Shown: in pieces, positions 1 to 64,000 of the stretch | Position numbering within the stretch: position 1 is the first letter of the stretch | Layout of the letters: every line of letters begins with the position of its first letter | DNA from: Ferrimonas balearica DSM 9799 | GTDB lineage: Bacteria; Pseudomonadota; Gammaproteobacteria; Enterobacterales; Shewanellaceae | NCBI RefSeq assembly: GCF_000148645.1 | Contig: NC_014541.1 | Coordinates: 4,115,139 to 4,179,138 of the forward strand | DNA: 64,000 nt | Direction: 5' to 3' | Position numbers and translations under genes: made by a program | Notes under the pieces: generated by a model | What the model saw: the letters and a program-made list of their open reading frames with translations, nothing else | Databases searched by the model: none | Told to the model about the DNA's origin: nothing

Positions 1-112
1 GACCGGACAGGCGATTCAGTGGGTCGAGCGAGGTTTGCACCGCCACATCGTAAACCGGCGCCAGCAGGATCTGACGCAGGGTCTGTTGCACCAGGCCTTC
101 ACCACCATTCAT
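1..112 (-). CDS. ilvA: Threonine dehydratase IlvA, N-terminal fragment cut by the window edge
   Basis: Only the first 37 codons are present. The translation ([20 protein letters not shown], then VYD-type residues) resembles the start of biosynthetic threonine ammonia-lyase, where the segment around [10 protein letters not shown] precedes the PLP lysine region. The enzyme makes 2-oxobutanoate from threonine, the committed step to isoleucine. The ATG overlaps the ilvD stop codon in an ATGA, so it is the next gene of the ilv operon and probably translationally coupled. The identification leans on operon position because so little protein is visible. Confidence 0.8.
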
Positions 113-1944
113 GCCCCATCCTCCAGCTTGCTGAGATCCCGCACGGCCCCCTTGTCTGCGCTGGTGGCCAGGTGGGCATAGGCTTTCAGCGCCGGCGACA
201 CCAGGCGCTCACGGTTGGGGCGATAACGGCAGTGTTCGGCGCGTTGGGCCAGCACTTCGGCGCTCACCTGCAGCTCAATCCGCCGGTTGGGGATATCGAT
301 GGCGATGACATCGCCCTCCTCCACCAGCGCAATGGTGCCGCCGCTGGCCGCTTCCGGTGATACGTGGCCGATGGAGAGGCCGGAGGTGCCGCCGGAGAAG
401 CGGCCATCGGTGATCAGGGCGCAGGCCTGACCCAATCCCATCGACTTGAGATAGCTGGTGGGGTAAAGCATCTCCTGCATGCCGGGACCGCCTTTCGGCC
501 CCTCGTAGCGGATCACCACCACGTCACCGGCCTGCACCTGACCGCCCAGAATGGCGCTGACTGCCGCATCCTGGCTGTCGAACACCCGCGCGGGGCCGGT
601 AAAGGTGAGGCAGGATTCCGCCACCCCCGCGGTTTTCACCACGCAGCCATCGGCAGCCAGATTGCCGGACAGCACCGCCAGTCCGCCGTCCTGACTATAG
701 GCGTGGTCAATATCGCGGATGCAGCCGTTTTGCCGGTCCACATCCAGGGTGGGCCAGCGGCAATCCTGGGAGAACGCCTGGGTGGTGCGGATCCCCGCCG
801 GGCCCGCCCGGTAGAACTCCGCGACGCTGGCACAGGGGGCGTTGGCCACATCCCGCTCGGCCAGCACGGCCGCCAGCGACTGCCCCGCCACGTGGGGCAC
901 CTGAGTGTGGATCAGGCCGCCCCGGGCCAGCTCGGACAGCAGGGCCATCACGCCCCCGGCCCGATGCACATCTTCCATATGGTATTGCGGGGTGGCGGGA
1001 GCCACCTTGCAGAGATTGGGCACTTTGCGCGACAGCACGTCGATGTCGCTCATGGTAAAGGGCACCTGGCCCTCCTGAGCGGCCGCCAGCAGGTGCAGAA
1101 TGGTGTTGGTGGAGCCGCCCATGGCGATGTCCAGCGCCATGGCGTTTTCAAACGCCTGGCGGTTGGCGATACCGCGCGGCAGGGCGGTGTCATCCTCCTG
1201 TTTATACCAGCGGTGGCACAGTTCAACGATGCGTCGACCCGCTTCCAGAAACAGCCCTTTGCGGTCGGCGTGGGTGGCCAGCATCGAGCCGTTGCCCGGC
1301 AACGCCAGGCCCAGCGCTTCGGTCAGGCAGTTCATGGAGTTGGCGGTAAACATGCCGGAGCAGGAACCGCAGGTGGGGCAGGCGCTGCGCTCAACTTGTT
1401 CGCTCTGTTCGTCAGAGACATTGGGATCCGCCGCCTGCACCATGGCGTCCACCAGATCGAGCTTGATGATCTGATCCGACAGCTTGGTTTTGCCCGCTTC
1501 CATCGGCCCGCCGGAGACAAAGATGGTGGGGATGTTGAGGCGCATCGCCGCCATCAGCATACCGGGGGTGATCTTGTCGCAATTGGAGATGCACACCAGC
1601 GCGTCGGCGCAGTGGGCATTCACCATGTACTCAACCGAGTCGGCAATCAATTCCCGGCTGGGCAGGGAGTAGAGCATCCCCCCATGACCCATGGCGATGC
1701 CGTCGTCCACGGCGATGGTGTTGAACTCCTTGGCCACCCCACCCGCTTCCTCAATGGCGCCCGCCACCAGTTCCCCCATGTTCTTCAGGTGCACATGGCC
1801 GGGCACAAACTGGGTAAAGGAGTTGGCGATGGCGATAATGGGTTTGCCAAAGTCGTCGTCGGTCATGCCGGTGGCGCGCCAGAGGGCACGGGCCCCCGCC
1901 ATATTACGGCCGGCGGTGGTGGTGGCGGATCGAAGCTTCGGCAT
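109..1944 (-). CDS. ilvD: Dihydroxy-acid dehydratase IlvD
   Basis: Dehydrates 2,3-dihydroxy-isovalerate and -methylvalerate to the 2-keto acids that IlvE aminates. The 611-residue protein matches the usual length (E. coli 616) and is collinear with it throughout. Iron-sulfur ligand cysteines are visible at Cys122 (ISNCDK) and Cys195 (CGSCSG), and the C-terminal [22 protein letters not shown] block is intact. The start [17 protein letters not shown] was chosen because it matches the family and has an AAGGAC element just upstream; a longer open frame exists but is not family-like. It follows ilvE by about 100 bp and overlaps ilvA by 4 bp. Confidence 0.97.
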
Positions 1945-2040
1945 AACGGTGTCCTTGGTCGGGGTTGGCCCCGCACAGATGGTGAAAAAAAGGGGGCCGC
2001 CCACGCCCTGGTGTCGGCCCCGTCAGCACAAGCGTGGCGG

Positions 2041-3012
2041 TTACAGTTCCACCGCCATGGTGTGAGCGGCAAACGCCTGCTCATCGCTGGGAGTGTGGAC
2101 GTAATCGAGCCAGCCCCACTTGTCTTCGGTGTCGCCGGTGAACAGGCCAAAGAACGCCTTTTGCATGGCGCCGGTGATCTCACCGCGGCGGCCCTCACCG
2201 ATGGTGATGCCATCCACCGAACGCACCGGCACAATCTCGGCGGCGGTGCCGGTCATAAAGATCTCGTCGGCCAGGTAGAGCGCTTCCCGCGCCAGTGCCT
2301 CTTCACGCACGGTATAACCGGCGTCACGGGCCAACGTCATGATGGTGTCGCGGGTGATGCCCGGCAGGATGGCGGCGGTCACCGGCGGGGTGTAAAGCAC
2401 GCCGTTTTTGACGATAAACAGGTTCTCACCGGCCCCTTCGGAGATCTGGCCGTTGACGTCCAGGGCGATCCCCTCGGCATAGCCATGACGTCGGGCTTCG
2501 CCGGAGATCAGCTGGGACGAGAGGTAGTTACCACCCGCTTTTGCTGCGGTGGGCATGGTGTTGGCCGCCAGCCGGTTCCAGCTGGAGACGCACACATCCA
2601 CGCCAGTTTCGGCACTCTCATCACCGAGGTATGCGTTCCAGGGGAAGGCCGCCACAATCACCTCAGCCTGGCTGCCGGCAGGCACATTCAAACCCAGGCC
2701 GACATGGCCATAGAACGCGAGAGGGCGGATGTAGGCGCTGTCGAGGCCGTTCTGGCCTACCGAGTCGCGACAGGCCTGCTCAATCTCCTCCACACTCCAG
2801 GGGATCGGCATGCGGTAGATTTTGGCGGAATCAAACAGGCGCTGAATGTGTTCCTTCAGACGGAACACCGCCGGGCCCTTGGGGGTGTGGTAGGCGCGAA
2901 TCCCTTCGAACACCGACGAACCGTAATGCAGGGCATGGCTGAGGACGTGCACCTTGGCATCCTGCCAGGGCACCATCTCTCCATTAAACCAGATGTAATC
3001 GGCTTGGCTCAC
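2041..3012 (-). CDS. ilvE: Branched-chain amino acid aminotransferase IlvE
   Basis: Fold-type IV PLP aminotransferase that makes Val, Ile and Leu from their keto acids using glutamate. The PLP lysine is Lys158 in TAAKAGGNY; ALDVNGQISEGAGENLF and GTAAEIVPVRSVDG are the conserved phosphate-binding segments. The 323 residues include about 14 extra C-terminal residues relative to E. coli IlvE. The start is GTG, preceded by AAGGAG eight bases upstream. It lies between ilvM and ilvD in the ilv operon. Confidence 0.97.
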   Translation of the reverse strand: MSQADYIWFNGEMVPWQDAKVHVLSHALHYGSSVFEGIRAYHTPKGPAVFRLKEHIQRLFDSAKIYRMPIPWSVEEIEQACRDSVGQNGLDSAYIRPLAFYGHVGLGLNVPAGSQAEVIVAAFPWNAYLGDESAETGVDVCVSSWNRLAANTMPTAAKAGGNYLSSQLISGEARRHGYAEGIALDVNGQISEGAGENLFIVKNGVLYTPPVTAAILPGITRDTIMTLARDAGYTVREEALAREALYLADEIFMTGTAAEIVPVRSVDGITIGEGRRGEITGAMQKAFFGLFTGDTEDKWGWLDYVHTPSDEQAFAAHTMAVEL

Positions 3013-3033
3013 GGTGAATACTCCTTCAAATGC

Positions 3034-3297
3034 TTAAGCGTTGGCTGCGGCGGCCGGGGCCGACTCGCAAGCCGTTTCGATGCGACAATCGGTCACATCG
3101 AACAATTTATCCAACTGACGGGTGAGTTGGTCAATCGGGCGTTCGCTGCTCACCGTTACCGCCATCTGCGATTGGTTGCCGGCGTACGCCATGTTCATAT
3201 TGCGGACGGTGAAGCCGCGATGGCGGGTCACCCGCAGCACGCGCTCCAGTACATCCGGGCTGGGGTTCATCTCGATATACAGGGTGTGCTCGCTCAT
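3034..3297 (-). CDS. ilvM: Acetolactate synthase II small (regulatory) subunit IlvM
   Basis: An 87-residue ACT-domain protein ([20 protein letters not shown] and RVTRHRGF motif), the typical size for IlvM. It should pair with the IlvG catalytic subunit encoded immediately upstream. Its ATG overlaps the ilvG stop by 4 bp, which suits stoichiometric coupled translation. The C-terminus is Ala-rich and not conserved. The isozyme II small subunit is normally insensitive to valine; that is family knowledge, not visible here. Confidence 0.93.
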
Positions 3298-4940
3298 CGC
3301 TTTTCCTCCATCATCTCGTCATTTGACGCACCCGGCGGAACCAGGGGCCAGACGTTTTCCTTTTCTGAAATCGATACGTGCAACAGGTAGGGGCCTTCCG
3401 CTGCCAGCATCTCGGCCATCGCTTCCTCTACCTGGTCTTTGCGCCAGATATGGCGGCCGGGGATATTGAACGCCGCCGCCATGGTGACGAAATCCGGGTT
3501 GTCGGACAGGTCGGTTTCGCTGAAGCGCTCCTCGAAGAACAGCTCCTGCCACTGCTTCACCATGCCCAAGCGCTGGTTATCCAGCAGCACAATCTTGAGG
3601 GGCAGGCGAGCCCGCTTGATGGTGGTGAGCTCCTGCACGTTCATCATGAAAGAGCCATCACCGGAGACCAGCAGCGACAGGTCATCGGGACGGGCCAACT
3701 GGGCGCCGATGGCCGCCGGCAGACCAAATCCCATGGTGCCCAAACCGGCACTGGAGAGGTGGTTGCTGGGGCTGTCGAACCACATATGCTGAGCCACCCA
3801 CATCTGGTGCTGCCCCACGTCGCAGGAAACCATGGCGTTGCGCGGCAGGGTTTCCGCCAGACGCTTCAGCAGGGCTGGCGCGTAGATGGTGGCACCGGGG
3901 TGGTCGTAACGATGGGCACACTGCTGTTTCTGCTCATCGCAGTGATCGCGCCATTCCGACACGTCCATCGGCATCGCCAGAGCGGGCAACACCCGGCGCA
4001 GATCGCCACAGTAGGAGACCATGGCATCCCGACGCTTGCTGATTTCGGCCGGGTCGATGTCCAGGTGAATCACCTTGGCGGTGGGGGCAAACGCATCGAG
4101 CTTGCCGGTCACCCGGTCATCAAATCGGGCGCCCACCGCAATCAGCAGGTCACACTCCTGAACCGCCTGGTTGGCCGCCCGGCTGCCGTGCATGCCGAGC
4201 ATGCCGAGGAAGCCCGGTGTGCCGTGAGCAATGGCGCCAATCCCCTTGAGGGTGGTGACCGACGGCATGCCGGTGACCCGGATAAAGTCACGCAACTCCG
4301 CCACCGCACCGGCCATGCCGACACCACCACCCACGTACAGCAGCGGCTTGCGGGAATCGGCCAGCATCGCCTGGGCCGCTTCCAGTTCAAAAGTGTCATT
4401 GGCCGCCTGCGGCAGGGCACGAGGCCGGCCGTGATACGCCACCATCGCCTGCTGCACATCCTTGGGGATGTCCACCAGAACCGGACCAGGACGCCCTTCC
4501 GCCGCCAGCTCAAACGCCTGATGCAGGGTGTCACAGAGGGTGTCGGGCGAACTGACCAGGAAACTGTGCTTGGTGCAGGCCAGCGACAGGCCCAACACAT
4601 CAATCTCCTGGAACGCATCGGTACCGATCGCCGCACTGGGCACCTGGCCGGTGATGGCCACCACCGGGATGGAATCCATCATGGCGTCCGCCAGCGCGGT
4701 GATCAGGTTGGTCGCGCCCGGCCCGGAGGTGGCCATGCAGACCCCCACCTTGCCGGAAGCGCGAGCGTAGCCGATGGCGGCAAACGCTGCGCCCTGTTCA
4801 TGCCGACACAGCAGATGCTCTACCGGGCTGTCATACAGGGCATCGTAAATTGGCATGATGGCACCGCCCGGGTAGCCGAACAGAGTGCGAACTCCCTGTT
4901 CTGCCAACGCGCGTACTACCGCCTCCGCTCCGCTTATCAT
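3294..4940 (-). CDS. ilvG: Acetolactate synthase II large subunit IlvG
   Basis: TPP- and FAD-dependent acetohydroxyacid synthase catalytic subunit that condenses pyruvate with pyruvate or 2-oxobutanoate. Glu48 in RHEQGAA is the TPP-activating glutamate and [12 protein letters not shown] is the TPP/Mg motif. At 548 residues it is full length and uninterrupted, unlike the frameshifted ilvG of E. coli K-12. It starts four bases after the ilvC stop and overlaps ilvM. Confidence 0.96.
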
Positions 4941-4944
4941 GGGT

Positions 4945-5943
4945 TTACTCTCCCCGCTTCAACCAGCTCATACGGCCACGCAAGTCCGCACCCACCGCTT
5001 CGATCGGGTGGCTGCACTCTTCGGTCTTGCGACGGTGGTAGTCCGCGTTACCGGACTGGTACTCATCGATCCACTCACGGGCAAACTGGCCGGTTTGGAT
5101 CTCGGTCAGCACCTGCTTCATGGTCTCTTTGGCGCGGTCATCAACGATGCGATCGCCCCGGGTCAGTGCGCCGTAGGAGGCGGTGTCGGACACAAACTGG
5201 TGCATCCGGCTGATGCCGCCTTCGTACAACAGGTCAACGATCAGCTTGAGTTCGTGCAGGCACTCAAAGTAAGCCAGCTCCGGCTGGTAACCGGCTTCCA
5301 CCAGGGTTTCCCAGCCTTTGCGAACCATCGCGATGGCGCCGCCACACAACACCGCCTGCTCACCAAACAGGTCGGTTTCGGTTTCCTCTTTGAAATTGGT
5401 GGTCAGTACCCCACCGCGGGTGCCACCTACGGCATCGGCGTAGGCCAGAGCCTTGGCGTGAGCACTGCCGGTGGCGTCCTGGTGCACCGCCATCAGACAG
5501 GGCACACCGGCACCACGCTCGTACTCGGTACGAACCAGGTAGCCCGGGCCTTTCGGCGCCACCATGGTCACGTCGATCTCGGCGGAGGGTTTGATCAGGT
5601 CATACAGGATGTTGAAGCCGTGGCTGAACATCAGCATCGCGCCCGGCTTGATGTTGGGTTCGATGTGATCGCGGTAGATCTGGGCCTGAGCCATATCCGG
5701 AGTCAGCATCATCACGATGTCGGCGTCCTTCACCGCTTCCGCAAAGGGCACCGGCTGCCAGCCCTCGGACTCGGCCTGTTGCCAGCTCGGGCCACCCGGA
5801 CGCAGACCGATCACCACGTTGGCGCCACTGTCCCGCAGGTTCAGAGACTGGCCGCGGCCCTGACTGCCGTAACCGAGCACGGCAATGGTTTTTCCTTCCA
5901 GCAAACTCGGGTTGGCGTCCGCTTGGTGATACATCTGGGTCAT
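4945..5943 (-). CDS. ilvC: Ketol-acid reductoisomerase IlvC, short class I form
   Basis: NADPH-dependent isomeroreductase, second step of Val/Ile synthesis. The N-terminal Rossmann motif is [13 protein letters not shown], followed by LRPGG in the cofactor-specificity loop. The C-terminal knotted helical domain has the [18 protein letters not shown] metal-binding segment and the conserved HEL and SD.AS.G motifs. At 332 residues it is the short class I enzyme, not the about 490-residue class II enzyme of enteric bacteria. It is the first structural gene of the operon, downstream of the leader attenuator. Confidence 0.95.
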
Positions 5944-5976
5944 GGTGTGGCTCTCCGTAAGTTAATGACCTGAAAA

Positions 5977-6009
5977 TAAAAAACCCCCCGGACCTTTCGG
6001 TGCGGGGGG
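5977..6009 (-). terminator. ilv leader attenuator (rho-independent terminator)
   Basis: A GC-rich hairpin (plus-strand arms ccccccg.acc and ggt.cgggggg around tttc) is followed on the minus strand by a run of T (plus-strand A run 5977-5983). It lies between the leader peptide stop and ilvC, exactly where an amino-acid attenuator belongs. Confidence 0.88.
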
Positions 6010-6033
6010 CTTGGTGTCGTTTTGGCTTCGTTG

Positions 6034-6135
6034 TTAGCTTCTGCTACTGCCTCGTGCCACACCCTGACCCCCGCAGGTGACGATAATCACCACGGTAATC
6101 ACGACTAGCACTAGTTCGATGGCAGTACGGAACAT
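6034..6135 (-). CDS. ilvL: ilv operon leader peptide IlvL
   Basis: A 33-codon ORF starting MFRTAIELVLVVITVVIIVT. Residues 6-19 are almost entirely Ile, Val and Leu, the regulatory codons expected for multivalent attenuation of the ilv operon. It ends about 25 bp before the attenuator hairpin. When charged Val/Ile/Leu tRNAs are scarce, ribosome stalling here should prevent terminator formation. The ORF is too short for ordinary gene finders but its composition and placement are diagnostic. Confidence 0.92.
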   Translation of the reverse strand: MFRTAIELVLVVITVVIIVTCGGQGVARGSSRS

Positions 6136-6191
6136 TGGATTCACTCTCAACAAAACGGAAAAATTTGGTGCTCAAGTTCTGAGCTTTTTTA

Positions 6192-6220
6192 GAGTTAGCA
6201 CAGCGAATTTTCAGATGCAA
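6192..6220 (-). promoter_or_regulatory. Candidate ilv operon promoter
   Basis: On the minus strand TTGCAT (6220-6215) is separated by 17 bases from TAACTC (6197-6192), with a TG one base ahead of the -10 (extended -10). The leader ATG is about 57 bases downstream. The -10 match is only fair. The rest of 6136-6364 is AT-rich and shows no gene. Confidence 0.4.
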
Positions 6221-6364
6221 AGATTAATTTGCACTCAACCGAAAACGACTATGTAACAAATCGTTTCGTTATAGAACCATAGGCAACAACAGAGAAAAAT
6301 GCTTGAATAACCAATACCTTTTTTGACTAAGGCAGGGGTTGGCTCACCACTTGGAGGTGGAAAC

Positions 6365-7882
6365 ATGAGTCTTTCCCGTGTGTTAAGTCGTGGCCAGTTG
6401 GGCATCGAAGCACCCCGGGTCACGGTGGAAGTTCACCTGGGCGGTGGCTTGCCCAGTTTTACCATTGTCGGTCTGCCCGAAGCCTCGGTGCGGGAGTCCC
6501 GCGAGCGGGTTCGGGCCGCCCTGCAGATGGCGGGGTTTGAGTTTCCGGCCCGACGGATTACCGTCAATCTGGCCCCCGCGGATCTGCCCAAACAGGGGGG
6601 GCGGTTCGACCTGCCCATCGCTCTGGGAATTCTTGCCGCATCAAAGCAACTTCCCGACATTTGCCTGCACAATCGTGAATTTTATGGCGAACTCAGCCTG
6701 TCCGGCGCCCTGCGCCCCATCCCCGGAGTGCTGCCCGCTATTGTCGCCGGCCATCAGGCCGGTCACCGTCTCTATCTGCCCGAAGAAAATGGCCCGGAAG
6801 CGGCCCTGGTCAGCGACGCCGATACCCAGCTCAGTCCCTCCCTGCTGGCGCTGGTGGCCGGGTTATTGGGGCAACAGCCCCTGCCCGGCCCTCCGGCTGC
6901 CAGTGCACCGCCACAGCCGAGTGAACACTGCCTGAGCGACATCATCGGTCAGGGCCACGCCAAGCGGGCCCTGATGATCGCCGCCGCGGGTCATCACCAT
7001 CTCTTGCTGATGGGGCCTCCAGGCACCGGAAAAACCCTGTTGGCAAGCCGACTGGCCAGCCTGTTGCCCCCGCTGACCACCGAACAGGCTCTGGCCGTGG
7101 CAGCAATTCACTCGGTAGCAGGGATGAGCCGTACGCCGGCTCAACTCCATCAACGGCCATTTCGGGGACCTCACCATTCCAGCTCTGCGGCTTCCCTGGT
7201 GGGGGGCGGCAGCATTCCTCAACCCGGGGAGATCTCTCTGGCCCACCACGGCGTTCTGTTTCTCGATGAACTGCCGGAGTTTGCCCGCACTGTGCTGGAC
7301 AGCCTCAGAGAGCCCCTTGAAAGCGGCGAAGTGGTGATCTCCCGGGCCAGCGCCAAGCTGACGTTTCCGGCCCAGTTCCAGCTGGTGGCCGCCATGAACC
7401 CTGCTCCCTCCGGCGAAACCGGCCAGCACAGCCGGGATACCCCGGAGCAGATCCGACGCTACCTCTCCCGCCTCTCCGGCCCCTTCCTAGACCGTTTCGA
7501 TCTGACCATTGAGGTGCCCCGCCTGCCCCCCGGCAGCCTGACTCAGGGGCAACGTGAGGGCCCCACCAGTGACGAGGTCCGGGCCTTGGTGGCAGCAGCG
7601 CGACAGCAGGCGCTGACCCGCCAGGGCTGTCTCAATCAGGCGCTTGCCGGCCATCGGCTGGGCCCCGGTGTGGGGATCCCGGCAGCGGGCTTGCAGTACG
7701 CCGAACGGGCCGTCAGTAAGCTGGGATTATCGGTGCGTGCCTTTCACCGCATCCTGCGGGTTTCCCGGACCATCGCCGATCTGGCGGGTGAAGATCAGGT
7801 GGGCAAAGCCCATATGGCGGAAGCGCTGGGTTACCGGGCGATGGATCGTTTACTGAAAGAGTTGTCATCAATGACTGGATAA
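6365..7882 (+). CDS. comM: ComM/YifB-family AAA+ helicase
   Basis: Mg-chelatase-like AAA+ ATPase; ComM is a hexameric branch-migration helicase for integrating transformed DNA. The N-terminal ChlI-type domain (SFTIVGLPEASVRESRERVRAAL) is followed by Walker A GPPGTGKTLLAS, Walker B GVLFLDELPEF and the C-terminal Mg-chelatase domain with RAFHRILRVSRTIADLAG. At 505 residues it is normal size. The start is placed at MSLSRVLSRG because GGAGGT lies about six bases upstream. It is divergent from the ilv operon, the same neighbourhood as in E. coli. Confidence 0.95.
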   Translation: MSLSRVLSRGQLGIEAPRVTVEVHLGGGLPSFTIVGLPEASVRESRERVRAALQMAGFEFPARRITVNLAPADLPKQGGRFDLPIALGILAASKQLPDICLHNREFYGELSLSGALRPIPGVLPAIVAGHQAGHRLYLPEENGPEAALVSDADTQLSPSLLALVAGLLGQQPLPGPPAASAPPQPSEHCLSDIIGQGHAKRALMIAAAGHHHLLLMGPPGTGKTLLASRLASLLPPLTTEQALAVAAIHSVAGMSRTPAQLHQRPFRGPHHSSSAASLVGGGSIPQPGEISLAHHGVLFLDELPEFARTVLDSLREPLESGEVVISRASAKLTFPAQFQLVAAMNPAPSGETGQHSRDTPEQIRRYLSRLSGPFLDRFDLTIEVPRLPPGSLTQGQREGPTSDEVRALVAAARQQALTRQGCLNQALAGHRLGPGVGIPAAGLQYAERAVSKLGLSVRAFHRILRVSRTIADLAGEDQVGKAHMAEALGYRAMDRLLKELSSMTG

Positions 7883-7959
7883 TGCGGCCAAATCCCGGCT
7901 TGTTCGCTGCAGATAGCCTGAATTACCATAACCCCAGAGATGGATTTGAAGGAGTGGTT

Positions 7960-8850
7960 ATGGTGTCCACGCTGCGTGGGCTGCTGTCGTTCAGCGGCTA
8001 CGTCATCAACACCTTGTTCTGGTTTCCCTGGGTGATTCTGCTCGGCCTGCTGAAGCTGCTGCCCATCGCCCCGTTGCGACGGGGCTGCACGGTGCTGCTC
8101 GATGGCATCGCCGGGATCTGGATCGGCATCAACAACCTCAATCAGCGGCTGTTGTCCCGCACCCGGGTGATCACCCATGCCCTGCCGGAACTGAACCCCA
8201 AGCAGTGGTATCTGGTGATCGCCAACCATCAGTCCTGGGTCGATATCCTGATGTTGCAGCGGGTGTTTAACGGCAAAATCCCCTTCCTCAAGTTCTTTCT
8301 CAAGCGCGAGCTGTTGTACGTGCCGTTCCTGGGACTGTGCTGGTGGGCCTTGGATTTCCCCTTTATGCGCCGTTACAGCAAAAGCTTCCTGGCCAAAAAT
8401 CCGCACCTGAAAGGCAAGGACCGGGAAGCCACCCGCAAAGCCTGTGAGAAGTTTCACTACCAGCCCGTCAGCATCATGAACTTTGTCGAGGGCACCCGCT
8501 TTACCCCGGCAAAGAAGGCGCGGCAGGAGAGTCCCTTCCCCACCCTGCTCAAACCCAAGGTGGGCGGCGTGGCCATGTCCCTGGACGCCATGGGGGGCAA
8601 GATGAAAAGACTGCTGGATGTCACCATCTACTACCCGGCCGGTATCCCCAGTTTCTGGGATTACCTGTGTGGCCGGGTACCGAAGGTAGAGCTGTGGATC
8701 GAGGAACACTGCCTCGAACCCATCAACCGGCTGGATTACCAGAAACGTGAAGACAAGGGGACGTACCAGAGCTGGTTAAACCAGATCTGGAGTGAGAAAG
8801 CGGGTAAGCTTGCCGCCCTGGAGCATCAACAAGAGAGACAGGATTGCTGA
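7960..8850 (+). CDS. PlsC-type lysophospholipid acyltransferase, YihG-like (first of tandem pair)
   Basis: Membrane acyltransferase of the LPLAT/AGPAT family. The catalytic HX4D motif is NHQSWVD, and the acceptor-binding region is FVEGTRFTPAKK. The N-terminus is hydrophobic (about residues 10-35), anchoring it in the inner membrane. The ATG has AAGGAG five bases upstream; a longer frame back to 7882 is unlikely. It resembles E. coli YihG, which adjusts acyl chains of membrane lipids. The stop is immediately followed by the start of a paralogue, so the pair is one transcription unit. Confidence 0.88.
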   Translation: MVSTLRGLLSFSGYVINTLFWFPWVILLGLLKLLPIAPLRRGCTVLLDGIAGIWIGINNLNQRLLSRTRVITHALPELNPKQWYLVIANHQSWVDILMLQRVFNGKIPFLKFFLKRELLYVPFLGLCWWALDFPFMRRYSKSFLAKNPHLKGKDREATRKACEKFHYQPVSIMNFVEGTRFTPAKKARQESPFPTLLKPKVGGVAMSLDAMGGKMKRLLDVTIYYPAGIPSFWDYLCGRVPKVELWIEEHCLEPINRLDYQKREDKGTYQSWLNQIWSEKAGKLAALEHQQERQDC

Positions 8851-9807
8851 ATGTTGTCGTTTTTGCCCGCGCCGATTCTGGCGCCGCTTAACGCCGTACT
8901 GGCCTGCCTGAGCGTACTGTTCTGGGGTGGCCTGATCATTCTGCTTGCCCCCATCAAACTGCTGCCCATCCCGGCATTGCGGCGGCAGATCAGTGCTCTG
9001 TGCAACGCCTGCATGCACGGCTGGGTCGCGACCAATTACGGGGTGCTGCGGCTCACCACCAAAACCCGCTGGGAAGTGGATGGCCTGTCCGAAAGCCAGC
9101 TTTCCAAGCAGGGCTGGTATCTGGTTCTGGCCAATCACCTGAGCTGGGCCGACATCGTGGTGGTCACCGTGGTGCTGCGCAACCAGGTGCCGATGCTGAA
9201 GTTCTTCCTCAAACAGCAGCTGCTCTATGTGCCCGTGATGGGACTGGCTTGCTGGGCGCTGGATATGCCCTTTATGCGGCGCTACACCAAGAGCCAGATC
9301 GCCAAAAATCCGGCCCTGAAAGGTAAGGACATTGAAACCACCCGCCGCAGCTGCGAGAAGTTCAAAGACCTGCCCACCTGCGTCATCAACTTTGTCGAAG
9401 GCTCACGCCTGACCCGCTCCAAGCACCAGCGTCAGCGCAGTCCGTTCCGCTACCTGATGAAGCCCAAGGCCGGTGGCATCGCCTTTGCGCTCAATACCCT
9501 GGGCAGTCAGTTCGACCAGTTGCTGGACGTCACCATCGTCTACCCGGATGCACCGGAAAACATCATGTGGGCGTTGCTGCAGGGCAAACTGGACCGCATC
9601 CATGTCAGTGTCCGCACCCTGCCTATGAGCGAAGTCCCCGTCGGCGACTACGACAGCGACAAGGCCTACCGCGTGACCTTCCAGCACTGGCTCAACGGCC
9701 TGTGGCTGGAGAAGGACCGCACCATCGCCAATGTGATCAATCAGCAGCAGGCGCCGGCGCCGTTCTATCAAGAGCTTGAGCCAACTGGTCAAGCTGAGTC
9801 TCGTTAA
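8851..9807 (+). CDS. PlsC-type lysophospholipid acyltransferase, YihG-like (second of tandem pair)
   Basis: Paralogue of the preceding gene with the same layout: N-terminal membrane segment, HX4D motif NHLSWAD, the shared FLKQQLLYVPVMGLACWALDMPFMRRY block and FVEGSRLTRSKHQRQRSPF. Zero spacing from its neighbour indicates an operon born by tandem duplication. The two may act on different acyl-CoA/acyl-ACP or lysolipid substrates; that is inference. The last 71 bp overlap the end of the convergent DUF523 gene. Confidence 0.87.
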   Translation: MLSFLPAPILAPLNAVLACLSVLFWGGLIILLAPIKLLPIPALRRQISALCNACMHGWVATNYGVLRLTTKTRWEVDGLSESQLSKQGWYLVLANHLSWADIVVVTVVLRNQVPMLKFFLKQQLLYVPVMGLACWALDMPFMRRYTKSQIAKNPALKGKDIETTRRSCEKFKDLPTCVINFVEGSRLTRSKHQRQRSPFRYLMKPKAGGIAFALNTLGSQFDQLLDVTIVYPDAPENIMWALLQGKLDRIHVSVRTLPMSEVPVGDYDSDKAYRVTFQHWLNGLWLEKDRTIANVINQQQAPAPFYQELEPTGQAESR

Positions 9808-10237
9808 ACACCTCGATGCCGTGCTGCCGAAGCAGCGCGGCCGTCACCCCCTCTCCCACCACCAACTGACCATCGAAACGGCCTGAATAGATGCGGGTAT
9901 TGCCGCAGGACGGGCTGTTGGCTTTCAGCAGTGCCAGGCGAATCCCATAACGCTGGCACAGCGCCAGGGCCACCCGGGCCCCCCGGTGGAAGGCCAGACT
10001 GACGTCGTCGCCCCCCTCGGTTCTTACCCGGCCCTTTTCGCCAAGCTCTGCGGCTGGCCGGGGCACCGGCAACCCGCCCGCCACCTCGGGGCACACCGTC
10101 AACAGCAACCCCGCCTTCTCCCACTGGGCTAAACGGGGGTCTGCCAGCCCTTTGGCCTGGCCGTCATAACGTACCGGTTGGCCCAGCAAACAGGCGCTGG
10201 TCAGCACTCGGAAACCGGACGATTGTTGACAATCCAT
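9737..10237 (-). CDS. DUF523 family protein
   Basis: Typical DUF523 motifs are visible: SACLLGQPVRYDG near the N-terminus, CPEVAGGLPVPRPAAE, and LLKANSPSCGN. These conserved cysteines suggest a metal or redox role, but the function is unknown. The start MDCQQSSGFRVLTSACLLG was preferred, with GGAG about ten bases upstream, giving 166 residues, normal for the family. A much longer upstream frame would run through the prp regulatory region and is not family-like. The 3' end overlaps the acyltransferase gene on the other strand. Confidence 0.8.
   Translation of the reverse strand: MDCQQSSGFRVLTSACLLGQPVRYDGQAKGLADPRLAQWEKAGLLLTVCPEVAGGLPVPRPAAELGEKGRVRTEGGDDVSLAFHRGARVALALCQRYGIRLALLKANSPSCGNTRIYSGRFDGQLVVGEGVTAALLRQHGIEVFNETQLDQLAQALDRTAPAPAAD
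10223..10232. promoter_or_regulatory. Candidate GntR operator, copy 1
   Basis: ttgttgacaa lies within a perfect attgt-tg-acaat dyad at the start of the DUF523 gene. The pattern fits the TNGT..ACNA type of site known for FadR/FCD-subfamily GntR regulators. An identical decamer occurs 132 bp further on, directly upstream of the GntR gene. Confidence 0.45.
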
Positions 10238-10335
10238 CTCATTCTCCATTCGTCGAAAGTCTAACCCACCCTGAGAAAGCCCCAATTTTAGCGGCTTTAA
10301 TCGTAATCCGTTGCGAAAGATTGCCACTGATTCGA

Positions 10336-10349
10336 TGACGCAAGCGTCA
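10336..10349. repeat. Inverted repeat upstream of the GntR-prp operon
   Basis: tgacgc-aa-gcgtca, a perfect six-base inverted repeat with a two-base spacer, six bases before the second ttgttgacaa copy. Its placement in the promoter region suggests a protein-binding site; the protein is not known. Confidence 0.4.
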
Positions 10350-10354
10350 ACATT

Positions 10355-10364
10355 TTGTTGACAA
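10355..10364. promoter_or_regulatory. Candidate GntR operator, copy 2, overlapping a -35-like TTGACA
   Basis: ttgttgacaa repeats the decamer at 10223-10232. It contains a consensus -35 hexamer TTGACA (10358-10363); no good -10 is visible at the right distance. A regulator bound here would occlude the promoter, consistent with autorepression by the GntR protein encoded 67 bp downstream. Confidence 0.5.
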
Positions 10365-10430
10365 TAATGGTGATCGCGCGCACAGTTTCTGCACCTTTTT
10401 TCATCAGCGCCCTGCGCAAATGGACAGTCT

Positions 10431-11099
10431 GTGAGCGAAAGCAAGCAACCGACCTTAGCCGACCGCACCCTGAGTGAGCTGCAAAATGCCATCATTCAGG
10501 GCGACCTTGCACCGGGCAGCAAGATCAATGAGCAGGAGCTGGCAGCCCGCTATGGTGTCAGCCGCGGCCCGCTGCGGGAAGCCCTGCAGCGACTGGAACA
10601 GCGCCGCCTGGTGGAGCGCATCCCCCATGTCGGCGCCACGGTGGTCAGGCTGACGCCGGAAAAGCTCCGCGACCTTTACCAGGTCCGGGCCGAGCTCGAG
10701 GCGATGGCCTGCCGGCTTGCCGCGCAACGCATCACCCCATCTCAGGTCAACGCCCTGACCGAACTGCTCGACCGCCAGCAGGTGGTGTTCTCACAGCCTG
10801 AGCTGCCCCCCATTCAGGACGACATCGATTTCCATTTTGGCCTGATCCAGGCCAGTGGCAATTCCACCCTGATCACCACCCTCACCGGTGATCTCTACTA
10901 CCAGCTACAGATGTACCGCAACCAATGCAGCAGTGGACGACGTCCACTCGAGGCGCTGGCGCAACACCGCCGCATCCTCGACGCCGTGGCCCAGGGCGAC
11001 GGTGAACTGGCCGCGCTGCTGATGCGCCGCCATATCGAGGCCGGCGCCCGTCACACCGCCCAGCTGCTGCGTCAAACCATGGAGGAGTTAACCGCATGA
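10431..11099 (+). CDS. GntR-family (FCD/FadR-like) regulator of the methylcitrate operon
   Basis: The N-terminal winged helix-turn-helix is clear ([40 protein letters not shown]). The C-terminal all-helical FCD ligand-binding domain contains the usual Asp/His metal-site residues ([24 protein letters not shown]). Start is GTG with only a weak ribosome site. The stop overlaps the prpB ATG, so regulator and enzymes are co-transcribed. The likely ligand is a propionate-pathway intermediate, inferred from context. It replaces the sigma-54 activator PrpR used by enterics. Confidence 0.9.
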
Positions 11100-11968
11100 C
11101 CCCAGGACAGAAATTTCGCCACGCCGTCGCCACCGCCAAGCCGTTGCAGATCGTCGGTACCGTTAACGCTTACTTTGCCCTGATGGCGGAGCGGGTTGGC
11201 CATCAGGCGCTGTACCTCTCCGGGGCCGGTGTTGCCAACGCCTCCTACGGCCTGCCGGATCTGGGCATGACCTCCATGAATGACGTGCTGATCGACGCCA
11301 GCCGCATCACCTCCGCCACCGATCTGCCGCTGCTGGTCGACATCGACACCGGCTGGGGCGGCGCTTTCAACATCGCCCGCACCATCAAAGAGTTCGAGAA
11401 AGCCCGTGTCGCCGCCGTGCATATGGAAGACCAGGTCGCCCAGAAGCGCTGCGGTCACCGCCCCAACAAGGCGGTGGTCAGCATCGACGAGATGTGTGAC
11501 CGCATCAAAGCCGCCGTGGACGCCCGTACTGACGAAAGCTTCGTCATCATGGCCCGCACCGATGCGGTGGCGGTTGAGGGATTGGAGTCCGGCATTGAGC
11601 GCGCCCAGGCCTATCTGGAAGCCGGTGCCGACATGATCTTTGCCGAAGCGCTGACCGAACTGGACCAATACCGCCAGTTCAAGGCCCAGGTAAAAGCCCC
11701 GATCCTGGCCAACATGACCGAATTTGGTAAGACCGAGCTGTTCGACAAGGCCGACCTGTATGACGCCGGTGCCGACATGGTGCTCTACCCGCTGGGCGCC
11801 TTCCGGGCCGCCAACGCTGCCGCCCTCAAGGTGTTCGAGGCCCTGATGCAGGACGGTCACCAGCGCAGTCAGGTCGCGGCGATGCAGACCCGCGCGGAGC
11901 TGTACGACTTCCTCGGCTACCACAGCTACGAGGACAAGCTGGACACCCTCTTCAAAGAAGGCAAGTGA
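11096..11968 (+). CDS. prpB: 2-methylisocitrate lyase PrpB
   Basis: Cleaves 2-methylisocitrate to pyruvate and succinate, the last step of the methylcitrate cycle for propionate. It belongs to the isocitrate lyase/PEP mutase superfamily: metal-binding DIDTGWGG, active-site loop [12 protein letters not shown] with the catalytic cysteine, and AEALTEL. 290 residues is the normal size. It overlaps the GntR gene by 4 bp and precedes prpC by 50 bp. Confidence 0.96.
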
Positions 11969-12018
11969 GCGGTCACTGAGAAGACTGACGGATTAGAACA
12001 AGGATAAGGAGCGTTAAC

Positions 12019-13143
12019 ATGACTAAGCCCATTGGTGGCGCCGGCCTGCGTGGCCAGAGCGCCGGTGAAACTGCACTGTGTACCGTTGGCAAAACCGGTG
12101 CCGGCCTGACCTACCGCGGCTACGACATCGCCGTACTGGCTGCCAAGGCCGAATTTGAAGAGGTGGCCTACCTGCTGCTGTACGGCAAGCTGCCCAATGT
12201 GACCGAACTGGCTGCCTACAAAACCAAGCTGAAGGGGATGCGCGCCCTGCCGGAGGCCCTGAAAACCGTGCTGGAGCAGATCCCGGCCGACGCCCACCCG
12301 ATGGACGTGATGCGCACCGGCTGCTCCATGCTGGGCAACCTGGAAACCGAGCAGGACTTTGCCGAGCAGCACGACCACATCGACCGCATGCTGGCGATCT
12401 TCCCGGGCCTGATCAACTACTGGTACAACTACAGCCACCACGGCAAGCGTGTCGACGTGGTGACCGACGCCGATTCCATCGCCGAGCAGTTCCTCTGGAC
12501 CCTGCACGACGCCAAGCCGGACCCGCTGCATGTGCAGGTGATGCACGCGTCGCTGATCCTCTATGCCGAGCATGAGTTCAACGCCTCCACCTTCACCGCC
12601 CGCGTCTGCGCCTCCACTCTGTCCGATATCCACAGCTGCGTGACCGGCGCCATCGGCTCCCTGCGTGGCCCGCTGCACGGCGGCGCCAACGAAGCCGCCA
12701 TGGACATGATTGAGCGGTGGCAAACGGCCGACGAAGCGGAAGCTGAGATCATGGGTATGCTGGCCCGCAAGGATAAGATCATGGGCTTCGGCCACGCCAT
12801 CTACCGCGAGTCCGATCCCCGTAACGCCATCATCAAGGCCTGGTCGCAAAAGCTGGCCGAGCAGGTGGGCGATACCCGCCTGTACGCGGTGTCTGAGCGT
12901 GTTGAAGCGGTGATGTGGCGCGAGAAGAAGCTGTTCTGTAACGCCGACTTCTTCCACGCCAGCGCGTACCACTTTATGAACATCCCCACCAAGCTGTTCA
13001 CCCCCATCTTCGTGTGCTCCCGCGTTTCCGGCTGGACCGCCCACGTGATGGAACAACGCGCCAACAACCGCATCATCCGCCCCAGCGCGGATTACACCGG
13101 CCCGGAAAGCGCCGAATGGGTGGCCATCGAAGATCGCCCCTGA
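12019..13143 (+). CDS. prpC: 2-methylcitrate synthase PrpC
   Basis: Condenses propionyl-CoA with oxaloacetate. A 374-residue short-type citrate synthase fold with catalytic histidines in GPLHGGANEA and GFGHAIY and the aspartate in NADFFHAS. The start is family-typical (MTKPIGGAGLRGQ) with AAGGAG 9 bases upstream. Placement between prpB and acnD makes 2-methylcitrate synthase far more likely than housekeeping citrate synthase. Confidence 0.95.
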   Translation: MTKPIGGAGLRGQSAGETALCTVGKTGAGLTYRGYDIAVLAAKAEFEEVAYLLLYGKLPNVTELAAYKTKLKGMRALPEALKTVLEQIPADAHPMDVMRTGCSMLGNLETEQDFAEQHDHIDRMLAIFPGLINYWYNYSHHGKRVDVVTDADSIAEQFLWTLHDAKPDPLHVQVMHASLILYAEHEFNASTFTARVCASTLSDIHSCVTGAIGSLRGPLHGGANEAAMDMIERWQTADEAEAEIMGMLARKDKIMGFGHAIYRESDPRNAIIKAWSQKLAEQVGDTRLYAVSERVEAVMWREKKLFCNADFFHASAYHFMNIPTKLFTPIFVCSRVSGWTAHVMEQRANNRIIRPSADYTGPESAEWVAIEDRP

Positions 13144-13150
13144 GTCACAG

Positions 13151-13174
13151 CGGGGGCCAATCGGCCCCCGTTTT
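13151..13174 (+). terminator. Terminator-like hairpin between prpC and acnD
   Basis: cgggggcc-aatc-ggcccccg is a perfect eight-base stem with a four-base loop followed by TTTT. A second GC hairpin follows (gccccc..gggggc, about 13175-13190). It begins 8 bp after the prpC stop inside the operon, so it probably lowers expression of acnD-prpF or protects the 3' end of the prpBC mRNA. Confidence 0.65.
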
Positions 13175-13215
13175 GCCCCCAGCCGGGGGCCAGAACGAAC
13201 AGTAAGGTGCCCGCA

Positions 13216-15831
13216 GTGAATAACACCGAATACCGCAAACCCCTGCCCGGAACCGGCCTGGATTATTACGATACCCGCGCCGCCATCGACGCCATCCAGC
13301 CCGGCGCCTACGCCACCCTGCCCTACACCGCCCGCGTCCTGGCGGAACAGCTGGTGCGCCGTTGCGACCCGGCCGAACTGACCGCCAGCCTGGAGCAGAT
13401 CGCCCTGCGCAAACGCGACCGGGACTTCCCCTGGTACCCGGCCCGGGTGGTGTGCCACGACATTCTTGGCCAGACCGCGCTGGTGGATCTGGCCGGTCTG
13501 CGTGACGCCATCGCCGAGCAGGGCGGCGACCCCGCCGCCGTCAACCCCGTGGTCCCGACCCAGCTGATCGTCGACCACTCACTGGCGGTGGAATACGCCG
13601 GGTTCGACCCGGACGCGTTCGAAAAGAACCGCGCCGTGGAGGAGCGTCGCAACGCCGACCGCTTCCACTTTATCGACTGGTGTAAAACCGCCTTCAAAAA
13701 TGTCGATGTGATCCCCGCTGGCAACGGCATCATGCACCAGATCAACCTGGAGAAGATGTCACCGGTGATTCAGGCTCGCGATGGCATCGCCTTCCCGGAC
13801 ACCTGTGTTGGCACCGACAGCCACACCCCGCACGTGGACGCCCTCGGTGTGATCGCCATCGGTGTCGGCGGTCTGGAAGCGGAAACCGTAATGCTGGGCC
13901 GTCCCTCGATGATGCGCCTGCCTCAGATCGTCGGCGTCAAGCTGACCGGCCAGCGCCAGCCCGGCATCACCGCCACCGACATCGTGCTGGCCCTGACCGA
14001 GTTCCTGCGCCGCGAGCGCGTGGTGTCCGCCTATCTGGAGTTCTTTGGTGAAGGGGCCGACAGCCTCACCATCGGCGACCGCGCCACCATCGCCAACATG
14101 ACCCCGGAGTTCGGGGCCACCGCCGGCATGTTCTACATCGACCAGCAAACGCTGGATTACCTGACCCTGACCGGCCGCGAGCCGGAGCAGGTCAAACTGG
14201 TGGAGCAGTACGCCAAAACCACCGGACTGTGGGCCGATGACCTCAAGACCGCCCAGTATGAGCGGGTGCTGGAGTTTGATCTGGCCAGCGTCTGCCGCAA
14301 TATGGCCGGCCCATCTAACCCGCACCGTCGCCTGCCCACCAGCGCCCTGACCGAGCGTGGCATCGCCACCGATCTGGCCGAAGCGCAGCAGCAGGAGGCC
14401 GCAGGCCAGCTGCCGGATGGCGCCGTCATCATCGCTGCGATCACCAGCTGCACCAACACCTCCAACCCGCGCAACGTAGTCGCCGCCGGGCTGGTGGCCA
14501 AAAAAGCCAATGCGCTGGGGCTGATCCGCAAGCCCTGGGTGAAATCCTCCTTTGCCCCCGGCTCCAAGGTGGCCCGACTCTACCTCGAAGCCTCCGGGCT
14601 GCTGCCGGAGCTGGAGAAGCTGGGCTTTGGCATCGTCGCCTACGCCTGCACCACCTGTAACGGCATGAGCGGCGCGCTGGACCCGGTGATCCAGCAGGAG
14701 ATCATCGACCGCGATCTGTACGCCACTGCGGTGCTGTCCGGTAACCGTAACTTTGATGGTCGCATCCACCCCTACGCCAAACAGGCGTTCCTGGCCTCGC
14801 CGCCGCTGGTGGTGGCTTACGCCATTGCCGGTACCGTCCGCTTTGATATCGAGCAGGATGTGCTGGGTCACGACGCCCAGGGCAACGCCATCACCCTGAA
14901 GGACCTGTGGCCCTCAGACGACGAGATCGACGCCATCGTGCGGGATTTCGTCAAGCCGGAGCAGTTCCGCTCGGTGTACGAGCCGATGTTTGACCTCAGC
15001 GTCGACTACGGTGAATCCAACCCGCCGCTGTACGACTGGCGCCCCATGTCCACCTACATCCGTCGTCCCCCTTATTGGGAGGGCGCGCTGGCCGGTGAAC
15101 GCACCCTTAAGGGGATGCGCCCGCTGGCGGTGCTGGGTGACAACATCACCACCGACCACCTCTCCCCCTCCAACGCCATCCTGGCCAGCAGTGCAGCAGG
15201 GGAATACCTGGCGAAGATGGGCCTGCCGGAGGAGGACTTTAACTCCTACGCCACCCACCGTGGCGATCACCTGACCGCCCAGCGCGCCACCTTTGCCAAC
15301 CCCAAACTGCTCAACGAGATGGTGCGGGACGCCGGAGGCGAAGTGCGCCAGGGCTCACTGGCCCGCATCGAGCCGGAGGGCAAGGTCACCCGCATGTGGG
15401 AAGCGATTGAAACCTACATGGAGCGCAAGCAGCCGCTGATCATCGTGGCTGGCGCGGATTACGGTCAGGGCTCAAGCCGCGACTGGGCCGCCAAGGGCGT
15501 GCGTCTGGCTGGGGTGGAAGCGATTGTGGCCGAAGGGTTCGAGCGCATCCACCGCACCAACCTGGTGGGCATGGGTGTGCTGCCGCTGGAGTTCCAGCCT
15601 GGCACCACCCGCCTGAGCCTCGGCCTGGACGGCACCGAAAGCTACGATGTGCTGGGCCAGCGCACCCCGGGTGCCACCCTGACTCTGCTGGTGCACCGCC
15701 GTAATGGTGAAACCCTTGAGGTGCCGGTGACCTGCCGCCTCGACACCGCCGAAGAGGTACGGGTTTACGACGCCGGTGGTGTACTGCAGCGCTTTGCCAA
15801 GGATTTCCTGGCCAGTGAGGGGGCACGATGA
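13216..15831 (+). CDS. acnD: AcnD-type aconitase: Fe/S-dependent 2-methylcitrate dehydratase
   Basis: Dehydrates 2-methylcitrate to 2-methyl-aconitate (trans form), working with PrpF in place of PrpD. Aconitase-superfamily iron-sulfur cysteines are in ITSCTNTSNP and YACTTCNGMSG; the C-terminal swivelling domain has the substrate-binding GADYGQGSSRDWAAKG. The second GTG (MNNTEYRKPLPGTGLDYYD) was chosen as start because TAAGG sits eight bases upstream and it matches the usual N-terminus; a GTG nine bases earlier is possible. 871 residues. Overlaps prpF by 4 bp. Confidence 0.95.
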   Translation: MNNTEYRKPLPGTGLDYYDTRAAIDAIQPGAYATLPYTARVLAEQLVRRCDPAELTASLEQIALRKRDRDFPWYPARVVCHDILGQTALVDLAGLRDAIAEQGGDPAAVNPVVPTQLIVDHSLAVEYAGFDPDAFEKNRAVEERRNADRFHFIDWCKTAFKNVDVIPAGNGIMHQINLEKMSPVIQARDGIAFPDTCVGTDSHTPHVDALGVIAIGVGGLEAETVMLGRPSMMRLPQIVGVKLTGQRQPGITATDIVLALTEFLRRERVVSAYLEFFGEGADSLTIGDRATIANMTPEFGATAGMFYIDQQTLDYLTLTGREPEQVKLVEQYAKTTGLWADDLKTAQYERVLEFDLASVCRNMAGPSNPHRRLPTSALTERGIATDLAEAQQQEAAGQLPDGAVIIAAITSCTNTSNPRNVVAAGLVAKKANALGLIRKPWVKSSFAPGSKVARLYLEASGLLPELEKLGFGIVAYACTTCNGMSGALDPVIQQEIIDRDLYATAVLSGNRNFDGRIHPYAKQAFLASPPLVVAYAIAGTVRFDIEQDVLGHDAQGNAITLKDLWPSDDEIDAIVRDFVKPEQFRSVYEPMFDLSVDYGESNPPLYDWRPMSTYIRRPPYWEGALAGERTLKGMRPLAVLGDNITTDHLSPSNAILASSAAGEYLAKMGLPEEDFNSYATHRGDHLTAQRATFANPKLLNEMVRDAGGEVRQGSLARIEPEGKVTRMWEAIETYMERKQPLIIVAGADYGQGSSRDWAAKGVRLAGVEAIVAEGFERIHRTNLVGMGVLPLEFQPGTTRLSLGLDGTESYDVLGQRTPGATLTLLVHRRNGETLEVPVTCRLDTAEEVRVYDAGGVLQRFAKDFLASEGAR

Positions 15832-17003
15832 GCCACCAACCGCAACGCCGCATCGCCGCCACCTACATGCGTGGTGGCACCAGCAAAGGCGTGTTCTTTA
15901 AGCTGACCGACCTGCCCGTCGAGGCGCAGGTGGCCGGGCCGCAGCGGGATGCCATCCTGCTGCGGGTGATCGGCAGCCCGGATCCCTACGGTAAGCACAC
16001 CGACGGCATGGGCGGCGCCACCTCCAGCACCAGCAAAACCGTGATTCTGTCCCCCAGCGAGCGCCCGGAGCACGATGTCGACTACCTGTTTGGTCAGGTC
16101 GCCATCGACCAACCGGTGATCGACTGGAGCGGCAACTGCGGCAACCTGACGGCGGCGGTGGGCGCCTTCGCCATTGAGCAGGGGCTGGTGGCACCGGAAC
16201 GGGTGCCGGACAACGGCTTCTGTACCGTGCGGATCTGGCAGGCCAACATCGGCAAGACCATTCTGGCCCGGGTGCCGATCACTGATGGTCAGGTGCAGGA
16301 GACCGGCGACTTTGAGCTGGATGGGGTGACCTTCCCCGCCGCCGAAGTGGCCGTCACCTTTACCGACCCCGCCGACGGTGCACTGTTTCCCACCGGCGCC
16401 AAGGTGGATGAGCTGGAGGTGCCGGAGTCGCTGGTGGCCGGTGGCCGCCTGCCAGTGACCTTGATCAACGCTGGCATCCCCACCGTGTTCGCCCGGGCCG
16501 AAGACCTGGGCTACCAGGGCACCGAGCTGCAGGAGGCGATCAATGGTGACCCGGCCGCACTGGCGCGCTTCGAGCAGCTGCGCGCCTACGGTGCCCTGAA
16601 GATGGGGCTGATCAGCGATTTGAGCGAGGCTGCCAGCCGCGCCCACACACCGAAGATCGCCTTCGTTACCGGCCCGAAAGCCTATACCGCCTCCAGCGGC
16701 AAAGCGATTGAAGCCAGCGACATCGATCTGAACGTGCGGGCCCTGTCGATGGGCAAGCTGCACCACGCCATGATGGGCACCGCCGCCGTCGCCATCGCCG
16801 TGGCCGCCGCCATTCCGGGTACCCTGGTCAATGAGGCCGTCGCGGGAGAGGTATCGGGTCAGGTCCGATTTGGCCACCCCTCGGGCACCCTGAAAGTGGG
16901 GGCGGAAGTGGTGGAGCAGGACGGCCAATGGCAAGCCCGTTCGGTGACCATGAGCCGCAGTGCCCGGGTGTTGATGGAAGGCGCGGTGCGCATCCCCATC
17001 TAA
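15828..17003 (+). CDS. prpF: 2-methylaconitate cis-trans isomerase PrpF
   Basis: Isomerises the AcnD product to cis-2-methylaconitate so that aconitase B can hydrate it; AcnD and PrpF are an obligate pair in family knowledge. Diaminopimelate-epimerase-like fold: N-terminal MRGGTSKGVFF and the GNCGNLTAAVGAF segment carry the catalytic positions. 391 residues, normal length. Last gene of the operon, followed by a strong bidirectional terminator. Confidence 0.96.
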   Translation: MSHQPQRRIAATYMRGGTSKGVFFKLTDLPVEAQVAGPQRDAILLRVIGSPDPYGKHTDGMGGATSSTSKTVILSPSERPEHDVDYLFGQVAIDQPVIDWSGNCGNLTAAVGAFAIEQGLVAPERVPDNGFCTVRIWQANIGKTILARVPITDGQVQETGDFELDGVTFPAAEVAVTFTDPADGALFPTGAKVDELEVPESLVAGGRLPVTLINAGIPTVFARAEDLGYQGTELQEAINGDPAALARFEQLRAYGALKMGLISDLSEAASRAHTPKIAFVTGPKAYTASSGKAIEASDIDLNVRALSMGKLHHAMMGTAAVAIAVAAAIPGTLVNEAVAGEVSGQVRFGHPSGTLKVGAEVVEQDGQWQARSVTMSRSARVLMEGAVRIPI

Positions 17004-17020
17004 CACCCTGACTAAAAAGC

Positions 17021-17048
17021 AAAAAGCCCCGTAATAACGGGGCTTTTT
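17021..17048. terminator. Bidirectional rho-independent terminator
   Basis: aaaaagccccgt-aata-acggggcttttt: a symmetric hairpin with A tract before and T tract after. It separates prpF from the convergent lipoprotein gene and can stop both. Confidence 0.92.
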
Positions 17049-17070
17049 TGATGTCCGGTTACGCGACGGC

Positions 17071-17475
17071 TTACTCAGCCTGTTGCGCGCTGTCGTCCTG
17101 AGCCGCTTTCATTTCGGCGATCTGCTGCTCCAACTGCAGTACCCTCAGCTCCGCCTCCAGCTCATCCGCCCGCTTCTCGGCATCGCTGCGATTGTCCTGC
17201 CGCAAGGCATCGGCGGTTTCGGCATTACGGGCGTTCTCCCGGGCCTGCTCAGTGTCGTGCATGGTACCCGCCACCCCACCGGCCACCGCCCCGGCCACGG
17301 CCCCTTTGGCCGCCAACTCCGCATCACCGGTCAGCGCCCCGGCAGTCAGCCCCAACAGCGCCCCACCGGCCGCGCCCTTGTTGCGGGACACGTTCTCATT
17401 GTCGTGGTCAAAAGCGGGGCTGGCACAGCCCATCATCAGGGTGCTGGCAAACAGGGCAATCAGGATGCGTTTCAT
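17071..17475 (-). CDS. Small glycine-zipper lipoprotein
   Basis: A 134-residue precursor with a lipoprotein signal (MKRILIALFASTLMMGC; lipobox LMMGC, lipidated Cys17). Then comes a Gly/Ala-rich zipper (GAAGGALLGLTAGALTGDAELAAKGAVAGAVAGGVAG, split in two halves), followed by a long charged coiled-coil tail rich in Glu, Ala and Gln. Such proteins sit in the outer membrane or periplasm with mostly structural roles; the specific function is unknown. Ends 22 bp from the shared terminator. Confidence 0.8.
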   Translation of the reverse strand: MKRILIALFASTLMMGCASPAFDHDNENVSRNKGAAGGALLGLTAGALTGDAELAAKGAVAGAVAGGVAGTMHDTEQARENARNAETADALRQDNRSDAEKRADELEAELRVLQLEQQIAEMKAAQDDSAQQAE

Positions 17476-17582
17476 GGCGTCGTCCTCCGGTCACTGGTTC
17501 GGTGTCAGGCTCGAAACCGCTGGCCTGGGTTCAGGTCAGGCAGTGTGCAGGAGGACGACTGCAGTCGCGACTTAATTCAAAA

Positions 17583-18566
17583 TTAAGCAGGCTCGGAGGG
17601 GACCATCTCCTGGGCGCCCATGTCGGCCTTGTTCTGGTACATCAGACGGTCGGCTTGCGCCAGCAACTGGTCCAGTGTTGTCGGCTGTTCGGGGTCCCAG
17701 GTCACCGTGCCGCAGGCAAACTCGATCTCATAGGGCTTATCCTGGCACAGCTGGTGTAAGCGGATACGCAACCGCTTCAGCAGCGCTTCCGCCGCCTGAG
17801 GACGACTGCGCGGGAACATCACCACAAACTCGTCGCCGCCCAGGCGGGCGGTCAGGTCATTCACCCGGAAGGTCTCCTGCATCGCCTGCGCCATCAACTT
17901 CAGTGCCACGTCGCCCTCGGCATGGCCCAGTTCATCGTTGATCGCCTTAAAGCTGTTGAGGTCGAGATAGGCGAGCATGGCTGACTTATCCCGGCTGGCA
18001 CACAGCGTCAGGGCGTGTTCCGCCATCATCATAAAGCCGCGACGGTTGGACAGACCGGTCAGCTCATCCCGGGTGGCCAGTTCGGTCACGTTGATCTCGC
18101 GCTCGGTGATGCGGGCCAGGTCCCACAGCGCCTGACGTTCGGACTTCGACAGGGTACGCGGACGGGTGTCCTTGATGCAGAACGCGCCGATGCGCTGGCC
18201 ATCCAGCGAGGTCAGCGGGCAGGCGGCGTAGAAGCGGATATAGGGCTCGCCGGTGACCATGGGGTTATCGACAAAGCGGGGATCATTGAGGGCGTCCGAC
18301 ACTTCGAACAGACCATCATCGAGGATCACGTGGCCACAGAACGAGATGGCACGCGGGGTCTGGGTCACGTCCACGCCGATGCGGGATTTGAACCACTGGC
18401 GATGCTCATCCACCAGACTGATGATGGCAATGGGGGTGTCGAACAGGCGCTGGGCCAGCCGGGTCAGGCGATCAAAGCGTTCTTCAATCGGCGTATCCAG
18501 CAGGTGCAGGCCACGCAGACTGGCCAGTCGCTGAGCTTCATCCAGGGGCCAGGCCGGTACAATCAC
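17583..18566 (-). CDS. GAF-GGDEF diguanylate cyclase
   Basis: Predicted c-di-GMP synthase. Residues about 15-155 form a GAF sensor domain (ERFDRLTRLAQRLFDTPIAIISLVD and FYAACPLTSLDGQRIGAFCI). Residues about 165-320 form the GGDEF domain with the signature GGDEF at 243-247. The RVND inhibitory I-site motif lies five residues ahead (234-237), so product feedback is expected. No membrane segment, hence cytoplasmic. The GTG start has GAGGA eight bases upstream. It appears monocistronic. Confidence 0.93.
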   Translation of the reverse strand: MIVPAWPLDEAQRLASLRGLHLLDTPIEERFDRLTRLAQRLFDTPIAIISLVDEHRQWFKSRIGVDVTQTPRAISFCGHVILDDGLFEVSDALNDPRFVDNPMVTGEPYIRFYAACPLTSLDGQRIGAFCIKDTRPRTLSKSERQALWDLARITEREINVTELATRDELTGLSNRRGFMMMAEHALTLCASRDKSAMLAYLDLNSFKAINDELGHAEGDVALKLMAQAMQETFRVNDLTARLGGDEFVVMFPRSRPQAAEALLKRLRIRLHQLCQDKPYEIEFACGTVTWDPEQPTTLDQLLAQADRLMYQNKADMGAQEMVPSEPA

Positions 18567-18701
18567 AACAATTATCCTCTTGTCACCGGCCCACGTTGGA
18601 AGCCAAAAAGCGCCACTTTAACTGACGTTTAGTCTGGCGCCAGAGGCAAGCGCCGGATCTGAGAGATCGTTGGCAATTTGAACACGTTAGTGGGAACTGA
18701 C

Positions 18702-19181
18702 TTACTCCTGCAACGCGGTTAATGAGGCCAAGTCCAGGGTAAACGGCCCCGCCTGCTTATCCGCGATCAGCAACCCCAGCTGCTGCACATCCTGCCAATC
18801 CAATGCCGGCGCGGAAGGTACCGGACGTCCGCGATAGGTGGCCTGAAAGTCATCCAGGGTGAAACGCAGCGTTTGCCACTGGCCCGCAACGGTATCGAAG
18901 CCCGCCGCATACACGACCCCGTCAAAGCCACCGTGGGTGCGCAGACGCAGCTGGTAACGCTGGCCATCACCGCGCACCCGCAAACTGAGCGCCACCATCT
19001 TCAGCGGTAGACGAACCGGTCGCCGGATGGAGGCAAAACCGCCCCCGTAAGCCAGCGACACCTCACCCTCAAAGCGGGCGCCCTCCTCAATCCGACGATA
19101 ACGGGCCTGGGAGATCCCCCCCATTACCCCGTCGTTGACCGCCAGCCAGGGGGCCACCTCCTGTAAGTCCAACTGCCACAT
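18702..19181 (-). CDS. CIA30 (NDUFAF1-like) family protein
   Basis: A 159-residue protein of the complex I intermediate-associated protein 30 family, a jelly-roll carbohydrate-binding-like fold. The hallmark NDGVMGGISQ is near residue 17, followed by FEGEVSLAYGGGFASIR and a C-terminal TLDLASLTAL strand. In mitochondria the homologue assists complex I assembly; in bacteria the role is unclear. It is flanked by unrelated genes. Confidence 0.8.
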   Translation of the reverse strand: MWQLDLQEVAPWLAVNDGVMGGISQARYRRIEEGARFEGEVSLAYGGGFASIRRPVRLPLKMVALSLRVRGDGQRYQLRLRTHGGFDGVVYAAGFDTVAGQWQTLRFTLDDFQATYRGRPVPSAPALDWQDVQQLGLLIADKQAGPFTLDLASLTALQE

Positions 19182-19238
19182 GCCGTTACCTCAATATCGG
19201 GTTCCATCCTGCTCTTATACTGAACTCAGGAGGGCATC

Positions 19239-19643
19239 ATGCCAAATGGGTTCTGGCACGCTGCCGCAGATGCGATTCTGCTGCTGCACCTGCTGTTTGT
19301 GCTGTTTGTAATTATCGGCCTGCTGGCCGTGTGGCTGGGCCATCTCTTTGGCTGGCAATGGGTACGTCACCGCCGCTTTCGCCAACTTCACCTGCTGGCC
19401 ATCAGCGTGGTGGTGGCACAGGCGTGGCTGGGGCAGCTTTGTCCGTTAACGATGCTGGAGCAATGGCTTCGTCAACAAGCGGGAGCTGGCCAGTTTGACG
19501 GCAGTTTCCTGGCCCACTACCTGCATCAGTGGCTGTTTTTCCAGGCGCCATGGTGGGTGTTTGTGCTGGCCTATTCGCTGTTTGCTTTGGCGGTGTTGCT
19601 CAGCTGGTGGTGGGTTCCCCCCAACCCCGGCAGAAAACGCTGA
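19239..19643 (+). CDS. DUF2784 family inner-membrane protein
   Basis: A 134-residue protein with about four hydrophobic segments (near residues 10-32, 48-68, 90-105 and 108-126). The family features ADAILLLHLLFVLFVIIG, RFRQLHLLAI and CPLTMLEQWLR...GSFLAHYL are visible. Function unknown. AGGAGGG precedes the ATG. Possibly one unit with zapB, 115 bp downstream. Confidence 0.8.
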   Translation: MPNGFWHAAADAILLLHLLFVLFVIIGLLAVWLGHLFGWQWVRHRRFRQLHLLAISVVVAQAWLGQLCPLTMLEQWLRQQAGAGQFDGSFLAHYLHQWLFFQAPWWVFVLAYSLFALAVLLSWWWVPPNPGRKR

Positions 19644-19758
19644 TATTGCGGGAACATTTGCCCCTGTACAATCCCTCGCCACTCGTCTGAAAAGGCGTAT
19701 CCGACCGGCTTAGGTATTGCTAGAATCGAGCCCTTAACCGTAGTAAGGACTGACACAG

Positions 19759-19986
19759 ATGAGCCTGGAGTTACTGGAGCAACTGGAGTCCCGGGTACAA
19801 AATGCCCTGGACACCATGGAGCTGATGCAGCTGGAGCTTGAGGAAGAGAAACAGCGCAGCAGCGAACTGGCGTCACAGCAGCAGCAGTTGGAGCAGGAAA
19901 ACCAGCAACTGCGGCAGGAACTGGCCGCCTGGCACAATAAGATCGAAGGTTTGCTGGGGCGTCTGCCCAGCGACAGCGCAGCCTGA
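19759..19986 (+). CDS. zapB: Cell division protein ZapB
   Basis: A 75-residue, almost completely coiled-coil protein (MSLELLEQLESRVQNALDTM, then Glu/Gln-rich heptads), the size and composition of ZapB. ZapB bridges ZapA-bound FtsZ rings with the terminus-binding MatP in the cytoplasm. The short tail after the coiled coil (KIEGLLGRLPSDSAA) fits the family. A strong terminator follows directly. Confidence 0.88.
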   Translation: MSLELLEQLESRVQNALDTMELMQLELEEEKQRSSELASQQQQLEQENQQLRQELAAWHNKIEGLLGRLPSDSAA

Positions 19987-19991
19987 TGATC

Positions 19992-20022
19992 AAAAAAGGG
20001 TGGGACTTGTCCCACCCTTTTT
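19992..20022. terminator. Bidirectional terminator after zapB
   Basis: aaaaaagggtggga followed by tcccaccctttttt around a short loop: a long perfect stem bracketed by A and T tracts. Serves zapB and the convergent 66-residue gene. Confidence 0.92.
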
Positions 20023-20041
20023 GTTTCCGCTTTGTTTTCGC

Positions 20042-20242
20042 TTAATACCCCGGCGCGGGGGTCAGGATCTCATTCAGCTCGGTAATGGCCGAGCGAACCT
20101 TGGGCAGTGGCCGTTGCGGCATCACAAATCGCCCATTACGAAACTCCAGCATGCCCAGGTGTTTCACCATCACTACACCGTCACGAAAAATGCGCGCGTG
20201 CTTTGCGATCAACCGTGGTGCATAGAGCGGAAAAATTCTCAC
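20042..20242 (-). CDS. Small conserved-looking hypothetical protein (66 aa)
   Basis: Encodes MRIFPLYAPRLIAKHARIFR and then a basic, weakly hydrophobic segment ending in KVRSAITELNEILTPAPGY. It starts at GTG with AAGGGA seven bases upstream, uses codons like its neighbours, and ends 20 bp from the zapB terminator. I do not recognise a family. The net positive N-terminal half could bind nucleic acid or membrane, but nothing specific can be claimed. Confidence 0.6.
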   Translation of the reverse strand: MRIFPLYAPRLIAKHARIFRDGVVMVKHLGMLEFRNGRFVMPQRPLPKVRSAITELNEILTPAPGY

Positions 20243-20435
20243 GACGACATCCCTTAATCGTTGATTCTCTTACGCCAGTTCAGACCGATCTTAGCGCAAG
20301 CCAGTTCCTTGTCAGAACAAATATTCGCTGCTGCGGGCAGGTTCAGTTCAGGCTGCTTGGTCAGACCTTCAGCATCCCTAAGATTTGCCTGAACTTGTCC
20401 GCAAAAACCGCGGGCATAGTACGGCCTTTTGACAC

Positions 20436-20470
20436 AAAAAAAAGGCGGGCCCCGCTCCGGAGCCCGCCTT
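20436..20470 (-). terminator. Terminator of the selO-srkA-dsbA operon
   Basis: aaggcgggc and gcccgcctt form a nine-base stem around an 11-base loop. On the minus strand it is followed by eight T. Located 35 bp beyond the dsbA stop. Confidence 0.88.
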
Positions 20471-20504
20471 TTCTGTACAGAAAAGCTTACAGCAATTGCG
20501 TTAC

Positions 20505-21116
20505 TTAGCCTTTTTTGGCCAGGTAGTTGAGCAGTTCAGTCAGCTCAGCGAGGGACTGTACGCTGCCCACGTCAACCACGTACTTGCTGTTGACCATCAG
20601 CGCCGGAACGCCGCGAATGCCGCTGTCCTGCTGGGCCTTCTTCCACTTCTTCATCATGCTGTTGACCATAAAGCTGTTGGCCGCCTTATCGAAGTCGGTG
20701 GCGGACACGCCGTTGTCGACAAACAGCTGACGGACGTCATTGCGGCTGGCAAAGGTACGGCGGGCATCATGGATGGCAGAGAACATGGCCGGTTTGATGG
20801 TGTCTTCCACCTTCAGCACTTCGGCAACCGCCAGGGCACGGGTCATCTCCGGGCCCATCTCACGGCCGATAAAATCCACGTGGTTCTGTTCAAACTTCAC
20901 GCCTTCCGCCAGGCCAGCCTTAATCTGCGGCACGTAGTTCTTTTCGAAGGTGTAGCAGTGCGGGCAGTAGAAAGAGAAAAACTCGGTTACGGTCGGCTGC
21001 CCGCTGTAGGGGCTCTGGTTGAAGGTGGTGTAGTGGGTGCCTTCCTTGAAATCCGCAGCGTAAGCACTCAGGGGCGCCAGTACCAGGGCAAAGGCGAGAG
21101 CCAGCAAGTTCTTCAT
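20505..21116 (-). CDS. dsbA: Periplasmic thiol:disulfide oxidoreductase DsbA
   Basis: Introduces disulfides into exported proteins and is reoxidised by DsbB. Signal peptide MKNLLALAFALVLAPLSAYA, cleaved near residue 20. The redox motif CPHC is at residues 51-54 in FFSFYCPHC, and the cis-Pro loop is RGVPALMVNSKYV. 203 residues from the second in-frame Met; the longer frame adds an implausible charged stretch before the signal peptide. It follows srkA by 56 bp, the same arrangement as in E. coli. Confidence 0.96.
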   Translation of the reverse strand: MKNLLALAFALVLAPLSAYAADFKEGTHYTTFNQSPYSGQPTVTEFFSFYCPHCYTFEKNYVPQIKAGLAEGVKFEQNHVDFIGREMGPEMTRALAVAEVLKVEDTIKPAMFSAIHDARRTFASRNDVRQLFVDNGVSATDFDKAANSFMVNSMMKKWKKAQQDSGIRGVPALMVNSKYVVDVGSVQSLAELTELLNYLAKKG

Positions 21117-21172
21117 TGGGTGTTCTCTTTTAGTTAACAATTCAACGCAGCACCAAGAGTGCCACAGGAAGC

Positions 21173-22168
21173 TTAGGGAGTGTAGTCTGGCGTCAATGAC
21201 AGCGGCGGTTCATCCAGCGCGGCCAATTGCTCCTTGAGGGCCAAAACCTGTTGCTCCCAAAATTTGTCCGTACCAAACCACGGAAAGTTCCGGGGAAAAG
21301 CCGGGTCACTCCAGCGTTTTGTCAGCCACGCCAGATAGTTGATCATGCGCAGCGCCCGCAGCGGCTCAATCCATTTCAGTTCCCGGCTGTCGAGGCTGGC
21401 AAAGGTCTCGTAGCCCTCCAGCAAGACATCCAGTTGCAGCAACTGGCTGGCCCGATCGCCGTTCAGCATCATCCACAGATCCTGAATGGCCGGGCCGGTC
21501 CGGGCGTCATCCAGATCGACAAAGCTGGGCCCCTCATCGACCCAGAGAATGTTGCCCGGATGCATGTCACCATGCAGGCGCAGTTGGGTCATCGACTCCG
21601 CCAGCGGCGCTTCGATGCGCGCCAGCACCTGATCCAGCACGGTGAAGAAGGGGGTTTCAATGTGGGGGCCCAGCTCCGCCTGTTGCTGCAGCACCTCGCG
21701 GGCTTCAAAGCCGAACTCCGCCACACTGAGCGCCGGACGGTGCTGAAACGGCTGACGCCGGCCAACCTGGTGCAAACGGCCCAGAAAACGGCCAACCGCT
21801 TCCAGCTGGTCGAGATTATCGACTTCGAACTGGCGGCCGCCCACGCTGTGCCAGAGAGCAAAGCGATAGCCGTCATGTTCAAACAGCGTTTCTCCATCGA
21901 TGGCGATGGGGGCGGCTACCGGCACCTCGCTCTCCATCAGCTCCTGAGCAAACTGGTGCTCTTCGCGGATCTGAGCTTCGCTCCAGCGCTGCGGCCGGTA
22001 GAACTTGGTGACGTAGCGACGGCCATCTTCGGCCCGGAACTGATACACCCGGTTCTCATAGCTGTTCAGGGGCAGCAGGCCGGTGTCCGGATAAACCCCC
22101 AGAGACTCCACCGCATCCAGCACCCGGTCCGGGGTCAGCGAGTGAAAATCGAAGCGCGCTTCAGACAT
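21173..22168 (-). CDS. srkA: Stress response kinase A SrkA (YihE)
   Basis: Aminoglycoside-phosphotransferase-fold Ser/Thr kinase implicated in limiting stress-induced cell death. Conserved LPLNSYENRVYQF glycine-loop equivalent, Brenner-type catalytic motif LHGDMHPGNILW, and DFG-equivalent FVDLDDA. The start MSEARFDFHSLTPDRVLDAVE gives 331 residues (E. coli 328); upstream sequence in frame belongs to the overlapping gene. It overlaps the preceding 109-residue gene by 8 bp. Confidence 0.95.
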   Translation of the reverse strand: MSEARFDFHSLTPDRVLDAVESLGVYPDTGLLPLNSYENRVYQFRAEDGRRYVTKFYRPQRWSEAQIREEHQFAQELMESEVPVAAPIAIDGETLFEHDGYRFALWHSVGGRQFEVDNLDQLEAVGRFLGRLHQVGRRQPFQHRPALSVAEFGFEAREVLQQQAELGPHIETPFFTVLDQVLARIEAPLAESMTQLRLHGDMHPGNILWVDEGPSFVDLDDARTGPAIQDLWMMLNGDRASQLLQLDVLLEGYETFASLDSRELKWIEPLRALRMINYLAWLTKRWSDPAFPRNFPWFGTDKFWEQQVLALKEQLAALDEPPLSLTPDYTP

Positions 22169-22490
22169 GCTCGGCCCCCACTTGTGCAGCGAGGAAGGCG
22201 AGGGTTTCGGCACCATCGAGCGCCCCGTCACTGGCCTCCAGCCACAGGCTGTCGCACAAGGCTTCAAACTGCAGGCCCAGTACCGTGTCCTCAAACCGGG
22301 CGGGCCAGAACAGGCGGTCAGCCCCCTGTTCCAGCGCCCCAAGCTGGCACTCCAGCCGGGCCATCAACTGCGGTGCCACCTCTGCGGCCTGCTCCTGAGT
22401 CAGCGGGCAGGGCCAAAGCAGCTGACCACGGTCAGCGCTGTATTGCGGGCGCCCTAGCTTGAGCAGGAGAGCGTTAACTGTTGGCTCCAT
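22161..22490 (-). CDS. Hypothetical protein (109 aa) upstream of srkA
   Basis: An acidic cytoplasmic protein beginning MEPTVNALLLKLGRPQYSAD, rich in Leu, Ala and Glu, with no signal peptide or membrane segment. It overlaps selO by 37 bp upstream and srkA by 8 bp downstream, so it is embedded in a tightly packed operon and likely real. It may belong to one of the small DUF families next to srkA in Shewanella-like genomes (possibly DUF3630), but I cannot confirm this from motifs. Confidence 0.65.
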   Translation of the reverse strand: MEPTVNALLLKLGRPQYSADRGQLLWPCPLTQEQAAEVAPQLMARLECQLGALEQGADRLFWPARFEDTVLGLQFEALCDSLWLEASDGALDGAETLAFLAAQVGAEHV

Positions 22491-23935
22491 GATGGGGCAT
22501 CGCCTCGTAAATCGTCGAATTCTGGCTCGGGATCATAGGGGCGGCATAATGCCCGGTGCAAGCGATGCAGTGGGTCATTATCGCCCTGTTCCGCCGCCGC
22601 AATGGCCTCCTGGGCCAGATGAGTCCGTAGGATCAGGGCCGGATTGGCTTCGCTGCGGCGGGCCTGCCAGTCCGCCAGCCCATCCACTCCACCCAGACGT
22701 TGCTGGTAACGCTGCCACCAGTCGCTGAACCCGGCCACTCCGGCAAAGCGGCGATGCAGCGGGGTGTCCTGACTGGTCGGGTCCAACTGCGCGAACTCCC
22801 GCAGGGTATTGCTGTAATCCAGCCCGCCTTCGGCCATCCGGTTAAGCAACTCTGCGATCAGCGGCAGGTCCTCTGCTGTCGGGTCCGGCAGGCCCAGCCG
22901 CGCCCCCATCCGCGCCAGATAGCGCTCAACCAGCACCGGCTCATAGCACGCCAATGCTTGTCGAATGGCGGTTTCGTCGAGCCAGGGCGTGAGGGTGATG
23001 GCCAGTCGGTTGAGGTTCCACAGCCCGATGCCCGCCTGTTGGTCGAAGGCGTAGCGACCCTCGTGGTCGGAGTGATTGCAGATGTAGCCGGGGTCAAATC
23101 GGTTCATAAAGGCGAAGGGGCCGTAATCAAAGGTCTCCCCCAGGATCGACATGTTGTCGCTGTTGAGCACGCCATGGCAGAAACCGAACGCCTGCCAATC
23201 TGCCACGGTTCGGGCGGTGCGCTCCACCACCTCAACCAGCCAGGCCAGTTTGGCATCCGATTCGCTCCGCACCCCGGCAAAGTGGTGATCGATGGTGTCC
23301 TCGATCAACGCCTCCAGCTGAGACTGCTGACGGGTATAGAGAAAATATTCAAAGTGGCCAAAGCGCAGGTGGCTCTCGCTGACCCGTACTGTGATGGCGC
23401 CAGTTTCCTGCTCCTCCCGCCACACCGGAGTATCCGAGCCGATCACCGCCAGCGCGCGGGTGGTGGCGATCCCAAGATGGTGCAGGGCCTCACTGGCCAG
23501 AAACTCCCGCACCGCGCTGCGCAACACCGCCCGGCCATCGCCGCCACGGCTGTACGGGGTCGGGCCACTGCCTTTCAAAAAGACTTCCAGGCCATTTCTC
23601 TCACCCAGGTGCACGCCCCGGCCATCCCCCAGACGTGGGGTATAGCCACCGAACTGGTGCCCACTGTAGACCTGGGCAAAGGGCGGCCAGGGCAGGGAAG
23701 CGGTGGCGCCTGACAACTGAGCGAGAGCGGCGTCATCCTGCTCCAGGCCCAACCGCTGTCCCATCTCATCACTCCACCCCACCCACCTTGGGGCATCCAG
23801 AGGAAGCGGCATCACAGCGCTTCCCAACCAGGGCAACCGTTGGCCAATCCCCCCTTGCCATGCGGTATCCTTTTCCTTCAGAGTCCTACTCAAGCAACAT
23901 TCCTTTTGATCATTTGGAGTATTCATGACATCCAT
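22454..23935 (-). CDS. selO: Protein adenylyltransferase SelO (YdiU)
   Basis: Pseudokinase-fold enzyme that transfers AMP to Ser/Thr/Tyr of target proteins. YSGHQFGGYTPRLGDGR, FLKGSGPTPYSRGGDGRAVLRS and FCHGVLNSDNMSILGETFDYGPF are diagnostic. The C-terminus ends SCSS, with Cys at the position that is selenocysteine in eukaryotic SelO. Start uncertain: ATGs at 23935 and 23926 both overlap the divergent ychN start; the conserved domain begins later, so a start further in is possible. First gene of the selO-109aa-srkA-dsbA operon. Confidence 0.93.
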   Translation of the reverse strand: MDVMNTPNDQKECCLSRTLKEKDTAWQGGIGQRLPWLGSAVMPLPLDAPRWVGWSDEMGQRLGLEQDDAALAQLSGATASLPWPPFAQVYSGHQFGGYTPRLGDGRGVHLGERNGLEVFLKGSGPTPYSRGGDGRAVLRSAVREFLASEALHHLGIATTRALAVIGSDTPVWREEQETGAITVRVSESHLRFGHFEYFLYTRQQSQLEALIEDTIDHHFAGVRSESDAKLAWLVEVVERTARTVADWQAFGFCHGVLNSDNMSILGETFDYGPFAFMNRFDPGYICNHSDHEGRYAFDQQAGIGLWNLNRLAITLTPWLDETAIRQALACYEPVLVERYLARMGARLGLPDPTAEDLPLIAELLNRMAEGGLDYSNTLREFAQLDPTSQDTPLHRRFAGVAGFSDWWQRYQQRLGGVDGLADWQARRSEANPALILRTHLAQEAIAAAEQGDNDPLHRLHRALCRPYDPEPEFDDLRGDAPSWSQQLTLSCSS

Positions 23936-24284
23936 CCTGCTGGTTGCACACGACAGTCCTTACGGCAGTGAACGTCTCTACAACGCGCTTCGGATCGCCC
24001 TGGCGACGCAAGAACACGCCGAACAACCGGTGCAGCAGAAGCTGTTCCTGATGTCCGACGCCACCGTCGCCGCCCTGTCTGGTCAGCAAACCCCGGATCT
24101 GAGCTATCACATCGGTCAGATGCTGGAGATCCTTCTGGCGCAGGGCGTCGAGATCGCCGTTTGCCGCACCTGTGCCGAAGCCCGCGGACTGACCCCGGAT
24201 CGACTGATCGAAGGTGTCACCATCGGCACACTGGTGGATCTGACCCGGCAGACCCTCGCTGCCGACAAGGTGATCCACATTTGA
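23925..24284 (+). CDS. ychN: DsrE-family protein YchN
   Basis: A 119-residue DsrE/DsrF-like protein close to E. coli YchN, a hexameric protein of unknown role. Conserved residues include VAHDSPYGSERLYNALR, KLFLMSDATVAALSGQ, VCRTCAEARGL with the two cysteines, and a C-terminal GTLVDLTRQTLAADKV. DsrE proteins typically handle sulfur through a conserved Cys. The start overlaps the divergent selO start, so each promoter must lie inside the other gene. Confidence 0.9.
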   Translation: MTSILLVAHDSPYGSERLYNALRIALATQEHAEQPVQQKLFLMSDATVAALSGQQTPDLSYHIGQMLEILLAQGVEIAVCRTCAEARGLTPDRLIEGVTIGTLVDLTRQTLAADKVIHI

Positions 24285-24373
24285 TCTCGATCGCGAATTC
24301 GGTGCATTACCCTTAAGCCCCCGGTTCACCCCGGTTAGGATAATTAAATCCGAGTTCAACACTAGGTTATACC

Positions 24374-24766
24374 ATGAAGAGCGATCGGCTGGAGGGGCGA
24401 CTTGCCCAGGAATTCCGCACCATTGGCCATATGATGCAGATCTACTGCAAAGGCCAGTGTGGTGACGTCTCGCGGGAGCAAGGCCTGTGTCAGGGCTGCC
24501 GTGAGCTGCTGGCGTACGCGGAACAGAAACTGGATCGCTGCCCCTACGGCGACACCAAGCCAACCTGTGCCAAGTGTCCGATCCACTGCTACAAGCCCGA
24601 GCCGAAAGAACAGATCCGCCAGGTGATGCGTTACGCCGGGCCACGCATGCTGCTGCGCCACCCTGTAGAGGCGATCCGCCACCTGTTGGACGAACGTCGC
24701 CCGGTGCCGGAAAAGCCACCGATGCGCGCAAACCGGCGGCGCAGCCGCCCTGCCAACGGGAGCTGA
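24374..24766 (+). CDS. ygbA: YgbA-family protein (nitrosative-stress associated)
   Basis: A 130-residue Cys-rich protein. Conserved features: HMMQIYCKGQCG, LCQGCRELLAYAEQKLDRCPYGDTKPTCAKCPIHCYKP, and PRMLLRHPVEAIRHLLDERR. The cysteine array suggests metal binding. The family is induced by nitrosative stress under NsrR in E. coli; I saw no convincing NsrR site upstream. The C-terminal tail is unusually Arg-rich. The next gene begins three bases after the stop, indicating an operon. Confidence 0.87.
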   Translation: MKSDRLEGRLAQEFRTIGHMMQIYCKGQCGDVSREQGLCQGCRELLAYAEQKLDRCPYGDTKPTCAKCPIHCYKPEPKEQIRQVMRYAGPRMLLRHPVEAIRHLLDERRPVPEKPPMRANRRRSRPANGS

Positions 24767-24769
24767 CCG

Positions 24770-25597
24770 ATGACAGTGCCGCCAGTCCCCGATTTACTCA
24801 CCTGGCTGCACTTGGGAATCGCGCTGATTGGCTGCTTCAACTGCCTGCTTTTGGCCATTCTTCTGCTGTATTTCTATCGGGATCCGCTCCGGTCAGAGAG
24901 ATATCTCGCCAGTTGGCTCGCCTTGCTGGCGCTCTACTTCGGACTGATGCCGGACCTCCTGCCCCCGGCAATGCTGCTGCCAGCCTACGCTTTGCAGTTT
25001 TTTGCCTTACCCTGTCTCTACCTGTACCTCTGCGCCCAACTTCGCCAGCGCAAGGTAAAAGCAGAACGGCACCTGTTGCTGCCTGCGTTGTTGTTTCTGT
25101 ATGCCCTAATCACCTCGCTATTGCACGACAACCATCGTTTGTGGAGCCATACAAATGCGGAGGGATTACTTCTGTTCCTGCTGCCGGTGGGTGCCGTAGC
25201 GCAGTATCTCTACTACGCTGGCGTCACCTGGTTGCTGTGGCGACGCTGGGCCCACCCCGGCGCCACCGCTGCCGCCAAGCGCAGTACCCCGCATTACTCC
25301 TGGCTGCTGGTTCTGATGATCACCTCTGGCCTGGTCTGGTTACTGCGCCTGATTGGCGTGTCTGTACCACTGTGGACCGGACAACCCATCCCCCCTTGGA
25401 TGCTGGTCAGTAAACGCATCACCATCATCAGTCTGCTGCTGTTTGGGCTGGCTTACGGACTCAGCCAAATCACCGCGTCCGCCTGGGGATTGCGCCGCCA
25501 GGCCCAAACCAATTCAAAGTCCAAAAGGCAGCCTCCCGAATCCGTATTGAGCTCCGAGGAGCTGGCCTTTTTGCGGGACCTCAATAAAAAGCCCTAA
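24770..25597 (+). CDS. Polytopic membrane protein resembling the sensor part of membrane-bound AraC regulators
   Basis: 275 residues with roughly seven hydrophobic segments (about residues 10-35, 45-80, 85-100, 108-126, 138-160, 178-200 and 215-235). A soluble basic tail ends VLSSEELAFLRDLNKKP. The fold and tail resemble AraC-type regulators with an N-terminal 7TM-like domain, but the protein stops where the DNA-binding helix-turn-helix would begin. Either it is a natural stand-alone sensor or a truncated regulator. Starts 3 bp after ygbA, so probably co-transcribed. Confidence 0.6.
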   Translation: MTVPPVPDLLTWLHLGIALIGCFNCLLLAILLLYFYRDPLRSERYLASWLALLALYFGLMPDLLPPAMLLPAYALQFFALPCLYLYLCAQLRQRKVKAERHLLLPALLFLYALITSLLHDNHRLWSHTNAEGLLLFLLPVGAVAQYLYYAGVTWLLWRRWAHPGATAAAKRSTPHYSWLLVLMITSGLVWLLRLIGVSVPLWTGQPIPPWMLVSKRITIISLLLFGLAYGLSQITASAWGLRRQAQTNSKSKRQPPESVLSSEELAFLRDLNKKP

Positions 25598-25656
25598 CCC
25601 TTCTGCTCTTTGCGCTTTTTCGCTACCCTCGGCGATAAACACAAGGAGTTAAAACA

Positions 25657-27711
25657 ATGACAACAGGACGTCTACCTTTGGCGCTGTCGCTGCTGGCGAT
25701 GGTCGCTTCAGTTCACGCCGCCCCCCGCGACCATCAGATCACCCCGGAAGACTATTTCACCATCGCCCACCCCAGCGGCGTCGCGCTCTCGGCCGACGCA
25801 AAGCAGGCGGCTTGGGTCCAGTCCTATTGGGATAAGGAAAGTGATGGCCAGAAGCGCGACCTGTGGCGTATGGCCCTGCCCGATGGCACCCCGGAGCGAC
25901 TGACCTTCAGCGAAGCGAACGAAGGCGCCCCCCAGTTCAGTGCTGACGGTCGCTACCTGTTCTTCCTGAAGGCGGAGCAGCGTGGCGAGGACGCCAAGGC
26001 CCCCTACAATGGCAAATCCCAGGTGTGGCGCCTGTCTCTGGCCAACGGCGATGTGGTGCCGGTCACCCGGGAAAAAGCCGGGGTCAGCCAGTTCGCCCTT
26101 GGCCCACAGGGTCAGGCGCTCTGGTTTACCGGCAATAAAACCCACCGGAACAGCGACCCCTTTGCCGCCCTGCGCAGCACGCACAGCGCCCCTCAGTACG
26201 GACATGGGGAAGTGACCGTCAATCCACTCTATCGCCTGGACCTGACCAGCTACCGCACCGAACTGGTGCTGGACGACAACAAGGTGGTGTGGGGCTTTGA
26301 TATCAGTCCGGATGGAAACCGCATCGCCCGGGTCATCACCGACGATAATGAGCTTGTGCACCTGGAAGGCTGGTCAGATATCGCGATCTATGACCGCCAG
26401 CAGAACCGTGGCTGGACCCTGCCGGACCAAGCCTGGCGGGCCGATGCCCCGTCACCCTACGGCTGGCTGATGCAGCCACGCTGGAGCCCGGATGGCGAAC
26501 GACTGGCGTTTCGGATCGACTACGACGGCTACCCCGGCCAGCTGTTCGTCACCGAACTCGACAGCGCCGGCGACGTCATCCGCCAAACTGACCTGCGCCG
26601 CCCCGGCGACGTTACCCTCAACGGCGACAACATCGCCTGGCGCCCGAACAGCGACGAAATCTGCTATCGCGGCAGTGAACATGCCCGGGTGCGGCTCTAC
26701 TGCACCGACATGGACGGCGCTGAACAGGGGGATACCCGCATCCTGACCGAGGGCGATTTCGTGGTGGGTGGCTACGCCTTCTCGGCCAAAGGGCGTGACC
26801 TGGTGCTGACCCACAATGGCCTCGACCACTTCTACGAGGTGTACAGTGGCCGGGTCGGCAAAACGCCGCAGCAACGCACCGACATCAATCCCCAGGTCGC
26901 CCGCTGGCAACTGCCCCAGCTGAGCATCGTGCGCTGGACCGCGCCGGATGGCAGCCCGGTTGAAGGGATTCTGGAGCTGCCCCCGGGCTATCAGAAGAGT
27001 GATGGCCCGCTGCCGCTGGTGGTTCAGATCCACGGTGGCCCCACTGCCGCCACCCCTTATGCCCTGCAACACCGCACCTATGGCCGAAGCACCTTTGCGG
27101 CCCGCGGCTGGGCGCTGCTGTCACCCAACTACCGCGGCTCCACCGGTTACGGTGATAAGTTTCTGGTGGATCTGGTGGGCAAAGAGCACGACATCGAGGT
27201 GGCCGACATCGTGGCGGGCGTGGATAAGCTGATCGCCGATGGTGTGGTGGACGGTGACAAGATGGCCGTGATGGGCTGGAGTAACGGCGGCTACCTGACC
27301 AACGCCCTGATCAGCACCACCGATCGCTTCAAAGCGGCCAGCTCGGGCGCCGGTGTCTGGGACCAGCGCCTGCAATGGATGCTGGAGGACACCCCCGGCC
27401 ACGTCATCAACTTTATGCAGGGTCTGCCGTGGGAGCAGCCGGAAGCCTATGACCATGGCTCCAGCCTGAGCCACGCCGCCAGCATCACCACTCCCACAGT
27501 GATCCATATGGGGGAGAACGACGCCCGGGTTCCTGCGCCTCACGCCTGGGGCCTGTATCGCACCCTGCGCACCTACCTCAACGTACCCACTGAGTTGCTG
27601 ATCTACCCCGGTGAAGGCCACGGCCTGACCACCTATCAGCACAAACTGGCCAAGATGGAGTGGGACCTGCGCTGGTTTGAACATTACGTATTGGGTAAAC
27701 CGGTGGAATAA
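25657..27711 (+). CDS. Secreted S9 family prolyl oligopeptidase-like peptidase
   Basis: 684 residues with a signal peptide (cleavage near VHAAPRD, about residue 21). A beta-propeller of WD/PD40-like blades (residues about 35-415) precedes a C-terminal alpha/beta hydrolase. The catalytic triad is visible as Ser542 (GWSNGG), Asp622 (GENDARVP) and His655 (GEGHG). It most resembles dipeptidyl/acylaminoacyl peptidases of subfamily S9C, likely periplasmic and acting on imported peptides. AAGGAG precedes the ATG. Monocistronic, ended by a terminator. Confidence 0.92.
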   Translation: MTTGRLPLALSLLAMVASVHAAPRDHQITPEDYFTIAHPSGVALSADAKQAAWVQSYWDKESDGQKRDLWRMALPDGTPERLTFSEANEGAPQFSADGRYLFFLKAEQRGEDAKAPYNGKSQVWRLSLANGDVVPVTREKAGVSQFALGPQGQALWFTGNKTHRNSDPFAALRSTHSAPQYGHGEVTVNPLYRLDLTSYRTELVLDDNKVVWGFDISPDGNRIARVITDDNELVHLEGWSDIAIYDRQQNRGWTLPDQAWRADAPSPYGWLMQPRWSPDGERLAFRIDYDGYPGQLFVTELDSAGDVIRQTDLRRPGDVTLNGDNIAWRPNSDEICYRGSEHARVRLYCTDMDGAEQGDTRILTEGDFVVGGYAFSAKGRDLVLTHNGLDHFYEVYSGRVGKTPQQRTDINPQVARWQLPQLSIVRWTAPDGSPVEGILELPPGYQKSDGPLPLVVQIHGGPTAATPYALQHRTYGRSTFAARGWALLSPNYRGSTGYGDKFLVDLVGKEHDIEVADIVAGVDKLIADGVVDGDKMAVMGWSNGGYLTNALISTTDRFKAASSGAGVWDQRLQWMLEDTPGHVINFMQGLPWEQPEAYDHGSSLSHAASITTPTVIHMGENDARVPAPHAWGLYRTLRTYLNVPTELLIYPGEGHGLTTYQHKLAKMEWDLRWFEHYVLGKPVE

Positions 27712-27723
27712 CCCCAACACCGA

Positions 27724-27747
27724 GGGCCGCAACTGCGGCCCTTTTTT
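27724..27747 (+). terminator. Terminator after the S9 peptidase gene
   Basis: gggccgc-aact-gcggccc followed by six T, 13 bp past the stop codon. Confidence 0.9.
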
Positions 27748-27766
27748 CTGCCGGGCAAACACAAGA

Positions 27767-27790
27767 AAGGCCGCCTGGGCGGGCGGCCTT
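27767..27790. repeat. GC-rich hairpin, possibly the argO terminator
   Basis: aaggccgcc and ggcggcctt form a nine-base inverted repeat around six bases. It lies between the S9 gene and convergent argO without a clear T tract on either strand. The rest of 27791-27940 shows no gene. Confidence 0.45.
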
Positions 27791-27940
27791 GGGACTTGGG
27801 CATTGGAGGGACCGATTGGGCTCGGCCCCAAGACCTGCGCTGGCACTGGCCGATAGAGCATCGGCTGAGCTTCCCTGCCCGTCCAACGGGGTCTCAGAGA
27901 ATCAGAACGACCCCCTGTTGCGCAAACTTAAACCTTTTTA

Positions 27941-28543
27941 TTAACCCACCAGCAAAAGTTTTAAACCGATGCCCCACATCAGTGCCCACACCAGCAGGTC
28001 GATGCCACGCCATACCGCCGGACGGGCCAGTACCGGGGCCAACCGGGCCGCGCCCAGGCTGAGGCCAAAGAACCAGAGGGTGGAGGCAGTCACCGTACCG
28101 GCGAAGAAGAACCAGCGCTCGTCGCCAAACTGGGCGCCGATGGACCCCAGCAACACCAGGGCATCGAGGTAGACGTGCGGGTTCAGCAGGGTCACGGCCA
28201 GGGTCGCGATGATCACGGTACGGCGGCAGCCCAAGGTGTCGCCACTGGCTTCCAGCTGGCTGCCCTTAATCGCCCGACGCAGCGATTGCAGGCCAAACAG
28301 CAGCAGGAAAGCCCCGCCGCCATAGCGGGCCACAGCCATCAGCAACTCACTCTCGCTGATCATCGCGCCCACACCGGCCACGCCGAGGCCAATCAGAATC
28401 GCATCACACAGCAGGCAGATCATCGCGACCAGCAGGTGATGGTGGCGCTTGAGGGCCTGGCTGAGCACAAACGCCCCCTGGGCACCGATCGCCATAATCA
28501 GTGCTGCACCAATACCCAAACCATTAAAAAACGCCGTAACCAT
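27941..28543 (-). CDS. argO: LysE-family arginine exporter ArgO
   Basis: Six-helix LysE/RhtB amino acid exporter of the inner membrane. The N-terminal GLGIGAALIMAIGAQGAFVLSQALKR matches ArgO, as does LLNPHVYLDALVLLGSIG in helix 4. The start MVTAFFNGLG has AGGAGGG upstream and gives 200 residues. It is divergent from an argP-like LysR gene, the regulator that activates argO in response to arginine. Confidence 0.93.
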   Translation of the reverse strand: MVTAFFNGLGIGAALIMAIGAQGAFVLSQALKRHHHLLVAMICLLCDAILIGLGVAGVGAMISESELLMAVARYGGGAFLLLFGLQSLRRAIKGSQLEASGDTLGCRRTVIIATLAVTLLNPHVYLDALVLLGSIGAQFGDERWFFFAGTVTASTLWFFGLSLGAARLAPVLARPAVWRGIDLLVWALMWGIGLKLLLVG

Positions 28544-28655
28544 CGAACCCTCCTGCCTGTTTAGGCGGGCAGTGTAGGGTTGCAGCAAATTGGAGAAAAT
28601 CTAATAATCCTTAATCAATATCAGTTTTTTTAATTAACAAATCGGCGCTCGAATT
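28544..28655. promoter_or_regulatory. argO-argP divergent control region
   Basis: 112 bp between two divergent genes, strongly AT-rich on the argP side (runs of A/T from about 28590 to 28645). In family knowledge ArgP binds the argO promoter region; the T-rich LysR-type motif cannot be placed precisely by eye. Nothing else is visible. Confidence 0.5.
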
Positions 28656-29546
28656 ATGCTCGATTACAAGCAGCTTCATGCCCTTGCGGAAGTGGTGCGA
28701 CAAGGCAGTTTTGATAAGGCTGCCCGTAAGTTAAACCTGACCCAGTCGGCGGTATCACAGCGGGTCAGCACCCTGGAGCAGCGGGTCGGCCGGCCCCTTC
28801 TGGTGCGGGCCAACCCAGTGCGGGCCACCGAGGCGGGATTGTTGTTGCTGCGCCATCAGCAGCAGGTCGCGCTGATGGAGGCCAACCTGTCGGAAGCGCT
28901 GCTGACCGGCGAGCGCTCCGAGTTTGAGCGGGTGGCGCTGGCGGTCAACGCCGACAGTCTGGCCACCTGGCTGCCCCAGGCGCTGAGCCGCCTCTTCAAT
29001 CAGCACCAGTTGTTGACCGAGCTGATCGTCGAGGATGAAGACATCACCCTGAACCGGCTCAAATCCGGGGAGGTGGCCGGCTGCATCTCCGCCATCGCCA
29101 AGCCGGTACAGGGGTGCCGTACCCAACCGCTGGGCACCCTGCGCTACCGTATGGCCGCTTCCCCAGCCTTTATCGAGCGCTACTTCGCTGGTGGCGTGGA
29201 CGCCGCCAGCCTGGCCCACGCCCCCACCGTGGTGTACAGCCAGCACGACGACCTGATGAGCCGCTTTCTGGCCCGACACTACCCCACCCTGGGACACCTG
29301 CCGCCCCATCACCAGGTGCCCTCAGCCCAGGCTTTCGTCAACCTGGCCCTGCAGGGCATCACCTGGGCCCTGATCCCGGAACTGCAGCTGGCCCCACTGC
29401 AGGCCACCGGTGCGCTTCAGTCACCCAGCCCGCACCATCTGGATGTGCCCCTTTACTGGCACAGCTGGCGCCTCGAGTCCCCCACCATGACCCGCATTGC
29501 AGCGGTCCTGAAACAGCAGGCCCGAAGCCAGCTACTGAACGCCTGA
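28656..29546 (+). CDS. argP: LysR-type regulator ArgP (IciA)
   Basis: N-terminal helix-turn-helix MLDYKQLHALAEVVRQGSFDKAARKLNLTQSAVSQRVSTLEQRVG is characteristic of ArgP. The C-terminal periplasmic-binding-like effector domain senses arginine/lysine. 296 residues, normal. Divergent from argO, as in many gammaproteobacteria, which supports both names. Confidence 0.93.
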   Translation: MLDYKQLHALAEVVRQGSFDKAARKLNLTQSAVSQRVSTLEQRVGRPLLVRANPVRATEAGLLLLRHQQQVALMEANLSEALLTGERSEFERVALAVNADSLATWLPQALSRLFNQHQLLTELIVEDEDITLNRLKSGEVAGCISAIAKPVQGCRTQPLGTLRYRMAASPAFIERYFAGGVDAASLAHAPTVVYSQHDDLMSRFLARHYPTLGHLPPHHQVPSAQAFVNLALQGITWALIPELQLAPLQATGALQSPSPHHLDVPLYWHSWRLESPTMTRIAAVLKQQARSQLLNA

Positions 29547-29628
29547 ATCCGCCTTTCATCAATTGGGGTGGCAAGCCTGAGAGAACCTGCCACCCTTACC
29601 CTCAGGGACCAAGAATGAGGGAAAAGTC

Positions 29629-30165
29629 ATGATGTTACGGATCGTCATCCTGACCCTGGCACTGCTGGCCCTGCCCAGCCGGGCCGACTGGGACTTCAGC
29701 GCCATTAACCAAGGCAACTGGTACATCGGCGGGCAGCTCAACTACGGTTGGGTGGACACCAATTTTGGTGATGCCAACCCCGTCGCCCTGCACGTCCTCG
29801 GCGGCTACCAATTCAACCCCTATATCGGCATCGAGAGCCGCATCGGCCTTGGACTGGCTGACGATGAGGCGGCGGACAACATCCATATCGAAGTGGACTC
29901 CTATTACGGCCTCTATCTGACCGGCACCCTGCCGATGGGGGATTGGGTCAGGCTGTACGCTTTGGTCGGCGTGACGGATCTGTCACTGGAGCAGGATCTG
30001 GACAGCCAGAGCGACACTTTTGGCACCTCTGATCTCAGCTATGGCCTCGGTCTGAGCCTGCTGGCCACCGAGCGACTGTCGTTTTCGCTGGAGTTTATGC
30101 AGTGGCTGGATAAGGGCGAGTTTGATGTGGCGGGACTGAACCTGGGTGTGCGTTACGATTTCTGA
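29629..30165 (+). CDS. Small outer-membrane beta-barrel protein (first of tandem pair)
   Basis: 178 residues with a signal peptide (MMLRIVILTLALLALPSRA) and an OmpA/OmpW-like eight-stranded barrel: alternating strands such as GNWYIGGQLNYGWV, LHVLGGYQFNPYIGIESRIGLGL and YYGLYLTGTLPM. The C-terminal LNLGVRYDF ends in Phe as BAM substrates do. Two adjacent ATGs are possible starts. Function unknown; probably structural or adhesive. Paralogous to the next gene. Confidence 0.82.
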   Translation: MMLRIVILTLALLALPSRADWDFSAINQGNWYIGGQLNYGWVDTNFGDANPVALHVLGGYQFNPYIGIESRIGLGLADDEAADNIHIEVDSYYGLYLTGTLPMGDWVRLYALVGVTDLSLEQDLDSQSDTFGTSDLSYGLGLSLLATERLSFSLEFMQWLDKGEFDVAGLNLGVRYDF

Positions 30166-30277
30166 GCCTCCTGCCACCTTACGTTTTGATATTCAATAAC
30201 AAAACACCCTGCCCGGGGATGGCTTAGTGCGGTCGAATGCGGCATGATCTGGTCGGATTTTCAACAAGGAAGTGACC

Positions 30278-30802
30278 ATGAAACGTTCTCTTATCGCGCT
30301 CGCTCTGGGTGGCGCAATGATCTCCGTCCCCGCCGCTGCCAACCTGGCTCAGGGTTATGGCTACATCGGCGGTCAACTGAATTACTTTGATCTGGATACC
30401 GGCCTCGCCAGCATCAACCCGATGGCACTGACTTTTCTGGGGGGCTACCAATTCAACCCCTATCTAGCCCTCGAAGGCCGGATTGGCGTCGGGATCACCG
30501 ATGATGACCTGGACTTTTGGGGCGAGACCGTCAGCCTCGAAGTTGACCACTACTATGCGGGCTATCTGGTCGGTACCCTGCCGCTGACCGACTGGGTATC
30601 GGCCTATGGACTGCTGGGCTACGCGGAAACCAAAATCAGCGCCAGCTCAGGAGGCAATTCCGAGTCCGAAAGCGACAACGATTTGAGCTACGGCCTGGGG
30701 CTGAAGATGAACGCCTCCGAAAACGCCGGGTTCACTCTTGAGTACATCGAACTGTACGACGACGTCTCCAGCCTGAACCTGGGATTCACCTACCAGTTCT
30801 GA
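30278..30802 (+). CDS. Small outer-membrane beta-barrel protein (second of tandem pair)
   Basis: 174 residues with signal peptide MKRSLIALALGGAMISVPAAA. The barrel is homologous to its neighbour, sharing YIGGQLNY, GGYQFNPY, YLVGTLPLTDWV and LSYGLGL, and ends in LNLGFTYQF. The ATG was chosen over a GTG two codons earlier because AAGGA is better spaced. A Ser/Glu-rich surface loop (SSGGNSESESDND) is expanded compared with the first copy. Followed by a strong terminator. Confidence 0.82.
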   Translation: MKRSLIALALGGAMISVPAAANLAQGYGYIGGQLNYFDLDTGLASINPMALTFLGGYQFNPYLALEGRIGVGITDDDLDFWGETVSLEVDHYYAGYLVGTLPLTDWVSAYGLLGYAETKISASSGGNSESESDNDLSYGLGLKMNASENAGFTLEYIELYDDVSSLNLGFTYQF

Positions 30803-30814
30803 TCGCCGAAAAAC

Positions 30815-30842
30815 AAAAAACCCGCCAATCGGCGGGTTTTTT
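30815..30842. terminator. Bidirectional terminator
   Basis: aaaaaacccgcc-aatc-ggcgggtttttt: symmetric hairpin with flanking A and T tracts between the barrel gene and convergent fadL. Confidence 0.94.
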
Positions 30843-30856
30843 CGTTGCTCAGCCGC

Positions 30857-32179
30857 TTACAGCTTGTAGCTCAGCTGAGCACCGGCCAGCCAGACGCTGC
30901 CGGTCACTTCGCCATTGAACTGGGCCAAAGTGGCCTCACCCACGGTGAAGGACTCGGAGATCGGGGCATCACCCTGAGAGTGGATGTAGGTCACGGCCAG
31001 GTCCAGATTCAGACGGTCACTGAAGGCATAGCCCATACCGGTGCTGAACCACAGACGGTTAGAGTCCGGGATGCTCAGGGTACGGTGCTCATCTTCCACC
31101 GCGGTCATGTCGTAAGCCACACCGGCACGCACCACCATCTTATCGTTCAGGCGGTAGTCGGTGCCCACGGCAAAGCGCCAGTTGTCTTCGAACTGTTCCG
31201 CTTTCACCAGATCGCTGCTGCCATCCGGGAACTCGGCCACCAGGTCATCAAAGCGGCTCCACTGGGTCCAGTTGATGGACGCAGACAGGCGCCAGGCGTC
31301 GGTCAGCTGGTGGCTGGAAGCCAGTTCAGCGAACGCCGGCAGGGTCAGGGCCAGCTGGCCCGGCTTGGCCATGCCATCCGGAGCGTACAGCAGACCGCCT
31401 GCGTCACCTTCGAGGTTCAGCTCCACTTCGGAGTGATAAGACAGACCGATGGTGTGACCCTTAGCCGGCTGCCAGGTGGCACCCAGCTTGTAGCCCCAGG
31501 CGTAGTCGTCGCCAGAGAGGGACTTCAGTTCAGTGCCCGGCGCCACCGGCGGCAGGCCAACCATGCCCAGCAGCGGCGCTACGTCAGCGTCGGCCACCCA
31601 ACCAGGAACGGTGCCACTGATGGCGCCATCGCCGTAAACAAAGCGCACACCGGCGCCGAGGCTGAACTGCTCGTTGACCGCGAACGCAATGTTGGGGTTG
31701 AACTCGACGGTGGTGATCTCGGTGTTGCTGCCGAAGATCGCCGCCGGGTGAGTGGCCGGCAGCTCACTCTTCAGGCCGTAGTTGGAGTTAATGGCCAGAC
31801 CGTAGGCCCAGCGCTCACTCAGACGGTTGCTGTAGAAGAAGTTCGGCACCACGGCGTTGGGCACCAGATCGTCTTCGCTGGCATCGATGGTGCGCATGCC
31901 AAGGCTCATGTCCGGGTTCAGATGGGGATGGGTAATGGTACCCTCGGCCGCCACATCCGGCGCGACCAGAATGGCGCCCACAGACAGTTGGCGACCTTCC
32001 AGTTGAGTCAGCAGCGCCGGGTTACGGCCCTGTGCAGCAGCGTTATCTGCGATGGCGGCTTCACCGGCAAAGGCACGGCCCAGACCAGAGGCAGAGGTTT
32101 CCGCCAACTGGAAGCCAGCAGCATTCGCCTGACCGGCCAACAGCGCCGCAATGGCGCCAGACAACAAACGGTACTTCAT
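30857..32179 (-). CDS. fadL: FadL-type outer-membrane long-chain fatty acid transporter
   Basis: 440 residues from MKYRLLSGAIAALLAGQANA, with a signal peptide cleaved before AGFQLAETSASGLGRAFAGEAA; the latter is the FadL N-terminal plug signature (asGlGra.aGea). The body is a repetitive 14-strand barrel ending in Leu after AGAQLSYKL. It imports hydrophobic molecules, chiefly fatty acids. The longer upstream frame is rejected because it would precede the signal peptide. No fad genes are adjacent. Confidence 0.93.
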   Translation of the reverse strand: MKYRLLSGAIAALLAGQANAAGFQLAETSASGLGRAFAGEAAIADNAAAQGRNPALLTQLEGRQLSVGAILVAPDVAAEGTITHPHLNPDMSLGMRTIDASEDDLVPNAVVPNFFYSNRLSERWAYGLAINSNYGLKSELPATHPAAIFGSNTEITTVEFNPNIAFAVNEQFSLGAGVRFVYGDGAISGTVPGWVADADVAPLLGMVGLPPVAPGTELKSLSGDDYAWGYKLGATWQPAKGHTIGLSYHSEVELNLEGDAGGLLYAPDGMAKPGQLALTLPAFAELASSHQLTDAWRLSASINWTQWSRFDDLVAEFPDGSSDLVKAEQFEDNWRFAVGTDYRLNDKMVVRAGVAYDMTAVEDEHRTLSIPDSNRLWFSTGMGYAFSDRLNLDLAVTYIHSQGDAPISESFTVGEATLAQFNGEVTGSVWLAGAQLSYKL

Positions 32180-32317
32180 ACACTTCCCCATTCCAAAAAT
32201 TGGCTTTTTTGTGATCCGCGCCATCATAAGAGCGAAACCAGCAGACACAACGCCTCAACATTGATTCGGGCTAACCTGCTGTGGATCCGGCGCAAGGCGG
32301 GGGGTTGTACCAGATAT

Positions 32318-32333
32318 TAGAGTTTAAGCTCTA
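32318..32333. promoter_or_regulatory. Candidate operator upstream of fadL
   Basis: tagagtttaagctcta is a 16-base dyad with a single mismatched pair, about 140 bp upstream of the fadL start. It does not match the E. coli FadR consensus as I know it. The surrounding 32180-32475 is AT-rich with no gene. Confidence 0.35.
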
Positions 32334-32475
32334 GCTTTTTTGAAAAAATTAGAGCGAACACTCGTAACATGAAATTCTATCTCTTTGATACAACGTGTTT
32401 TTATTTCGGGGTGGTGGGAAGTGGTAGGAGGAGTTGGGGGCAGTGAATTTCACTGCCCCGATACATTGTCACGAC

Positions 32476-33081
32476 TTATCGCCAGCTCGGCGACTCGGCC
32501 TCGAACGCTTCAATGGCGGCCATATTGGCCAGAGTCAGGCCGATGGCGTCCTTACCTTCAAGCAGATTACAGCGAGCCGCCGCATCAAGGCTGAAACCAT
32601 AGCGCTGGCCCTGATCATCCACCACCTCACACGCCTCCAAATCGACCGTGATTGAGACCCCGGGGTGGGCCACCACCCGGCTGGTCAGAGCCTGAACCTG
32701 AGCCTCTGGCAGCACCACCGGCAGCAGACCATTATTGATGGCGTTCTGGTAGAAGATGTCGGCAAAGCTGGGGGCGATAATGGCGCGAAAACCAAAGTCG
32801 GCCAGCGCCCACGGAGCGTGCTCGCGGCTGGAGCCACAACCAAAGTTCTCCCCCGCAATCAGGATGCTGGCACCGGCATACTGAGGCTGGTTCAGGGCAA
32901 ACTCCGGATTGGGCTGATGCCCCTCATCATCGAGGTATCGCCAGTCGTGAAACAGGTGTACCCCAAAGCCCTCACGGGTCACTTTGGCCAAAAACTGCTT
33001 GGGGATCAGCTGATCGGTATCGATGTTGGCGTGGTTTAACGGCACCGCCACGCCCTGGTGTTGAACAAAAGCCTGCATCAC
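32476..33081 (-). CDS. leuD: 3-isopropylmalate dehydratase small subunit LeuD
   Basis: 201-residue swivelling subunit of isopropylmalate isomerase. Motifs: [13 protein letters not shown], and [45 protein letters not shown] in which the GSSREHA loop contacts substrate. Final gene of the leuABCD operon; overlaps leuC by 4 bp. Confidence 0.97.
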
Positions 33082-34486
33082 TGAATCTCCTCAAACTGGC
33101 GCACATCGGCAAAGTGACCGGTCACCGCCGCGGCAGCCGCCATGGCCGGGCTCACCAGATGGGTGCGGCTGCCACGTCCCTGTCGACCTTCAAAGTTGCG
33201 GTTGGAGGTGGAGGCGCAGCGCTGTCCGGCAGTAAGACGGTCTTCATTCATCCCCAGGCACATGGAGCAGCCCGGCAGGCGCCATTCAAAACCCGCTTCA
33301 GTAAAGATGCGGTCGAGTCCCTCGGCTTCCGCCTGGGCTTTCACCTGATGGGAGCCGGGCACCACCATCGCCTGTACCCCCTCGGCGACTTTGCGGCCCC
33401 GGGCAATGGCGGCGGCGGCGCGCAGATCCTCAATCCGGGAGTTGGTGCAGGAGCCGATAAACACCGCATCCACCCGCACCTCCGACAACGCCTGATGCGG
33501 CTCCAGCCCCATATAAGCCAGCGCTTTGATCGCCGCACTCTGCTCAATGGGGTCAGCGAAGCTGGCCGGGTCCGGCACCCTGTCACCAATGGCCATCACC
33601 TGGCCGGGGTTGGTGCCCCAGGTGACCTGGGGGGCGATACTGGCGGCATCGATCACCACTTGTGCATCAAAACGGGCGTCGGCATCGCTGTGCAGCTCGG
33701 CCCAATCCTGTCGGGCAGCGTGCCAATCCTGGCCTTTCGGCGCATAGGGCCGACCCTCAAGGTAATCACTGGTGGTCTGATCCGGAGCAATCAGGCCCGC
33801 TTTCGCGCCCAGCTCAATGGCCATATTGCACACTGTCATCCGCCCCTCCATCGACAGAGCACGGATCGCCTCGCCACAAAACTCCACCACATAACCGGTG
33901 CCACCACCGTGGCCCACGGTGCCGATGATCGCCAACACAATGTCCTTGGCGGTGATGCCCGGCGCCACCTGTCCGCGCACCTCAATCTTCATGGTTTTGG
34001 CCCGGCGCTGGCGCAGGGTCTGGGTGGCCAGCACATGCTCCACTTCCGAGGTGCCGATGCCAAAGGCCAGAGCGCCAAACGCGCCGTGGGTTGCGGTATG
34101 GGAATCGCCACAGACAATGGTGCTGCCCGGCAGAGTCAGGCCCTGCTCCGGCCCCATCACATGGACGATGCCCTGATTGGGGTGGTGGATATCGAACAGC
34201 GTGATCCCAAACTCCTCGCAGTTTTTCTGCAGGGTCTCCACCTGGGTGCGGGCCAGCGCGGGCAGAGCCGAAATGGAAGCGCTGGTGGTGGAGGTGTTGT
34301 GGTCCATGGTGGCGATGGTGCGGTCGGGGCGACGCACCGGACGGCCGGCCTGGCGCAGACCATCGAAGGCCTGGGGCGAGGTCACCTCGTGCACCAGGTG
34401 GCGATCAATATAGATAAGTGGGGTTTCCCCCTCGGCCGTAGCGATCTGATGGCGTTGCCAGATCTTGTCATACAGGGTCTGGGCCA

Positions 34487-34487
<1 letters not shown>
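33078..34487 (-). CDS. leuC: 3-isopropylmalate dehydratase large subunit LeuC
   Basis: 469-residue aconitase-family subunit that converts 2- to 3-isopropylmalate with LeuD. Iron-sulfur ligands are the cysteines in [16 protein letters not shown] and [42 protein letters not shown] is the substrate-binding segment. The ATG overlaps the leuB stop by one base (TGATG), implying coupled translation. Confidence 0.97.
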
Positions 34488-37134
<2,647 letters not shown>

Positions 37135-37183
37135 CCTTTCCTCCGTTCGTCGCTACACAGAACGCGGGCTTTTGCTTGTGGCA
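37135..37183. other. leuA 5' untranslated spacer
   Basis: Between attenuator and leuA; contains the leuA ribosome site (GGAGGAAAGG read on the minus strand, 37147-37138) and nothing else evident. The complete 343-bp gap 37135-37477 holds, from left to right, this spacer, the attenuator, leuL, the leu promoter and the upstream region of the 37478 gene. Confidence 0.6.
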
Positions 37184-37212
37184 TAAAAAAACCCGCGCAA
37201 TCTGCGCGGGTT
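37184..37212 (-). terminator. leu operon attenuator
   Basis: aacccgcgca-atc-tgcgcgggtt is a perfect ten-base stem with a three-base loop. On the minus strand it is followed by an uninterrupted T tract (plus-strand A run 37184-37191). It lies 23 bp after the leuL stop. Confidence 0.93.
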
Positions 37213-37234
37213 AGAGTCTGTTGCTCGAGCTCTG

Positions 37235-37315
37235 TCAGCCGGCCACACCCTCTGATCCCACGCAGCGTCCTGCTAGGATTAGAGTTAGTAGGTGGTGGCG
37301 GGCGAAGTGCGTCAT
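37235..37315 (-). CDS. leuL: leu operon leader peptide LeuL
   Basis: A 26-codon ORF reading MTHFARHHLLTLILAGRCVG then SEGVAG. Four leucines at positions 9, 10, 12 and 14 are all encoded by the rare codon CTA, so translation would be highly sensitive to the charging of one minor leucine tRNA. Position just ahead of the attenuator matches leucine-specific attenuation of leuABCD. Confidence 0.9.
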   Translation of the reverse strand: MTHFARHHLLTLILAGRCVGSEGVAG

Positions 37316-37354
37316 CAGTCTCGTTATAGTGATTTGGTCTAAAAAGTCCTTTCC

Positions 37355-37383
37355 ATAGTTGCGATGCTCAGCACGTTTGTCAA
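37355..37383 (-). promoter_or_regulatory. Candidate leu operon promoter
   Basis: On the minus strand a consensus TTGACA (37383-37378) is followed after 17 bases by AACTAT (37360-37355). The leuL ATG is 40 bases beyond. Confidence 0.6.
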
Positions 37384-37477
37384 CCGCTTTTTGTACCAAA
37401 AATAAACAGCGGACACGGCCAGCCGTTTGCCACTTGATCGCTCTGGGTGACCACGCTAGCCTGCCGATGTAATCAGG

Positions 37478-39271
37478 ATGATAACCACGCTAAGGATTGA
37501 CGGATTGGTAACCCTCCTCCGAGCCAGCCTGGGGCTGATGCTGCTGTGGCTCAGCAGCACCCTGCCGGTGCTGGCAAATGGTCCCATTCCATCGCTGGAT
37601 TCTGTTGATTTAGCGATATCCAATATGGACACCTCTCAGGGTGACGTATTGGATGACTATTGGTCCAAACACTATGCTCAGGCCCCGCCGGACTGGCAGA
37701 TGCGCTGGCACCTGCTGCGTTGTGAGGTGGCCCATATGGAGTCCGATGGTGCTGAAGTCCAGCGCCAGGTCTCTGAAGGCAAAGCGTTGGCAGCCCGCGC
37801 GGGCAATACGGTTGTTCCCCTCTACCTGTCACTCTGCGAATCCCGCTATCAATACTCCCAGCTCAACCTGGAAGTCGCACTGGCCATGCAGGACGACGTG
37901 ATAAACCAAGCCATTGACCAAAATGATCCGGCCCTGCTCGCCCTTGCCTACACCGACCGTGCCATCACCCGCTCAGACTCAAGTTACGTTGCCCGGGCCA
38001 TTGATGACCTGACCCTGGCTCTGCGCCAGGCGGAGCTTGTGAAACATGCACCGTGGCAAAGCGTGTCACTGCCCCAGATCTACTTCGTTTTTGGCCGCAC
38101 TTTTTATTATCTGGAAAACTACGCCCGAGCTGACGAATCGATAAAGCAGGCCATTCAGCTGGTTGACCCGGACACCCCTCTGGCCTGGTTTATCCGCTTT
38201 AACTACGCCAACGTCCTGTCCTCTCAGGAGCGTCTGCAGGAAGCCCAGCATCAGCTGGATCGGCTCAATGATAATCCCCCCCATTTCGGTAAGTTTTACC
38301 GGGGCTACGTGGAACTGTTCCGGGCTGAGCTGCTGCTGCAGCTTAACCGTCCGCAGGAGGCCATCCCACTGGCGCGCCGGGCGGCCATGGATTTTGCCCG
38401 GGTGGACCTGACGGCCCCCTACGCTAAGGCGCTGATCATCGAAGGTCAGTCCAATGTGATGCTGGGCAATCGCGAGCAGGGCTGGGCCAAAATCGAACAA
38501 GCCCAAACCCTGCTGGCCGAGGTGGAGGAGAATCGGGGCGACTGGGGGTATCTGGCGAAAAGCTGGCGCTGGGCGGCCCGCTACCATCATCAACAGGGCA
38601 ACGACACCGACGCCTATCTGGCGATGGAGCAGTACGCCAAGGTCTACGCCCGGTTTCTGGAGAAGCAACAGTCCGACCAGTTGGCCCAACAGCAGCAAAA
38701 GCTCAGTCAGGAGGTGGACCGCCACCGTCAACGCCTGGTCAGCAGCAGTGAAGCGCAGTTCCAGCTGGAGCAATCTCTGTTGATGTGGCGGGGCAGCACC
38801 GTGGTATTGGGGTTGATCGTGATGGGGGTATTTATCTGGCGGTTCTGGCCGGTTACCCATAACAAGGCGGCAGAAACCCCGCCGGAGGATTGGCGTGAAC
38901 ACCTGGTGCAGCTGATGAACCTGTCGCGGCAGAATGAACGCCCGCTGTCGGTGATCCTGGCCCGCGATACCGACCACCCGATCAGCCGTTTGGTGGCTCA
39001 GCTCGAGCGGGACCTGCGCCCCTCAGACCGGGTACTGCAGCCGGACCGCCACACCGCCCTGTTGTTGCTGGATCAGGCCACCGAAGGGGAGCTGGCCTGG
39101 CGTCTGGCCTCGCTGACGGACTTGATGCGCAACAGCGGTCGCACTGATGTGATGCTGGCCAAAGCCCGGGTGCACGGTTTTGATGACCCGGAGTCCCTGC
39201 TGTCACGGCTGGAGTATGAGCTGATAAGCCAGAGCATCCCCAGCCGTTCCGACCCCCAGAGCGGCGTTTAA
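37478..39271 (+). CDS. Membrane-anchored TPR protein with degenerate GGDEF-like C-terminus
   Basis: 597 residues. N-terminal signal (about residues 12-34), a long periplasmic helical repeat region of TPR type (about 40-390), a coiled coil (about 395-435), one membrane helix (about 440-458), and a cytoplasmic domain. The latter has [20 protein letters not shown] at 514-533, which aligns with the RPSD....GGDEFALLL region of diguanylate cyclases. The GGDEF signature itself is lost and the domain is short. Likely a sensor without cyclase activity. Overlaps the recQ end by 4 bp. Confidence 0.65.
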
Positions 39272-41094
39272 ACCACTTCGCTGTATTCGGCAATCAGGGT
39301 CAGGAACGCGTCACCATAGCGTTCCAGCTTGCGCTCACCCACGCCATTGATGGCCAACATCTCCCAGCGACTGCCCGGCAGTTGCGCCGCCATCTCCGCC
39401 AGAGTGGCGTCGTTAAACACCACGTAGGGCGGCACCCCCGCCTCGTCAGCCAGCTCTTTTCGCAACGCCTTCAACTTGGCGAACAGCTTGCGATCGTACT
39501 GGCTGGGCAGAGCACGACTGCGTCGGCTGGAGGGTTTCTTCAGCGCCAGGCGCGGCTCCGCCAGCTCCAATGAACGTTCCCCCTTGAGCACCGCCCTGGC
39601 GGCGGGATTGAGGGTCAGCACCATGGAGCGGGTAATGTCCTGGCTCAGCAGGCCGTGGTGGATCAACTGACGCAGCACCGACAGCCAGTGGTCGTGGCTC
39701 TTCTCCTTGCCGATGCCCCAGGTGGAGAGTTTATTGTGGCCCCGGTCCAGCACCGGCTGCGCCTGACTGCCACGCAGCACCTCAATCACGTGGCCCATGC
39801 CAAAGCGCTGCCCCACCCGGTAGACACAGGACAAGGCCTTACGCGCCTCCTCCGTGCCATCGTACCGTTTCGGCGGGTCCAGGCAGATATCACAGTTGCC
39901 ACAGGGCTCATGGCTGGGCTCATCAAAGTAGTTGAGCAGCACCTGGCGACGGCAGATCTGCGCCTCCGCAAACGCCGCCATGGCGTTCAATTTGTGGATG
40001 TCCACCGGGTTGGGTTCACTCTCCCCCTGCTCCAGCAGGTGGCGAATCCGGGCGATGTCCGCCGGATCAAACAGCAGCAGAGCCTCTGACTCCAGGCCGT
40101 CCCGCCCGGCACGCCCCGTCTCCTGGTAGTACCCTTCAATCGATTTGGGCAGGTCCCAGTGCACCACAAAGCGCACGTTAGACTTGTTGATTCCCATGCC
40201 AAACGCCACCGTTGCCACCACGATGTCGACACGATCGCGCAGGAAACCCTCCTGAACCGCCGCCCGCTCATCCGAGGCCATGCCGGCATGGTAACCGGCA
40301 GCGACAAAGCCTTTCTGGCGCAGCTTCTCCGCCACCTCATCCACCCGGCGGCGGCTGCCGCAATAGACGATGCCCGCGTTACCCTTCTGCTGTTTCAGGT
40401 ACTCGGTCAGCTGCTCCAGCGGACGCAGTTTCTCTGCCACGGTGTAGCGGATGTTGGGCCGGTCAAAGCTGGATTGGTGGTGGAACGGCTGCTGCAGGTT
40501 GAGGCGCTGGCAGATGTCCTGTCGGGTGGCGCCATCCGCGGTGGCGGTCAGCGCCATGATCGGCACCTGGGGAAAGCGCTGTTTCAGCCAGCCCAACTGG
40601 GCATACTCGGGGCGGAAATCATGGCCCCACTGACTGATGCAGTGAGCCTCATCCACCGCCACCAGAGACAGCGGCCAGTGGGCCAGGCGTTCCTGAATGT
40701 CGGCGCTGAGCAAGCGCTCCGGTGAGATGTAGAGCAGCTTGATTTCACCCCGATGAATGGCGCCCATCAGCTCCACCACCTCATGCCGCTCCAGGCTGGA
40801 GTTCAGGGCGGCCGCCGCCACGCCGGACTCACGCAGCGCGTCCACCTGGTCCTTCATCAGCGAGATCAGGGGGGAGATCACCACGGTCAGCCCCGGCAAC
40901 ACCAGCGCCGGCAACTGGTAGCACAGACTCTTGCCACCGCCGGTGGGCATGATCACCAGGCAGTCGCGCCCGGCCAGAGTCTGCGCCACCACCTCATCCT
41001 GACCCGGACGAAAGGCACGAAAGCCAAACACCTGCTGCAGGGTGTTCAGTGCAAGTTGTTGATCGGTCGACATGGCAGGGGCGGTGGCTTCCAT
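39268..41094 (-). CDS. recQ: ATP-dependent DNA helicase RecQ
   Basis: 3'-5' helicase of recombination and fork repair. Walker A is [12 protein letters not shown], Walker B box DEAH ([19 protein letters not shown]), and motif VI is [10 protein letters not shown]. The zinc cysteines lie in [24 protein letters not shown], followed by a winged helix and C-terminal HRDC domain ([33 protein letters not shown]). 608 residues; ATG at 41073 is an alternative start. No good ribosome site at either. Confidence 0.96.
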
Positions 41095-41189
41095 CAAGGC
41101 GGCTAGAGGTGGTCACGAATGGGCGCTATTCTACTTATCCCGTCCCGGGTTGTCTGCCCGGTGACCGGAACCTGGCCAAAGGAGGGCCC

Positions 41190-41645
41190 ATGACATCTCA
41201 ACTGATCCTGGACAAGGTGTCCGCCATTTTTAGCGAGCAACTGCCGTTCCACCGCCATCTTGGCCTGAAAGTGGTGCGTTACGACACCGAGGGCGTTGAG
41301 GTCGCCATCGACATGGCTGACCACCTGATTGGCAATGTGCATCAGCAGATCCTGCATGGCGGAGTGACCGCCACTCTGCTGGATGTCACCGGCGGCCTGA
41401 CCGCCTTTGCTGGCGTGGTCGCACGGGAGGTGGACCCCGGCATTGAGCTGCTGCAACAGAAGCTGCCGAAACTGGGTACCATCGACCTGCGGGTTGATTA
41501 CCTGCGCCCCGGCCGTGGCCAGCGTTTTATCGCCACCGGTACCATCATCCGAACCGGTAACAAAGTGGCCGTGTGCCGGATGGAGCTGCACAACGAAGAG
41601 GGCAGTCACATCGCCTTTGGCACCGGCACCTACCTGGTTGGTTAG
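41190..41645 (+). CDS. yigI: Hotdog-fold acyl-CoA thioesterase YigI
   Basis: 151-residue PaaI-like thioesterase. The hotdog motif HGGVTATLLDVTGGLTAF contains the conserved His-Gly-Gly and Asp. MTDHLIGNVHQQ-type and VDYLRPGRGQRFIATGTI segments fit YigI, a medium/long-chain acyl-CoA thioesterase. The ATG has AAGGAGG eight bases upstream; the longer frame is rejected. Same recQ-yigI-rarD neighbourhood as other gammaproteobacteria. Confidence 0.9.
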   Translation: MTSQLILDKVSAIFSEQLPFHRHLGLKVVRYDTEGVEVAIDMADHLIGNVHQQILHGGVTATLLDVTGGLTAFAGVVAREVDPGIELLQQKLPKLGTIDLRVDYLRPGRGQRFIATGTIIRTGNKVAVCRMELHNEEGSHIAFGTGTYLVG

Positions 41646-41712
41646 GCCGCTGGTGGAGGCAACACCGGCAGTGGCATAATGCCTGCCCCTTTCTGTCCAA
41701 ACACCAGAGACC

Positions 41713-42618
41713 ATGCCAGAGACCGAAGCCCGTAACGGCACGCTGTACGCGATCAGCGCCTACCTGATGTGGGGTTTTGCCCCGCTGTATTTTAAGGCGA
41801 TCGCCTCTGTCGCACCGGATGAGATCCTGATGCATCGGGTGATCTGGTCCTTCTTTCTGGTGATCGCTCTGGTGTGGTTTGGCGGGCGCATGGGGGAAGT
41901 GCGGGCCCTGCTCAGGCAGCCGAAAAAAGTGGCACTGCTGGCCCTGACGGCGGTACTGGTCGGCGCCAACTGGCTGATCTTCATCTGGGCTGTCGCCAAT
42001 GACCACGTGCTGGATGCCAGCCTGGGTTACTTTATCAACCCGCTGTTCAGCGTGGCGCTGGGCATGCTGGTGCTGGGTGAACGGCTGGGCCGCTTGCAGA
42101 TGCTGGCCGTGGGCATCGCCACCCTCGGCGTGCTGGTGCAGCTGATCCAATACGGCTCAGTGCCCTGGATCTCGCTGGCGCTGGCCGGCAGCTTCGGCAT
42201 CTATGGCCTGCTGCGCAAACAGGTCAATCTGCAGGCCAGTACCGGGCTGTTGGTGGAGACCGCCATTCTGCTGCCGCTGGCTCTGGCCTACTGGGCCTGG
42301 ATCGACAGCCCGACCGCCAATTTTGCCAACAACCCGCTCTCCCTGAACCTGTTGCTGCTGGCCGCAGGGGTGGTCACCACGCTGCCGCTGCTGGCGTTCT
42401 CCGCCGCCGCCATCCGCATTCCGCTCTATCTGCTGGGCATGTTGCAGTACATCGGCCCCAGCATCATGTTCGTGATGGCCCTGACCCTGTTTGGCGAATC
42501 CCTGTCTGGCCCACAACTGCTGACCTTCGGCTTTATCTGGAGTGCGCTGGTGCTGCTGTCATTTGATGGCATCAAAAAGGCCCGACGCAAGCGCCGGGCC
42601 TTGAAACACGCAGTCTGA
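41713..42618 (+). CDS. rarD: RarD/EamA-family membrane transporter
   Basis: 301 residues, about ten membrane helices in two EamA repeats. It begins with NGTLYAISAYLMWGFAPLYFKAI and includes EILMHRVIWSF, NWLIFIWAV and a C-terminal basic tail. The RarD subfamily is of uncertain substrate (chloramphenicol resistance in some species). The last codons contain the hem operon terminator on the opposite strand; it ends 2 bp from convergent hemY. Confidence 0.92.
   Translation: MPETEARNGTLYAISAYLMWGFAPLYFKAIASVAPDEILMHRVIWSFFLVIALVWFGGRMGEVRALLRQPKKVALLALTAVLVGANWLIFIWAVANDHVLDASLGYFINPLFSVALGMLVLGERLGRLQMLAVGIATLGVLVQLIQYGSVPWISLALAGSFGIYGLLRKQVNLQASTGLLVETAILLPLALAYWAWIDSPTANFANNPLSLNLLLLAAGVVTTLPLLAFSAAAIRIPLYLLGMLQYIGPSIMFVMALTLFGESLSGPQLLTFGFIWSALVLLSFDGIKKARRKRRALKHAV
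42574..42602 (-). terminator. hemCDXY terminator inside the rarD 3' end
   Basis: aaggcccg and cgggcctt form an eight-base stem. On the minus strand the hairpin is followed by TTTTT (plus a74-a78). It lies in rarD codons, 19 bp beyond the hemY stop. Confidence 0.75.
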
Positions 42619-42620
42619 GC

Positions 42621-43784
42621 TCAGCTCAGGCTCAATAACTGGCGGTAGCTGTGCAGCGCCCCTTCGCGCTCGCCCAGCTGCTCCTGCACTCTGGCCAGGG
42701 CACGGTAGCGTTCGGCACTGGGTGCCTGCTCCACCGCTTTCTGGCGCCACTCTTTAGCCCGGCGCCAGGCCCGGTCCTGCTCCGCCAGCGCGGCATAGCA
42801 ATCCTTCAGCTCCAGCAGGTCCGAATCCGGATATTTCCGTTGCAGGATATGGCTGACCGCCTCCGCCGCGTCCTCAGACAGAGCAGGCAACACCGCCAAC
42901 AACGCCGGCTGCGGCGTCTCCTTGTCGAACCGATCCAGTACCAGCTTGCGGCCCGCGGCCGCGTCACCAAACCGGGCCAGGCCATTGGCGTAGGCCACCA
43001 ACACCGATTCGGACCGCTTCAGCCGCCGTGACAGCCCCTGCCAGCGCTGCTCCAACGCTTCGCGATCCGGGCTCTGACTCAGGCAGACCACTTCGATCTC
43101 TTCCGGCAACGCCGCCAGCTCGGCTTCCGTCAGCACCTTGTGTTTGCTCAGGGCCGGCATCAACCGGGCCAGGGCATCCCAATCCTGCTGACGGCGATAC
43201 AGCTCCAGCGCCAGTTTCAGCACCTGGGGCTGCTGACGCAGCTTGGCATCCAGCGCTTCCAGGCCCTGACGCGCTTGTGCCAGTTGCCCATCATCCAGCT
43301 GGTAACGCAGTCGGGTGACCTGCACCGCTTTCTCCGCTCCCGGCTGTTTCTGGGCTTCCGCCAGGTAGCGCTCACAGGCCTCGGGATCACCGCCATGGTG
43401 GGCCGCACGGGCCGCAGCCAGGTAGTTGATGACTGGGTATTCCCCCGCCTGGGCGCCTCTGGCCATCGCCTTTTCGGCCGCCGCCCAGTCTTCCTGAGCC
43501 AGTGCCAGTGCGCCCTGCAACGTGTGCTTGCGGCTGCGTTTGCGGCGCCAGCGTTGCGGTGAGGAGAGGGTGAAGCCGGTCAGGCCAATCAGCTTGACCA
43601 CCAGATACTCCAGCAGCTGCAGCAGGCCAAAGAGCACCAGCAGCATCAGCACGCCTTTCACCACCGAGGTTTCGATGGTGTAGTCGCCGACGGCGATCAA
43701 AACATAGCCCTGGTTGGCCACCAGCTTAGGGCCGGCATAGAGGCCGGCCAGCACCAACAGGGTGTAGAACAGGATGCGGATCAT
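42621..43784 (-). CDS. hemY: HemY-type TPR inner-membrane protein
   Basis: 387 residues. N-terminal HemY_N domain with two membrane segments (residues about 3-20 and 40-65, the latter VVKGVLMLLVLFGLLQLLEYLVVKL), then a cytoplasmic or periplasmic TPR region ending ALARVQEQLGEREGALHSYRQLL. Linked to protoporphyrin metabolism by its operon, but it is not the protoporphyrinogen oxidase of the same name. Overlaps hemX by 4 bp. Confidence 0.93.
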   Translation of the reverse strand: MIRILFYTLLVLAGLYAGPKLVANQGYVLIAVGDYTIETSVVKGVLMLLVLFGLLQLLEYLVVKLIGLTGFTLSSPQRWRRKRSRKHTLQGALALAQEDWAAAEKAMARGAQAGEYPVINYLAAARAAHHGGDPEACERYLAEAQKQPGAEKAVQVTRLRYQLDDGQLAQARQGLEALDAKLRQQPQVLKLALELYRRQQDWDALARLMPALSKHKVLTEAELAALPEEIEVVCLSQSPDREALEQRWQGLSRRLKRSESVLVAYANGLARFGDAAAGRKLVLDRFDKETPQPALLAVLPALSEDAAEAVSHILQRKYPDSDLLELKDCYAALAEQDRAWRRAKEWRQKAVEQAPSAERYRALARVQEQLGEREGALHSYRQLLSLS

Positions 43785-45055
43785 GGCGCCACTCCCTGGC
43801 GACCAAGACGCTCGGACACCAACTCAGCAAGCGGGTCGGCGACGCTGAAACGCACCGGACTGGCGAGGCCAATCTGAGTATCGTGCCACTGATCCAGCTG
43901 GGCCAATGCCCCCTGCACCGCGCTGTCATCCAGATCGAAGTAATCCCGCATCCAGCCGCGAGCGGTGCCAACCGCTTCCCGGAACGCTTCGCTGTGGCCC
44001 TGGTACAGCGACAGCTGAGCCTGCATCAGCTTGCCCTTGATGTGCTCACGCAGGTACCACTCCTGCTCCGGCGCCATCAGCGGTTGCACCTGGCCCTGGC
44101 GGCGGCGCACGGTGATGAAGTCTTCGGTCAGGGCGTGCCAGCTGCTCGCCAGGTTGGTGCGCCAGTCGCTGACGGAATCGGTAGGGGTGGTCAGTTCCAC
44201 CGGGTCGACCACTTCCGGCAGCTCGGCGGTGTTCAACGGCAGGGCGTCGATGCGCTTAATCAGGGACTCAATGCCCAGCGACAAACCGGCGCGATCCACC
44301 CGCGGCAGCGCCGACAGGGCGGCCATATCGTCGGCCAGTGCCTCGCGCAGCGGCAGCAGGTCGTTCTGACCCAGCATCTTCAGACGGTTATCGGCATCCT
44401 TAAGCAGGGCCAACGCGGTATCGGTGTCGTGCTCCAGCCAGACTTTGCGTGACGCCATCCGTACCAGGTAATCGGCCTCGGCCAATACCCAGTCGCTGGG
44501 CTGACGCTGAGCCGCGCGGCGCTGCGCTTCCAGTTGTTGTTCGCGCAGCGAGACCAGCGCCTGTTGCTGGTCGCTCTGGGCCGACTCACCGCGCTCGATA
44601 CGGCGCTCCAGCGTTGCACTGCGCTCGTTCATGGCCTGGCGCAGCTCCTGCAACTGGCCACTGAGCTGGGCATTGTCCTGACGCAGCTGCTGCTCCTGCT
44701 GCCACTGCCAGCCAACAAACACCGCCGCGCCGATGGCGATGATCAGCGCCACCAGGCCAACAAACAGCCCACCATTGCTGGTGCTGTGCTGGATCACGGG
44801 AGTGGGTTGCGACTCGGGGGGGCGAACCGGCTCGGGCTCAGGAGCAGAGGCGGTTTCAATTTCGGGCTCGGGTTGGGTTCCCGGAATGGGCCCGGACAGG
44901 TCGGCCGAACCCGGGTGCGGTTCGGCCGAATCGGAGACACGGACAGCCTTGTCCGGTTGGGCATTGGACTCGGAAGCCGGCTCATTCGCCGGTACGTCAG
45001 CCTGATCGTCAGGACGGGCCTGGGGATCCTGCGGATCCTTCGGGGTCTTCTCCAT
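43781..45055 (-). CDS. hemX: HemX-family membrane protein
   Basis: 424 residues. An N-terminal Pro/Glu-rich cytoplasmic region (1-105) is followed by one membrane helix (GGLFVGLVALIIAIGAAVFVGW, about 108-130), a coiled coil (about 132-185) and a conserved domain with WVLAEADYLVRMASRKVWLEHDTDTAL. Formerly called uroporphyrinogen III methylase, but it lacks a SAM domain; function is unsettled. Its start overlaps hemD by 47 bp. Confidence 0.9.
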   Translation of the reverse strand: MEKTPKDPQDPQARPDDQADVPANEPASESNAQPDKAVRVSDSAEPHPGSADLSGPIPGTQPEPEIETASAPEPEPVRPPESQPTPVIQHSTSNGGLFVGLVALIIAIGAAVFVGWQWQQEQQLRQDNAQLSGQLQELRQAMNERSATLERRIERGESAQSDQQQALVSLREQQLEAQRRAAQRQPSDWVLAEADYLVRMASRKVWLEHDTDTALALLKDADNRLKMLGQNDLLPLREALADDMAALSALPRVDRAGLSLGIESLIKRIDALPLNTAELPEVVDPVELTTPTDSVSDWRTNLASSWHALTEDFITVRRRQGQVQPLMAPEQEWYLREHIKGKLMQAQLSLYQGHSEAFREAVGTARGWMRDYFDLDDSAVQGALAQLDQWHDTQIGLASPVRFSVADPLAELVSERLGRQGVAP

Positions 45056-45773
45056 AGTGATTCATACTTCCTAGGCAGCGGACAATGGCGTCATCCCCCG
45101 CTCCGCCCATTACCTGAATGCGCTGACAACCGCGCTGTTGCGCCAGTTCAGCAACTCGCTCCACAGGCACCAGCCACAAGCAATTGCGCAGCCAGTCGTG
45201 GTCAGATAAAGGCGTTACTGCAAAGAGGTTTGCAAGGATTTCGCCGCTGGTAGCCAGTATGACGTCTACCCCGTTTTGGCGCCAGCTTTGCACCGTTTGT
45301 GCTGGCCATTCAGGACGTTGGCGACGGTAAAGTTCCCAGAATTGTACGTCAAAACCGTCCGCCCGCAGGGTGGCGGCCATCACTTCACGCCCGCCAACCC
45401 CTCGTACAATCGCCATACGCTTGCCGGTCAGGTATTGCCAGTCCGGCAACGCCAGTACCCCTTCGGTGGTCTCTTCACCGGGCGGTGGGCAGATCGGTTC
45501 AACACCATAGCGCCGCAAGGCTGCGGCGGTGCCGCCCCCTACCGCGAAGTAGGCGATGTCCGGCCACTTGCCCTGCAAGCGTTGATGAGCGCAATCCACC
45601 GCAGTCGGGGACACAAAAAAAGCCCCGTCCACCGTATCCAGCGGGCTGGGGCCTGCGTCGGGGTTATCCACCAGGGTCACCATGGGAGCGCGCGTGGTGC
45701 GCACTCCCAAGGCCGCCAGCTTGTCCGCCAGCGGTCCGATGCGCCCGTCGGGACGGGTCAGCAACAGGTGCAT
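45009..45773 (-). CDS. hemD: Uroporphyrinogen-III synthase HemD
   Basis: Cyclises hydroxymethylbilane with inversion of ring D. 254 residues; two-lobed fold with little sequence conservation, but LLTRPDGRIGPLADKLAALG, FVSPTAVDCA, YFAVGGGTAAALRRYG, GKRMAIVRGVGGRE and LATSGEILANL are typical. Starts in a TGATG overlap with hemC. The C-terminal tail extends into hemX. Confidence 0.93.
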   Translation of the reverse strand: MHLLLTRPDGRIGPLADKLAALGVRTTRAPMVTLVDNPDAGPSPLDTVDGAFFVSPTAVDCAHQRLQGKWPDIAYFAVGGGTAAALRRYGVEPICPPPGEETTEGVLALPDWQYLTGKRMAIVRGVGGREVMAATLRADGFDVQFWELYRRQRPEWPAQTVQSWRQNGVDVILATSGEILANLFAVTPLSDHDWLRNCLWLVPVERVAELAQQRGCQRIQVMGGAGDDAIVRCLGSMNHYGEDPEGSAGSPGPS

Positions 45774-46705
45774 CAGGCGTCTCCGTACACCCGTTTCAGG
45801 ATCTCACCAGCACCCTGAGCCAGCAGGCGCTCAGCCAGTTCGATACCCAGTTTCTGAGCGTCCGCGACCGGACCACGCAGTTCGTCCTGGATGATCTTGC
45901 TGCCATCCGGGTCACCCACCAGGCCACGCAGCCACAGGGTGTCACCTTCGATCACGGAGTACGCGCCGATCGGCACCTGACAACCGCCTTCCAGGTGGGT
46001 GTTCATGGCGCGTTCCGCGATAACACGGGCGTGGGTCGGGGCGTGGTTCAGCACACCGATCAGCGCCAGCAGCTCGGCGTCGTCGAGACGACACTCGATG
46101 CCCACGGCACCCTGGCCGTTGGCCGGCAGTGACTGCTCCGGCTCAATAAAGGCGGTGATGCGCTCTTCCAGCTCCAGACGCTTAAGGCCCGCAGCAGCCA
46201 GGATAATGGCGTCGTACTCGCCGGCATCCAGCTTGGACAGGCGGGTGCCCACGTTGCCACGCAGGTCGCGCACGTCCAAGTCAGGGCGCATGGCGCGCAG
46301 CTGGCACTGGCGACGCAGAGAGGAGGAGCCCACGATGGCGCCGTGCGGCAGGTCATCCAGGTTCTTGTAGGTGTTGGAGACGAAAGCGTCACGCGGGTCT
46401 TCACGGTCACAGATGACGGCCAGACCCAGACCTTCCGGGAACTCCACCGGCACGTCTTTCATGGAGTGGACGGCGATATCGGCTTCGCCGTTCAGCATGG
46501 CCACTTCCAGTTCCTTAACGAACAGGCCCTTACCGCCCACTTTGGCCAGCGGCGTGTCCAGGATCCGATCCCCTTTGGTGGACATCTTCAGCAGAGTAAC
46601 GGTCAGTCCCGGATGGGCCTTTTCCAGCTCGGCCTTAACGAACTCGGCCTGCCATAAGGCCAGCGGACTCTTCCGGGTTGCGATACGGATCTCTTTACGG
46701 GCCAT
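45773..46705 (-). CDS. hemC: Porphobilinogen deaminase HemC
   Basis: Polymerises four porphobilinogens using a dipyrromethane cofactor. N-terminal [22 protein letters not shown], active-site aspartate in [27 protein letters not shown], and cofactor cysteine in [11 protein letters not shown]. 310 residues. First gene of hemCDXY, divergent from cyaA as in E. coli. Confidence 0.97.
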
Positions 46706-46880
46706 CAGATCTTTCCCTTGGCTGTCTGAACTTTGTACCTTCTGGGTACGCTTGTGGCGGTCATGTTGCCAGTCTTTGCGCCCCCAGAAAAGGAATCGGC
46801 TCTCACCCTGATCACAAAAGCCGCCGCTTTGCAGGCAAAAGGGTGAACCAACTCACGCTTTCCTCTCCAGCAGGGAAAAG

Positions 46881-46896
46881 TGTTACCATGGTCACA
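46881..46896. promoter_or_regulatory. CRP-cAMP binding site upstream of cyaA
   Basis: tgttaccatggtcaca matches the CRP consensus TGTGA-N6-TCACA in nine of ten conserved positions and is flanked by aaaa and attt. It ends 29 bp before the cyaA start, a position suited to repression and hence negative feedback by cAMP. The rest of 46706-46925 shows no gene. Confidence 0.72.
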
Positions 46897-46925
46897 ATTT
46901 TCCCCAGTTAACTCTTTGAAAGCCG

Positions 46926-49304
46926 TTGCGAGATCTGCAGTCCGACATCGCGCTAAGCGAAACGCTTAATCAACACCGCCTGACCCTGGCCCAGCAACAG
47001 CTGGGCCAGGATCGCTTGGCGGCGTTTTTTCAGCTGCCGTGGCTGCTGCATCTCAACCAGCCCCAACTTCCCGGTTATCAGCCGGATGCCCCCAGTGGCT
47101 TCCCGCAGGCGCCCCTGCTGCCCTGCCCCAAAGCGTGGCAGCACTACGCCCCCGGCGCCCCGGAGTTGCTGGGCCTCTACACCATGGGCAGCACCGGCAC
47201 CTTTGGCCAGGGGCCGGAGTCGGATCTCGACTGCTGGCTGGTGCATCCCCTCGGCCTGAGCGAGTCTGCCCGCGAAGCGCTGGCGCGCAAATGCGAAGCG
47301 CTGGAGCGCCACTTCGCCGCCAGCGGCCTGGAGCTCCACCTCTACCTGATCAGCCCCGACATGCTGGAGCAGGGCCAACCGGACCAGTTGTCGGCGGAGC
47401 ACAGCGGTTCGGCACAAAACTGGCTGCTGCTGGAGGAGTTCTACCGTACCCAGATCCGACTGGCGGGCCACGCGCTGGCGTGGTGGCCGGGGGCGCCCCA
47501 GAACCACCCGGACCTGCTCAGTCTGGGCCAACTCAGCCATCTGCCCGCGTCGGAGTTCTTCGGCGCCGCGCTCTGGCAGCTGTTCAAGGGCCTCGACAAG
47601 CCCCACAAAGCCGGCCTGAAGGTGCTGCTGCTGGAAGCCTATGTGGCCGACTACCCGGACCAGCGCATCCTGCGCGATCAGCTCTGGTACCGCTTGCGGG
47701 CGGGCCACTCGATGGTGGTTCTGGACCCCTACCTGATGCTGTACCAGCGGGTCAGCGACTACCTGGAGCGGGAGAGTGACCGACGCCGCCTGACCATGGT
47801 GCAGCGCAGTTTCTACCTGAAGTGCGCGCTGCCCCTGAGCGATCCCAACAGCACCAAGGATTGGCGCTACCCGACACTCAGCGCCCTGACCAAGCAGTGG
47901 CGCTGGACCCGTGAGCTGATCCTCAGCCTGGACCAGGCCCGCCATTGGCACGCCGGCCAGCTGCGCTGGTGCAATGAGCGTCTCGACCAACTGATGCTGG
48001 CCAGCTACCAGCGCCTGACCGGTTTTGCCGCCCGCCAACGCTTCCGCAGCCGGCTCAGGTTTGATGAACTGGGGATCCTCACCCGTAAGCTCTACACCAA
48101 GTTCGAGGCCGAACCCGCCAAAGTGCCGCTGCTGAACCCGCTGTGGAGTGGCGATCTTGAGGAGGAGGCCCTGACCCTGGTGGCGGTGCGCGACAATCCC
48201 CACCACGCCAAGGGCTGGTACCTCTATCGCCGCCCTCCGCAGGACAACCAGCTGTTTGGTGAGAGTCCGCTGTACCATGCAGACTCCCGACTGGCCTGCA
48301 TGGCCTGGGCCCTGAACAACGGCCTGATCGGCGAAAACACCCGCATCTACTGCCATCAGGGCGGACAAAGCTGGCACAGCCGCAAACTGTCCGATCTGTG
48401 CCAACGCCTGCGCCACGTTATCGTGCCGCCGCAGCAACCCACCATGGAGGCATTGCAGGCGCCCTGGCGGTACACCCGGGTGGTGGTGCTGTGCAACGTG
48501 GAGCAGGACCCGACACTCCACTGGCATGGCCAGAGCCTGATGATGGACCTGCAGGGTGCCCCGGTATTCGCCACCGGCCGGCCCAAGCGCAACCTGGTGG
48601 GCAGCCTGACCCTGCTGACCGAGAACTCCTGGGGGGAGCGTCACTGCTACCGCTTCGAGGAGGAGGAGGGGCTGCTGAAGCTGTTGGCCCAGCTGCTCAG
48701 CGGACTGGACCGCGCCAACGGGCCGCTGGCCATCGAGGTGTTCTGTGCCGCCAAGCGGCTGCGCAGCCAGATTGAAGACGCCATGGTGCAGTTGCTGGAC
48801 CGGGTTCAGCGGCTCTACTGCCAAACCACCATGGAGCGCACTCAGGTCTGGCCGCTGGCCATTGGTCATCGCCAATATGGCCTGTTTATCGACCCCCGTG
48901 GCCTGCGCTGGCAGCGTCTCGACAAGGGCGCCGCGCTGTTGGGGCAACTGCGTCGCCACGGTGTGGTGGAGCTGCCCAAGCCTGACCTGGGGGATGACCC
49001 CTACGCCGGTGCACCGGCCATCCTGGGTCACTATGCCCGTAAGGGACTGGTTCAGATCTTCGTGCGTGAGCGCCCCTCCGGTATGGACATCTACCTGCTG
49101 GATGAACACAACGAACTGAAGCGGCTGAAGAGTGACAGCCAGGGATTGGACAGCCTGGTGGATGAGTTCAGCCACCTCTACGCCTTCCGACGAAGTAACC
49201 AGCGCGCCACCTTCGGGGCCGGGGGTTGCTTTAACCTGCCCCAGTTCTACCGCCTGAGTCGGGACGACGACGGCGAGCTGATGGTCGAACCCCTGGCGAT
49301 CTGA
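46926..49304 (+). CDS. cyaA: Class I adenylate cyclase CyaA
   Basis: Makes cAMP for CRP. N-terminal catalytic nucleotidyltransferase domain with LLGLYTMGSTGTFGQGPESDLDCWLVHP, whose GS and DLD positions are the active site. The C-terminal half is the regulatory domain that receives EIIA-Glc. 792 residues, slightly shorter than E. coli (848). The start is TTG (TTGCGAGATCTG), as in E. coli cyaA, which limits translation. Confidence 0.96.
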   Translation: MRDLQSDIALSETLNQHRLTLAQQQLGQDRLAAFFQLPWLLHLNQPQLPGYQPDAPSGFPQAPLLPCPKAWQHYAPGAPELLGLYTMGSTGTFGQGPESDLDCWLVHPLGLSESAREALARKCEALERHFAASGLELHLYLISPDMLEQGQPDQLSAEHSGSAQNWLLLEEFYRTQIRLAGHALAWWPGAPQNHPDLLSLGQLSHLPASEFFGAALWQLFKGLDKPHKAGLKVLLLEAYVADYPDQRILRDQLWYRLRAGHSMVVLDPYLMLYQRVSDYLERESDRRRLTMVQRSFYLKCALPLSDPNSTKDWRYPTLSALTKQWRWTRELILSLDQARHWHAGQLRWCNERLDQLMLASYQRLTGFAARQRFRSRLRFDELGILTRKLYTKFEAEPAKVPLLNPLWSGDLEEEALTLVAVRDNPHHAKGWYLYRRPPQDNQLFGESPLYHADSRLACMAWALNNGLIGENTRIYCHQGGQSWHSRKLSDLCQRLRHVIVPPQQPTMEALQAPWRYTRVVVLCNVEQDPTLHWHGQSLMMDLQGAPVFATGRPKRNLVGSLTLLTENSWGERHCYRFEEEEGLLKLLAQLLSGLDRANGPLAIEVFCAAKRLRSQIEDAMVQLLDRVQRLYCQTTMERTQVWPLAIGHRQYGLFIDPRGLRWQRLDKGAALLGQLRRHGVVELPKPDLGDDPYAGAPAILGHYARKGLVQIFVRERPSGMDIYLLDEHNELKRLKSDSQGLDSLVDEFSHLYAFRRSNQRATFGAGGCFNLPQFYRLSRDDDGELMVEPLAI

Positions 49305-49350
49305 TCCCGTCTACGCTTCGTAATCAGGGATTTGGTTAACGAGGACGCCC

Positions 49351-49758
49351 ATGCACCCCCACGCTCATTGGCTCGGCATCGCCGGCCTGACCCCTTTCTG
49401 GGGTCTGCCGCTGTTGGCCGGACTGGACCTGATCACAGCGGACAGCGCCCGCTACGGGTTGATCGCCTACAGCGCCGTGATCCTCTCCTTTCTCGGAGGC
49501 ATCCACTGGTATGCCGGAGTGATCGCCCAGTCGCGCCCGACCCAAACCTACGTGGCGATGCTGCCCAGTATTGTCGCCTGGCTGGCGCTGGTACTGCTGC
49601 CCACCGGGCTGGCTCTGCTGGTGCTGCCTGTGGCCTTTGTCGCCCTGCTGCTGTACGACTTCCGCACCCTCAACCCGCCACCGGGCTACTGGAACCTGCG
49701 CGGCGTCCTGACCGCCGTGGCGGTGTTGTGCCACGGTTGGGCAGCGCTGCTGCACTGA
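49351..49758 (+). CDS. DUF3429 membrane protein
   Basis: 135 residues with about four membrane helices: HWLGIAGLTPFWGLPLL, GLIAYSAVILSFLGGIHWYAGV, MLPSIVAWLALVLLPTG and LLVLPVAFVALLLYD, plus a C-terminal helix. The helix 2 motif YSAVILSFLGGIHWG-like is diagnostic of DUF3429. Function unknown. Confidence 0.83.
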   Translation: MHPHAHWLGIAGLTPFWGLPLLAGLDLITADSARYGLIAYSAVILSFLGGIHWYAGVIAQSRPTQTYVAMLPSIVAWLALVLLPTGLALLVLPVAFVALLLYDFRTLNPPPGYWNLRGVLTAVAVLCHGWAALLH

Positions 49759-49818
49759 ACGGGTGACGACGCTTTGGCCAGGTCCTATGCTGGGGGTTTT
49801 CGGCAGGGAGCCCCCATC

Positions 49819-50877
49819 ATGTTGAACCGTCTGCGCCACAGCCTCGTTGCCCTGGTCCTGCTGGTACTGCCAGCCTACGCCGACCCCGTCACCGTGGCTG
49901 ACCAGATCCGCCACACCTACCAAACCCAGCTCTACACCCTGCCCGCCACCAAGGCGGGGCATTTCGGTTTGCGCATGTACCGGCAAAGCGGTGATCCCAA
50001 GTACGCCGCCGCCATCTGGCAGGATATGGCCCGGGTGGCCAGCACCCTGAACCAGATCAGCGCAGAGTTCACCACGCCGGATGCGATGCGCCAGGCCGGT
50101 GCCCAACGCCTGGCCAACTATCAGGACAGCGACGACGACCGCCGCCAGGCGCGTCAGCAGGCCACCGCCGACAAACCGGAATACCTGGTGCTCGGTGTAT
50201 CACTGCTGGGGGCAATGGCACGCGCTGACGAGTATGGTCTCAAACACCGGGACGATGCCCGCCTGCGCGCCCTGATACGCCGCTTCGACTTTGCGGATTA
50301 CAGCGAAGATCCAGCACTGGTCCGGGTCTGGGCAGCGCAACTGGCCAACCAGGTCTACTGGCTGCGCCAACTCAATGAGGGGGAGTACGTGGAGGGGTTT
50401 GTGCGGGCGTTTCGTGCCGCGTACCCGGACGTCGCGGACAGCACCCTGTCGGAGCGCGAGTACGGCAACAAGATCTACGGCATGACTCACCTGATATTCG
50501 CCGCATCCGGGTACTACCAGTATCCGGTCAGGCAGAGCGACCACGCTTGGATCTACGACTACTTCCGGGCTGAAATCGACACCATTTTGCGACGCTGCAA
50601 GGAGGACATCATTGCCGAAGTGGGACTGAGCTTCCTGCTGGCGGGGCTGGAGGATGATCCGGTGGTGGCGAAAACCCGGCAGGCCATCGCAGCAGCGGTG
50701 GACAAGCAGGCGGGGTTGATCCCCTCCGTGACGGGCAGCCTCAATCTGAAAGGCGGAGAGCACCGCAACGTGCTGGCGGTGATGCTGCTGGATTGGCAGG
50801 GTGTTCGACCCGGCCCCGACGTACCGGCCAACGCCGACTGGTTTGCGCCCTTGCCCTATGGCCTGACAGCCAAGTAG
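49819..50877 (+). CDS. Secreted DUF3541-like protein
   Basis: 352 residues with signal peptide MLNRLRHSLVALVLLVLPAYA. The mature part is helical: VADQIRHTYQTQLYTLPATKAGHFGLRMYRQSGDPKYAAAIWQD, then KIYGMTHLIFAASGYYQY and AEVGLSFLLAGLED, resembling an alpha/alpha toroid. The pattern fits DUF3541 of Vibrio/Shewanella; activity is unknown. Start chosen at the Met that begins the signal peptide. Confidence 0.72.
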   Translation: MLNRLRHSLVALVLLVLPAYADPVTVADQIRHTYQTQLYTLPATKAGHFGLRMYRQSGDPKYAAAIWQDMARVASTLNQISAEFTTPDAMRQAGAQRLANYQDSDDDRRQARQQATADKPEYLVLGVSLLGAMARADEYGLKHRDDARLRALIRRFDFADYSEDPALVRVWAAQLANQVYWLRQLNEGEYVEGFVRAFRAAYPDVADSTLSEREYGNKIYGMTHLIFAASGYYQYPVRQSDHAWIYDYFRAEIDTILRRCKEDIIAEVGLSFLLAGLEDDPVVAKTRQAIAAAVDKQAGLIPSVTGSLNLKGGEHRNVLAVMLLDWQGVRPGPDVPANADWFAPLPYGLTAK

Positions 50878-50931
50878 GACCGGGGCCATCGGGGAAACAG
50901 ACAGCGGGCCGAACAGCCCGCTGGAAACGAC

Positions 50932-51249
50932 TCAGAAGCGGATAACCTCACCGCCCTGCTTGGTGATCGCTTCGGCCAGGAAGCCGTACAGCTCAACGCC
51001 ACTGCGGTCATCCTTCCACTCGCCCTCCTCGTAGGAGAAGTGGAAGCCGCCGAACTTGGTGGCCACCCAGATCTGATTCATCGCCTCCTGTTTGTTGATG
51101 ATGATCTGGCTGTCGTCGGCGCACTCCAGCTCCAGCACGTTCCCTGCCTGCTCATAATCGAGGTCCAGGTCGGCGTCATCAATGGTGGCGGTGATGTGGT
51201 CCAGCACCGCGTCAGCGAGCTGGTGGTATTGGCTGTGATCCAGGGCCAT
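50932..51249 (-). CDS. cyaY: Frataxin homologue CyaY
   Basis: 105-residue iron-binding frataxin that modulates IscS-driven Fe-S assembly. Acidic N-terminal helix YHQLADAVLDHITATIDDADLDLDYEQAGNVLEL, beta-sheet residues IIINKQEAMNQIWVATKFGGFHF, and C-terminal helix with ELYGFLAEAITKQGG. The longer frame upstream overlaps lptM and is rejected. Divergent from lptM. Confidence 0.94.
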   Translation of the reverse strand: MALDHSQYHQLADAVLDHITATIDDADLDLDYEQAGNVLELECADDSQIIINKQEAMNQIWVATKFGGFHFSYEEGEWKDDRSGVELYGFLAEAITKQGGEVIRF

Positions 51250-51321
51250 AAAGGTTGTCTCTTTGCAATTGGCTGTGTCGATGCGATTATACGACCATCG
51301 AGAACAAAATCTGCCCCAATA

Positions 51322-51477
51322 ATGCAACGACTCACCCTCGCACTGCTGTTGCTGCTTGGGCTTGCCGCTTGCGGCCAGAAAGGTCCGCTCTATCTGCCGG
51401 ACGAGCCTGACACCAACCAGACCCAAACCCAGACGGAACCGGCTCCGGCCGAGGCCAATAACGACCAAAGGAATTGA
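51322..51477 (+). CDS. lptM: Small outer-membrane lipoprotein LptM (YifL)
   Basis: 51 codons: MQRLTLALLLLLGLAACGQK then GPLYLPDEPDTNQ. Lipobox LAAC with Cys17 followed by GQKGPLYLP, the LptM signature. LptM helps the LptD translocon mature. The tail is Thr/Gln/Pro/Glu-rich. The lysA start follows two bases after the stop. Too short to stand out in simple ORF scans. Confidence 0.9.
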   Translation: MQRLTLALLLLLGLAACGQKGPLYLPDEPDTNQTQTQTEPAPAEANNDQRN

Positions 51478-51478
51478 G

Positions 51479-52723
51479 TTGGACCATTTCAGCTATCGAC
51501 AGGGAGCGCTGAGCGCTGAAGAGGTGCCCTTGGCCGAGGTTGCCGCGGCTTACGGCACCCCCTGCTACGTCTACTCCCGCGCCACCATTGAGCGCCACTT
51601 TCACGCTTTTGATCGGGCGGTGGGCGACCACCCGCACCTGATCTGTTACGCCGTTAAGGCCAACTCCAACCTGGCGGTATTGAACCTGCTGGCTCGTCTT
51701 GGCAGCGGCTTCGATATCGTATCCGGAGGGGAACTGGCCCGGGTGATCCAGGCTGGCGGTGACCCCGGCAAAGTGGTGTTCTCCGGCGTCGGTAAAACCG
51801 CCGACGAGATGCGCCAGGCCCTGCAGGCCGGGATCTACTGCTTTAACGTGGAATCGGAAGCGGAACTGGAGCGCCTCAACGAGGTGGCCGGTGCCATGGG
51901 CCTGAAAGCGCCCGTGTCCCTGCGCATCAATCCCGATGTGGACGCCGGCACCCACCCCTACATCTCCACCGGCCTGAAAGAGAACAAGTTCGGCATCGCC
52001 ATGGCGCGGGCGGAGCAGGTATTCCAGCGTGCAGCCAGCCTGCCGAACCTGCAAGTCAAAGGAGCCGACTGCCATATCGGCAGCCAGCTCACCACCCTGC
52101 CGCCCTTTATTGACGCCCTCGACCGCCTGCTGGCGCTGGTGGACCGTCTGGCGGAGCTGGGCATTGTGCTGTCCCACCTGGATGTGGGTGGCGGTCTCGG
52201 CGTGCGTTACGACGAAGAATCGCCGCCACTGCCGGACGAGTATGCCCGCGCCCTGCGCGAGCATCTGGGCAACCGGCCCCTGACCCTGATCCTGGAGCCG
52301 GGCCGCGCCATCATGGCCAACGCCGGGGTACTGCTCACCGAGGTGGCCTACCTCAAGACCGGGGAAGACCGCCACTTCGCCATCGTCGATGCGGCCATGA
52401 ACGACCTGATCCGCCCCAGCCTCTACAGCGCCTGGCAGGCGATCATCCCGGTTGAGCCCCGCGACGGCCCCCATCAGACCTACGATGTGGTGGGCCCGGT
52501 GTGTGAAACCGGCGACTTCCTCGGCAAAGGGCGCGAACTGTGCATCGAGCCGGGTGACCTGCTGGCCGTCCGCAGCTCCGGGGCTTACGGCTTTACCATG
52601 GCATCCAACTACAACAGTCGGCCCCGGGCCGCCGAGGTGATGGTGGACGGTGACGCCCACCACCTGATCCGCGCACGGGAAACCGTGGAACAACTGTGGC
52701 AAGGCGAAAGCCTCCTGCCGTAA
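51479..52723 (+). CDS. lysA: Diaminopimelate decarboxylase LysA
   Basis: Last step of lysine synthesis. Alanine-racemase-type PLP barrel; the PLP lysine is Lys60 in CYAVKANSN, and conserved segments FDIVSGGEL, HIGSQ, LDVGGGLG, EPGRAIMANAG and GPVCETGDFLG are present. 414 residues. Start is TTG with AAAGGA seven bases upstream, matching the family N-terminus MDHFSY. It is co-transcribed with lptM and dapF. Confidence 0.96.
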   Translation: MDHFSYRQGALSAEEVPLAEVAAAYGTPCYVYSRATIERHFHAFDRAVGDHPHLICYAVKANSNLAVLNLLARLGSGFDIVSGGELARVIQAGGDPGKVVFSGVGKTADEMRQALQAGIYCFNVESEAELERLNEVAGAMGLKAPVSLRINPDVDAGTHPYISTGLKENKFGIAMARAEQVFQRAASLPNLQVKGADCHIGSQLTTLPPFIDALDRLLALVDRLAELGIVLSHLDVGGGLGVRYDEESPPLPDEYARALREHLGNRPLTLILEPGRAIMANAGVLLTEVAYLKTGEDRHFAIVDAAMNDLIRPSLYSAWQAIIPVEPRDGPHQTYDVVGPVCETGDFLGKGRELCIEPGDLLAVRSSGAYGFTMASNYNSRPRAAEVMVDGDAHHLIRARETVEQLWQGESLLP

Positions 52724-52759
52724 ACTAGCCGGATAACCTCAGGATTAAGGCGTATCAAC

Positions 52760-53587
52760 TTGATACATTTCAGCAAGATGCACGGGCTCGGCAACGACTT
52801 TATGGTGGTGGATGGGGTCACCCAGAACCTCTATCTGTCGCCGGACAAGATCCGCCAGTTGGCGGATCGCCACCTCGGCATCGGCTTCGATCAACTGCTG
52901 GTGGTGGAACCGCCCTACGATCCGGAACAGGACTTTCACTACCGCATCTTCAACGCCGATGGCAGTGAAGTGGAGCAGTGCGGCAATGGCGCGCGCTGTT
53001 TCGCCCGTTTTGTCCGGCTGAAGGGGCTGACCCACAAGAACCGCATCCAGGTCTCCACCCAGGGCGGCCCACTGGTGCTCGACCTCGATGGCGAGGACCG
53101 TGTGACCGTCAATATGGGCGTGCCCAACTTCGAGCCGGCATCACTGCCGTTTCGCGCCAACAAGGTGGAGAAAACCTATCTGCTGCCCACCGACGTGCAA
53201 ACCGTACTGGCGGGCGCCGTGTCGATGGGCAATCCGCACTGCGTGATCCGGGTGGAGGATATCGACAGCGCCCCGGTGGAGAGCGTTGGCCCGCTGCTGG
53301 AGCGGCATGACCGCTTCCCCAAAGGGGTGAACGTGGGCTTTATGCAGGTGATGAACCCCAACCACATCCGCCTGCGGGTGTTTGAACGGGGGGCCGGCGA
53401 AACCCAGGCCTGTGGCACCGGCGCCTGTGCGGCCGCCGTAGTGGGCCAGTTCCAGGGCCTGCTGGGCGACAGAGTGCGGGTGGATCTGCCGGGCGGCAGT
53501 CTGCACATCCGCTGGGCCGGCGAGGGCAAACCGGTGTACATGACCGGCCCGGCTGTACACGTCTACGACGGACAGATCGAACTATGA
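52760..53587 (+). CDS. dapF: Diaminopimelate epimerase DapF
   Basis: Converts LL- to meso-diaminopimelate for lysine and peptidoglycan. The two catalytic cysteines are Cys74 (EQCGNGARC) and Cys218 (QACGTGAC). N-terminal [15 protein letters not shown] is diagnostic. 275 residues. Start is TTG. Overlaps the DUF484 gene by 4 bp. Confidence 0.97.
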
Positions 53588-54246
53588 GTCATGGATTGAC
53601 CGACCCCAGCCAGCTGGATCCGATCCTGGTGCGTGAGTACCTGCTGGATCATCCGGACTTCTTTACCCGCTACCCGGACCTGCTGGTGTCGATGCGCATC
53701 CCCCATCCGGAGCGGGGAACGGTGTCCCTGGTGGAGCGGCAGATGATGATGCTGCGCCAGCGGGTCGGACAGCTGGAGGAGGAGATCACCTCGCTGTTGG
53801 CGATCGCCGCCCGCAACGAAGAGATCTACCGCTTCTACGGCAAGCTGATCTTTGATCTGCTGGCCTGTGAGTCGCTGGATCAACTGCAACGGGAGATGGC
53901 CGAGCAGCTGCGTCAGCGCTTTCGCTTTGGTCGGGTTCGGCTGCACGTCGCTCGTCCCGCCAACGAGTTTGAACACGAGGCGATGCACGGCATCCTGCGC
54001 CGCCGCCTCAGCAGTGACAACTACTACCTGGGGCGCCTGCCGGCGGCCGAAGCGCAGCTGATGGTCGGTCTGGAAACCGGCTCCGTGGCTCTAATCGGAC
54101 TGGGTGAGCACAACAACTGGCACGGCGTGGTGGCCATCGCCTCCCACGACCCCGGCCACTTTGTTGCCGACATGGACACCCTGCTGCTGGACCAGCTCAA
54201 GCATCTGCTGACTTACCAGGTCAAGCAACTGCTGGCCAATGAATAA
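53584..54246 (+). CDS. DUF484 family protein (YigA-like)
   Basis: 220 residues. N-terminal [39 protein letters not shown], a coiled coil ([24 protein letters not shown]), then a GAF-like domain. Always encoded between dapF and xerC in gammaproteobacteria; function unknown. Overlaps both neighbours. Confidence 0.93.
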
Positions 54247-55129
54247 CGCACTGCAGGCGTTCCGGGGCTACCTCGAAAACGAGCGTCAGTACTCGGCGTA
54301 CACGGTACGCAACTACCTCAAAGAGCTGGAGCGCGCCCTGCCGCTGTTGCAGGCCCAGGGCCTGACCGACTGGCAAGGCCTGCGCACCCAGCACTGCCAG
54401 GCCCTGCTGGCCAAACTGCATCGCCAGGGGCTGTCGCCCCGCTCACTGTCGCTGACCCTCTCGGCACTGCGCCAGCTGATCAAATTCCTGCTGCGCGAAG
54501 GCACCCTCACTCACGACCCCATGGTCGGCGTGCAAGCGCCGAAGCAGGGGCGGCCACTGCCGAAAAATCTGGATGTGGACCAGGTCAACCGCCTGCTGGA
54601 GCTGAATGACGATGACCCGCTGGTTATCCGTGACCGCGCCATGATGGAGCTGTTCTACTCCTCCGGCCTGCGTCTGGCGGAGCTGGTGGCGCTGGATTGC
54701 CCACAGCTCAGTCTCACAGATCGTGAGGTGCGGGTGATGGGGAAAGGGGGCAAGGAGCGGATCCTGCCGGTGGGTAATAAAGCCTCTGAGTGGCTGGCCA
54801 AATACCTGGCATTGCGCCCCGCGCTGCTCAAGGGCAAAGAGTGTGCGGCCCTGTTTCTCTCCAACCGCGGCAGCCGCATCAGCCGTCGCAGCGTGCAGGC
54901 CCGACTGACCGAGTGGGGCCAGTCTCAGGCCCTCGACAGCAAGGTGCATCCCCACAAGTTGCGCCACAGCTTTGCAACGCACCTGCTGGAAGCCTCAAAG
55001 GACCTGCGCGCGGTGCAGGAGCTGCTGGGCCACGCCAACCTCTCCACCACCCAGATCTACACCCACCTGGATTTTCAGCACCTGGCCTCGGTGTACGACA
55101 CCGCCCACCCCCGCGCCAAAAAGAAGTGA
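54239..55129 (+). CDS. xerC: Tyrosine recombinase XerC
   Basis: Resolves chromosome dimers at dif with XerD. All catalytic residues are visible: Arg145 (SSGLRLAEL), Lys172 (GKGGKER), His239 and Arg242 (HKLRHSF), His265 (LGHANL) and Tyr274 (TTQIYTH). 296 residues. N-terminal SAM-like core-binding domain starts [23 protein letters not shown]. Overlaps the DUF484 gene by 8 bp. The usual following gene yigB is absent; instead a hairpin and unrelated genes follow. Confidence 0.96.
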
Positions 55130-55137
55130 TGGGCTGA

Positions 55138-55163
55138 CGGCACCCGACCCAAACCGGGTGCCG
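55138..55163 (+). terminator. Hairpin after xerC
   Basis: cggcacccg and cgggtgccg, a nine-base perfect inverted repeat with an eight-base loop, 9 bp after the xerC stop. The T tract is weak (tgttatt), so it may terminate modestly or serve the convergent gene too. Confidence 0.6.
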
Positions 55164-55173
55164 TGTTATTGCC

Positions 55174-56010
55174 TTACTGCCAGGCCCCGAGATGCTCGGC
55201 GACAAAGCCAGCCAGATCCTGTCCGGGCTGTCCGGTCATCGCTTCCAGATCTGAGGTCACAGCACCGAACACCCCGATCCGGGTCAGTTCATACAGGAAC
55301 TGGTAGAAACCCACCTGGGAATCCGTCAAACCCGCCTTGGTCAGTAGCGCACCATACTCGACAGGCGCGATATCCAGGTGGCTTACCTTATGCCCCAATG
55401 CCGACGACAGTGCGGCAGCCACTTCGGCGTGGGTCACCGCCTGCGGGCCGGTCAGTGTGTAAGCCGCGCCGTTATGGCGGGAATCCAGCAGGGCGGCAAT
55501 GATGGCCGCGGCAATGTCCCGGGCCGCGATAAAGGACCCTTTGCCGTCGCTGGCCGGCGCCACCAAAACCCCCTGACGAATGCTGGCCACCTCGCCGGGT
55601 TTCAGGAAGTTATCGAAGAACCAGCTGGGGCGCACCACGGTGTAATCCAGCCCGCTGGCAAACAGCGCCCTCTCCACCTTGCGCAGGGGCGCTTCCTCAT
55701 TGGCATCCACTCCCAATGCTGTGGACAGCACGATCTGTTTTACCCCGGCGGCTTTGGCCGCTTCGATAACCGGGATCATCACCTGATCGGCAATGACATC
55801 TGCCGGGCGGGGAATCATCACCAGCTTGTCGACGCCCTTCAGAGCTTCGAAGGTCTGCGGGCGGTCATAGTCAAAGGCCACCGCCTGAATTCCAGGCTGC
55901 GGTTTCGGGGTACGACTGCCAGCAATCACGGTCAGCCCGGTGTCGCTCAACTGTTGGATAAGGGCCTGGCCCAGGGCGCCGGACGCGCCGGTAACGAAGA
56001 CGGTTGTCAT
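55174..56010 (-). CDS. NmrA/atypical SDR-family NAD(P)-binding protein
   Basis: 278 residues. N-terminal Rossmann motif TVFVTGASGALGQALIQQLSDTG, no classical catalytic YxxxK, and NmrA-like segments GVKQIVLSTALGVD, YTVVRPSWFFDNFL and AYTLTGPQAVTHAEVA. Similar to QorB-type quinone reductases or redox sensors. The start has TAGGAG ten bases upstream. It is divergent from a LysR gene that probably controls it. Confidence 0.82.
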   Translation of the reverse strand: MTTVFVTGASGALGQALIQQLSDTGLTVIAGSRTPKPQPGIQAVAFDYDRPQTFEALKGVDKLVMIPRPADVIADQVMIPVIEAAKAAGVKQIVLSTALGVDANEEAPLRKVERALFASGLDYTVVRPSWFFDNFLKPGEVASIRQGVLVAPASDGKGSFIAARDIAAAIIAALLDSRHNGAAYTLTGPQAVTHAEVAAALSSALGHKVSHLDIAPVEYGALLTKAGLTDSQVGFYQFLYELTRIGVFGAVTSDLEAMTGQPGQDLAGFVAEHLGAWQ

Positions 56011-56116
56011 GAGGTTTCTCCTAGCGAATGGGGCAACGGCGGAGAGTATGGCGCGATCCATTGGCAAAGATTATCCTGACAAACCGGAATTCATTGATCC
56101 GAAAAGGTGACAAGTC

Positions 56117-57061
56117 ATGCAGGAGAGTCTGGCCCAGATACGGCGCTTGGCGATATTTGCCACGGTGGTCGAACAAGGCTCTTTCAGTGCCGCCGGGCGC
56201 AAGCTGGGGCTGGGGAGGGGTAAGGTCAGTGAACAGATCTCCGCTCTGGAGCAAGCCCTGTCAGTGCGCCTGCTGCAGCGCTCAACCCGGCAGCTCAGCG
56301 TCACCGCCGAAGGTCAGGTGCTTTATCGCCACTGCCGGGACCTGTTGCCCCAGGCCAGTCAGGGGTTGCGGGAAGTGCAGGATCTTGGGCCGGAGCCAAT
56401 GGGACGACTGCGGCTCACCACCACCTCTGACGTGGCCCAGCAGGTGCTCAGTCCCTTTTTGAGCCGCTTTTGCCAGCAGTATCCGGGCATTCAGCTCGAC
56501 CTTCAGCTGGCCGATGCGGTATTGAATCTGGTTGAAGAGGATATCGACATCGCCATTCGCATCGGCACGCCGGTGGACTCATCGATGGTCGGCATCGAGC
56601 TGGGCGCACTGCCCATGGGGCTGTACGCCGCCACCTCTTATCTGGCGCAATGGGGCGTCCCCGAGAGCCTGCCGGACCTGTCCGCCCACCGTGGCGTTCA
56701 GATGACCCGGATGCCCAATCTCAGCACCCTGATGCTGAGCAATGATGAGGGGGTCAGCCAACCTGCCGGGCTGCCGGTATTCCACCGGACCGATACGCCT
56801 GCCGGTAACGCCACGCTGGTGGAGCAGGGCTTGGGGATCGGCCTGTTGCCGCACTTTACCCTGAATCAGGCGGTCAGCGAGGGGCGGGTTCGTCCGGTGC
56901 TGCCTCAGTGGCAATACCGCCAACTGGCCATTACGCTGCTGTTTCCCTCCCGGGCCCAACTGCCTCGTCGAAGTCGCCTGTTTATCGACGCCCTGCGGGA
57001 CTGGCTTCGTGATGGTGAGGGCAAAATGCGATTGCAGCCGGCTCAGCTCAACAGCAAGTAA
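56117..57061 (+). CDS. LysR-type regulator, divergent from the SDR gene
   Basis: 314 residues. N-terminal helix-turn-helix RRLAIFATVVEQGSFSAAGRKLGLGRGKVSEQISALEQALSVRLLQRSTRQLSVTAEG; C-terminal effector domain of the CrgA/DsdC-like type (DIDIAIRIGTPVDSSMVG). Divergent arrangement suggests it regulates the neighbouring NAD(P)-binding gene. Its 3' end overlaps the DUF2956 remnant by 19 bp on the other strand. Confidence 0.87.
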   Translation: MQESLAQIRRLAIFATVVEQGSFSAAGRKLGLGRGKVSEQISALEQALSVRLLQRSTRQLSVTAEGQVLYRHCRDLLPQASQGLREVQDLGPEPMGRLRLTTTSDVAQQVLSPFLSRFCQQYPGIQLDLQLADAVLNLVEEDIDIAIRIGTPVDSSMVGIELGALPMGLYAATSYLAQWGVPESLPDLSAHRGVQMTRMPNLSTLMLSNDEGVSQPAGLPVFHRTDTPAGNATLVEQGLGIGLLPHFTLNQAVSEGRVRPVLPQWQYRQLAITLLFPSRAQLPRRSRLFIDALRDWLRDGEGKMRLQPAQLNSK

Positions 57062-57261
57062 GCCGCAAAGCCTGCCCAGCTCAACACCAGCAACGCCCAT
57101 GCCACTCGGCCTGAGCTGGCTGGGCCCGCCCCCTCCATGACCACCTCTTCCGCCTCTTCGGCATCGCGGGCTTTGGCCCGTCGGGCCTGCTTGCGGGCCT
57201 TATCCGCGGCGCGGGCCTTGGCTTTCTGCTGCTTCTTGTACTCAGCGATGCCCTTCTCCAA
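57043..57261 (-). pseudogene. 3' remnant of a DUF2956 gene interrupted by the GInt island
   Basis: Reads LEKGIAEYKKQQKAKARAAD, continues as a Lys/Arg/Ala-rich charged helix, and ends in one membrane helix (VAWALLVLSWAGFAAYLLLS). This is the C-terminal two-thirds of DUF2956, whose intact proteins begin with a Ser/Thr/Gln-rich segment ending in a QG[I/V].KGI motif. Homology stops at about 57259-57262, right at the att core, and upstream in frame there is a TAA (57300-57298) with no ATG. The 5' part should lie to the right of the window. Confidence 0.78.
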
Positions 57262-57271
57262 TCTAGGAGAA
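57254..57271. repeat. Left attachment core of the island
   Basis: ttctcc-aatcta-ggagaa: perfect six-base inverted arms around a six-base centre, the geometry of a tyrosine-recombinase crossover site. The left arm is DUF2956 coding sequence and the right arm is the island edge. aatctaggag (57260-57269) recurs at 63991-64000. Confidence 0.75.
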
Positions 57272-57296
57272 ATGTTATGAACAATGATTCTCGGAC

Positions 57297-57324
57297 TTTA
57301 CAAGTGGTGATTTATCATTAACAT
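57297..57324 (+). promoter_or_regulatory. Candidate gin operon promoter
   Basis: TTTACA (57297-57302) and TAACAT (57319-57324) with a 16-base spacer, 26-31 bases inside the island edge and 38 bases before the ginA ATG. Confidence 0.5.
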
Positions 57325-57327
57325 CTT

Positions 57328-57355
57328 ACTCAATGGCATTACCAATGGATTGAGT
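57328..57355. repeat. Inverted repeat between gin promoter and ginA
   Basis: actcaat (57328-57334) and attgagt (57349-57355) with a 14-base spacer that itself contains a repeated caatgg/ccaatgg. Placed between the -10 box and the start codon, it is a plausible operator for autoregulation or a recombinase arm site. Confidence 0.45.
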
Positions 57356-57362
57356 GGGTTAC

Positions 57363-58925
57363 ATGATTCAAACCGAGCAAGGATGCGTTGTTGAGACCTC
57401 AGTCATCACCAACTGCCGCTACAAAAAACCAATCGCAACCATCAACGAAGATGGTGAGGTTGTTATTGTGTACAGCCCGCATGATCAGAAGACTGGCGGA
57501 ACTCTGATCAAAAAGGTCACGCTGCTAAACATGGTTGCGTACAACGACAAGGGGGAGGTGCTGTCCTTTAAGCCCATTGACGTAGCCAACAACTTCATCC
57601 TCAGCAAACACCTCAATGACGGCGTACAAAAGTCGGATCGGTACTCACAGGGATTGGCAATGTACTTCCAGTTCGTTCTGGATAGCCAAGCTGAGTGGGA
57701 TGCCGCCTTCGAGCGGGGCGATGTCGACCCCGAGTGGGGGGATGTGCGTCCTGACTGGAACCACTTCCCACGCGCAAAGTCAGAACGCCTGACTTATCAG
57801 TTTCGCGACAAACTCAAAGAGCTTGCCACAGCCAGTGATGGGGCAATGGCCAAAAGCGTGGCCAAGAGCTACCTAAGTGCCGTTGTAAGCTTTTACAAAT
57901 ACTGGCTCCATCGCTCCCCCCATCTGATCTCAGGTGAACCGTTCGAGTTCGAGAACATCAGCCTACTTCTCGATGCTGGCGCAACGAGCATGAAACGCCA
58001 TTACGCCAAGCAAATCCAAACCACAGATCTGCGCCTAAAGTTCGCTAAACCAAGCCTTTCCGGTGGAACATCGCTCGACCACCTCCGTCGTGACCTCAAG
58101 CCATTCACAAATGAAGAGTGGCGAGTACTGCACAATGTCATCGAGAAATCACGCCGAGTTATTCGCAAGGGAAAAAGTGGCAGGTTGGAGTCACTCCCCA
58201 TCGAGTATTCTCTGCACTTCATGACTTGTCGCTTCACCGGATTGCGTTCCGAAGAAGCAGCCAGCCTTCACCTTGGCCAAATAGTTCGACCTGCCACCAA
58301 GATTGAAGAGGGGCGGGAGGTGTTCACACGAGGGATATTGAGTTTGGGTGTGGGCGATCAGTACGGCTCATGGACGAAAACGCCTGAGGCTGGCAACAAA
58401 TCACGTACCACCATCATTCCCGCCAAACTGATGCAATCCCTCTATGAGTACACGCAGTCTGAGCGTTACAAGAAACGTCTGGCCAAGTTTAAGCTCTGGT
58501 GTGAGCAGCAACATGAATCAGGCAACACGGCGTTGTTTGAGGGGCATGACGGCGTTAACCGAGATCGGCATTACCTGTTCATTTCACAGACGGGTAAGCC
58601 GATGATGCTCAGCGTCAATGAATTCAGCAACCGCTGGACAGAAGTCCGGGACACAGCCAATCGCACCGAGGGGGTGCAGCGCCCAATCGTTGGCTCGCTC
58701 CACAACTTAAGAGCCACCTTTGCCGTTAATGTGTTCCGCCACCTCCTGAAAACGATAACACCGGACGATGCACTCGCTCGGGTTTCCTCCCTGTTGGGTC
58801 ACGAAAATTACGACACCACTTTGATGTATCTGAAGATCGCGCAAGACCATCCTAGTGCGGATGAAATTTACGAAGACATTCTGAATTACACCGGGGTATT
58901 CGATGACTGGGAGGGTGCCCAATGA
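57363..58925 (+). CDS. ginA: GInt tyrosine recombinase GinA
   Basis: 520 residues from ATG (a GTG three codons earlier is possible). N-terminal core-binding region with a SAM-like helical domain (about 80-185), C-terminal catalytic domain (about 245-505). Numbered from the ATG, the catalytic set is complete: Arg295 (FTGLRSEEA), probable Lys339, His447 and Arg450 (HNLRATF), His480 (LGHENYDT) and Tyr489 (LMYLKI). Overlaps ginB in ATGA. Essential for integration and excision in characterised GInts. Confidence 0.87.
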   Translation: MIQTEQGCVVETSVITNCRYKKPIATINEDGEVVIVYSPHDQKTGGTLIKKVTLLNMVAYNDKGEVLSFKPIDVANNFILSKHLNDGVQKSDRYSQGLAMYFQFVLDSQAEWDAAFERGDVDPEWGDVRPDWNHFPRAKSERLTYQFRDKLKELATASDGAMAKSVAKSYLSAVVSFYKYWLHRSPHLISGEPFEFENISLLLDAGATSMKRHYAKQIQTTDLRLKFAKPSLSGGTSLDHLRRDLKPFTNEEWRVLHNVIEKSRRVIRKGKSGRLESLPIEYSLHFMTCRFTGLRSEEAASLHLGQIVRPATKIEEGREVFTRGILSLGVGDQYGSWTKTPEAGNKSRTTIIPAKLMQSLYEYTQSERYKKRLAKFKLWCEQQHESGNTALFEGHDGVNRDRHYLFISQTGKPMMLSVNEFSNRWTEVRDTANRTEGVQRPIVGSLHNLRATFAVNVFRHLLKTITPDDALARVSSLLGHENYDTTLMYLKIAQDHPSADEIYEDILNYTGVFDDWEGAQ

Positions 58926-60793
58926 GCCGCAGACGCATCAGGATCGAACCCACCCAAATCGTTAAAACGGCCAGTGTCAGCACCCTGTCCATTGATGGCA
59001 TGGAGTTCCGCACAAGTAATGGGAGGTCATTTCACCTAAAGCGTCTGCGCTATCGGTGGGTGCCAACACTGAGGCAGATCGAAAAGCACCCCGAGGCGCT
59101 GGTGAATGCGGAGCGAGACGACCAGATCCGTAGCTTACACAAGTTGCTGCAATCAAATCCTAACCGGGCATTGGCTGAGCTTAGAACTGGTGGGCTAGTC
59201 TATTTTCGCTACCTCGATAGCTTCAATTATTCAGGCGACCTGTTTGATATAGACACCATGGATGCAGCCCTCAAACACTTCAACAGGCTCGCATTAACAG
59301 GGGAAGCACCATCAGCAGCAACGCATGTTCTAGCCTTTCTACAGTATTGCCTCGGCTTGATGGGGCGAGCAGCCGACCGCCGCAAGTTGCCCAAAGTGAA
59401 GAAACCTGAAGCCAGCGGCAGACAGGGGGCATTGGATGCTGCGTCCATTAAGCTCGTTGCCCAAGTGCTGAGGAAGGGTCAATCGGGGTTCGCCAAGCAC
59501 ATTGAGGACGGCACGATACCGGAGATCCATCCCTGTTTTGACGAAGCGATCTTTAATAACACCGCCAAAGAGCAGGGTTGGTCGCCGAGGCAGTGTGCCG
59601 ATAAGAAAAAGGGGCTGAGGTACTTAATGCGGCCATCGCAACGAGGAGGGAGCGAATACTTGCAGTCCTCGGCTCTGACAGCGCAGCAGCTTGAGTTTAA
59701 GCCTATTGCCGATCATGCCAGCCGCTGCGCCCTGTACACCTTCTTCATGCTCACTGGCATGAACTTCAGTGTGCTGGCCTCAATGACATTTGGCGATGTC
59801 ACATTTACCAGCATCCACGGTGGGCGATACATTTTTCGTGGCCTAAAAGCCCGAGCTGGCTACAAAGAGATCGACAACTCTTTGGGCCTTAGCAAACACA
59901 CCAAAGAGATGATCGAGGCTTGGTTTTCGACATCAAAGCAGATCTATCGGCGAATGGGCCATGAGCCAACAGCGGGCAAGCCGCTGTTCCCGTATTTCAC
60001 TCGCAATAACGAGGTTTGGGATTTCACCCAGTGTGGCACCAGACCTCAAAGTATCAACTTAGTGATTGAAAAGGTGGTTGGGATCCCAATCTCTGCCAGC
60101 AAGTTCAGGAACACCAAAGCGGACATGCTGATGCGTGCGACCGAAAGTGTGTTTATTGTCAGTCAGGGCTTAAACAACACCGTCAAGGTCGTTGAACGTA
60201 GGTATACCAGTGGAGTGCAAGGTGACCATGAAAACAACCTCAAAGCCGTAAACGACGCTCAGTACGCCATTGCCAAGGGTGAGGAATTTTCAGCGGCGGT
60301 ACAACAGGCAAAAGTGCTCAACAGCGACATTCTTTCCGACTATGACTACAAACAACGTCTGATGCGTGGTAATGCCCCGAAAACCACACTGACACCCTCG
60401 GGTATCCGCTGCCAAGGAGCCAGCCCGGACAAACTGATGTCCGAGTCTCGGAAAGCAAAAAATATGGGGTTCCCGCTGTCAGAGGGAGCGGAAAAATGCA
60501 CCGACTTCCTAGCCTGTTATGACTGCGATAAGCATATGCTGATCGCCTCTGAGACGGACATTTGGCTGATGCTGTCCTTCCAGACTCAACTGGCGAGGAT
60601 GGAAGACATTCCCGCCAAAAACTCTGCGCCAAAAGACAAGGCGAGGATGATTGAAGCGGTGATCGCAAGAACCCTGCAAAGAATGCAGGAAAAGGCTCCT
60701 AAGGCATATCAGCAAGCGGTCGAACGGATTGACCGAGCCGAATATCACCCGCTCTACAAGAGCCACATCAGCATCCAGTATTTAGTGGGGTAA
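58922..60793 (+). CDS. ginB: GInt recombinase-family protein GinB, catalytically degenerate
   Basis: 623 residues with a recognisable tyrosine-recombinase-like domain (about 260-435), but the active site is mostly gone. The position of the first Arg reads LTGMNFSVL (Asn281), HxxR reads SKFR (Ser393, Arg396), and the third His is lost (QGLNNT); Tyr428 (ERRYTS) remains. A C-terminal Cys/His cluster (Cys497, Cys526, Cys532, Cys535, His538) may bind zinc. Likely an architectural partner of GinA/GinC. The ginC start is six bases after the stop. Confidence 0.83.
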   Translation: MSRRRIRIEPTQIVKTASVSTLSIDGMEFRTSNGRSFHLKRLRYRWVPTLRQIEKHPEALVNAERDDQIRSLHKLLQSNPNRALAELRTGGLVYFRYLDSFNYSGDLFDIDTMDAALKHFNRLALTGEAPSAATHVLAFLQYCLGLMGRAADRRKLPKVKKPEASGRQGALDAASIKLVAQVLRKGQSGFAKHIEDGTIPEIHPCFDEAIFNNTAKEQGWSPRQCADKKKGLRYLMRPSQRGGSEYLQSSALTAQQLEFKPIADHASRCALYTFFMLTGMNFSVLASMTFGDVTFTSIHGGRYIFRGLKARAGYKEIDNSLGLSKHTKEMIEAWFSTSKQIYRRMGHEPTAGKPLFPYFTRNNEVWDFTQCGTRPQSINLVIEKVVGIPISASKFRNTKADMLMRATESVFIVSQGLNNTVKVVERRYTSGVQGDHENNLKAVNDAQYAIAKGEEFSAAVQQAKVLNSDILSDYDYKQRLMRGNAPKTTLTPSGIRCQGASPDKLMSESRKAKNMGFPLSEGAEKCTDFLACYDCDKHMLIASETDIWLMLSFQTQLARMEDIPAKNSAPKDKARMIEAVIARTLQRMQEKAPKAYQQAVERIDRAEYHPLYKSHISIQYLVG

Positions 60794-60799
60794 GAATCG

Positions 60800-62776
60800 A
60801 TGAACATGGCATTGCATCAGGTACTGCCTGAGCAGGAAGAAAACCCGTTTGTCTCGTTCAATTCAGCGGGGGAAGGTAAGTCCCGACTGTACGATGAAAT
60901 CTGGGATTTCACAGCGCTAGCGCAACCAAAGCGGGAGGTTCGATTCACTGGGGTTGACCTGACCCACCGGCACAACATTCAGCGCCTGACCGCCCAGTAC
61001 ATGCAGCACAAAATAGCCCAGTCGAGCGCCAATCACTTCACCGTACACGCACTGGCTAGGTTCAAGGATAAGTTATGGGGCATCGCCAAGCACTGGGGCA
61101 AATCGGATTACTCTTTACTCTCTCATGACTGGGAGTGGCGTGACTGCAAAGCCTCTTTGAAGGGGAAATACGGTATCGAGACTCTGAAAGCTTTTGCAGG
61201 GATCATTAACGCACTGCATGACTTGGGGGTGACGTCCCGCCATACCACAGAGCGGGAAATGGTGGTGCTGAAGCATGTGGAGAAAACCGAACAACAGCAT
61301 GTGGCTTTCCCTCCGGCCATGCATGCCCATTGGTTGACCGCAGCGGTTGAAATTGTTGAGAAATATCATCCTTACCGACAGGAAATCTCAACCTGCATGA
61401 TGGAGTATACACGCCAGATGCTTGCCATTTATGACCAACATTTGGTGGAGAGTGGTACTACTGATTTCACACATGACGAACAGGTGAAGACTAGTGCTCG
61501 TTGCTGTAGAGCAGCACGCAAAATTGAGGCTGGTTCTAGCGTGCCGGGGCTGAAATGCGACTCGGATGCCACCTTTGTTTCCCGATTGGTGATGGCCAGC
61601 TTTATGGTGGTGGGGTTGTTTTCCGGGGCAAGAAAAACCGAACTCGTCTCGATGAATCCAAAAAGTTACCAGATAAAAGACGGTATCCCGGTGCTGATGG
61701 GTTTGACCTCGAAAGGTAACGAAGGGCAACCCATCACAGCGGTTTGGCAGACCCATCCCATTGCCAAGCAAGCGCTGGAGTTGGCCTACGACGCAACACA
61801 GTATGCACGAGAACTGCACAAGGTAATTTTGAGTCGGCATCGGGCCAAAGGACGTATTGATGAGGATCGCTATCAACGCGCCATGGTCGAATTGGGAGCT
61901 GCGTTCATACCAGCAGCCCTGCGCAACACGGCATTCGATGGCCAGCTCCGTACCTCTTATCACCTGAGCAGTATTGATAAAAGCTTTAACGCAGAGCGCT
62001 ATTTCCAACCCGCAACGGCTGATGACGTCCGAGAGTTTGATTTGCTTAACCCATCCAGAGCCGGAGAGCTGGAAGTCGGCGGTTACTCCACCAAGTTTTC
62101 ACCTCACGATATGCGGCGGTCTTTCGCTGTTTTTCTGGTGCGGAACAAACTGGGGAATTTGCTGACCATCAAGCACCAGTTCAAACACAAAAACCTCTCG
62201 ATGTCTGGGTGGTACGCCAACAATGCCGAACTGGCCCGCATGGAAGGGATCATGCTGGATGGCGAATTGACGGCAATGTTTGATGAAGCCATGGAAGATG
62301 TGGCTGTCGATGCGCTGGATGAGGTGTACAACGAGTCGAGCCACTTATCTGGGGTGGAGGGAGAGCGCATTGCCAAGTCCAAGGAGGAAGCGCTACGTAG
62401 GGGTGAAACCATCCTGTTAAGTCGCAGCGAATTGCGGGCTCTGGTCAGAAGTGGCGACAAGTCCATCGTTATGCTCCCAACTGGATCTTACTGCACCAAC
62501 CCCACCTGTGAGCGCCTGTGCTCCATCAGTCAATTCCACACTGAGAGCAAGCCCTGTGAGCACGAGATCATCACAGACCGAGGGGCACGAATTAAAGCCA
62601 GAGAGCACCGGAGTCTGGTCGAGAGCTTCAGGGAGATGAACGCCATGGAGGACTACGCGCTCTCCTCCATTCTGGAGGGGGAAAGACAGAAAATTTTGTA
62701 TTTGGAGCAGACGTTGACCCAACACAATATCGACTTTGAACCCTTCAAGGATGAGATTAAGGCGGTAATGGCATGA
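60800..62776 (+). CDS. ginC: GInt tyrosine recombinase GinC
   Basis: 658 residues. The catalytic domain (about 255-480) keeps Arg278 (FSGARKTEL), Lys305 (LTSKGNEG), His436 and Arg439 (SPHDMRRSF), His463 (FKHKNLSM) and Tyr472 (GWYANN). A C-terminal extension (about 500-658) carries Cys565, Cys570, Cys574, Cys586 and His588, a probable zinc site, and a terminal helix. Overlaps ginD in ATGA, so all four genes are translationally linked. Confidence 0.86.
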   Translation: MNMALHQVLPEQEENPFVSFNSAGEGKSRLYDEIWDFTALAQPKREVRFTGVDLTHRHNIQRLTAQYMQHKIAQSSANHFTVHALARFKDKLWGIAKHWGKSDYSLLSHDWEWRDCKASLKGKYGIETLKAFAGIINALHDLGVTSRHTTEREMVVLKHVEKTEQQHVAFPPAMHAHWLTAAVEIVEKYHPYRQEISTCMMEYTRQMLAIYDQHLVESGTTDFTHDEQVKTSARCCRAARKIEAGSSVPGLKCDSDATFVSRLVMASFMVVGLFSGARKTELVSMNPKSYQIKDGIPVLMGLTSKGNEGQPITAVWQTHPIAKQALELAYDATQYARELHKVILSRHRAKGRIDEDRYQRAMVELGAAFIPAALRNTAFDGQLRTSYHLSSIDKSFNAERYFQPATADDVREFDLLNPSRAGELEVGGYSTKFSPHDMRRSFAVFLVRNKLGNLLTIKHQFKHKNLSMSGWYANNAELARMEGIMLDGELTAMFDEAMEDVAVDALDEVYNESSHLSGVEGERIAKSKEEALRRGETILLSRSELRALVRSGDKSIVMLPTGSYCTNPTCERLCSISQFHTESKPCEHEIITDRGARIKAREHRSLVESFREMNAMEDYALSSILEGERQKILYLEQTLTQHNIDFEPFKDEIKAVMA

Positions 62777-63225
62777 GTGAGCAACTGAAATTATCCGAGG
62801 CACGATTACAGGCGGCTTTTGAGCGTTTGGTGTCGGGAAAGCCGCTTAAGGTAAAGGCCAGCGGCAGGCTGACACTGAACAAAATCAACAATGAGGCTGG
62901 ATTCGCCAAAGGCTATGTCCACAAGTTCCCTGAGTTTATGGAGCGGATTAAGCCGCTGATCGAGGACTACAACTATAAACGCGAACAAGCACTGGCATCT
63001 GGACTGGACATCGAGATTGATGCCCCGTTGTCGGAGATGGATGTCCTCAGAGCCAAATTGAAGAAAGCTGAAAGGCTTAAAGAGAAATACCGTACTGAGC
63101 GTGACAATGCGGTTGAGGCAAGAAAGCAGTTGGAGATGAACTATTCAGAACTGTCATTCCGATACTACGAATTGCAAGAAACAGTTAAAGCGCAAGGTTC
63201 CGTTATGACACCAATCAAGCGTTAA
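62773..63225 (+). CDS. ginD: GInt accessory protein GinD (helix-loop-helix/coiled coil)
   Basis: 150 residues. An N-terminal DNA-binding-like region (LQAAFERLVSGKPLKVKASG, then RLTLNKINNEAGFAKGYVHK, like a short helix-turn-helix) is followed by a long charged coiled coil (about 85-140, VLRAKLKKAERLKEKYRTER). It resembles TnpC of Tn554-like elements in size and layout. In GInts the fourth gene is required for recombination. Last gene of the operon; an inverted repeat follows 11 bp later. Confidence 0.82.
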   Translation: MSEQLKLSEARLQAAFERLVSGKPLKVKASGRLTLNKINNEAGFAKGYVHKFPEFMERIKPLIEDYNYKREQALASGLDIEIDAPLSEMDVLRAKLKKAERLKEKYRTERDNAVEARKQLEMNYSELSFRYYELQETVKAQGSVMTPIKR

Positions 63226-63236
63226 TGGAATTTTGA

Positions 63237-63278
63237 GTGAGGCACTCACAAATCTCACTTTCACTGTGAGTGCCTCAC
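63237..63278. repeat. Perfect 14-bp inverted repeat between ginD and the cargo gene
   Basis: gtgaggcactcaca (63237-63250) and tgtgagtgcctcac (63265-63278) with a 14-base spacer. There is no T tract on either side, so a pure terminator is less likely than an operator. The spacer carries further ctcac/cac half-sites. It ends 20 bp before the cargo gene start. Confidence 0.8.
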
Positions 63279-63298
63279 ATTGGTAAAGGGACACCAAT

Positions 63299-63817
63299 AT
63301 GTCAGAAAATATGAAAAAAAAGCTACTTGGCCACTATGAAGAGGGGCTTATTGATTTCTATTACCTCTCAAACTGGGCAAACAAAAGGGTTGTAGACTTT
63401 TTTTATCTTGATGATGACTGCGTTAATGGTGACAAATACGAGATGAAGGATCATTTCGAACTTAAAGTGAGAAAAATTCATAGCACAGAGTTGTATGCGA
63501 AAGCACAAATCTGGGCAGGAAAAGATAAGCGACGCTCTCTGACAGATGAGGAAAAGGCAAACATTCGTTTTCAAGAGTACTCCGCTATGATGGATTTAAT
63601 CTGTGAGGTATTCACAGATAAAGAGCTTAACAAGCTGTACGCCTCTGTTCGTAAAATCAAATCTGAGCGGAGTAAGAGAGGTGACGATAAGCCCACCAAA
63701 ATCACCGTACGCTATGGAACAAGAGATGCCCTGAACAGCCTAGCCAAAGAGCGTGGATTAACCATGGATGCTTTGCTTCAGGAGTTGATTAAGGGATGCA
63801 ATGTGCCTTCTGCGTGA
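63299..63817 (+). CDS. Cargo protein with candidate ribbon-helix-helix C-terminus
   Basis: 172 residues, hydrophilic and basic, unlike any family I recognise over its first 125 residues (MKKKLLGHYEEGLIDFYYLS onward; several aromatic clusters, no signal). The C-terminal PTKITVRYGTRDALNSLAKE then RGLTMDALLQELIKGC has the strand-helix-turn-helix pattern of ribbon-helix-helix regulators. AAAGGGA precedes the ATG. It may bind the adjacent inverted repeat and control gin genes or itself. The only substantial cargo gene visible. Confidence 0.65.
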   Translation: MSENMKKKLLGHYEEGLIDFYYLSNWANKRVVDFFYLDDDCVNGDKYEMKDHFELKVRKIHSTELYAKAQIWAGKDKRRSLTDEEKANIRFQEYSAMMDLICEVFTDKELNKLYASVRKIKSERSKRGDDKPTKITVRYGTRDALNSLAKERGLTMDALLQELIKGCNVPSA

Positions 63818-63950
63818 GGTTAAGTGTGACTCTGTAGTTGCACCCTCCATACAGTTGCGCTTCGGGGAGATGATTCGGGTAAGAAGGAAGTTGGCGTTTC
63901 TTCCAGAAGGCTTTAAGCCTTTTTTGGCACCTAAATTGGATGATTTCTAA
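63801..63950 (+). CDS. Possible small ORF (49 aa) overlapping the cargo gene end
   Basis: ATG at 63801 begins MCLLREVKCDSVVAPSIQLR and continues FGEMIRVRRKLAFLPEGFKP to a TAA at 63948. It overlaps the preceding gene by 17 bp in another frame. No obvious ribosome site apart from aaggga about six bases upstream. The basic centre and the hairpin in its distal part leave it uncertain whether this is a gene or chance. Confidence 0.35.
   Translation: MCLLREVKCDSVVAPSIQLRFGEMIRVRRKLAFLPEGFKPFLAPKLDDF
63907..63925 (+). terminator. Candidate terminator at the end of the cargo
   Basis: aaggctt-t-aagcctt followed by tttt. A short stem of low GC, so a moderate terminator at best; it lies inside the 49-codon ORF. 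Confidence 0.45.
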
Positions 63951-63990
63951 GCTCTATTTTGATACTTTGTAATAGTGTCAAATGAAGTCG
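63926..63990. other. AT-rich right end of the island
   Basis: About 65 bases of mostly A and T lead up to the right repeat copy, matching the short AT-rich 3' end reported for GInts. No gene besides the tail of the small ORF. Confidence 0.55.
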
Positions 63991-64000
63991 AATCTAGGAG
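63991..64000. repeat. Right copy of the island direct repeat (truncated by window end)
   Basis: aatctaggag, identical to 57260-57269. It is preceded by aagtcg instead of ttctcc, so the left arm of the core site differs here. Read on the minus strand in the frame of the remnant, an interrupted DUF2956 would continue a few codons and stop at TGA 63980-63978. Confidence 0.7.

Follow-up and report, generated by a model that had tools for sequence, protein, structure and literature searches.

An SE-Type Mobile Element Inserted in a DUF2956 Gene of Ferrimonas balearica DSM 9799

Identity and Extent of the Element

Ferrimonas balearica DSM 9799 contains a mobile element that is very probably an SE, with the core gene order IntA-Tfp-IntB-Srap, inserted in a DUF2956 gene and predicted to move in the manner of SEs. 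The window (the whole stretch of DNA analyzed, 64,000 nucleotides) contains the element on the plus strand from 57259 to 64000; the genome beyond holds about 3.06 kb more of it, with two further genes, before the N-terminal half of DUF2956 is reached. The right terminal motif C' ends at 67051 and a 6-bp footprint occupies 67052–67057 (window-equivalent positions), giving a span of 9.8 kb (57259 to window-equivalent 67057; 9,799 bp including the footprint). The element has 50% G+C, compared with 62% in the host flanks. Its structure was read from one assembly.

A preliminary description of the window had proposed a near-minimal ginABCD (GInt) island in DUF2956, with a cargo of about 0.75 kb. 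The insertion, the three recombinase-family genes, and the small auxiliary gene are borne out, but the family is SE rather than ginABCD. The size also has to be revised, with the true right end 3 kb past the window and about 3.8 kb of DNA between the 3' end of the fourth gene (srap) and the end of the element. As judged from its sequence, the element is a further SE of an already published type, and neither a GInt nor near-minimal. A minimal element would in any case not be new, according to published descriptions of a cargo-free SE of 6,353 bp (SE-AmaTe101) and of pGInt0, an engineered minimal GInt (PMC5385486); SE-AmaTe101, compared here by description only, has no cargo gene, in contrast to the 3.8 kb that follows srap in F. 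balearica.

Core Genes and Their Relatives

The SE core has been described as IntA (with RHRY), Tfp (without RHRY), IntB (long, with RHRY), and Srap (PMC10782965), and the same set is found here as three long genes and one short one, all on the plus strand and overlapping or almost so. The four proteins match those of SE-Pda04Ya311 of plasmid pAQU1 (NC_016983.1) in the same order, and the element is therefore classed as an SE; SE-Pda04Ya311 itself occupies a different site and has different cargo (including a DUF262 protein and blaGMA-1). The first gene, intA (57354–58925), encodes a tyrosine recombinase of 523 aa (PF00589, E = 3.5e-7) that is 44% identical to IntA of SE-Pda04Ya311 (E = 4e-148); residues R298, H450, R453, H483, and Y492 are invariant in 13/13 aligned IntA sequences. 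The third, intB (60800–62776), encodes a large tyrosine recombinase of 658 aa (PF00589, E = 1.6e-6), 36% identical to IntB of pAQU1 (E = 2e-119), with R278, H436, R439, H463, and Y472 invariant in all 11 aligned IntB sequences. The fourth, srap (62773–63225), encodes an auxiliary protein of 150 aa with 48% identity to Srap of pAQU1 over 130 aligned columns (E = 5e-38).

The second gene, tfp (58922–60793), encodes a tyrosine-recombinase-fold protein of 623 aa, assigned by homology to Tfp of pAQU1 (30% identity, E = 1e-82); profile searches of it gave no match in Pfam, NCBIfam, or PHROGs. Its catalytic set is degenerate: one arginine and a tyrosine are retained in the alignment and the whole RHRY set is incomplete. 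Y428 is invariant in 10/10 aligned Tfp sequences; hhalign gives no significant match of Tfp to IntA (E = 0.27) or IntB (E = 0.32), so that the assignment of this tyrosine as the nucleophile is not secure. AlphaFold2 yielded a low-confidence Tfp model (mean pLDDT 59.9), to which Foldseek found no match in the PDB at E ≤ 0.001; the best 20 entries, all with E > 0.001, are Cre, Tre, or XerA by title, except 3c28, the title of which names no protein.

Alignments of Tfp relatives (A2), IntA (A3), and IntB (A4) were drawn from 14 related loci, less L049 and L052 (A2), less these two and L053 and L055 (A3), and less L042, L043, L044, L049, L052, and L054 (A4). A simple open reading frame finder returned short Tfp frames for L049 and L052, which are absent from the IntA and IntB sets; the other loci were dropped for truncated, overlong, or missing frames. 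A further Tfp alignment (A5) comprised the window element, a second SE, pAQU1, and seven of the 14 loci picked for spread.

The closest Tfp relatives found (40–45%) belong to SE-like elements of Vibrio and Photobacterium (for example L045, L047, and L051, and V. parahaemolyticus plasmids pVP7-1 and pHLA), which are integrated at sites other than DUF2956. The upstream DNA, read by eye, places 11 of the 14 related loci at the 3' end of one shared gene, which we take to be of the YcgN family. No DUF2956 was detected in the stretches examined of the 14 related loci and four plasmid loci (tblastn, E ≤ 0.01). The F. balearica genome also contains a second, distantly related SE-like cluster.

Target Gene and Termini

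The DUF2956 gene is interrupted by the element, as the preliminary description had recognized. Its C-terminal part lies on the minus strand at 57055–57264 (PF11169 positions 31–101, E = 1.6e-18), the last bases entering attL, and its N-terminal part (window-equivalent 67055–67153) adjoins C'; the 6-bp footprint supplies the stop codon that closes this half after its 44th codon. Joining of the flanks in silico restores one open DUF2956 frame (PF11169, E = 9.6e-38). The comparison with empty-site relatives that had been proposed agrees, each of the 13 same-genus genomes searched having a single near-full-length match to an unsplit DUF2956 gene, and comparison with these SE-free genomes (other species of the genus) shows attB to be split between attL and attR. 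A full-text search for DUF2956 in the main texts of the papers covered gave no match.

The termini of SEs have been described as imperfect inverted repeats of about 19 bp that appear when the 3' end is shortened by 6 bp, and the same is seen here. The left terminal motif C (CAATCTAGGAGAAATGTTA, 57259–57277, plus strand) forms an imperfect inverted repeat with C', matching it, after removal of 6 bp, at eight of the first nine bases and at 11/19 overall; the repeat is thus short and strong in the first nine bases only. When the 3' end was trimmed by 0–12 bp, removal of 6 bp alone gave 8/12 inverted-repeat matches, and every other value gave four or fewer.

The 6-bp spacer at attL is CTTCTC (57253–57258, plus strand), is derived from the target (attB), and is identical in seven of the 13 same-genus empty sites; the others have one or two base differences (CTTTTC in two, TTTCTC in two, and TTTTTC in one) or, in one case, are diverged (GTGCTG). 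The 6 bp at attR, TTAGTC, are foreign to the target (0/13 relatives), as expected of a donor footprint, a reading that presumes an ancestral host attB like CTTCTC, as judged from 13 other species. The uninterrupted attB of the same species should read CTTCTC followed directly by GATGCCCTTGG, and the left end in the donor is predicted to be TTAGTC adjoining CAATCTAGGAG. A 10-bp direct repeat, CGATGCCCTT, also occurs at both junctions; it was rejected as a target duplication because the intact gene of the relatives has two similar, closely spaced copies.

Cargo

The DNA after srap contains three genes. The first (63299–63817, plus strand) encodes a 172-aa protein whose C-terminus weakly resembles a ribbon-helix-helix DNA-binding domain; it scores below the cut-off against an NCBIfam RepA copy-control family (E = 0.0026), gives E = 0.031 against the MazE7 antitoxin in the PDB, and has no match in plasmid records at E ≤ 0.01. 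It is possibly a DNA-binding regulator. The second (window-equivalent 64013–64810, plus strand) encodes a metallophosphoesterase, with a best relative of 43% outside its own genome, matches at E ≤ 1e-20 in 15 of 394 genomes of the order (its own included), and only matches below 60% in 118 plasmid records; PADLOC returned one partial match (PDC-S10, E = 1.4e-11). The third (window-equivalent 65036–66355, minus strand) is a repeat-containing, lipoprotein-like gene, the matches to which are confined to the first 105 residues of the protein, repeat included (4/144 genomes, own included). None of these searches turned up a close relative of a cargo gene.

Directly 5' of the gene for the 172-aa protein is a dyad doublet (63236–63279; consensus TGTGAGnnnCTCACA) with starts 29 bp apart, which can fold into a hairpin (14-bp stem). 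The 29-bp spacing recurs in a second doublet at window-equivalent 66848–66891. A scan of 57 kb of host sequence at an equal threshold gave no match to the consensus.

Alternative Readings and the Internal Copy of the Left End

GInts (ginABCD; Bardaji et al. 2017, PMC5385486) likewise have four essential genes, three of them recombinase-type and one of these degenerate, with a small auxiliary protein, and 6-nt staggered cuts have been proposed for them. The three recombinase-family genes and the small one found here would suit such an island; so would the low-G+C tail (38.6% in the final 140 bp) and the 3.8 kb after srap, which falls inside the published cargo range of 2.5–70 kb, but neither of these is distinctive. 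Flanking direct imperfect repeats of 10–17 nt, another GInt trait, might be seen in the repeat at both junctions, which is accounted for by the target gene. The order of active and degenerate recombinases differs, however: in published descriptions, on which the comparison is based, the first two GInt genes are full recombinases and the third is degenerate (PMC5385486 and PMC10214605), whereas in F. balearica the second is degenerate and the third carries R, H, R, H, and Y. The proteins of GInts and SEs have also been published as separable sequence clusters, and all four proteins here are homologous, in order, to those of an experimentally tested SE. GInt identity was rejected on gene order and this homology, and we regard it as very improbable.

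The repeats said to frame the element (AATCTAGGAG) are present at both positions named, and the AT-rich tail noted at the end of the window is real (its last 181 bases have 41% G+C, compared with 62% for the host flank); the right copy is nevertheless internal, the true end being the inverted terminal motif. This copy (63991–64000, plus strand, directly 5' of the metallophosphoesterase gene) is part of a 12-bp match (AATCTAGGAGAA, to window-equivalent 64002) to the left terminus, and the 12-mer occurs exactly twice in the 4.28-Mb genome, both times within the element. An element ending at 63991–64002 could claim this exact and only other copy, but the copy is direct rather than inverted and no DUF2956 sequence follows it. 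The expected DUF2956 half does lie beyond 64000, but some 3 kb on, after two more island genes and beside the inverted motif that conforms to the 6-bp rule. This downstream sequence refutes an end at 64000, except if the internal copy can itself act as another left end, and we give such an end practically no credence.

The element might instead be composite, the internal motif being a remnant or a usable second left end and the right-hand 3.06 kb, with the metallophosphoesterase and lipoprotein-like genes, a non-autonomous unit that once moved, or still can move, separately by means of the element's recombinases. Such a structure would fit the directly oriented 12-bp match to the terminus, which is unlikely to have arisen by chance (8/1000 dinucleotide shuffles on the same strand, 18/1000 on either strand), but the repeat was picked by eye before the chance test. 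No 12-mer from the left 60 bases recurs in the srap/cargo region examined of the 14 distinct related loci. On the other side, the composite arrangement is seen in no relative, and left-end repeats as such are not rare among them (same strand within 9.8 kb: an 11-mer in 5/14 loci and a 12-mer in 2/14, where the 12-mers lie some 150 bp from the left end). With both strands and the whole locus considered, 11-mer repeats occur in 8/16 loci, the 16 representing 14 distinct records (L045 and L067, and L047 and L068, are apparently duplicates). The repeat moreover overlaps a Shine-Dalgarno-like AGGAGAA before the metallophosphoesterase start and may in part be a ribosome site, and no right-end motif lies directly 5' of it, although tandem insertion would leave one. 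We consider a composite element unlikely. Somewhat more doubtful again is a two-layered element, in which the recombinases, given the internal left end, could make a circle of the complete 9.8-kb SE or of the 3.06-kb cargo segment alone, and the operator-like doublets flanking the cargo may bind the cargo-encoded ribbon-helix-helix protein.

Proposed Movement and Implications

For an SE as described here, the steps of movement can be proposed from published SE work, including the strand-biased attS formation reported for SE-Pda04Ya311 (PMC10214605). IntA and IntB, with the help of Tfp and Srap, would nick one strand and exchange it between attL and attR; the resulting figure-eight would be replicated into a circular duplex (attS) retaining the 6 bp on the left side of C, and the donor copy would remain in place. 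On integration of the circle at a new attB, the 6 bp carried would end up at the new right end, where TTAGTC would be a fingerprint of the previous donor site. Read in this way, TTAGTC suggests that the arriving circle came from a site unlike the DUF2956 6 bp of any of the 13 relatives.

The analysis corrects the family and the size of the element, gives its ends to the base, and predicts a donor footprint. With two SE-like clusters in one host, F. balearica DSM 9799 is a possible strain for testing cross-reaction of SE recombination systems. Separate movement of SE cargo could be tested by a simple PCR that makes use of the internal left-motif copy; if the two-layered reading is true, the cargo would be a non-autonomous passenger able to control its own departure.

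Disruption of the DUF2956 Gene and Exact Ends

The element interrupting the DUF2956 gene of F. balearica is a new, well-delimited SE of ordinary size; SEs carry core genes for an active integrase (IntA), a degenerate one (Tfp), a second active one (IntB), and Srap. The window covers bases 4,115,139–4,179,138 of a single contig of 4,279,159 bp. A Pfam search of the genome returned DUF2956 (PF11169) as two minus-strand pieces, one matching profile positions 31–101 (57055–57264) and the other positions 1–33 (67055–67153; coordinates beyond 64000 extend the window numbering, and any window position equals that in L003, the stretch around both pieces, plus 55861). The preliminary description held that a conserved gene is split here, with its N-terminus expected on the minus strand past 64000: the N-terminal piece does lie there, and the gene is intact in all 13 same-genus relatives, each with one match spanning at least profile positions 4–99, leaving this genome the only one among them with a split copy. 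Joining the flanks restores a single DUF2956 reading frame (PF11169, E 9.6e-38).

Comparison with the empty sites of these relatives placed both junctions. The intact gene reads, in window orientation and with variants, ...CTTCTC|GATCCCCTTGGCG...; the left junction is ...GATGCCCTTCTC|CAATCTAGGAG and the right junction CCTAGACTG|TTAGTC|GATGCCCTTGGCG. CTTCTC, the left 6 bp, is the empty-site sequence in seven of the 13 relatives (five others carry one or two substitutions, and the sixth has diverged); TTAGTC, the 6-bp footprint on the right, is at the empty site of none of the 13. SE termini are described as forming an imperfect inverted repeat once 6 bp are taken off the 3′ end (PMC10782965). 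Of all removals between 0 and 12 bp, that of 6 bp gave 8/12 matches and each of the others four or fewer; the terminal arms match at 11 of 19 positions, eight of these within the first nine. The element measures 9,793 bp from its left terminal motif (C) to its right one (C′), or 9,799 bp with the footprint, which also creates the TAA ending the interrupted N-terminal half, 44 codons from its likely start.

Core Genes and Family

Four plus-strand genes, neighbors overlapping or a short gap apart, follow the left junction: IntA (57354–58925; 523 aa as listed from GTG; PF00589, E 3.5e-7), Tfp (58922–60793; 623 aa), IntB (60800–62776; 658 aa; PF00589, E 1.6e-6), and Srap (62773–63225; 150 aa); Tfp and Srap match no Pfam family at cut-off. 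Catalytic residues are invariant in all 13 aligned IntA (R298, H450, R453, H483, and Y492) and all 11 aligned IntB proteins (R278, H436, R439, H463, and Y472). By reading, the Tfp counterparts of the catalytic motifs are TGMN, SKFR, and LNN, lacking the first arginine and the histidines.

The preliminary description had taken the genes for ginABCD of a GInt, in which two full recombinases precede a degenerate one; in SEs the order is IntA, degenerate Tfp, IntB, and Srap (PMC5385486, PMC10214605, PMC10782965). Here the degenerate gene is second, whereas in GInts it is third, and all four core proteins are homologous to those of SE-Pda04Ya311 on plasmid pAQU1 (NC_016983.1), an element reported to form attS (circle junction) with a strong bias for one strand (PMC10214605). 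Pairwise BLASTP gave 44% (E 4e-148) for IntA, 30% (E 1e-82) for Tfp, 36% (E 2e-119) for IntB, and 48% (E 5e-38) for Srap. Gene order together with this positive homology speaks against a GInt and, on sequence grounds, identifies the element as an SE. No mention of DUF2956 as an SE insertion site was found in the article texts searched.

R396 and Y428 of Tfp are invariant in 10/10 aligned proteins, though Tfp is described as lacking the RHRY set; a profile comparison with IntA and IntB does not establish Y428 as the nucleophile position. Also invariant in these ten are C497, C526, C532, and C535, which could be metal ligands, and C565, C570, C586, and H588 near the IntB C-terminus, invariant in 11/11, form a possible metal site.

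Cargo and Internal Repeats

The cargo begins within the window with a gene for a 172-aa protein. Two more cargo genes lie beyond it, encoding a metallophosphoesterase (64013–64810, plus strand; Metallophos, E 2.9e-13) and a lipoprotein-like protein of 439 aa that carries proline-aspartate repeats (65036–66355, minus strand); its match spans roughly 5% of the SslE profile, at E 2.1e-10, and falls well short of the cut-off. Since these genes follow it, the repeat at 63991–64000, once read as the element's right end, is internal, and the notion of a nearly bare element falls with it; a cargo-free SE of 6,353 bp has already been published.

The internal repeat copies the left terminus: the genome contains just two copies of AATCTAGGAGAA, one at the left end and the other at 63991–64002, and no match to a reversed control pattern. 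Among 1,000 dinucleotide shuffles of the element body, a 12-mer from the terminal 30 bases recurred in eight on the same strand and 18 on either strand. Because the repeat had been chosen before this test and overlaps a Shine-Dalgarno-like AGGAGAAGGAG 5′ of the metallophosphoesterase gene, the result is only suggestive of a non-chance origin. No right-end motif lies immediately 5′ of the copy. When the left 60 bases of 14 distinct related loci were compared with the next 9.8 kb (less where a locus ends), 11-mers recurred in five and 12-mers in two, close to the left end; none of the 14 had a 12-mer repeat near cargo. Two related loci (L042 and L051) carry the left-end palindrome TAACTTTTAAAGTTGA twice, 150 bp apart.

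A search with TGTGAGTGCCTCACA, a pattern taken from the element itself, found five dyads within it at three or fewer mismatches (L003 7375, 7404, 7741, 10987, and 11016); 57 kb of host DNA searched with the same tolerance contained none. Four make up two doublets, both spaced at 29 bp, that flank the cargo, one just 5′ of the 172-aa gene (63236–63279) and one about 160–200 bp inside the right end (66848–66891); the single dyad is at 63602. The C-terminus of the 172-aa protein weakly resembles ribbon-helix-helix regulators, making it a candidate dyad-binding protein. AGTGGTGA has exactly three copies in the element, one near the left end and two near the right. The stretch separating the last cargo gene from the right end holds two direct 51-nt copies, 80% identical, that start 53 bp apart (66588–66691).

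Distribution of the Target and of Related Elements

DUF2956 is present in 37 of 60 genomes searched, this one included, and matched in 174 of 394 genomes of the order. Among the matches listed for those 394, this genome and three others (G061, G070, and G304) have two; G061 and G304 retain a full-length copy. In G070, a draft genome of another species, the gene is represented by two partial pieces alone, each on its own contig, the smaller below cut-off; their break, at profile positions 21/22, differs from that described here, which raises the possibility of an independent hit elsewhere. By reading of translations (L070, L063, and L066), type I restriction-modification-like genes and a gene for a long protein resembling a reverse transcriptase lie some kilobases from the larger G070 piece. 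G061 has an extra N-terminal fragment (profile 1–40) away from its full gene, ending near the region corresponding to the SE insertion; its surroundings (L064) revealed no integrase on reading the listed ORFs of at least 150 aa.

Tfp relatives occur in 36 plasmid records (query coverage at least 80% in 25), in 14 genome loci (12 at 40–45% and two at 30%), and in six of the 394 genomes of the order, this one included (E ≤ 1e-20). DUF2956 was not detected by tblastn (E ≤ 0.01) in 14 genome and four plasmid loci with related core genes, some of which end before the element's right end. In Vibrio and Photobacterium SEs (L024, L042, L045–L048, and L051–L053), by reading, a short stretch after srap is conserved, e.g., AAGTGTAATGGGG...TTTCTGCCCC, and the cargo diverges beyond it; the stretch is possibly a terminator or a cargo-joining site.

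The F. balearica genome also encodes a second Tfp homolog (31% over query residues 392–615), within a distantly related, SE-like four-gene cluster of the same layout on the minus strand (478, 607, 677, and 168 aa; L039, G000:C1:1760000–1779500). In alignments with IntA, Tfp, and IntB, the three long products of this cluster reach 30, 21, and 24%, respectively; its PF00589 matches are below cut-off, and its Srap is assigned by position only. Comparison with another genome (G007) puts this second element at about 10.3 kb (L039 about 1479–11755); translations of its flanks read as a carbonic-anhydrase-like and an M61-peptidase-like gene.

Predicted Movement

The sequence itself reveals no more than the two ends, the pattern of the footprint, and core genes without interruption. 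Other SEs are reported to form a copy-out circle by one-strand exchange, with the donor copy retained and the left 6 bp becoming the new right end. By analogy, we predict SE-type movement here: the circle would form by one-strand exchange in a copy-out process, the donor copy would stay in place in the DUF2956 gene, and the left 6 bp would pass to the new right end on integration.
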